From an uncultured bacterium (GTDB taxonomy: Bacteria; Verrucomicrobiota; Kiritimatiellia; RFP12; UBA3636): 35,217 bases of DNA. The stretch lies in the NCBI GenBank assembly GCA_902761575.1, contig CACWKU010000013.1, forward strand, positions 1 to 35,217, given 5' to 3'. How positions within the stretch are numbered: position 1 is the stretch's first letter; every line of letters starts with the position of its first letter. Shown one piece after another: positions 1 to 35,217 of the stretch. A program made the position numbers and the translations under genes. Below the pieces are notes generated by a model. It saw nothing but the letters and a program-made list of their open reading frames with translations. It searched no databases and was not told where the DNA came from.

Positions 1-1234
1 GCGCGATGCGGCACTCGGCGTCGAGCGCGCGCAGGTCGCGCAGGAGCGCGAGGGCGCCGCGCCAGGTCGCGACGGGCGGCGGAGTCGGCCACGGAACGGC
101 GTCCGGCGCGGAGGAGCCCCAGTCGGCGCATGCGAGCGCGGCGGGAGCGAGATCGGCGACGAGGATCTCCGGCGGCGCGGTCGGCGCGAGGCGGCGGTCC
201 TCCCCCTCGTCCCAGAGCCGGTAGCAGAAGCCCGGCCCGAGGCGCCCGGCGCGGCCGCGGCGCTGGTCGGCGCGGTCGCGCGTGATGCGGACGGTCTCGA
301 GATGGCTCATCCCGGTGTCGGGCGAGAAGCGGGAGATTCGCGCCCAGCCGGAGTCGACGACGCTCGAGACGCCCTCGATCGTGAGCGAGGACTCGGCGAT
401 CGACGTCGCGAGCACGACCTTGCGGCGGCCGGGCGGCGAGGGGCGCAGGGCCGCGTCCTGCTCCGCGCGCGGCAGCGCCGCGTAGAGCGGGCGCAGGTCG
501 ACGTCCGGCGGGAGCGCGTGCGGCGCGGAGAGGACTTCGGCGCAGGCGCGGATCTCGCCCTCGCCCGGGAGGAACGCGAGGACGGAGCCCTCGTGCTCGG
601 AGAGCGCGCGGCGGACGCCGAGCGCGGTCTTCGCGCCGATGCGCGGCTCCTGCGGGAACGCGAGGAACGTCGTCTCGACGGGGAACATCCGCCCCTCGGC
701 GCGGACGACCGGCGCGCCGCCGAGGTGGCGCGCGATCGCGCCGGCGTCGAGCGTCGCGGACATGACGAGGATGCGCAGGTCGGGGCGGAGCGAGCGCTGG
801 ACGTCGAGCGCGAGGGCGAGGCCGAAGTCGGCGTGGAGCGAGCGCTCGTGGAACTCGTCGAAGATCACGAGCCCCGCGTCGGAGAGCTCGGGGTCCGAGA
901 GGATGCGGCGCGAGAGGAGCCCCTCCGTGAGGACGAGGACGCGCGTCTCGCGCGAGGATCTGCGCTCGAGCCGGACGTGGTAGCCGACGAGACCGCCGAG
1001 GGCGTCGCCCGCGAGGTCGGACATCCGCCACGCCGCGGCGCGCGCGGCCATCCGGCGCGGCTCGAGGAGGAGGATCGACCTTCCCGCGAGCCACGGTTCG
1101 TCGAGGAGCGCGAGCGGGACGGTCGTCGTCTTGCCCGAGCCGGGCGGCGCGACGAGTACCGCCGCCGTTCCCACCGCGAGCGCGCGACGCAGCTCCGGCA
1201 GGGCTTCGGCGACCGGCAGGCGGGGGAGTTTCAC
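1..1234 (-). CDS. hrpB: ATP-dependent RNA helicase HrpB, N-terminal 411 codons (cut by window edge)
   Basis: DEAH-box RNA helicase of the HrpB family. The cellular role of HrpB is poorly defined. Reading the minus strand from a GTG at 1234 gives an open frame to the window edge. It has Walker A (APPGSGKTT, about residue 29), DEFHERS (the HrpB form of the DEAH box), MSATLD, then the second RecA domain with LATSIAESSLTIEGV and QRRGRAGRLGPGFCYRLW. These blocks are in the correct order and spacing. Full-length HrpB is usually about 800 residues, so half lies outside the window. The GTG start overlaps the stop of the upstream lipoprotein gene in a GTGA tetranucleotide, which suggests translational coupling. 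There is no nearby in-frame ATG. Family assignment is firm; start choice is good. Confidence 0.93.
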   Translation of the reverse strand, partial: MKLPRLPVAEALPELRRALAVGTAAVLVAPPGSGKTTTVPLALLDEPWLAGRSILLLEPRRMAARAAAWRMSDLAGDALGGLVGYHVRLERRSSRETRVLVLTEGLLSRRILSDPELSDAGLVIFDEFHERSLHADFGLALALDVQRSLRPDLRILVMSATLDAGAIARHLGGAPVVRAEGRMFPVETTFLAFPQEPRIGAKTALGVRRALSEHEGSVLAFLPGEGEIRACAEVLSAPHALPPDVDLRPLYAALPRAEQDAALRPSPPGRRKVVLATSIAESSLTIEGVSSVVDSGWARISRFSPDTGMSHLETVRITRDRADQRRGRAGRLGPGFCYRLWDEGEDRRLAPTAPPEILVADLAPAALACADWGSSAPDAVPWPTPPPVATWRGALALLRDLRALDAECRIA

Positions 1235-1899
1235 GGCGCCGTGGCGGGGTCCGGCGCGGCGGCCGGAGGCTGCGCCGCGGCGCGGAGGAAGATCGCGAGG
1301 TTGCGGAAGTAGCGCACGAGGCGCAGGCGCTCCACCGGCACCTCCTCGACGTGCGAGACGAGGACCGGCGGCGGAGGGCCGTGGTGACGATGGCGCATGT
1401 GGGGCGGACCTGGCGGCGGGGGCGGCGGCGCCCAGTGGTAGACGCGGCGCGGCTCCCACTCCGTGCGCCAGACCCAGTGCGAGCCGAGGTCCTCCGTGTA
1501 GAAGAGCACGCCCGGGGCGCCGAGGCGCGCGGCGAAGGAGATCGCCTCGTCGCGCGAGGGGACGCTGGTCGTCACGAACTCCGAGCGGCCGACCTCGGCC
1601 CAGCCGCCGGCGAGCCAATTGGCCTCCTCGGCGAGCGAGCTCAGCTCCGCGCGGACGATCGTGGCGGGGTCGAGGACGGGATCGTCCGGCACCTCCCACG
1701 TCGCCTCCGCGACCTGCGTGGAGGGAACGGCCGCGACCGCCGGGGCGTTCGTCGTGCCGTCCGGCGAGACGACCGCCGTCGCGGCGACGGGCACCGCGGC
1801 GGGACGGAAGTGGCGCTCGTAGGGGCCGGCCGTGCGGCAACCGCCGGCAAGCATCGCCATTGCGGCCATTGCCGCGAGAAGAAGGGTTCGCGTGTTCAT
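1231..1899 (-). CDS. Small putative lipoprotein, unknown function
   Basis: This is a 222-residue exported protein of unknown role. The N-terminus is a classic signal sequence (MNTRTLLLAAMAAMAMLAGG) followed by Cys21. The lipobox AGGC is slightly atypical because -3 is Ala rather than Leu. The middle (about 80-150) looks like a compact alpha/beta domain with GAPGVLFYTEDLGSHWVW. Then comes a Pro/His-rich stretch (WAPPPPPPGPPHMRHRHHGP) that could bind metal or act as a spacer, and an Ala/Pro-rich tail. I do not recognise the family. Its TGA stop overlaps the GTG start of hrpB, so the two are co-transcribed. The start at 1899 is supported by the signal peptide and by a promoter whose -10 element ends 7 nt upstream, so the mRNA may be leaderless. 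Confidence 0.8.
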   Translation of the reverse strand: MNTRTLLLAAMAAMAMLAGGCRTAGPYERHFRPAAVPVAATAVVSPDGTTNAPAVAAVPSTQVAEATWEVPDDPVLDPATIVRAELSSLAEEANWLAGGWAEVGRSEFVTTSVPSRDEAISFAARLGAPGVLFYTEDLGSHWVWRTEWEPRRVYHWAPPPPPPGPPHMRHRHHGPPPPVLVSHVEEVPVERLRLVRYFRNLAIFLRAAAQPPAAAPDPATAP

Positions 1900-1906
1900 G
1901 TCGGGA

Positions 1907-1935
1907 ATTCTACCACACGCCTATGCCCGTGTCAC
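1907..1935 (-). promoter_or_regulatory. Promoter of the lipoprotein-hrpB operon (predicted leaderless)
   Basis: On the minus strand: -35 GTGACA (1935-1930), 17-bp spacer, extended -10 TGgTAGAAT with the hexamer at 1912-1907. Only 7 nt separate the hexamer from the ATG at 1899, so transcription should start at or within a base or two of the start codon. Confidence 0.7.
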
Positions 1936-1941
1936 CCCGCC

Positions 1942-1970
1942 TTGCGGAGCCGCGTTCGGTTTGCTAGAAT
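1942..1970 (+). promoter_or_regulatory. Promoter of the acyl-CoA synthetase gene
   Basis: TTGCGG (1942-1947), 17-bp spacer, extended -10 TGcTAGAAT (hexamer 1965-1970). The predicted start site near 1977 gives a leader of about 25 nt to the ATG at 2002. It lies back to back with the divergent lipoprotein promoter, only 6 bp between the two -35 elements. Confidence 0.72.
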
Positions 1971-2001
1971 TGCACGAAACGCCAACAATCCGCGCCGAAC
2001 G

Positions 2002-3657
2002 ATGAAACCGATTCCCGAAATCCTCGCCGACAACGCCCGCCTCTATCCGGACGAGACCGCCCTCGTCGAGATCAACCCCCAGGAGCTCGAGGCCCGCCAC
2101 ACGACCTGGAAGGAGTATTCGCTCGTCGAGACGGCCCCGGCCGACGACGCGTTCCACTCCGAGATCACCTGGGCGCAGTTCGAGGAGAAGGCCAACCGCT
2201 TCGCCAACCTCCTGCTCACGCGCGGCGTGAAGAAGGGCGACAAGGTCGCGATCCTCCTCATGAACGGCCTCGAGTGGCTCCCGATCTACTTCGGCGTCCT
2301 CCGCACGGGCGCGCTCGCGGTCCCGCTCAACTTCCGCTACGCCGCCGACGAGATCAAGTACTGCGTCGACCTCGCGGACGCCTCCTTCCTCGTCTTCGGC
2401 CCCGAGTTCATCGGGCGCGTCGAGCAGATCTCCGACCAGCTCCCGAAGGTGAAGGCCCTCTTCTACGTCGGCGGCGACTGCCCGTCGTTCGCCGAGAGCT
2501 ACCGCGACCTCGTCCCGCACTGCTCCTCGCGCCGCCCGGAGATCCCGCTCTCGCTCGACGACGACGCGGCGATCTACTACTCCTCCGGCACGACCGGCTT
2601 CCCGAAGGCGATCGTCCTGCGGCACCGCGCGCTCGCCCAGAGCTGCGAGGTGGAGCAGGCCCACCACGGCCAGACGCACGACGACGTCTTCCTCTGCATC
2701 CCGCCGCTCTACCACACCGGCGCGAAGATGCACTGGTTCGGCAGCTTCCTCGTCGGAGGCCGGGCGGTCCTGCTGCGCGGCGTGAAGCCCGAGTGGATCG
2801 TACGCGCGGTCTCCGAGGAGAAGTGCTCCATCGTGTGGCTCCTCGTGCCGTGGGCGCAGGACATCCTCGACGCGATCGACCGCGGCGAGATCGACCTCTC
2901 CGAATACGACCTCTCGCGCTGGCGCCTCATGCACATCGGCGCCCAGCCCGTCCCGCCCTCGCTCATCGCGCGCTGGCGGAAGGTCTTCCCGAACCACCAG
3001 TACGACACCAACTACGGCCTCTCCGAGTCGACCGGCCCCGGCTGCGTGCACCTCGGCGTCGAGAACGTCGCGCACGTCGGCGCGATCGGCGTCCCGGGCC
3101 ACGGCTGGGAGACGAAGATCGTCGGCCCCGCGCCGGAGCGCGCGCCCGTCGCGAAGGGCGAGGTCGGCGAGCTCGCCGTCCGCGGCCCGGGCGTGATGAA
3201 GGAGTACTACAAGGACCCGAAGGCGACGGCCGAGGTGCTCGACGCCGAGGGCTGGCTCTACACCGGCGACATGGCGATGCAGGACCCCGAGGGCTTCATC
3301 TACCTCGTGGACCGCAAGAAGGACGTCATCATCACCGGCGGCGAGAACCTCTACCCGGTGCAGATCGAGGACTTCCTGCGCGGCCACGACGCGATCAAGG
3401 ACGTGGCGGTGATCGGGCTCCCGGACCCGCGCCTCGGCGAGATCGCCGCGGCGGTGGTCGAGCTCAAGGCCGGCGCGGAGCTCACCGAGGACGACGTGAA
3501 CGAGTTCTGCAAGGGGCTCCCGCGCTACAAGCGCCCGCGCAAGGTCATCTTCGCGCCGGTGCCCCGCAACCCGACGGGCAAGATCGAGAAGCCGGTCCTG
3601 CGCAAGCGCTACTGCGGCGAGTCCCTCGTCGCGCAGCAGGTCGGCCTCGCGAAATAG
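2002..3657 (+). CDS. AMP-forming acyl-CoA synthetase / acid-CoA ligase
   Basis: This is a 551-residue ANL-superfamily enzyme. These activate a carboxylic acid as acyl-AMP and transfer it to CoA. The phosphate-binding loop YYSSGTTGFPKA is at 192-203. The family GLSES block follows, then YTGDMA near 420, the hinge region (DRKKDVIITGGENLYP), and the catalytic lysine in NPTGKIEK (Lys527). Length is normal for a fatty-acid or aryl-acid CoA ligase; the substrate cannot be read from the sequence. The reading frame is open far upstream (to 1351), but that part is antisense to the lipoprotein. I chose ATG 2002 because it follows the promoter at 1942-1970 and begins the usual N-terminal domain (ILADNARLYPDETALV). 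No clear Shine-Dalgarno. Monocistronic, convergent with the next gene. Confidence 0.93.
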   Translation: MKPIPEILADNARLYPDETALVEINPQELEARHTTWKEYSLVETAPADDAFHSEITWAQFEEKANRFANLLLTRGVKKGDKVAILLMNGLEWLPIYFGVLRTGALAVPLNFRYAADEIKYCVDLADASFLVFGPEFIGRVEQISDQLPKVKALFYVGGDCPSFAESYRDLVPHCSSRRPEIPLSLDDDAAIYYSSGTTGFPKAIVLRHRALAQSCEVEQAHHGQTHDDVFLCIPPLYHTGAKMHWFGSFLVGGRAVLLRGVKPEWIVRAVSEEKCSIVWLLVPWAQDILDAIDRGEIDLSEYDLSRWRLMHIGAQPVPPSLIARWRKVFPNHQYDTNYGLSESTGPGCVHLGVENVAHVGAIGVPGHGWETKIVGPAPERAPVAKGEVGELAVRGPGVMKEYYKDPKATAEVLDAEGWLYTGDMAMQDPEGFIYLVDRKKDVIITGGENLYPVQIEDFLRGHDAIKDVAVIGLPDPRLGEIAAAVVELKAGAELTEDDVNEFCKGLPRYKRPRKVIFAPVPRNPTGKIEKPVLRKRYCGESLVAQQVGLAK

Positions 3658-3662
3658 CGATT

Positions 3663-3693
3663 CGGCGCGCCCGCGGAGTCCGCGGGCGCGCCG
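3663..3693. terminator. Bidirectional hairpin between convergent genes
   Basis: Near-perfect inverted repeat with 14 G/C-rich pairs (3663-3676 with 3680-3693) and a 3-nt loop, directly after the acyl-CoA synthetase stop and between two convergent genes. There is no T-tract, so it may work with Rho or simply protect 3' ends. Confidence 0.65.
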
Positions 3694-3724
3694 GATCGGG
3701 CGCCGTCGTTGCGCGCGCGATGCG

Positions 3725-4612
3725 CTACGCGCCGGCGGCGGCACGGGCCTCGGCGAGGAGCTTCTCGAACCGGCGACCGTATTCGACGTAGGTATCGTGC
3801 ATCTTCACCGGGTCGGGGAGCCCCGTCACCGGATCGTGGAAGATCGCCGCGAGGTGCGGCTCCATCGAGATGCCGCCGTCGTAGCCGCGCTTCACGAGGT
3901 CCGCGACGATGCGCTTCACGTCGCCCTGGCCCTCGCCGGCGTAGGTGTAGTGCATGCCGCCGTCGATCCAGTTGCCGTCCTTGATGTGGACGTAGGCGAC
4001 GTGGTCCTTCACGGCGTCGTAGAACTCCCAGGAGCTCTGGCGCGGCCAGGGCTCGGGCTTCGTCCAGTCGGGCAGCATCACGGGGTTGCCGGTGTCGAAG
4101 ACGAGCTTCAGGCCGGGGACGCTGTCCAGCATGTCGAGCGTGTAGCTCCAGCCGCGGCCGGCGTAGTTCATGCAGTTCTCGTGCAGCGGCTGCAGGCCGG
4201 CGTCGAGGAACAGCCCGACGATGGTCTTCAGGCGCTCCCAGCGCCTCTCGCGCATCTGGTCCTCCGGCGGACGGCCCTCGAGGACCTTCCAGCTCATGAT
4301 GCGGATCATCTTCGTCCCGAGGCGCTTCATGCGCGGGATCGCGCGGCGTGTCTGCTCGAGGTCCTTCTCGAAGTCGGCGTCGCTCTCGATCGACTTGCCC
4401 CAGTTGGCGATGGCCGAGCCGAAGCAGTTCACGCGGACGCCGGCCTCGTCGAGCGCGGCGGCGGCGCGGTCGAACGCCTCGTCGGAGAGGTCGTGGATGT
4501 TCACGCCGTCGATGCAGCGCGACTCGATGTTGCTCCAGCCGAGCTCCTTGGTGGCGGCGATCTGGCCCGCGAGGTCGCGGGCCGCCTCGTCGGCGAATCC
4601 GGTGAGATACAT
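3725..4612 (-). CDS. Sugar phosphate isomerase/epimerase (xylose-isomerase-like TIM barrel)
   Basis: This is a 295-residue member of the AP-endonuclease-2/xylose-isomerase-like superfamily: metal-dependent TIM barrels that isomerise or epimerise sugars and related polyols. Probable metal ligands are Glu145 (HENC), Asp173 (FDTGNP), His209 (VHIKDGN) and Glu251 (MEPH), in family order. No signal peptide, so probably cytoplasmic. The frame stays open far upstream (to 5569), but that is antisense-type read-through of dnaN. ATG 4612 is preceded by an AAGGAAAGGA Shine-Dalgarno about 8 nt upstream. It lies 23 nt after the dnaN stop, so it is probably co-transcribed with dnaN, an unusual partner. The substrate is unknown. 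Confidence 0.88.
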   Translation of the reverse strand: MYLTGFADEAARDLAGQIAATKELGWSNIESRCIDGVNIHDLSDEAFDRAAAALDEAGVRVNCFGSAIANWGKSIESDADFEKDLEQTRRAIPRMKRLGTKMIRIMSWKVLEGRPPEDQMRERRWERLKTIVGLFLDAGLQPLHENCMNYAGRGWSYTLDMLDSVPGLKLVFDTGNPVMLPDWTKPEPWPRQSSWEFYDAVKDHVAYVHIKDGNWIDGGMHYTYAGEGQGDVKRIVADLVKRGYDGGISMEPHLAAIFHDPVTGLPDPVKMHDTYVEYGRRFEKLLAEARAAAGA

Positions 4613-4635
4613 TCCGATCCTTTCCTTGCGCGATG

Positions 4636-5736
4636 CTAGACGCGCAGCGGCATGATGACGTAGAGGAACGTCGTGTCGTCCTTGATGAGGCCGGGGGACG
4701 AGGAGTTGTTCAGCTCGATCGTCACCTCGTCGCTCGTCAGGTTGCGCAGCGGCTCCAGGACGTATTCCGGGTTGAAGATCGTCGTGAGCGCCGGGCCGTC
4801 GTATTTCACGGTCACGGTGTCCGTCGCCTCGTCCACGTCCGGCGCGGTGACCTGGACGGTGAGCAGGTTGTTCTCGAAGACGAGCCGCATCGCGTTGGTC
4901 GTCGGCGTCGTGGAGACGTTGATGCGGCGCAGCGTCGCGATGAGCTCCTCGCGGTTCACGCGGATCTTGTTGTCGCAGTCGCTGAAGACCACCTGCTTGT
5001 AGTTGGGGTAGACGCCGTTGAGAAGCTTCGAGCTGAAGAACATCTCGCCGAACTCGAAGATGACCTGCGTGTCCTTGAGCGTCACCTTGAGCGGGCCCTC
5101 GTCGCCGAGCGAGCGGAGCAGCTCCGCGACGGTGCGCGGGGCGAGGACGACGTCCTTGGCGTTCTCCGGCGGGAACTCCGCCTCGGCCCAGCACAGCGCC
5201 AGGCGGCGGCCGTCGGTCGCGACGCAGGTGAGGCGCCCTTCGGCGAACGAGAGCAGCAGGCCCGTGAGCACCGGGCGCGCGGCGTCGTCCGTCGCGGCCG
5301 CGTAGGAGGTTTTGCGGAGCATCTCCTTCACGACGCCCTGGTCGAGCTGGAACGAGAGCCCGTCCTCCGCGCTCGGGATCTTCGGGAACTCGCGCGCGGC
5401 GATGCCCGTGATCTTGGAGCGGTAGGAGCCGCACGTCATGCGGACGGCGTCGGCCTGCTTCGGGTCGGACGCGATCTCGACGATCTGGTCGGAGAGCTCG
5501 CGGACGATCGACGTGAGGCGCTTCACCGGGAGCGTGATCTCGCCCGGCTCGAGCACCTCGGCCTTGCACGTGTAGCGCTTCGTGATCGTGAAGTCCGTCG
5601 TCGTGAACGACAGGTTCTCCCCCTCGGCCGAGACGAGGACGTTGGAGAGCACCGGCAACGTGACGCGCGCCCCGACGACGCCTTGCACGGCGTTGAGGGC
5701 CTCGAGAAGGTTCGACTTGTGGAGCTTGAACTTCAT
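4636..5736 (-). CDS. dnaN: DNA polymerase III subunit beta (sliding clamp)
   Basis: A 366-residue beta clamp, the ring-shaped processivity factor that tethers DNA polymerase III to DNA; 366 residues is also the E. coli length. The N-terminus MKFKLHKSNLLEALNAVQGV and the C-terminal YVIMPLRV are family hallmarks, with three clamp-type subdomains between (e.g. LPVLSNVLVSAEG, PVLTGLLLSF, NGVYPNYKQVV). In most bacteria dnaN follows dnaA. Here it is preceded by 364 bp of non-coding DNA rich in DnaA-box-like sequences, and then by mnmG. The sugar isomerase gene follows 23 nt downstream. Start ATG 5736 is fixed by family alignment; no strong Shine-Dalgarno is visible. Confidence 0.97.
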   Translation of the reverse strand: MKFKLHKSNLLEALNAVQGVVGARVTLPVLSNVLVSAEGENLSFTTTDFTITKRYTCKAEVLEPGEITLPVKRLTSIVRELSDQIVEIASDPKQADAVRMTCGSYRSKITGIAAREFPKIPSAEDGLSFQLDQGVVKEMLRKTSYAAATDDAARPVLTGLLLSFAEGRLTCVATDGRRLALCWAEAEFPPENAKDVVLAPRTVAELLRSLGDEGPLKVTLKDTQVIFEFGEMFFSSKLLNGVYPNYKQVVFSDCDNKIRVNREELIATLRRINVSTTPTTNAMRLVFENNLLTVQVTAPDVDEATDTVTVKYDGPALTTIFNPEYVLEPLRNLTSDEVTIELNNSSSPGLIKDDTTFLYVIMPLRV

Positions 5737-5739
5737 GGC

Positions 5740-5977
5740 TTGTTCACACGGCTCTTCTGGAAGAGTCTCTTTTGTGTTGTTGAAAAGGAGTCGTAGCAGA
5801 GGGGCGGAGGACTGTCGAAGACCTGCCTATCTCGTTGGAAGAATGAGAGTTGTGCTGTCGACAACATGTTTGGATCGGTTCGATGGTCGGTCGGTTCGCG
5901 GCGGGTTGTCGACAGGGGCGGCCGGGATCGACAGGTTGCGAACCGTTTGTTCCGGCTTGTCGACAGGGTTTTCGACA
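5740..5977. other. oriC: Candidate chromosomal replication origin (oriC) with DnaA-box-like cluster
   Basis: In this non-coding gap I see repeated 9-mers close to the GC-rich DnaA-box form TTGTCCACA. TTGTCGACA occurs at 5856-5864 (minus), 5906-5914 (plus) and 5957-5965 (plus). Variants are TTTTCGACA 5969-5977 (plus), GGATCGACA 5925-5933 (plus), TCTTCGACA 5813-5821 (minus) and TTGTTCACA 5740-5748 (plus). A locally AT-richer stretch at 5765-5788 could be an unwinding element. The flanks are dnaN and mnmG (gidA), both classic origin neighbours, and two parS sites lie within 1.6 kb. The TTGTCGACA core is itself palindromic (TGTCGACA), so a dimeric repressor operator is the main alternative. Confidence 0.6.
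5790..5818 (-). promoter_or_regulatory. Probable dnaN promoter
   Basis: Minus strand: -35 TCGACA (5818-5813, 5/6 match to TTGACA), 17-bp spacer, extended -10 TGcTACGAC (hexamer 5795-5790). The leader to the ATG at 5736 would be about 47 nt. The -35 overlaps a DnaA-box-like TCTTCGACA, so DnaA occupancy could repress dnaN (inference). Confidence 0.55.
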
Positions 5978-6018
5978 CCCGCCGCGCCGCCGTCCCGCGT
6001 GGCTCTCAACGGCGCGCT

Positions 6019-6047
6019 ATGATGCCCGAATCCCCACCCGATGTCAA
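6019..6047 (-). promoter_or_regulatory. Possible second promoter upstream of dnaN / in the origin region
   Basis: Minus strand: perfect TTGACA (6047-6042), 17-bp spacer, CATCAT (6024-6019). It would start transcription about 280 nt before dnaN and read through the box cluster. It lacks the TG extension seen at other promoters here, so confidence is lower. No protein is recognised between it and dnaN. Confidence 0.4.
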
Positions 6048-6100
6048 GCACGGAATCGCGCGCGCGAAGTCGGCCGGGCGCACGCGGGGCACTCGTTTCC

Positions 6101-8101
6101 CTACCCTTCGCGTGGCAGGGTCCGCACCCCGCCACGTGCGGCCTGCCTCGCGATCGCCACGGACAGCACGGCGATGTCGGCCGGGGTGACGCCGGGAACG
6201 CGCGCCGCCTGGCCGAGGTTGCGCGGACGGATGCGGGAGAGCTTTTCCCGCGACTCGAACCGCAGGGCGCCGAGTCCGTGGTAGTCGAAGCCGTCGGGGA
6301 TCCGCATCCCCTCCTGTCGCCGTAGCTGCGCCGCGCGGCGCTCCTCCATCTCGATGTAGCCCCGGTAGAGGATGCTCAATTCGATCTCCCGGACGATATC
6401 CGGCGGAAGGTCGGCGCGCGCGCCGGGCAGCCGGAGGTAGCCGCCTCCGGCCTGGCACAGCCGGGCGGAAAGGGTGACGCCGCCTTCGCGTTCCGTGTTA
6501 AGTCGTTGAATTTCCAATCTGATAATGTCAATATCGGCTGCGGTTCGGTCAAGAAAGGCCGGGTAGGCGAGCCCGATGGCGCGGGCGCGGTCGAGCAGAC
6601 GGAACCGGGCGGCGTCCTGCCGCAGCAACAGGCGGTGTTCGGCGCGCGAGGTGAACATCCGATAGGGCTCGTCGGTGCCCTTGGTGACGAGATCGTCGAC
6701 GAGGACGCCCAGATACGCCTCGTCGCGCCCGAAGACGACGGGCTCCTCGTCCCGGAGCGACCGCGCAGCGTTCACGCCGGCGAGGAGCCCCTGCGCGGCC
6801 GCCTCCTCGTAGCCCGTCGTGCCGTTCACCTGCCCGGCCAGGTAGAGCCCGTGCAGCTTCTTGCTCTCGAGCGAGAAGTCCAGGTCCCGTGGGTCGTAGA
6901 AGTCGTATTCGATCGCGTAGGCGTAGGCGGCGAAGCGGGCGCGCTCGAGCCCCGGGATGCTATGGACCATCTCCTCCTGGACGTCGCGCGGCAGGCTCGA
7001 GGAGAGGCCGTTCGGATAGACGAGATTGCGGGTCGGGTCGGCCGACTCGGGCTCAAGGAACACGTGGTGCGCGGTGCGGTCCGCGAACTTCACCACCTTG
7101 TCCTCGAACGACGGGCAGTAGCGCGGTCCCGTCCCGACGATGTCCCCGCCGTAGAGCGCGGAATCGGGGAGATGATCGCGCACGATCCGGCACGTCTCCT
7201 CCGTCGTGTGCGTGACGAAGCACGGCAGCTCCCCGCGCGGGAAAGCGGCTCCTTCCCCCGCCGTTTGTTCCACGTGGAACACTTCGTCTTCGCCCTTCGG
7301 TGCGACGGCCGTGCCGCCGCACCCACGCGTGTCCCAGGCGCGTCCACTGGCCGCGCCGTGGGACGCAGCCACAATTTGGAACAGCCGGTCGGGGTCGTGC
7401 GCGGCCGTCCACGAAAAGAACGGCACGGGATCCCTCTCGCCGTCCTGTCTCGTGCAGCGCTCGTAGTCGACGGACTCCGGGACGAGCCGTGGCGGGGTGC
7501 CGGTCTTGAGACGTTCCACGTGGAACATCAGGTCGCGGAGTTGGTCGGCGAGCGGGTTGGAGGGCGGCTGGCCGTTGCCCCCGCCGGGCGTCCTCTCGTG
7601 CCCGATGTGGATCGTGCCGCGGAGGAACGTCCCGGCCGTGAGGATGACGCGCCGGGCGGACACCTCGCCAGACCGTGCCAGCGCGGCGCCCGCGACGCGA
7701 TCGCCGCGGAGGAGGAGCGCGATGACCTCGTCCTCAAGGACCGTGAGATTCGGCGTCTGCTCTAGGACGGCCTGCATCCGGTCGGAGTAGACGTATTTGT
7801 CGCACTGGGCGCGATTGGCTCGGACGGCGGGACCTCGGCGGGTGTTGAGGACGCGGAACTGGAGCCCGGCAAAGTCGGCGTTGCGGGCCATTTCGCCGCC
7901 GAGGGCGTCGACCTCGAAGATGAGGTGGGACTTGGCGATTCCGCCGATCGAGGGATTGCACGGCATTCCCGCGACCTTGTCGAGCCGAAGCGTCGCAAGG
8001 AGCGTCCGCGCGCCGAGCCGCGCAGCGGCGAGCGCCGCTTCGCACCCGGCGTGCCCGCCGCCCACGACGAGGACGTCGAAATCTGGAGAAACCGCGTTCA
8101 C
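6101..8101 (-). CDS. mnmG: tRNA uridine-5-carboxymethylaminomethyl(34) synthesis enzyme MnmG (GidA)
   Basis: FAD-dependent partner of MnmE that builds the cmnm5 group on the tRNA wobble uridine. It is 666 residues from a GTG at 8101, longer than E. coli MnmG (629). The FAD dinucleotide loop [12 protein letters not shown] is near residues 12-23. Family blocks follow: [42 protein letters not shown] (catalytic Cys region), ending [14 protein letters not shown]. Residues about 238-288 form an insertion relative to E. coli MnmG, and one parS palindrome lies in it. A second parS is encoded in the conserved stretch before RLKTGTPP. The longer frame (to 8320) overlaps folK; GTG 8101 sits 7 nt after the folK stop and begins the normal N-terminus. 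It is third in the operon RAYT-folK-mnmG and flanks the candidate origin. Confidence 0.96.
7266..7281. promoter_or_regulatory. parS: parS centromere site 1 (inside mnmG)
   Basis: Perfect 16-bp palindrome TGTTCCACGTGGAACA, matching the ParB-binding consensus TGTTnCACGTGnAACA at every position. It encodes Val-Phe-His-Val-Glu-Gln in the mnmG frame, within a segment that E. coli MnmG lacks. Confidence 0.88.
7512..7527. promoter_or_regulatory. parS: parS centromere site 2 (inside mnmG)
   Basis: CGTTCCACGTGGAACA: the 14-bp palindromic core is intact and only the first base differs from site 1. It lies 246 bp from site 1 and encodes Met-Phe-His-Val-Glu-Arg just before the conserved RLKTGTPP block of MnmG. 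Confidence 0.82.
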
Positions 8102-8108
8102 AAAAGGA

Positions 8109-8621
8109 CTACCATTGCTCTTCCGAGCGGCGGACGGCAGGACGCGGAGGGAGCGCGGCGAGGAGTTCGGAGACGGTGCCGGGGAGGCCCGGGAGGCGCA
8201 GGATGGGGCGGATTTCGGCGAGTGGGGCGCAGACGAAGCGGCGCGAGGCGATCTGCGGGTGCGGCAGATGCAGGTGGGGTTCGTCGCGGACGGCGTCGCC
8301 GCAGTAGAGCAGGTCGACATCGATGGTGCGCGGGTGGTGGTAGCCGGTGCGGACGCGGCCGAGCTCGTCCTCGACGGCGTGGCAGCGGGCGCTCCAGGCC
8401 TCGAGCGGGAGCGAGACCTCGAACGCGGCGACGGCGTTGAGGTAGTCCTGGCCGGCGAACTCGGGCGGAACGTCGACGGGCTCGGTCTCGTAGACGGCCG
8501 AACGCGCCAGGAGGCGCACGCCGGGCGTCGCGGCGAGGAGGCGCACGGCGCGGCGGAGGTTCTCCGCGCGGTCGCCGAGGTTGCTGCCGAGCGAGACGCC
8601 GGCCTCGAACGTGGTGTTCAT
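8109..8621 (-). CDS. folK: 2-amino-4-hydroxy-6-hydroxymethyldihydropteridine diphosphokinase
   Basis: HPPK, folate pathway: transfers pyrophosphate from ATP to 6-hydroxymethyl-dihydropterin. A 170-residue single-domain protein with SLGSNLGDR near the N-terminus, YETEPVD, the HPPK signature region [15 protein letters not shown], and [19 protein letters not shown]. No fused FolB or FolP domain is present. The open frame extends to 8723, but that part overlaps the upstream transposase gene. ATG 8621 lies 2 nt after that gene's TAG and gives the canonical HPPK start. Overlap-like spacing on both sides (2 nt and 7 nt) indicates translation within the RAYT-folK-mnmG operon. Confidence 0.95.
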
Positions 8622-8623
8622 CC

Positions 8624-9661
8624 CTACGACGCCCCCCGGACGCCGGCCGCGGAATGGAGTCCGAGGAACGCGCAGCGGTCGAGCAGCGTTTCGGCGTGGC
8701 GCCGGATGCGCGGCGGCAGACACTCCGCCACGCGGCGGAGGAACCGGTCGTCGCCGAGCGCGCCGCCGTGCAGGAACCCCGCCACGCGGCTCCGTAGCAG
8801 CGCCCGCAGCGAACCGGCGCGGACGGGACGGCCCCGGTCGTCCGTCTCGATGACATCATCGGACGGGGAGGCGACGGCAAGGCGTTCGACTGTCACAGAG
8901 CCATCCTCGTTCCGACGCGGCGAGCCCTCCGGGCGAGCCGCGCTCTCTGGAACGCTTCCGGCAATCGTCCGGGCACAGGCCTCCCGGCACTCCTCCCAGG
9001 TGAACGACGCGGCGCCGTAGGCTCGCGAAACCATGCCCGCAAGCCCCTCCCGCGCCCGCTCGTCGCCCCCGCAGCCGGCGCCGTAGCCCGTCCAGCGGGA
9101 CTCCTCCGGACGCTCGACCATCGCGGCGCGGACGGGATTGAGGTGGACGTATCCCGCCACGGTCATCAGCGCGCGGAAGGAGCCCTCGAGAAGGATGCTC
9201 TTGAAACGGCCTTCCCAGATCGTGCCGGTGTTCTCGTGGCGCCTGTTGTAGTCCTGCGTATAGGCCTCCTTGAACGTCTTGCAGAACTGGGAGAGATCGT
9301 ACATCCGGGCGCGCATCCGGGCCTTCTCGTCGTCGACCCGCCAAGCCTGCTTCTTCTGCGTCCATTTCTCCCATTTTTCACGGATTGCGGCATATTTGCC
9401 GGGCCCGTACCAGGCGAGCATCCTCCGCTCCAGCTCCTTGTTCGAAACCTCCTTCTTCCGAGGCACGCGAACCAGCAGATGGAAGTGATTGGACATCACC
9501 GCGAACGTATAGAGCTCCACCCCCGAGAACGCCGCCGCCCCGCGGATCATCTCCAGCAGGATCGCCTTCTCCGTCTCGTCGATGAGAAACCGCTTTCCCC
9601 CGATCCGGCTCACCACGTGGTAGAACCCTTCTCCGTCCACCTTGACCCTTGGCCGCCTCAT
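8624..9661 (-). CDS. REP-associated tyrosine transposase (RAYT, IS200-like Y1 HUH family)
   Basis: A 345-residue single-strand DNA transposase-like protein. The HUH motif is His59-Phe60-His61 (VMSNHFHLLV). The candidate catalytic tyrosine is Tyr134 or Tyr138 (AYTQDYNRRH). It is followed by GTIWEGRFKS and YVHLNPVRAA, all typical of the Y1_Tnp domain of RAYTs. The C-terminal extension (190-345) ends in a segment resembling the RVRYFxDGAVLGS tail seen in RAYTs of related bacteria. It carries its own promoter at 9710-9738 and an AGGAG Shine-Dalgarno 8 nt before ATG 9661. A REP-like palindrome lies just upstream (9742-9772). Unlike a mobile IS, it sits at the head of an operon with folK and mnmG, which suggests domestication. 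Confidence 0.92.
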   Translation of the reverse strand: MRRPRVKVDGEGFYHVVSRIGGKRFLIDETEKAILLEMIRGAAAFSGVELYTFAVMSNHFHLLVRVPRKKEVSNKELERRMLAWYGPGKYAAIREKWEKWTQKKQAWRVDDEKARMRARMYDLSQFCKTFKEAYTQDYNRRHENTGTIWEGRFKSILLEGSFRALMTVAGYVHLNPVRAAMVERPEESRWTGYGAGCGGDERAREGLAGMVSRAYGAASFTWEECREACARTIAGSVPESAARPEGSPRRNEDGSVTVERLAVASPSDDVIETDDRGRPVRAGSLRALLRSRVAGFLHGGALGDDRFLRRVAECLPPRIRRHAETLLDRCAFLGLHSAAGVRGAS

Positions 9662-9709
9662 TCCGCGCTCCTGTTCTTGAATTTGTCGTTTTCGCTTCGC
9701 ACGAGCCGC

Positions 9710-9738
9710 AATCTAGCACACTTGTTCTGTCATTACAA
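9710..9738 (-). promoter_or_regulatory. Promoter of the RAYT-folK-mnmG operon
   Basis: Minus strand: TTGTAA (9738-9733), 17-bp spacer, extended -10 TGcTAGATT (hexamer 9715-9710). The predicted start near 9703 gives a leader of about 40 nt containing the AGGAG ribosome site. Confidence 0.68.
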
Positions 9739-9741
9739 GAA

Positions 9742-9772
9742 CTTTTTAAGGGGACAGACCCCTTTAAAAAAG
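9742..9772. repeat. REP-like palindrome with GGGGACAGACC core
   Basis: Hairpin with arms TTAAGGGG / CCCCTTTAA around ACAGA, extended by A/T-rich flanks (one bulge). It sits between the 3' end of the glycosyltransferase gene and the promoter of the RAYT gene. Read on the minus strand it ends in A/T-rich sequence and could also terminate the glycosyltransferase transcript. The same GTCTGTCCCCTTAA core recurs at 11972-12021. Confidence 0.75.
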
Positions 9773-9819
9773 ACTCTTTACAATTTTTGTGTGAGTAACA
9801 GAAATGCAAAATGAAGAAT

Positions 9820-10911
9820 TTATGGACGATGGGAGAGTGTTGCGACAAGGACGCGGGCTACGGACAGAGCAGCCATACAGGCGTTCGCGCGGCAGGGCTT
9901 GGTGTAGCCGAACATCGAGCAGGGCGAGCAGGGGAGTGTTTCGCGGAGGGCAAGGCCGCGATCGGGGGGCGGTCCCCATTTGAGCGGGTCGCTCGGGCCG
10001 AAGAGGACGACGACGCGGGCGCCGACGGCCACGGCGAGATGCGCGATGCCCGAATCGGGGCCGACGAGAAGGCCGGCGCGCACGAGGACTGCAGCTGTCG
10101 TGGCTAGGTCGAGCCGGCCGCAGAGGTCGAGGGCGCCGGATGCGCGGGCGACCGTGGCGGCGACCGCGCAGTCCTCCTTCGCGCCGACAAGGACGCAGGG
10201 GAGCCCGGCGCGGTCGCGCAAGGCGGCGGCGAGCAAGGCGTAGCGGTCTTCGCCCCAGCGCTTGCACGGCACCGACCCGCCCGGATGCAGGGCGATGAAG
10301 CGCTCCGGGAGGCCGTCGGGCGGGGGCGGGAGGCGTTCGGGGGGAATTGAGCCCGCACGCGGCGGGAGGGAGACGGACGGAACGCCGAGCGCGGCGGCGA
10401 GGATGCGCCCGAACTGCGCGTCCTCGGCCCCCTGCAGGTCGTAGGGGACGGTGTGCGTATAGAGGCCGAGACGAGAGGGGGCGACGTTGAAGCCCACGCG
10501 GAGCGGGGCGCGCGTCCGGGCGGCGAGGACGGCCGAGAAGTGGTGGAACTGCTCCGTGTCGAGGACGGCGGCGTAGCGGCAGCGGCGTAGTGCGCGGAGG
10601 GTCGAGAGCGGGGCGGCGTCGGCGCGCAGGACGCGATCCGCGATGCCGGAGAGCTCGAAGACGGGGGCGTTGCGCGATTCGCAGAGGACGTCCACCACCG
10701 AGCCGGGCGCGGCCTCGCGCAGGGCGCGGAGCGCCGGCAGGAGCAGGATGGCATCGCCGATGCCGCCGGGGCGCACGACAAGGACGCGGCCGCCGGGGAA
10801 GTCGCGCAACGTGCGCGTCTCCGGGGTGCCTTGGGAGCGGGAAAAGGCTGTGCAGAGGGCAGGACCGAGGGCGGAGTCGAGCGCCTTGAGCAGGCCGGTA
10901 CGGGCGGACAT
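9820..10911 (-). CDS. Glycosyltransferase family 9 (heptosyltransferase-like)
   Basis: A 363-residue GT9 enzyme of the ADP-heptose:LPS heptosyltransferase type, which adds sugars to the inner core of lipopolysaccharide on the cytoplasmic side. The N-terminal Rossmann half has VVRPGGIGDAILLLPALRAL (45-64). The C-terminal nucleotide-sugar half has ALHPGGSVPCKRWGEDRY and the family signature GPDSGIAHLAVAVGARVVVLFGPSDPLKWGPP, of which I cite the ends only. A Cys-rich tail (PCSPC, YTKPC) is typical of many GT9 members. It starts 7 nt after the M28 gene stop, so both share one transcript. Acceptor and donor sugars cannot be read from the sequence. Confidence 0.92.
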   Translation of the reverse strand: MSARTGLLKALDSALGPALCTAFSRSQGTPETRTLRDFPGGRVLVVRPGGIGDAILLLPALRALREAAPGSVVDVLCESRNAPVFELSGIADRVLRADAAPLSTLRALRRCRYAAVLDTEQFHHFSAVLAARTRAPLRVGFNVAPSRLGLYTHTVPYDLQGAEDAQFGRILAAALGVPSVSLPPRAGSIPPERLPPPPDGLPERFIALHPGGSVPCKRWGEDRYALLAAALRDRAGLPCVLVGAKEDCAVAATVARASGALDLCGRLDLATTAAVLVRAGLLVGPDSGIAHLAVAVGARVVVLFGPSDPLKWGPPPDRGLALRETLPCSPCSMFGYTKPCRANACMAALSVARVLVATLSHRP

Positions 10912-10918
10912 GGCGAAT

Positions 10919-11905
10919 CTATTCCCGTTCGGGTGGAGGACGGATGCCGGATGGAACTTCCGTACCCTCCTCGATACGATTCAACAGGGCGAGAGCAAAG
11001 GTAGCCGTTCGAAGAAGAGAACGGGGCGATATCTTATCGATCGAATCCTCGGCCGTGTGCCAATAGTCGTGGCGACCAGGCGCCGAACCGTATTCGAAGT
11101 CGATGAAGTCGATGGCGGCGAATTCGTTCGGTGGCATCAGAAAGGGAACGTGATCGTCGATAATCGCGTTGGAGGCAAGGGAAACAGGCGGACAGCCGCG
11201 GGTTTCGGAGGCGGTCTTCATGGCCGCGTTGGCAAGCCAGGGCGTGACGTTTCGTGGAATTTCAAGAGACAGACGCTCGTCTCCGACCATGTCGAATACA
11301 AGCGCCGCGACAAGGGGCGGCCTCGCCCCCTTTCGACGAGTTGCGGCAAACTGCGCGGCCATGCGACGGGAACCGTGCAGTCCATCCGTGTCTGCATAGG
11401 AGCCTACCGCCTCCTCGCCATCGAGAAACGCGATGCGAATCGTGTCCCGGAATTCCGGGCGACGTTCTGCAAAATGTTCCGCGATGCCGAGCAGGAGACC
11501 GACCGAGGAACCGCCGTCATTCGCGCCGGCGAAACCCGGAATGCCGGATTTGGTGTCGTAGTGCCCGGCAAGAAGGACCGTCTGGCCGGACGTGCCCGGG
11601 AAATCGATATAAACGTTGCAGAACGTCTTGCGGCCGTGGGCGGTGTTCTCCGTCCAGCAGTCGGCCTCGGGTTTCAGCCCCATTCTCTTGAGCTCCTGGG
11701 CAATCCAGCGCGAGGCGCGCGCCGCGCCCGGCGTACCGGCGTCACGCGGAGCAATGCGAACGAATTCGGAGGCGTATGCATACATCCGGACGCCCGTATC
11801 GCGCGGCAACAAGAACCAGTCGGCGGCGGTCCGGCGGCGACCGCACCCCGCGCAAAGCAGGGCGGCGGCGGCCGTGACGGCGATGGCGGCGTGGCGGAGT
11901 TCCAT
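10919..11905 (-). CDS. M28-family metallopeptidase, glutaminyl-cyclase-like lipoprotein
   Basis: A 328-residue exported zinc enzyme. The signal sequence leads to Cys21 (LLCAGC), a lipobox-like site. M28 metal-ligand positions are all present: His115 (AGHYDTK), Asp130 (GANDGG), Glu164/165 (LDGEE), Asp205 (FDMVGD) and His283 (HTAED). The block DGEEAVGSYADTDGLHGSRR and the IDDHVPFL stretch closely recall animal-type glutaminyl-peptide cyclotransferase, which forms N-terminal pyroglutamate, rather than a plain aminopeptidase. So cyclotransferase is a real alternative to peptidase. I start at ATG 11905 instead of the longer frame at 11959: it begins the signal peptide and sits 7 nt after a strong -10 element. 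Confidence 0.88.
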   Translation of the reverse strand: MELRHAAIAVTAAAALLCAGCGRRRTAADWFLLPRDTGVRMYAYASEFVRIAPRDAGTPGAARASRWIAQELKRMGLKPEADCWTENTAHGRKTFCNVYIDFPGTSGQTVLLAGHYDTKSGIPGFAGANDGGSSVGLLLGIAEHFAERRPEFRDTIRIAFLDGEEAVGSYADTDGLHGSRRMAAQFAATRRKGARPPLVAALVFDMVGDERLSLEIPRNVTPWLANAAMKTASETRGCPPVSLASNAIIDDHVPFLMPPNEFAAIDFIDFEYGSAPGRHDYWHTAEDSIDKISPRSLLRTATFALALLNRIEEGTEVPSGIRPPPERE

Positions 11906-11912
11906 GCGGCGA

Positions 11913-11942
11913 AGTCTACCACACCCAGCCACGACCCCGCAA
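11913..11942 (-). promoter_or_regulatory. Promoter of the M28-GT9 operon (predicted leaderless)
   Basis: Minus strand: TTGCGG (11942-11937), 18-bp spacer, extended -10 TGgTAGACT (hexamer 11918-11913), then 7 nt to the ATG at 11905. Confidence 0.66.
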
Positions 11943-11971
11943 CCGCGGGCAACGGACACGCTGCTCTAAAG

Positions 11972-12021
11972 TAGTCTGTTCCCTTAATAGGAGGGTCTTT
12001 AATATGGTCTGTCCCCTTAAG
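11972..12021 (+). repeat. Two direct copies of the GTCTGTnCCCTTAA REP-like motif
   Basis: TAGTCTGTTCCCTTAAT (11972-11988) and TGGTCTGTCCCCTTAAG (12005-12021), 33 bp apart in the same orientation and opposite to the strand sense of the copy at 9742-9772. They lie between the divergent M28 and MBL-fold genes. These are probably substrates or relics of the nearby RAYT. Confidence 0.7.
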
Positions 12022-12031
12022 AGCGAGAATC

Positions 12032-12060
12032 TTGCGGGACGTGGCATGGTCTGCTAAACT
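12032..12060 (+). promoter_or_regulatory. Promoter of the MBL-fold gene (predicted leaderless)
   Basis: TTGCGG (12032-12037), 17-bp spacer, extended -10 TGcTAAACT (hexamer 12055-12060), then 8 nt to the ATG at 12069. Confidence 0.72.
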
Positions 12061-12068
12061 CTGCGGAC

Positions 12069-12713
12069 ATGAAAATCCAATGCATCGTGACCGGGGCATA
12101 CCAGGAAAATGCGTATCTCGTTTTCGACGGGGCCGGCAAGGCGGCGGTCGTCGATCCTGGAGAGGATGCTCCGCGGATTCTCGCGGCGCTTCGGGACGCC
12201 GGGGCGGAGCTCGCCGCCGTTCTGCTCACGCACGGGCACCTCGACCACATCGCCGCGCTGCCCGCGCTCCTCGCAGCGGCGCCCGCACCGGTGCATGTCG
12301 CCGCCCCGGACGCCGCCTGGTGCTTCTCCGAGCGTAATTCGCTTGAACCCTACGAGCCCGTACTCACGCCTCCTGCAACACTCGTGGCCGATTTCTCGGA
12401 CGGCGCCGAGATCCGCGTCGGGGCGCTGGCCTTCCGGGTTCTGGCGACGCCTGGACATTCACCGGGCAGCGTTTGTCTTCTGCTCGATGGACCTCCCGGA
12501 ACCCCCGCCACGCTCTTTTCGGGCGACACGCTCTTCTCCGGCTCGATCGGACGGACCGACTTCGAGGGCGGGAACGATGCGGAGATGGCATCCTCTCTCC
12601 GTCGGCTCGCGTCCCTTCCGCCCGGAACCCGTGTTCTTCCCGGACATGGTCCAGCGACGATTCTCGCGCGCGAACTCGACGTAAACCCCTATCTCGTCGC
12701 GATGGTTCGATAA
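12069..12713 (+). CDS. MBL-fold metallohydrolase (glyoxalase II-like)
   Basis: A 214-residue metallo-beta-lactamase-fold hydrolase resembling the short glyoxalase-II-like (YcbL) group, which hydrolyses thioesters. Metal ligands are visible: THGHLDH (54-60), TPGHSPGS (third His), FSGDTLF (bridging Asp) and PGHG (last His). The substrate-binding GRTDF after SGDTLFSGSI is typical of this group. No signal peptide, so cytoplasmic. Monocistronic, divergent from the M28 gene. Start ATG 12069 fits both the family start (MKIQCIVTGAYQENAYLV) and the promoter. Confidence 0.92.
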   Translation: MKIQCIVTGAYQENAYLVFDGAGKAAVVDPGEDAPRILAALRDAGAELAAVLLTHGHLDHIAALPALLAAAPAPVHVAAPDAAWCFSERNSLEPYEPVLTPPATLVADFSDGAEIRVGALAFRVLATPGHSPGSVCLLLDGPPGTPATLFSGDTLFSGSIGRTDFEGGNDAEMASSLRRLASLPPGTRVLPGHGPATILARELDVNPYLVAMVR

Positions 12714-12720
12714 TCAATCG

Positions 12721-12744
12721 AAGCGAGTCAGGTCCGGCTCGCTT
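12721..12744. terminator. Weak terminator-like hairpin after the MBL-fold gene
   Basis: AAGCGAG (12721-12727) pairs with CTCGCTT (12738-12744) around a 10-nt loop, 8 nt after the stop. No T-tract follows on the plus strand. Confidence 0.45.
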
Positions 12745-12762
12745 GCGCGCGCAAAAAAACTC

Positions 12763-12791
12763 TTGTAGAGAGGGGCGCTTTTTGATACGAT
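12763..12791 (+). promoter_or_regulatory. Promoter of the secreted-protein cluster
   Basis: TTGTAG (12763-12768), 17-bp spacer, extended -10 TGaTACGAT (hexamer 12786-12791). The predicted start near 12798 lies directly before a hairpin and about 58 nt before the first ATG. No other convincing promoter is seen before the next two genes. Confidence 0.6.
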
Positions 12792-12799
12792 ACCGACCT

Positions 12800-12820
12800 T
12801 GCGGAGCCACCAGCTCCGCA
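12800..12820 (+). other. 5'-UTR hairpin of the secreted-protein transcript
   Basis: Perfect 8-bp stem TGCGGAGC/GCTCCGCA with loop CACCA, at the predicted 5' end of the mRNA. It may stabilise the transcript, or it may be part of the upstream gene's termination region. Confidence 0.5.
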
Positions 12821-12855
12821 GGATGGTACATACACCCGCCCCGGAATCCCTTTCC

Positions 12856-15516
12856 ATGACACACGAAGAAGCACGCCGATCCGTTTCCCGTCTTTGGCTT
12901 CGCGCCTTTGCCGGCATCGTCGCCGTCCTCTGCGCGGTCGAGGCGCACGCCGCCACGGGATCCACCCTCTATTCCCGGGCCGCCTTCGCCAAGGCCCAGG
13001 ACAAGCGCACACCCACCGACGTGTTCGTGACGTATCTCGGCGTCTACGAGCTGGACGAGGCCACAAAGGCGATCCGCGTCTGGCAGAAGGACCCCTTCGG
13101 CGAGGAATGCAAGTCCTCCCGCTTCGCCGGCCGGGACGCCTCGAAGAACGGCGAGACGTTCATCCTCCCCGTGGCGATGGCCAAGCACCCGACCGAGGAC
13201 GTCGTCGCGGTCCTCGACGCCGCGTCCTTCATCCCAGGGCTCGGCCAGACGCCGCAGATCCAGTTCTACTCCTTCGCGGAAACGGACGGCTCGGACGGCA
13301 AGCTCGCCAGCACGGCCTTTACGTTCCTCGGTTCCTACGTGGACGAATCGCTTGACAAGGCGTCCTCGATCGCGTTCCTGCCGGACGGCAAAATAGCCGT
13401 CTCCTTCAACCGCGAGAACGCCTCGACGGGCCGCGGCAGCATCCTGTTCCTGTCCGGCTACAGCGCCCCCGAGTCGCTCGGCAGCGCACTGACGGACGCC
13501 TATCCGGTGAATGCCGTCGGCGCCGACCTGGAGTCGGACTACGTCTGGGTCTGCGTCGGCTCCTCCAACGCCGTCTACCGCTACCGTCCCCTTTCCGGCG
13601 GCTCTCCGAACTTCGCCTCCTCGGGCGTCTACGAAACCCCGGCCGAGCTTCTTTCGGTGGCTCAGGCGGAGAATAAGTGGCCGGTGCTCGTGACAGGCCG
13701 CTTTTCCGGCGAATCGACGGCGACGGACCAGGACTCGCTCAAGGAATCTCTCCGTCGCGAGATCCTCGCGCTCATGAAGACGGGCGTTTCAGCGGAGCTC
13801 TCCGGTCGCCCCGCGGCGGCCTTCGCCAGTTATTCGACGTTCTTCTATCTGTACCAGGAAGCCTCCGTCCAGCGCGTTTCCCTCATGTATCCCGGTGCCC
13901 TTGCGGAAATGGACAGCGAGGAATTCGAAGCGGCGCTCAAGGAAAACTTCGCCAAGGTTCCCTCGGCGTTCTCCTATCTCCCGGCCGACGAACTGTTCGA
14001 ACTGTTCGAGTCCTTCCCCGAAATCTACGTCCGAAACTTCTCGACGGGGTCGGACGGCCTCCTTGCCCACGATACCGTCCTCGGGACGGAGGGCGAGGGA
14101 GGCGCCGCGCTCGGCTGGCTGTCCGCACCGCGAGCCGCCCGCGTCTGGACGCCGCGGGGCGGCGATCCGTGCGTCCTCGTCGCCGATACCGGCAATAACC
14201 GCATCTGCGCCTTCTCCCGCGACGGTGCGCCGCTCTACCAATTCGGCTCCAATTCGTCCGACGAGATCGGCAAATTCAAGCTTCCTCGCGGCATCTGGGC
14301 TCAGGACGGCGGCATGATCCTCTGCATCGGGGACACGGGCAATCGCCGCGTCCAGCTGCTGGACATCGATGAGGGTTCCCTCGATTCCGACGGCGACGGC
14401 CTTTCCGACGACGAAGAGACCGAGCGCGGGACCGATCCGCGCAACCCGGATTCCGACGGCGACGGCCTCAAGGACGGCGAAGAGGTGTACCGCTTCCGGA
14501 CCGACCCGCTCAATCCGGACACCGACGGCGACGGATACTCCGACGGCGAGGAGGTGAACGAGATCGGCTCCGATCCCCTCGATCCCCTCGACCCGCCGGA
14601 CGGCAAGATCGTCGTCCTCACGTCCCCCGCCACCTACGACGAAAGCGACACCGAGACGCACGAGGTCTCGTTCCGCGTCATCGGCCGGAACGGAACGCAC
14701 ACCGTGACGATTTCCGGATGGCCGGAGGACGGCTCCGCGACCGGCGACACGGTCGTTTCCGGCATCGGCGAGGAAACCACGGCTTTTTCGCTCAAGGCGC
14801 TCGACGGCAACACCCGGACCACCGGGCAGGGGGTCACGCTCACCCTGACGAGCGAGACCGGGTTCTCGGTCGACTGGACGTTCAAGATCCGAAACGTCGC
14901 CCCGAAGATCAACTCCGCGTCCGCCTCCCCGAACCCCGCCGGGCCCGGCGAGGGCATCACGTTCTCGGTCGACGCGGTCGACGTCGCCGCCGACACGCTG
15001 ACCTACGAGTGGAAGGTGGACGGCCAGCCGTTCCGGATCTACGACCAGGAAACGGGCGAAGCGCACGACTTCGACCATCGGACGGACACGGTCCACCAGA
15101 ACAGGCCCGGCACGTACGTCTTTTCCGTCGTCGTGAAGGATCCGCAGGGAGCCCGGGACACGTACGAGTTCACCCTCACGATCGAAGAAGGGGCCGGCTC
15201 GCCGACGGCCGTCTTCACGGCCGTTTCGGGAACCTCCGTGACGGTCGCCGTCACGGGGGAGGCCCCGTCCGCCGATTTTTCGCTCATGCTCCAGTGCGCC
15301 GAGTCGCTGGGCGGTCCCTGGTCGGACCTCCTCTCCCTTCCCTATGGCGAGGCGGTCGCGGCCTCGTCCGCCCGGACGGAGAGCGCGACCACGCTTCTGG
15401 GCGAAGCGTGCACGCTTGCGATCTCGCCGGGTTCCGCCACGTCCGCGACATTCGTCCTGACCTATGCGGAGGAACCCGGCTCGGCCGTCCGGTTCTACCA
15501 GGTCGTCCGGCCTTGA
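12856..15516 (+). CDS. Secreted NHL-repeat / TSP3 / PKD protein
   Basis: An exported 886-residue protein with a signal peptide (residues 1-32, cleavage after AHA). The N-terminal half is probably a beta-propeller. Two clear NHL-type repeats are near 440-465 ([16 protein letters not shown]) and 489-505 ([15 protein letters not shown]). A TSP3-like calcium-loop run follows at about 511-582 ([22 protein letters not shown], with GTDP/RTDP spacers). Then comes a PKD/Ig-like domain (about 680-780). The C-terminal module ([10 protein letters not shown] to FYQVVRP) resembles the end of the 4055-residue neighbour before its extra tail. An upstream in-frame start at 12799 is possible, but ATG 12856 begins the signal peptide. 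The next gene begins 43 nt downstream. Function unknown; likely a surface or extracellular structural protein. Confidence 0.85.
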
Positions 15517-15559
15517 AAATCTGAATACAACCCACTTCCCGAACGTCAAATCCATTGCC

Positions 15560-16249
15560 ATGAAGAAGAAGATCCACATCATTCTGTTCGCCGCGGCTCT
15601 CACGGCGGTTCTCGCCCTGCCGGCGGGTGCGGAGGATTCCGCGGCCGCGCAGTCCGGCCAGGCGCTCGTCGCCCCCGAGGGCCTCGCGCCCTCCGCCCCC
15701 GTCGCCGCTCCGGCCCCCGGTTCCGAACGACCCCGGCTCGAGCCACGTCTCGCCGACACCCCCGAGGAGAAGGAGCACGCCCGCCGGATGGCCGCGATTG
15801 CGACCCTCCGCGACACGAAGACGCAGGAGGCGGAGGCCCTCGAACGCGAGGCGGAGGTCCGCCGCGCCGAGATTCTCAAGGAGAACGAGGAGGCCGGCGA
15901 GCTCGCGAAGAAGGTCCTCGAGCTGAACGCTCAGTTTGTCGCGGCCACCAACGAGCTGGAGAAGATCTTCCTTGCGGACGAGAAGCTGCAGGACAAGCTT
16001 GCGCAGGCGAAGGCCGCGCGCGAGGCCGCCTTTTCGCAGCAGAAGAACCTCAACACGGAAATCGCCGAGGCCATGCGAAGGCGCATGGGCGAACGCCGGG
16101 CGGACACCCCCGAGGAGCGCGCCAAGCGCGGTCCCGTCCCGGCTCCCCGTTCCGCGGCCGAGAGGATCCGTCTTCCCGGCCCGCCGCCGCCCGACCCGGC
16201 GCCGGATACCGAAAAGGCCGACGCCAAGCCGTCGACCGACGAACGATAG
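15560..16249 (+). CDS. Exported coiled-coil protein, unknown function
   Basis: A 229-residue protein. Signal peptide MKKKIHIILFAAALTAVLAL with probable cleavage after Ala24. An Ala/Pro-rich linker is followed by a long charged helical region (about 68-180) rich in Glu, Ala, Lys and Arg with heptad-like spacing, i.e. a predicted coiled coil. It is bracketed by a repeated ADTPEE motif (65-70 and 181-186). The C-terminal 40 residues are Pro-rich and probably disordered. I do not recognise the family; it recalls periplasmic coiled-coil proteins (OmpH/Skp-like in composition only). It lies between two large secreted proteins with gaps of 43 and 72 nt, so it could be a periplasmic chaperone or spacer for them (inference). 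The upstream in-frame start at 15464 overlaps the previous gene and is rejected. Confidence 0.78.
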   Translation: MKKKIHIILFAAALTAVLALPAGAEDSAAAQSGQALVAPEGLAPSAPVAAPAPGSERPRLEPRLADTPEEKEHARRMAAIATLRDTKTQEAEALEREAEVRRAEILKENEEAGELAKKVLELNAQFVAATNELEKIFLADEKLQDKLAQAKAAREAAFSQQKNLNTEIAEAMRRRMGERRADTPEERAKRGPVPAPRSAAERIRLPGPPPPDPAPDTEKADAKPSTDER

Positions 16250-16321
16250 TCCCTTCCCGAAAGAACCCCGAACGACCCTTTTCCCTTTCGCGGCTTCCGC
16301 CGCACGCCAAGGAGACACGCC

Positions 16322-19300
16322 ATGAAACAGACCCAGTCCCTCCTCCGCCTTCTCCCCGCCGCCGTCCTGGCGCTCGGCCTGGCCCTTCCGGCCCGGGCCG
16401 CGCTGCAGACGATGGACCCCGCCACGTTCACCATGGTCAACACGCTCAACATCACGATGCAGCAGGGGACGCAGAAGATCATCCGCATCAGCGACCCCAA
16501 CCTGGGCCCGGAGGAGAACATCGACTGCTGGATCCAAGGAAACGCCGTCACCGTGTCGCCGGCCGTCCAGACGCTCGCCACGTCCGCGAATCCCGGCTGG
16601 ACCATCTCGGCGGTCTCCGTCACGCCGAACGGCGCGCCCGAGGTCGTCCGCATCTTCCAGCAGAGCGACGACACGGCCAGCAACTACGTCACGATCAACA
16701 TCACCGTCACGCCCGGCGAGAACGCCTTCCGATGGGAGGTGGACGGATCCACGATCTCCTCCGGATCCATCTCCATCGACGAAGGCGCCTTCGCGGACGT
16801 GACCGCGCGCCTCTTCATGCCGGTCTCCGCCACGACGGTCTTCGACATCACGAGCAGCTCCAACCTGATCGCCGTCACGCCCGCCGAGGCGACCGTTCTC
16901 GCGGGCGGCGAGGGCCTTTCGTTCCGCGTCACAGCGCTGGACGGCCCGGCGAGCGGCTCCGTCACCGTTTCGAGCCGGAACGGCGGAGTTGTCGGCACGC
17001 TCTTCGTCCGCATCAACAACGTCGCGCCCGTCATCACGACGCCCAATCCGGACGATCCGCCGGAATTCACCCGCACGGCCAACAAACCGAGTGTCTACAC
17101 GGGCGTAGCCAAGGACGACGGCTCGGTCGACAATCCGCAGCTCGTCTACGAGTGGGACTTCGGCGATGGCACGGCCGTCGTGCAAGGCCGGCAGGCCACG
17201 CACGCGTACGCGAGCGAGGGCGAATATACCGGCACGCTCACCGTAACGGACAAGGACGGCGCGTCCGCCGTCTCCACCTTTACCGTCGTCGTCGAACCCG
17301 GCGTCATCGTCAAGCTCGACACGCCCGGAGAGCTCGAGAAGACGCTCGCCGGCGTCGCCCGCGCGAGCGGGTTCACCTTCGAGACGCCCGAGGGGACGAC
17401 CTGGATCCCGGCCGGCAACCCGTTCGGGCCGAAGGAGCCCTTCGTGACCGACGTCATCCTCCCCGACCGCGTCTATCCGTTCGGCTGGCTCGTTCCCGAC
17501 GAGATCACCGGCGGAAACACCGCGCGCCTCAAGACGGGCTGGAACGCGATCACCCAGCTCTCCGGCAACGCCCCCGACACCGGCATCGCGACGGTCTACT
17601 ACGTCGGCTCCCTTGCCTGGAAGGGCAACGACATCATCGTCGGCGTCGACGGCGAAGGTCACGACATCGTCGTCAACCCCGACACCTTCGGCGACATCGA
17701 CCAGGACGGCCTTCCCGACATCTGGGAAACCCGCTACTTCGGCCAGGTGGACATGGACACGATCCTCGAGGAAGGCTTCGCCGCCGCGTCCGACAAACAG
17801 CCTTCCGACGAAGACGAACCCATCCAGCACCCGCGCTACACCGCGGACGGCAATCCCGACCACGACCATCTGCCGCCCTACGCCTCCGTCGTCGTCACCA
17901 ACAAGGTGGACGGCGGCCTCATCCAGGTCTTCGACTATCCGCTCGACTGCTCCATCGGCGTCCGCTCCTACGCGACCGTCGCGTGGGAGGACATCCCGCC
18001 GGACTGGCTCTCGTCCGTCGCCGCCGCCTACGACACGCAGCTCACCCAGAACGGCTACCCGCGCCGCCAGAGCTTCGTGCCGTTCTCCAACTTCATGGAG
18101 TTCCGCGGCGTGCCCGAATGCCGCGTCGATCCCGACACGGGCGATCTCTCCGTCGACGAAGGCGGGCGCTACCTCTGGCGCTACTACACCGATCCGAACC
18201 CGACGAAGTACACCCGCGGCCCCTCCCCCGTCACCGACCCGACCAGCGCCGACTCCAACAACAACGGCCGCGACGACGGCTGGGAGTACTACTTCTGGCT
18301 CACGCTCAAGTACGACGTCCATCCCGAGCACTGGCGCGCCTACGACCCCACGTTCTCCCTCTACGCCCCCTCGAGCGGCAACTACACGCCCAACGCCAAT
18401 CCCGGCCTGCCGCTCCTCAAGACCGAGGTCGGCAACTTCGAGGCCGTCACCGAGGCCAAGCCGGACGATCCGTGGGACGTCTTCGCCTACTACGGCTCCG
18501 TCACCAACGCGCCGATCGTCAACACCAACATGTCGGTCCGCGTGAACTATCCGAACGGGTTCCAGCTCTTCAACCTGCTCGGCGCGATGGATTCCCGCGG
18601 CAACTCGATCCTCTACTACGTCGGTACCGACCTGATGCCCCATCCGACGGACGGCTGGATCAACCTCCTCACCGGCGACTACTACATCCCCGGCGTCGCG
18701 GACTTCCTGCTGAAGGAGGCGGACTATCCGGACTTCTTCCCGAAGGGAGCCCCCGACGAGGGCGGGCTCGACTGGAGCGACCCGGCCCCGATCCTGCAGA
18801 TCGCCGCCGTGCACCAGGACGGCCTCTTCTCGCGCGAGTACCTGATGTCCCTCTTCGACCCCGCGAGCACCGCGAGCGGCGTCCGCCAGCCCGAGAACGC
18901 CGACGAACTCCCCTACGCCTGGTACCGCGACGACACGGTCACCAACAACTACAGCACGCTGTCCGTCAACGCCAGCGCCCAGCGCCCGATGCCCTACGTC
19001 CGCTGGCAGCCGGACTTCGACATCGACAACGACGGCCTTTCCAACCTCGAGGAATACTACCTCGGCACCGACCCGCTCAACTGGGACACCGACGGCGACG
19101 GCATGCCCGACGGCTGGGAGGTCATGATGGGCCTCCTGCCGCTCGACGCCCGCAACGGCGCCGCGCTCCAGTCCGGCCCGGACGACAACCCCGACGACGA
19201 CTGGATGGCCTCCGGGCCCTTCGGCCACCGCCACTGGCTCGTCCAGAAATACCGCTGGGACCACGGCGCCGAGGGCGGCATCCAGTTCCGCCTCGAATAC

Positions 19301-22300
19301 GAAGGGCGCAACGCCTGCCTCTTCGCCGACCAGTGGAACGGCGGGGCCAACGGATGCTTCGTCCCCGGCGAGGCCAGCACGAGCGGCGCGAAGTACTCCA
19401 ACCGCGAGGAGTTCCTCTTCGCCCGGTACCTCATCGCGATGGGGCTCACGAGCGCCGTCTACCCCGGGATGTGGAACGACTGCACGACGGACCCGCTGAA
19501 CGACGACACGAACGACAACGGCCTTCCCGACGGATGGGAGGCCTACGTCTGCTGCGATCCGATCTGGCTCCCGAACGCCGACACGATCGATCCCGAAGCG
19601 CCCGATTCGGACGAGGCGATGTGGTCGCTGGCCTACCTGCCCGTCTACACCTACCGCTACGGCGTCTTGCCCCCGTCCTTCCAGGACAAGGACGGCATCA
19701 GCCTCTGGGCCGAATTCGACAACCAGGCCATCGCCGACAAGCGCGACGCCGACGTCGAGTTCGAGATGCCCTCCGGCTCCATGTGCGTCCGCCACGCCTT
19801 CCCGCGCCTCAACCCGGACTGGACCAACAAGCCCCTGCCGACCGACCCGAGCTGCGACGACACCGACGGCGACGGCCTTCCCGACGGTCTGGAGTACAAG
19901 GAGGACTACGACTACAACGGCGACGAGAACCCGCTGGCCAACTTCAATCCGACGACGGCCGACACCGACGGCGACTGGCTGCCCGACGGCTGGGAGCTCG
20001 TCATGGGCAACTACGACACCAACCACGCCGACGCCGTCTTCGGCACCTTCGGCGATCCCGACGGCGACGGCCTCGCGAACTACCAGGAGTACCTGACCGG
20101 CTCCCAGTACGGCTGGCGCTACGACTACTGGTACGCCCCGGACAACACCAGCTACTGGCGCCCGCTCGGCGACACGCCGGACGACGACTCCGTCGGATTC
20201 GTCTACTACCGTCCCGCGGACTTCTTCCGCCCAGAGGCCGACTTCGCGACGATGTTCATCGCCTCGAACCTGCTCGAAAAACTGGAAGCCCGCTACGGAA
20301 TCCCCGACGACGTGGGCGATTCCAAGTGGGGCGGCCGGTGGTCCAACGTCGGCGTCCAGCAGCGCTGCGCCAAGGTCATGGAGGCCAACGGCGATTTGAT
20401 CATGATGGCCTACTCCTTCAACGTCGACTTCCCGAAGGAGGACTTCGCGCCCCTCCACATCTCGGCCAACGAGGCGCAGGTGTTCGTCTACATGATGCAG
20501 CAAATGCCCAATTGGGGCCATTACAGCCAGGGCGGCGGCGGCTCCTTCAACCGCGGCCGCGGCACGTTCGGCTGGGACGCCGCCGGCAATTCCGGCACAG
20601 GAAAGGAGCTCACCGCGGTGTGGACCTTCATGCCGAACAACTACGTCGGACCCGCCGGCTTCCCGGGCACCAGCCCGCGCATGGCCGACACCGATTCCGA
20701 CGGCATGCCCGACTACTGGGAGCTCTACCACGGCCTCAACCCGACCTACGGCGGCTGCCGCCTCACGTCGATGATCGCCGACGGCCTCAACGAGCGCATG
20801 CAGGGCGCCAACGCCCACAACGTCGACGCCGACCGCGCCGACGGCGGTCCGACCGTCCTGTCCTTCTACGTCGGCGAGGACGGCTACGTCGGCGACGGCT
20901 CGCAGAACAACTGGCGCATGGGCTGGGATCCCACCTACGTCCGCAACATGCACGAGACGATGGTCGGCCTCCGCCCCGTCTCCCTCATCGAGACCACCAG
21001 CTTCACGCACCTGCTCTGCCCGCCGCAGATGGAGTGGGGCCACTTCGACCCGGTGCTCCGCCCGTGGCTTTCCGGCGACCGAGTCGCCGACCCGGACCAG
21101 GACGGGCTTTCCAACGAGGAGGAGGCGACGAGCTACCTGGCCAACGACATCCTCCACCACACCGACCCGTCGCCCTACTGGATCACCGACACGAGCGACC
21201 CGAACTCGTACGTGAACCTCTACTACCGCACGGCCGGCCTCGCGCCCTACTGGTGGTGGGACCAGCCGCTCATCGGCGAATCCGGCGACCCGCCCACGTA
21301 CCTGTTCGACTTCGAGGTAAACGAGGGCTTCGACACCGACAACAACAACATCGCCGACCGCGACGAGCTCACGGACACGGACGGCCATCGCGCCACCGAC
21401 CCGCTCGACCTCGACAGCCCGATCGCCCGCAAGGCGATGTACTTCGACGGCAACGCCGCGTGCCGTACGCGCCAGCCGTTCTTCCACGACAAGTACTCGC
21501 TCGCGTCCTTCACGGTCGAGTTCTGGTTCCGCGCGCAGGAGCCCGTGAGCGACCGCACGCAGACCCTGATCCACCGCCCGGTCCTCATGCCCGTGAACGA
21601 GGGCTCCGGCGCCTACGCGTGGACGACCCGCAACAACTTCTGCGTCGAGCTCGACCCGGAGGGCCACCTCGTCGCCCGCATCGACAACGACGCCATCGAG
21701 CAGGCCTCCCAGTCCTCCGTCTCGATCCGCGGCGGACGCGTCGTGCCCAACATCTGGAACCACGTCGCCGTGTCGATGGACTCCGTCGGCAACACCTTCA
21801 CGATGTACCTCAACGGCGAGGTCGCCGCGGCGGCGTCCACCTCCCTCAAACCCTGCACCGGCATCCTGCTCGGCCTCGACCACATCGACCACGGCGAGGA
21901 CAACGGCCCCTACACCTACGACGTCCTCAACTACGACTACAGCCCCGCCCCGATCGTCGTCGGCGCCTACGACACGAACGGCTGGGGCGTCGTCTCCGGC
22001 TACAACATCAACGGCACGCGCGACGCCTTCCAGCAGCCGATGTTCGACGAGTCGAAGTTCTACAAGGGCTGGATCGACGAGATCCGCGTCTGGGACCGCT
22101 GCCGCTCCCAGAGCGAGATCAACAACAGCATGAAGAAGCGCTTCACCAAGGCGGACATCGCGCCGATCAACCAGGCGCGCTTCGCCTGGGACAACGTCTA
22201 CCTGCCCGGCGCCACGAGCCTCAGCGACTTCCCGCAGAAGCTCCTCTACCACTACTCCTTCGACAACCTGCCCGACGTGGCCCGCGCGCCCGCCGAGCGC

Positions 22301-25300
22301 GACGACACGTTCCTCTCGCCCCACGACACCGACAAGTACCCGCAGGGCTGGGACCTCGTCGCCGACGGCACCGGTCGCTCCGGCGGATTCACCGGCGTCG
22401 AGGAGGCCGCCAATGCCGGCGTCCTCGGAACGCGCCACTTCGCCGCCCCGTGGTGGTACACGGCGAACTACCGCTCCACCGTCTACGGCCCGGACTACAG
22501 CTACGTGCCCTACATCGAGAACACCGTGGCCCACATGCCCCAGCGCCCGCCGCAGGACATGAAGGAGCTCGTCCCGCTCTACAACGCCTACTACGAGCTC
22601 TACGGCTACCGGTTCCGCGCCACCGCGGACTGGATGCAGGACGTGTACGAGTACCTCTACCCGATGGTCCAGAGCGCCTACCCGATCGAGCCCAATCCGG
22701 TCAGCACCGAGGCCCCCGCCGTCGAGCTGGAGCAGGTCCGCAACTCGATGAACCCCTACGGCGAGACCTACCACACCAGCATCTCCGTCGGGTACGAGCG
22801 CAACACCGCCAACTTCGGCGGCCATCTCGACCGCTGGGGCCAGTACGAGTACGTCCCGATCCTCTCCGACATGCTCCCGCTGCTCGACGCGGTGGCCGAC
22901 ATCGACGTCCCGATGTGGGACGACGAGCGGCCCGGCTGGGACCTCTCCGCCATCGACTCCGACGGCGACGGCCTGCCCGACTGGTGGGAGATCGCCCACG
23001 GCCTCGATCCGAACGACGCCACCGGCGTGAACGGCGCCTACGGCGACTCCGACGGCGACGGCCTCGACAACTACGCCGAATACCTCGCCGGCACCGATCC
23101 GCACGCCGCCGACACCGACGGCGACGGCTACTCCGACTACTTCTCCCGCGCGGACGGCACCAGCCTCACCTACGGCGAGCTCTACGACGACGGCGACGGC
23201 ATGGACAACGCCTGGGAGATCGCCCATGGCCTCAGCCCCGACCGCTTCGACGCGGACGCCGACCCGGACAACGACGGCTGGTCCAACTGGTCCGAGTACA
23301 TGGCCCAGACGGATCCGACCGATCCCGGCGACTACCCGCACCCCAAGTTCAACGTCACCTATTACTACGACGGCGAGCAGGCCGAGCTGACCGGCCTCGG
23401 CGTCTACCCCTACGGCGAGAAGACCACGGGCGACACCATGGGCGGATCCTTCGACGGCCGCTACACCATGGGCGTCGACCACGGCGAGCAGACGTACCTG
23501 GGCATCGACGGCGTCGTGACCCTCGGCGAGCACAGCGACATCGGCCTGCAGGGCACCTTCGGCACCACGAAGCTCCAGCACGGGCTCGTCGAGTCGGCCA
23601 CGATCACCGTCCAGGTCCCGACCGCCGAGGGCTACGAGGCCCGCCAGTTCACGATGGCCATCGCCAACGAGGCCCTCGGCCAGTTCACCGCCGACAACGA
23701 CGGATGGCTCTTCATGGAGCTGGAGTCCGGGCGCCTCTACATGAACGGCGTCTACTACGGATGCCGCGCCATGGTGAACTACCGCGTCAAGAGCTACTCC
23801 TTCCCCGAGAGCTTCTCCAACCTCATCCGCAACCCGTTCGGCGCGCACACCCACATGGTCGAGGGCCCCAACCGCTTCCTCGGCTGGATGGACGTCAACG
23901 GAAACCAGGAGTTCGACTTCGGCGAGCCCATGGGCATCTCCATCTACAACCCGACGATCGCCGGGTGGGACTCCGTCCAGACCGAGATCATGCTCTCGGA
24001 CGGGCTCTGGGACTTCCCGCGCCTCTCCTGGGTCGATGCGCCCGCCAGCACCAACGTCCCGAGCCCGAACGAGTACATCGTCACGCTCAGGTGGGTCGGC
24101 AGCTCCTCCGAGTCCGAGGAGTCCGAGACCACCACCACCACGGTCGGCGGCGGCGGATACGGCGACATCGACGGCGACGGCCTCGACTCCTTCCAGGAAT
24201 CCCGCGCCGGGACCGACGTCGACAAGATGGACACCGCGGGCGACGGCCGCATGGACTACGACAGCCAGTCCGCCGCGGGCACCCTCACGTGGGGCGAACT
24301 CTACGACGACGGCGACATGATGCCGGCCCAGTGGGAAATCGCCAACGGGACCGACCCCGACAACTACGACGCCGACGACGACCCCGACGACGACGGGTGG
24401 ACCAACTACGAGGAATACCTCGCCGGAACCGACCCGAACGACGCCGCGGCCTTCCCGACACCCCAGATCGACGTCACGTTCCTCTACTCCGGCAGCTTCT
24501 CCGCCGCGACGAACACGAGCATGAACCCGACGATCCTGACCTACTCGCAGCGCCGCAAGGGCACCTACCTCGACGGCAACGCCTCGCGCGGCATCTACAT
24601 GGGCGGCGAGCCCGACGGCCGCTACACCATGCACGGCACGGTCGTCGGCGAGGAGGGCATCCTCGGCGTCGGCGGCTCCCACGCCGTCGAGGGCATCATG
24701 CTCGCCGCCGTCCCGCTCGACTACGGGCACGTCCGCGAGGCGACGATCGAGGTCTGGGACGAGGACGCCCGGGAGAACGCCGAGGAGTACACGTCGAGCG
24801 AGTTCAACGAGGAGGTCCTCCAGTTCGTGGACGAGCGCGACACCATGCTCTACCTCGAGCGCGAGACCGGCCTCCTGCTCTGCTCCGCCAACCTCGTCGG
24901 CAAGCGCTTCTCGATCGACTACACGATCGAGGGCTACACCTACCCGCTCGAGATCAACGGCTTCGTCCGCGGAAACGGCACGCACGCGGTCGGCGGCTAC
25001 AACCGGTTCTTCGGGTTCCTCGACGGAAACGGCAACGGCTCGTGGGACGAAGGGGAGCCCGCCGGCCTCTCCCTCTACAACGCGACGCTCGTCTCCCCGC
25101 ACTCGACGAAGACGACGATTCCGCTCTCGGACGGCCTCTTCGGATTCCCGCGCTTCGCCTGGCCCGCTTCCACAAACGCCAATGTGACGAGCTACCGCGT
25201 CACCATCTGGAACGGAAAGGGCGAGACGGCCCTGGAGGACGCGAACGGCAATCCCGTTGAGAGCATCGTCATCGAGGCTCCTCGCACGTTCATCCACGAG

Positions 25301-28300
25301 GGCGACTACATCGAGCACGGCATCCGCGGCATCAAGTTCGGCGAGTCTACGACGGACACGCTCACCTGGGAAGTGGCCTCGATGAACGGCGTCGATCCGA
25401 AACCAGAAATTCTCGCGGAGGGCGAATTCGTATCGTCCTTCGTCCCGAACACAGGATCCCGCCGACAGATGAAGGTCGTCTCGCCGGTCGCCGGCAACAC
25501 GGTCTACGGATCGCTCGTCGAGTTCAAGTGGCAGATGGACTGGCGCACAGAAGGCGTGTTCTTCACCGTGAAGAACTCCTCCGGCAGCGCGGTCGCGGGA
25601 CTGAACAACCTCTACGTGCCATTCCCCGTCCTCCACGGCAGGACCACGGACGACGACTACTACTACACCTACATCCCGCAGCTGGAGAACGGGCGCTCGA
25701 TCGCGAACCTGCCGACCGGCACCTACACCTACACGATCACGGAGAACGTCCGCTCCTCGGCCGTGGAGGCGCAGGAGATTTCCGGTTCGTTCCGGATCGA
25801 CAACGCGGACACGTCCCGCACGAAGGCGGCGATCAACGGCCACGTCCACTACTACGGCCGCCTCGGAACGGACCTCGTTCCCGGCAAGGTCGTCGTCCAG
25901 GCCTACGAGATTCCGAACTCGGCCGAGACGAGCCTCTCCGTGGGTGGCAATCCCATCGCCCGCACGACGGTCGCCGCCGACGGCTCCTTCTCGCTGCACG
26001 GCCTCGGAGCCGGTTCCTACGCGGTGATCGGCTGGGTCGATTCGAACGGCGACGGCAGGTTCACGTCCTCCGACACCCAGGGCTTCGGCTTCCTCGGCAA
26101 CTCCGCCTGCCCGAACCAGATTCCGGGCTGGTGCCCGCCGCTCGTGATTACCAACAACACGAAGATGGTCGCAATCGACCTCGACGACGTCCACGTCGTC
26201 CTCCGCGACCGGGACGTGAACGGCGACGGCAAGCCCGAAACCTACACTGGAACGGCCGCCGATTGGAAGAACGCCGACCTCCGCACGTTCCCGAACCCGA
26301 CCGCGGCTCAGCTGGAGACGCTGGGCTGGGTGAACGCCTACCTCTTCTCCACGACACGCGTCGTCCGCGTCATCACGTCGACGTCGTCAAGCCGCCAGAA
26401 GAACTTCGAATACGTCACCAAGCGCTACGTCGTCCCGGCCCCGCGCCTCTTCTTCCACGAGTGGGACCAGATCCGGCTCGGCAAGAAGAACAACGATCCG
26501 ACCGAGTACGGCCTCAACCTCGGCGTCACGAACGTGATCGGCGTCACCTGGAACGTCGCCGCGTCCGACGGCTACCGCTCCGAGAAGATCGCGCAGGGCG
26601 ACTTCGTCGTGAATGCCGGCCTGCCGCCCGGATCCGAGCGCGATCCGCGCCGCACGATGCGCGCCATCTGGCCGACGCAGCTCACGAAGGTCTACGGATC
26701 CGTGGTCGAGTTCGAATGGGAGATGGACTGGCGCAACGCCGGCGTCCGCTTCGTCCTCGAGAACATCGACGGCGACGAGCCCGTCGAGGTGTTCAACGGC
26801 GTCATCCCGATGCCCGTCCGCCACGGCAAGACCACGACGCAGAACTACTACTACACGTGCAAGCCGCAGCTCGAGGACGGCCTCCGCTTCCTCGACCTGC
26901 CCAGCGGCAAGTACCGCTACACGATCACCGAGCGTCCGCGCACGAGCATGTTCGCCGCCCAGAGCGTCTCCGGCACCTTCCAGAAGGTGAACGAGGACAC
27001 CGCCCGCAGCGTCCACTCGATCGCCGGCCGCGTCGAGTACTACGGCAAGGTCATGGAGTCCGAGACGGTCGCCGCCGGCATCGCGTCGGGCGACGGCGCG
27101 TCGCGCGTCCTCACCGCCCTCGTGGACACCAACCTCGTGCATCGCGGCGCCATGGGCGTGTACGTCATGAAGGGCGGCGAGCCCGTCGAGACGCTCAACG
27201 ATTCGAAGGGCGACGGCGTCCTCCACTCCGAGAGCGCCCCGAACGCCTACTCCGGCTCGATCGCCTACAAGTCCGACGCGGATCCGTCGAAGGCCGAGAT
27301 CACGGTGAACTTCCTCGTCCCGCCCGGCGCGGACACGACCCTCGACCTCGTCGTGAAGAAGTTCCCCGCCCCGCTCGTCATCCAGGCCTTCAAGGTTCCG
27401 GAGAACGCCGAGTCCGCGCTCTCCTTCTCCGGCACCCCCGTCGCCCAGACGACCCAGGAGGAGAAGGGAGCCTACAAGGTCGACGGCCTCGGCCAGGGCG
27501 CCTACGCGGTCCGCGCGTGGATCGACTCCAACGGCAACCGGATCCCGGACAACTGGGAGACGATCGGCTTCGCGACGTACTCCAGCACGGTGAGCCCCAA
27601 CCTCGACCGCGCCGCCGCCCCGATCCGCGTCACCAACGACGTAATCAACACCGTCATCGTCCTGCACGACCGCGACACGGACAACGACCTGCTGCCCGAT
27701 TCGTGGGAGTTCTGGAAGTTCGGAGATCTCCAGACCTCCGGCTACGACCAGACCCAGCCCGACCTCTACATCTGGCAGGAGTACGCGGACGGTCTCCTCG
27801 ACTCCGACCCGCGCACGCCGGACACGGACCTCGACGGCCTCACGGACGCGATGGAAATCCTCGTCACCAAGACCGACACGCACAAGCGCGACACGGACGG
27901 CGACGGCATCGGAGACCTGGAGGAGTTCCTCTCCGGCTCCGACCCGCTCGACGCGAACGACGCGGTTCCCTACACGGTTCCGGCCCTCGCGTTCGACGCG
28001 GACGGCCAGCCCTTCGTGGAGATCCCGTATCCCTCGATCCAGCCCGGCGTCGTCCTGACCTACGAGCTGCAGCGCAAGGAGAACCTCGCCGACGCGGCCT
28101 GGGAGACGGTCTGCGTGCACGAGGTCGTGAACGACGGCTCCGGCGACCTCGTCGGCGGCTCGGACGGCGTCAACGCCCACATGACCGCGCCTGGCGTCGC
28201 CCTCCTCAAGCCGGCCGAAAAGGCGGAAGACGTCGACTTCAACTCCGGATTCTTCCGGATCAAGGTCTACGCCGACTACGGCCGGATGGTCGACAACGGC

Positions 28301-28489
28301 GACGGCACCTGGTCCTACTGGACCTGGGTCCGTCACGGCACCGACCGCTGGGACTACGAGGAGGCCGCTCGCGGCAAGGGCACGCTCGTCCGCGATGCCG
28401 ACGGAAACTGGAGCTTCGTCTCCGACGCCTCCGGCCGGAAGGGAGTCCTAGTTCGCAACGAGGACGGTACCTGGACCTTCCAGAATTAG
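16322..28489 (+). CDS. Giant secreted multidomain protein (PKD, TSP3-like, LamG, duplicated modules)
   Basis: A 4055-residue exported protein with signal peptide residues 1-26 (LALPARA). The start is supported by an AAGGAG Shine-Dalgarno at 16309-16314. A PKD domain (about 255-326) contains YEWDFGDG. TSP3/EF-hand-like DxDxDGxxD loops, often followed by WE and GTDP, are near 458, 640, 899-940, 1061, 1179-1262, 1456, 1590, 1672, 2209-2340, 2615-2714 and 3785-3880. A LamG/concanavalin-type domain is at about 1700-1930 (KAMYFDGNAA to GWIDEIRVWDR). Modules A and B (from 2285 and 2658) are tandem duplicates, as are modules C and C' (from 2985 and 3372). C and C' contain carboxypeptidase-regulatory-like folds (GLGAGSYAVIGWVDSNGDG). 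A 68-residue tail with three DGxW motifs ends the protein. No catalytic domain is recognised. Probably a calcium-stabilised surface, adhesion or matrix protein. Confidence 0.9.
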   Translation: MKQTQSLLRLLPAAVLALGLALPARAALQTMDPATFTMVNTLNITMQQGTQKIIRISDPNLGPEENIDCWIQGNAVTVSPAVQTLATSANPGWTISAVSVTPNGAPEVVRIFQQSDDTASNYVTINITVTPGENAFRWEVDGSTISSGSISIDEGAFADVTARLFMPVSATTVFDITSSSNLIAVTPAEATVLAGGEGLSFRVTALDGPASGSVTVSSRNGGVVGTLFVRINNVAPVITTPNPDDPPEFTRTANKPSVYTGVAKDDGSVDNPQLVYEWDFGDGTAVVQGRQATHAYASEGEYTGTLTVTDKDGASAVSTFTVVVEPGVIVKLDTPGELEKTLAGVARASGFTFETPEGTTWIPAGNPFGPKEPFVTDVILPDRVYPFGWLVPDEITGGNTARLKTGWNAITQLSGNAPDTGIATVYYVGSLAWKGNDIIVGVDGEGHDIVVNPDTFGDIDQDGLPDIWETRYFGQVDMDTILEEGFAAASDKQPSDEDEPIQHPRYTADGNPDHDHLPPYASVVVTNKVDGGLIQVFDYPLDCSIGVRSYATVAWEDIPPDWLSSVAAAYDTQLTQNGYPRRQSFVPFSNFMEFRGVPECRVDPDTGDLSVDEGGRYLWRYYTDPNPTKYTRGPSPVTDPTSADSNNNGRDDGWEYYFWLTLKYDVHPEHWRAYDPTFSLYAPSSGNYTPNANPGLPLLKTEVGNFEAVTEAKPDDPWDVFAYYGSVTNAPIVNTNMSVRVNYPNGFQLFNLLGAMDSRGNSILYYVGTDLMPHPTDGWINLLTGDYYIPGVADFLLKEADYPDFFPKGAPDEGGLDWSDPAPILQIAAVHQDGLFSREYLMSLFDPASTASGVRQPENADELPYAWYRDDTVTNNYSTLSVNASAQRPMPYVRWQPDFDIDNDGLSNLEEYYLGTDPLNWDTDGDGMPDGWEVMMGLLPLDARNGAALQSGPDDNPDDDWMASGPFGHRHWLVQKYRWDHGAEGGIQFRLEYEGRNACLFADQWNGGANGCFVPGEASTSGAKYSNREEFLFARYLIAMGLTSAVYPGMWNDCTTDPLNDDTNDNGLPDGWEAYVCCDPIWLPNADTIDPEAPDSDEAMWSLAYLPVYTYRYGVLPPSFQDKDGISLWAEFDNQAIADKRDADVEFEMPSGSMCVRHAFPRLNPDWTNKPLPTDPSCDDTDGDGLPDGLEYKEDYDYNGDENPLANFNPTTADTDGDWLPDGWELVMGNYDTNHADAVFGTFGDPDGDGLANYQEYLTGSQYGWRYDYWYAPDNTSYWRPLGDTPDDDSVGFVYYRPADFFRPEADFATMFIASNLLEKLEARYGIPDDVGDSKWGGRWSNVGVQQRCAKVMEANGDLIMMAYSFNVDFPKEDFAPLHISANEAQVFVYMMQQMPNWGHYSQGGGGSFNRGRGTFGWDAAGNSGTGKELTAVWTFMPNNYVGPAGFPGTSPRMADTDSDGMPDYWELYHGLNPTYGGCRLTSMIADGLNERMQGANAHNVDADRADGGPTVLSFYVGEDGYVGDGSQNNWRMGWDPTYVRNMHETMVGLRPVSLIETTSFTHLLCPPQMEWGHFDPVLRPWLSGDRVADPDQDGLSNEEEATSYLANDILHHTDPSPYWITDTSDPNSYVNLYYRTAGLAPYWWWDQPLIGESGDPPTYLFDFEVNEGFDTDNNNIADRDELTDTDGHRATDPLDLDSPIARKAMYFDGNAACRTRQPFFHDKYSLASFTVEFWFRAQEPVSDRTQTLIHRPVLMPVNEGSGAYAWTTRNNFCVELDPEGHLVARIDNDAIEQASQSSVSIRGGRVVPNIWNHVAVSMDSVGNTFTMYLNGEVAAAASTSLKPCTGILLGLDHIDHGEDNGPYTYDVLNYDYSPAPIVVGAYDTNGWGVVSGYNINGTRDAFQQPMFDESKFYKGWIDEIRVWDRCRSQSEINNSMKKRFTKADIAPINQARFAWDNVYLPGATSLSDFPQKLLYHYSFDNLPDVARAPAERDDTFLSPHDTDKYPQGWDLVADGTGRSGGFTGVEEAANAGVLGTRHFAAPWWYTANYRSTVYGPDYSYVPYIENTVAHMPQRPPQDMKELVPLYNAYYELYGYRFRATADWMQDVYEYLYPMVQSAYPIEPNPVSTEAPAVELEQVRNSMNPYGETYHTSISVGYERNTANFGGHLDRWGQYEYVPILSDMLPLLDAVADIDVPMWDDERPGWDLSAIDSDGDGLPDWWEIAHGLDPNDATGVNGAYGDSDGDGLDNYAEYLAGTDPHAADTDGDGYSDYFSRADGTSLTYGELYDDGDGMDNAWEIAHGLSPDRFDADADPDNDGWSNWSEYMAQTDPTDPGDYPHPKFNVTYYYDGEQAELTGLGVYPYGEKTTGDTMGGSFDGRYTMGVDHGEQTYLGIDGVVTLGEHSDIGLQGTFGTTKLQHGLVESATITVQVPTAEGYEARQFTMAIANEALGQFTADNDGWLFMELESGRLYMNGVYYGCRAMVNYRVKSYSFPESFSNLIRNPFGAHTHMVEGPNRFLGWMDVNGNQEFDFGEPMGISIYNPTIAGWDSVQTEIMLSDGLWDFPRLSWVDAPASTNVPSPNEYIVTLRWVGSSSESEESETTTTTVGGGGYGDIDGDGLDSFQESRAGTDVDKMDTAGDGRMDYDSQSAAGTLTWGELYDDGDMMPAQWEIANGTDPDNYDADDDPDDDGWTNYEEYLAGTDPNDAAAFPTPQIDVTFLYSGSFSAATNTSMNPTILTYSQRRKGTYLDGNASRGIYMGGEPDGRYTMHGTVVGEEGILGVGGSHAVEGIMLAAVPLDYGHVREATIEVWDEDARENAEEYTSSEFNEEVLQFVDERDTMLYLERETGLLLCSANLVGKRFSIDYTIEGYTYPLEINGFVRGNGTHAVGGYNRFFGFLDGNGNGSWDEGEPAGLSLYNATLVSPHSTKTTIPLSDGLFGFPRFAWPASTNANVTSYRVTIWNGKGETALEDANGNPVESIVIEAPRTFIHEGDYIEHGIRGIKFGESTTDTLTWEVASMNGVDPKPEILAEGEFVSSFVPNTGSRRQMKVVSPVAGNTVYGSLVEFKWQMDWRTEGVFFTVKNSSGSAVAGLNNLYVPFPVLHGRTTDDDYYYTYIPQLENGRSIANLPTGTYTYTITENVRSSAVEAQEISGSFRIDNADTSRTKAAINGHVHYYGRLGTDLVPGKVVVQAYEIPNSAETSLSVGGNPIARTTVAADGSFSLHGLGAGSYAVIGWVDSNGDGRFTSSDTQGFGFLGNSACPNQIPGWCPPLVITNNTKMVAIDLDDVHVVLRDRDVNGDGKPETYTGTAADWKNADLRTFPNPTAAQLETLGWVNAYLFSTTRVVRVITSTSSSRQKNFEYVTKRYVVPAPRLFFHEWDQIRLGKKNNDPTEYGLNLGVTNVIGVTWNVAASDGYRSEKIAQGDFVVNAGLPPGSERDPRRTMRAIWPTQLTKVYGSVVEFEWEMDWRNAGVRFVLENIDGDEPVEVFNGVIPMPVRHGKTTTQNYYYTCKPQLEDGLRFLDLPSGKYRYTITERPRTSMFAAQSVSGTFQKVNEDTARSVHSIAGRVEYYGKVMESETVAAGIASGDGASRVLTALVDTNLVHRGAMGVYVMKGGEPVETLNDSKGDGVLHSESAPNAYSGSIAYKSDADPSKAEITVNFLVPPGADTTLDLVVKKFPAPLVIQAFKVPENAESALSFSGTPVAQTTQEEKGAYKVDGLGQGAYAVRAWIDSNGNRIPDNWETIGFATYSSTVSPNLDRAAAPIRVTNDVINTVIVLHDRDTDNDLLPDSWEFWKFGDLQTSGYDQTQPDLYIWQEYADGLLDSDPRTPDTDLDGLTDAMEILVTKTDTHKRDTDGDGIGDLEEFLSGSDPLDANDAVPYTVPALAFDADGQPFVEIPYPSIQPGVVLTYELQRKENLADAAWETVCVHEVVNDGSGDLVGGSDGVNAHMTAPGVALLKPAEKAEDVDFNSGFFRIKVYADYGRMVDNGDGTWSYWTWVRHGTDRWDYEEAARGKGTLVRDADGNWSFVSDASGRKGVLVRNEDGTWTFQN
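23174..25215 (+). repeat. Tandem protein-level repeat pair A/B in the giant protein
   Basis: Unit A begins near 23174 and unit B near 24293, about 373 codons apart. Shared landmarks are GELYDDGD, (N/D)DGW(S/T)N-EY, DGRYTM, NRFLGWMDVNGN versus NRFFGFLDGNGN, and LSDGL-(F/W)-FPR. A Ser/Glu/Thr/Gly-rich linker (about codons 2595-2615) separates them. The copies are diverged, so the duplication is old. Confidence 0.82.
25273..27690 (+). repeat. Tandem protein-level repeat pair C/C' in the giant protein
   Basis: Unit C begins near 25273 and C' near 26435, about 387 codons apart. Matching blocks: APRTFIHE / APRLFFHE; VYGSLVEFKWQMDWR / VYGSVVEFEWEMDWR; YYYTYIPQLENG / YYYTCKPQLEDG; YTYTITE / YRYTITE; AYAVRAWIDSNG / SYAVIGWVDSNG. 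C' carries an insertion of about 85 residues (around nt 27050-27360) that C lacks. Confidence 0.85.
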
Positions 28490-28500
28490 TTCCCCTTGCA

Positions 28501-28534
28501 GGCCCGGCGGGCGGCGAAGCCGCTCCGCCGGGCC
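28501..28534 (+). terminator. Hairpin after the giant gene
   Basis: A 15-bp G/C stem (one bulged T) closing a GAA loop, 12 nt after the stop codon: outer arms 28501-28510 and 28525-28534, inner GCGGC/GCCGC. No T-tract. Confidence 0.68.
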
Positions 28535-28610
28535 CGCTCGCATCGGGCCGACGGCGCCGCGCGGAAGCGCGGCGCTTGTCTTATAGAATGGTTCCGAAGT
28601 CCTGCCCCGC

Positions 28611-28639
28611 TTGCCGCGCGGTGCGGCTTCTGGTAGATT
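28611..28639 (+). promoter_or_regulatory. Promoter of the zinc-ribbon membrane protein (predicted leaderless)
   Basis: TTGCCG (28611-28616), 17-bp spacer, extended -10 TGgTAGATT (hexamer 28634-28639), then 7 nt to the ATG at 28647. Confidence 0.68.
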
Positions 28640-28646
28640 CCGCGGC

Positions 28647-29537
28647 ATGCGATCCGCTCCGCAGTCGTTGCTTCTCCGCGTTCCGTGCCCCGCCTGCGGG
28701 CGGCCGTCGCGCGAGCTTTCGCCCTGCCCGTGGTGCGGCGAACGCGCGCCCGCCGCGCCGCGCACGCGCGGCGACATCGTCCGTCTCGTCGCGGGACTCG
28801 CGCTGCTCGCGGTAGCTGCGGGGACCTCGGCCGCTACCGGAACAGTCGTCGATCCGGTAGCGCCCGCCGTCCCGTCGGGCATGGCCGCCGCCGGTCTCCT
28901 CTGCGGGCTGTTCCTCGTCCGACCCCCTCAGTCTCGCTTCGCTCGCCAGCTCCCCCAGCGGGGGAGCCAGGAACCCCCTCAGACTCGCTTCGCTCGCCAG
29001 CTCCCCCAGTGGGGGAGCCAGACGCGCGACACCTCGGCGCGCAGCGCCGGCCCCCTCTCTGAGGGGGCTCCCGGCGAAGCCGGGTGGGGGAGTCTTGCCG
29101 CCGCCCTGCTCTCCTCCCTCCTCGCGCTCGCGCTGCGCGCCTGTGCCGTTCCGTATCCCATCCCCATCGTCCAGCGCTTCGCATGGGCCTTCCCCGCGCT
29201 TGCCGCGGCATTCTTCGCGCTGCGCGTTCCGGCTGAGGCGCCAAACGCGCCGGCGTTCGGCGCCTCGTCGCGCGAACGCGCACTGCGCCGCCATGCGCCG
29301 GATCTCGTCGCCGCACTCTCGCTCACTCCGTTCGCCGCCCTCTTCGCGGTTTGCGGTCCATCCCTTCTGTCCCACGTCGCGCTTGCGCTCGTTCTCGGCG
29401 TTTGGCTTGCGCGTCTCTCTCGCCCCGCCGTTCCCCTCCTTCTCTCCGCGCTCGGCTTCACCCTTCTTCTTCCCGATCCCGCCTTCTTCGCGCTCGGCCT
29501 TGTTCCTGTTGCGCTTCATGCCCGCCATGCCGCATGA
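28647..29537 (+). CDS. Zinc-ribbon multi-pass membrane protein with in-frame repeat insertion
   Basis: A 296-residue protein of unknown function. The N-terminus carries a zinc ribbon, Cys14-x2-Cys17 and Cys27-x2-Cys30 (CPACG, CPWCG). Hydrophobic segments follow near 43-65 and 75-91. After a hydrophilic interruption there are several more (about 150-167, 175-190, 224-255, 260-285), so it is a polytopic inner-membrane protein. Residues about 93-149 are encoded by a tandem palindromic DNA repeat. They read PPQSRFARQLPQRGSQE and then PPQTRFARQLPQWGSQT, which looks like an inserted repetitive element rather than native protein. A TTG at 28611 would add 12 residues, but it is the promoter's -35; ATG 28647 is preferred. 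Monocistronic, just upstream of the rRNA operon. Confidence 0.7.
   Translation: MRSAPQSLLLRVPCPACGRPSRELSPCPWCGERAPAAPRTRGDIVRLVAGLALLAVAAGTSAATGTVVDPVAPAVPSGMAAAGLLCGLFLVRPPQSRFARQLPQRGSQEPPQTRFARQLPQWGSQTRDTSARSAGPLSEGAPGEAGWGSLAAALLSSLLALALRACAVPYPIPIVQRFAWAFPALAAAFFALRVPAEAPNAPAFGASSRERALRRHAPDLVAALSLTPFAALFAVCGPSLLSHVALALVLGVWLARLSRPAVPLLLSALGFTLLLPDPAFFALGLVPVALHARHAA
28923..29093 (+). repeat. Tandem palindromic repeat element inserted in frame
   Basis: Two direct 51-bp units (28923 and 28974) share CCCCCTCAG-TCGCTTCGCTCG-CAGCTCCCCC-GGGGGAGCC. They are followed by a related inverted segment (29051-29093) with CCCCCTC/GAGGGGG and CTCCC-GGC-GAA-GCC-GGG hairpins. The total of 171 bp equals 57 codons and the 51-bp period equals 17 codons, so the host frame is kept. 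It resembles dispersed palindromic elements of gut bacteria (from memory, not searched). Confidence 0.75.
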
Positions 29538-29617
29538 TCCATCCCTTTGCGCGATGCGGGGCGCAGGGGCGCGCGGGGCGCGGGGCGCATTTTTCTTCCC
29601 AAAACGCCCCGTAATCG

Positions 29618-29669
29618 CATTTTTCTTTCATTGAAACGCCGCTACTAGAGCGGCGTTTCAAGAAAAATG
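29618..29669. terminator. Long inverted repeat / terminator upstream of the rRNA promoter
   Basis: Perfect 11-bp stem GAAACGCCGCT / AGCGGCGTTTC with loop ACTAG. It is extended by CATTTTTCTT (29618-29627) pairing with AAGAAAAATG (29660-29669) across a 5-nt bulge. A T-rich stretch follows. It probably stops transcripts of the preceding gene before the rrn promoter. Confidence 0.65.
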
Positions 29670-29690
29670 CATTTTTCTCAATTTTTCCTC

Positions 29691-29719
29691 TTGACTCGCG
29701 GGGGGCGCTTTGCTACCTT
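29691..29719 (+). promoter_or_regulatory. rRNA operon promoter with A/T-rich upstream element
   Basis: TTGACT (29691-29696), 17-bp spacer, extended -10 TGcTACCTT (hexamer 29714-29719). Immediately upstream (29667-29690) is an A/T-rich stretch in the UP-element position. GCATTTTTCT occurs three times, at 29587, 29617 and 29668. The predicted start near 29726 gives a leader of about 200 nt. Confidence 0.75.
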
Positions 29720-29800
29720 GCTGACCCGTTGCGCCGCGAACGGGGGCGCTCATCCATTAGGACCCCCCTCCGCCGGCCGACCCTGGGCGCCTCGCGCGCC

Positions 29801-29812
29801 GCTCTTTGAAAA
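29801..29812 (+). promoter_or_regulatory. boxA antitermination site, rrn leader
   Basis: GCTCTTTGAAAA followed by CGGAA, matching the bacterial boxA (TGCTCTTTnA) bound by NusB/NusE. A near-identical element, GCTCTTTGACAACGGAA, recurs in the spacer before 23S. Confidence 0.7.
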
Positions 29813-29922
29813 CGGAACCGCTTTTTCGGGTCATCGCCCAACCGGGCGCGCCGCCACAGATGGCGGGGCGCGGGAGGCGGGGCACCGCCGGACACGTCCG
29901 GAGAGGAAGCGCAAGATTTCAA

Positions 29923-31484
<1,562 letters not shown>

Positions 31485-31689
31485 CTAAGGAGACGGACCC
31501 CGAGCGATCGGGAGTTCCGATGGTCAATTCGTCGATAAGTCCTGATGGCGAGGCTCCGTCCTCGCCAGAAAGGGCCGACCCGGCGACACATGGCGCGGCG
31601 AGCTTGCTCGCCTCGCCTCCCAAAACGAAAAACTGGAATCCTCCAGCACAGGCCGAAACGCTGCCGGACCCCGCCTCCCGCGCCGCACC

Positions 31690-31765
31690 GGGGGCATAGC
31701 TCAGTTGGTAGAGCGTCGGCTTTGCAAGCCGAATGTCGCCGGTCCGAGTCCGACTGCCTCCACCA
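31690..31765 (+). tRNA. tRNA-Ala (TGC) with abnormal T-arm
   Basis: 76 nt with encoded CCA. The acceptor GGGGGCA/TGCCTCC keeps the alanine identity pair G3-U70. Anticodon loop TTTGCAA with stem TCGGC/GCCGA. The T-arm is odd: stem GCCGG/CCGAC has a C-A mismatch and the loop is TCCGAGT, so U55 of the invariant T-Psi-C is C. A preceding spacer of 205 nt after 16S holds only short hairpins (e.g. GGCGAGG/CCTCGCC near 31547-31566). Confidence 0.9.
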
Positions 31766-31782
31766 GCCGCCGCTTCGCGGCG

Positions 31783-31876
31783 AATGCTGAATGCACAATG
31801 CTGAATGCTGAATGGGCGCCTGCGGCGCCCGTCCGGTCCTTGATCATTCAGCATTCATCATTCAGCATTCAGCATT
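31783..31876. repeat. Heptamer-based inverted repeat between the two tRNAs
   Basis: Two 32-nt arms (31783-31814 and 31845-31876) are reverse complements at 29 of 32 positions. Each is made of AATGCTG-type heptamers. A GC hairpin GGGCGCC-TGC-GGCGCCC (31814-31830) sits at the apex. The arms nearly fill the whole tRNA-Ala to tRNA-Ile gap. Confidence 0.85.
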
Positions 31877-31882
31877 GAACAT

Positions 31883-31959
31883 GGGCGTGTAGCTCAGTTG
31901 GTTAGAGCGTCACACTGATAATGTGAAGGTCACTGGTTCAACTCCAGTCACGCCCACCA
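31883..31959 (+). tRNA. tRNA-Ile (GAT)
   Basis: 77 nt with encoded CCA. Acceptor GGGCGTG/CACGCCC is fully paired, the anticodon loop CTGATAA gives GAT, and the T-loop TTCAACT is normal. It follows tRNA-Ala, the reverse of the common Ile-Ala order. Confidence 0.97.
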
Positions 31960-31963
31960 GCAT

Positions 31964-31990
31964 GAGTGACGAGTGACGAGTGACGAGTGA
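31964..31990 (+). repeat. Tandem heptanucleotide repeat GAGTGAC
   Basis: Three full copies of GAGTGAC and a fourth truncated copy (GAGTGA) directly after tRNA-Ile. It has the same 7-bp unit length as the neighbouring AATGCTG repeats but a different sequence. Confidence 0.9.
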
Positions 31991-32012
31991 AAGCGGTTCC
32001 ACGCAGATTTTC

Positions 32013-32025
32013 TGCTCTTTGACAA
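32013..32025 (+). promoter_or_regulatory. boxA antitermination site before 23S
   Basis: TGCTCTTTGACAA followed by CGGAA, parallel to the leader boxA. The remaining spacer to 23S (about 180 nt) holds only hairpin-forming, processing-stem-like sequence. Confidence 0.72.
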
Positions 32026-32207
32026 CGGAAGACGAGAGAAGTTCAAATGTGAACTCATTAGTAGTTCGATTTCAAGACAATCGAACCGAGCGCGTGGCTT
32101 CGAAGCGAAGAGCTGCGAGCCGAGGGAGGTGGCCGCGAAGCGGCAACCGACCAAGGATCGAAGCGAAGCCGGTCCGCAAGGATCGGAGCGAAAGCTTTTG
32201 AAGAAAC

Positions 32208-34976
<2,769 letters not shown>

Positions 34977-35050
34977 TTTTCCTTCCTACACTTCGCTTCG
35001 GAGCCATGTTCCCGGCTCGGTTGTCCCTTCCCTCGTCTTCCGCGTCTTTT

Positions 35051-35167
35051 CCTTGGTGGCCATGGCGGGGAGGCAACACCCGTTCCCATTCCGAACACGG
35101 AAGTGAAGGGCCCCAGTGGCGAGGGTACTGCGGCAATCGGCCGCGGGAGAGTAGCGCGCCGCCAAGG
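35051..35167 (+). rRNA. rrf: 5S ribosomal RNA
   Basis: About 117 nt. Terminal helix CCTTGG/CCAAGG. Internal CCCATTCCGAACACGGAAG matches the conserved loop B/C region. It lies 74 nt after 23S. Confidence 0.95.
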
Positions 35168-35176
35168 TTTTCTTCC

Positions 35177-35217
35177 GGGGCCGTCCGATCCGCGCGATCG
35201 GGCGGCCCCGTCCTTTT
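35177..35217 (+). terminator. Intrinsic terminator of the rRNA operon
   Basis: A 14-bp stem (35177-35190 with 35196-35209, one G-T pair) with loop CGCGC, followed by GTCCTTTT at the window end. It is the only classic hairpin-plus-T terminator in the window. Confidence 0.88.

Follow-up and report, generated by a model that had tools for sequence, protein, structure and literature searches.

Is the 364-bp gap between dnaN and mnmG (gidA) the replication origin (oriC) of this chromosome, and why do its putative DnaA boxes carry G at position 6 (G6)? To our knowledge, DnaA boxes are regarded as nearly universal, and C6 is part of their most constant half. The sequence analysed (the window, 35,217 nucleotides) is contig C13 of the draft MAG G000, which comprises 3.4 Mb in 304 contigs; the closest relatives with a name are MAGs labelled 'uncultured Verrucomicrobia bacterium'. 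We are fairly confident in the answer proposed here, namely that positions 5737-6100 are the chromosomal origin and that its boxes carry G6 because the DnaA of this lineage no longer demands C there.

The box array and its conservation

The features of the locus are as follows.

4636-5736, minus strand: dnaN, bordering the gap
5737-6100 (364 bp): dnaN-mnmG intergenic gap, proposed oriC from its box cluster, conservation in relatives and the skew minima of relatives
5737-5850: AT-richer part of the gap, candidate unwinding region
5740-5748, plus strand: box TTGTTCACA, immediately upstream of the dnaN start
5778-5786, minus strand: box-like TTTTCAACA, relaxed pattern
5787-5799, minus strand: DnaA-trio-like stretch CTGCTACGACTCC, which aligns with CTACTACTATTACTAC (G015) and CTATTACTGCTACTC (G017)
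5812-5820, minus strand: weak box-like CTTCGACAG, read from the sequence, adjoining the trio-like stretch
5856-5864, minus strand: predicted DnaA box C, exact TTGTCGACA
5906-5914, plus strand: predicted DnaA box B, exact TTGTCGACA
5957-5965, plus strand: predicted DnaA box A, exact TTGTCGACA
5969-5977, plus strand: box-like TTTTCGACA, relaxed pattern
6019-6047, minus strand: likely dnaN promoter (TTGACA-17-CATCAT), judged from the sequence, with the box array within its leader
6101-8320, minus strand: mnmG/gidA, bordering the gap; actual start probably close to residue ~77, by the conserved core
7266-7281: exact parS TGTTCCACGTGGAACA, within mnmG
7512-7527: parS with one mismatch, within mnmG
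29924-35167, plus strand: rRNA operon (16S-tRNA-Ala-tRNA-Ile-23S-5S), with transcription leading away from the gap

The preliminary description counted at least seven box-like 9-mers in the gap, three of them identical. The three copies of TTGTCGACA were confirmed, at 5856(-), 5906(+) and 5957(+), with spacings of 50 and 51 bp; 0.29 copies are expected in the window, and none of 100 window shuffles gave three. With the relaxed pattern [TC]T[AGT]T[CT]NACA, six sites were found clustered in this non-coding DNA and none in the remaining 34.8 kb of the window, while shuffles of the gap gave a mean of 0.05 and none of 2000 reached six; a seventh is obtained only by counting the weak site at 5812-5820. 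It was also correctly predicted that a standard search would miss these boxes, as the E. coli consensus TTWTNCACA has no match in the gap. TTGTCGACA departs from this consensus at positions 3 and 6, and it has exactly 2 mismatches to TTATCCACA, which is within the limit of at most 2 mismatches used to define a DnaA box (quoted in PMC5043019). The AT-richer non-coding stretch that had been reported was found as well, on the dnaN-proximal side beside the boxes, where the GC content is 0.51 (5737-5850) compared with 0.72 at 5971-6100 and 0.67 in the whole window, a modest contrast.

Equal frequency of TTGTCGACA in other non-coding DNA had been named as evidence against an origin, and this is not what we observed. 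There are 14 matches at 10 places in G000, three of them in the gap. Among the other seven places, one adjoins a TTGTTCACA some 170 bp upstream of dnaB, and six are within apparent coding ORFs, their coding status being judged from the ORFs only.

When the gap was compared with related genomes, as the preliminary description had proposed, the three-box array proved to be conserved upstream of dnaN in the same family. It is present in G009, G002, G010, G007 and G011, with three boxes about 50 bp apart in most of them. Boxes A/B/C, in the order of the dnaN direction, read as follows.

G000 and G009: TTGTCGACA / TTGTCGACA / TTGTCGACA
G010: TTGTCGACA / TTGTCCACA / TTATCGACA
G002: TTGTCAACA / TTGTCCACA / TTATCAACA
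G007: TTGTCTACA / TTGTCCACA / -

The canonical TTGTCCACA occupies site B in G002, G007 and G010 with the spacing unchanged, and the sites are orthologous to recognisable boxes, TTGTCCACA and TTATCAACA. Where G000 has TTGTCGACA, close relatives can have an ordinary TTGTCCACA, so the motif is not new but a DnaA box altered at position 6. The palindromic core, previously put forward as a feature of the box, does not survive this comparison and is a by-product, because the boxes at the same sites in close relatives (TTGTCCACA or TTATCAACA) are not palindromic. The box at the dnaN start (5740-5748) is likewise represented by TTGTTCACA or TTGTTTACA at the equivalent place in G009, G002, G010 and G007. 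In relatives from the same order that have dnaA beside dnaN, boxes spaced by about 51 bp are found in the dnaA-dnaN gap, e.g. at 16/66/118 in G025 and 12/63/116 in G035. In several genomes boxes are found in front of dnaB too, and in several in front of dnaA, which suggests that DnaA may tune replication genes as well.

Three genomes of the same genus (G001, G003 and G004) have no recognisable boxes in front of dnaN, and in G001 and G003 there are none before dnaA and none were found before dnaB. Their origin was not located upstream of dnaN, upstream of dnaA or dnaB where these were read, or on the parS contig C84, which is without a box cluster. A TTGTCGACA/TTGTCCACA pair on G001 C168 was rejected as an origin candidate as it overlaps a dispersed repeat. 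This repeat, GGGATTGTCCACAAATCTCAATTGTTCACAATTGTCCACAAA, has tandem words similar to canonical DnaA boxes and is scattered through the genus, with 15-40 copies in some genomes; it was seen on C38, C122 and C123 of G000, many times in G001-G003, and once within the mnmG insert of G008. A search for closely spaced box pairs was swamped by the same repeat family. The idea that dispersed TTGTCCACA repeats force the origin boxes to G6 was dropped, since box B still has C6 in G002, G007 and G010, all of which carry the repeats.

parS sites, GC skew and candidate unwinding region

The two parS sites in mnmG are the only sites in G000 within one mismatch of the 16-bp TGTTNCACGTGNAACA, and they lie 1.2-1.4 kb from the gap. 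In most relatives searched, parS is again in or beside mnmG, dnaA or dnaN. The parS inserts in the mnmG coding region encode FHVE and G009 has three of them at 69-bp steps (L130:6442-6757), as if the centromere were expanding inside an essential gene by whole codons. A five-copy intergenic parS array, with repeats of about 130-365 bp, was observed outside mnmG in G003:C84 (L214:2722-3520).

In three relatives the cumulative GC skew has its minimum at the gap that precedes dnaN, or no more than about 110 bp from it: at 11,357 in the same-family G013:C67 (gap 10,204-11,247; dnaN starts at 11,248), at 94,993 in the same-order G025:C85 (dnaN at 95,071) and at 93,755 in the same-order G031:C5 (dnaN at 93,861). 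For G013, genes switch strand where the skew flips, and the intergenic skew flips only weakly, from -0.06 to +0.03. In G019 the minimum lies about 6 kb away, and in G044 there is no clear one. The local profile of the 35-kb window is lowest at the rRNA operon, with no minimum at 5.9 kb. We consider it uninformative, as the MAG is in 304 contigs and the profile is dominated by the rRNA operon and a 4055-codon open frame (16322-28489, plus strand), which has long overlapping frames on the opposite strand.

Clear DnaA-trios were found in the same-family genomes G015 (CTACTACTATTACTACTT) and G017, with 5-6 consecutive trios, where a basal unwinding system calls for at least 3 beside a box; those of G000 and its genus are interrupted and degenerate.

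From these elements we infer that DnaA binding, unwinding and initiation occur at the gap. DnaA would bind the three boxes spaced by 50-51 bp together with the weaker flanking boxes, oligomerise toward dnaN and, at about 5740-5850, melt the trio-like DNA of lower GC content, where DnaB would be loaded. ParB/ParA would then use the nearby parS sites in mnmG to segregate the newly copied origin.

DnaA recognition helix and box position 6

The experimentally defined 9-bp high-affinity boxes all carry C6 (TTATCCACA, TGATCCACA, TCATTCACA and TTGTCCACA; Table 1 of PMC4285127), and the base-contacting residues of E. coli DnaA include R399, P423, D433, H434, T435 and H439 (PMC7561715, PMC5043019). Because dnaA was not found in the G000 assembly, where a weak match on C160 was not credible, the residues of its DnaA were deduced from G006 and G008, two genomes identical or nearly identical to G000 in DnaN and origin. 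When aligned to E. coli 1J1V, domain IV of G006 and G008 has K-T-H-A-T in place of R432-D433-H434-T435-T436. The order mostly has [KR][TNSKQ]H[ATGS]T, with Thr, Ser, Asn, Lys or Gln and not Asp at the equivalent of D433; members of the class mostly have [RK]NHAT, and several families of the phylum have RDHGT. G013:C26:34696-34899 encodes a second, short DnaA-domain-IV protein (158-aa open frame). In G010 (C19 33621-34424) the DnaA domain IV is divergent (KTHATVYHG) and, in contrast to the other family members, has a partial DnaN-like frame beside it; this may be contamination, a mobile element or a second dnaA-dnaN locus.

The suggestion that this lineage uses G at position 6 holds for the species, but the letter is not fixed: at orthologous boxes of the same family it is G, A, C or T, and in the order as a whole A predominates, G being found in GC-rich members. 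Boxes were tallied from 400 bp before to 450 bp after dnaA. C6 is present in 8 of 13 boxes with Asp433, in 21 of 61 with Asn433 and in 3 of 84 with Thr, Ser or Lys433, and 57 of these last 84 have A6. The Fisher P value for Asp versus Thr/Ser/Lys433 is 1e-6, which is descriptive since boxes and genomes are non-independent. Across the phylum, the change in DnaA residues correlates with the loss of C6; an exception is G071, which combines RDHGT with A6.

On this evidence, the recognition of C6 has probably been relaxed in this lineage, with G6 apparently the form that a lineage-wide loss of C6 takes where the GC content is high. A DnaA having K-T-H-A-T rather than R-D-H-T-T in its helix-turn-helix would no longer demand C6, G6 would then be allowed, and a high GC content would favour it over the A6 common in relatives. 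The box has apparently drifted at one normally fixed letter alongside a changed DnaA. We lean somewhat towards the wider reading that the DnaA of the order evolved a new specificity, in which loss of the Asp equivalent to D433 (with Thr435 changed to Ala or Gly) made C6 dispensable, and the CACA half became RACA throughout the origins and DnaA-controlled promoters of the order.

Alternative readings and known systems

Alternatively, DnaA might control the dnaN promoter through the array as an operator, and use a similar operator in front of dnaB, while replication starts elsewhere, e.g. near the displaced dnaA. Its boxes do lie between dnaN and a conserved promoter (TTGACA-17-CATCAT has similar counterparts in relatives, including those without boxes), boxes are also found before dnaB and before dnaA in several genomes, and dnaA is not beside dnaN in this family. 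However, the dnaA promoters of the family have only about two or three boxes, the skew minima of G013, G025 and G031 fall at the dnaN-side gap, and parS clusters with mnmG/dnaN and not with dnaA; we regard the operator as unlikely. Much less likely still is that a dimeric transcription factor with no relation to DnaA uses TTGTCGACA as its operator. Such a factor would suit the palindromic GTCGAC core and the presence of the motif upstream of two replication genes, but the aligned sites of relatives are the non-palindromic DnaA boxes TTGTCCACA and TTATCAACA with the spacing kept. The last alternative is that the sites cluster in the non-coding gap by chance. GC-rich DNA is not short of GTCGAC-type words (the window has 21 copies of TGTCGA outside the gap), but no shuffle matched the observed counts and the conservation of the array between species already excludes a chance cluster, so that its probability is negligible.

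The direction of the rRNA operon away from the gap, the spacing of about 51 bp in the order and the fact that the only parS pair is nearby count further for oriC. The absence of an own skew minimum at 5.9 kb, the strand-switch confound in G013, the result for G044, the boxless G001, G003 and G004, the degenerate trios and the absent dnaA of G000 count against it. On balance, the gap is very probably oriC, as the preliminary description proposed: the conserved boxes, the adjacent parS, the skew minima of relatives and the restriction of the motif, within non-coding DNA, to this gap and the dnaB upstream region support this reading well.

Literature searches returned no account of a TTGTCGACA-type box at an origin from Verrucomicrobia or Kiritimatiellae. 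If our reading is true, a box and a recognition helix changing together provide a natural experiment in the drift of an essential protein-DNA code, and the failure of standard box searches to find the origins of these uncultured genomes is accounted for. In practice, one would look for TTDTNNACA clusters upstream of dnaN, beside a parS-bearing mnmG.

By its sequence, the gap belongs to a known kind of element whose specificity has changed throughout the lineage, and DnaA is predicted to bind it. Like the bacterial dnaA-dnaN-type oriC, it has several boxes in non-coding DNA by dnaN, an AT-richer side, nearby parS and, in three relatives, a skew minimum at the equivalent gap; it differs in that dnaA has left the locus (in the family, only dnaN is adjacent), a parS-bearing mnmG flanks it (in the species) and the three main boxes are without C6. 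The high-GC box TTGTCCACA of Mycobacterium and Streptomyces (PMC4285127) shares G3 and is identical except at position 6, which is G here and A, C or T in relatives, whereas every box in Table 1 of that paper has C6. The weak box, the GC-rich spacer and the CTN repeats are where the basal unwinding system of DnaA-box and DnaA-trios (PMC8287927) would have them, and this system is clear in G015 and G017 but interrupted and short in the genus of G000. The box shift in Epsilonproteobacteria (PMC5043019) is also a lineage-specific change accompanied by residue variation in helix 5 of DnaA domain IV; there, it concerns position 5 (T) and residues 435/438/439, while here it concerns position 6 and residues 433/435.
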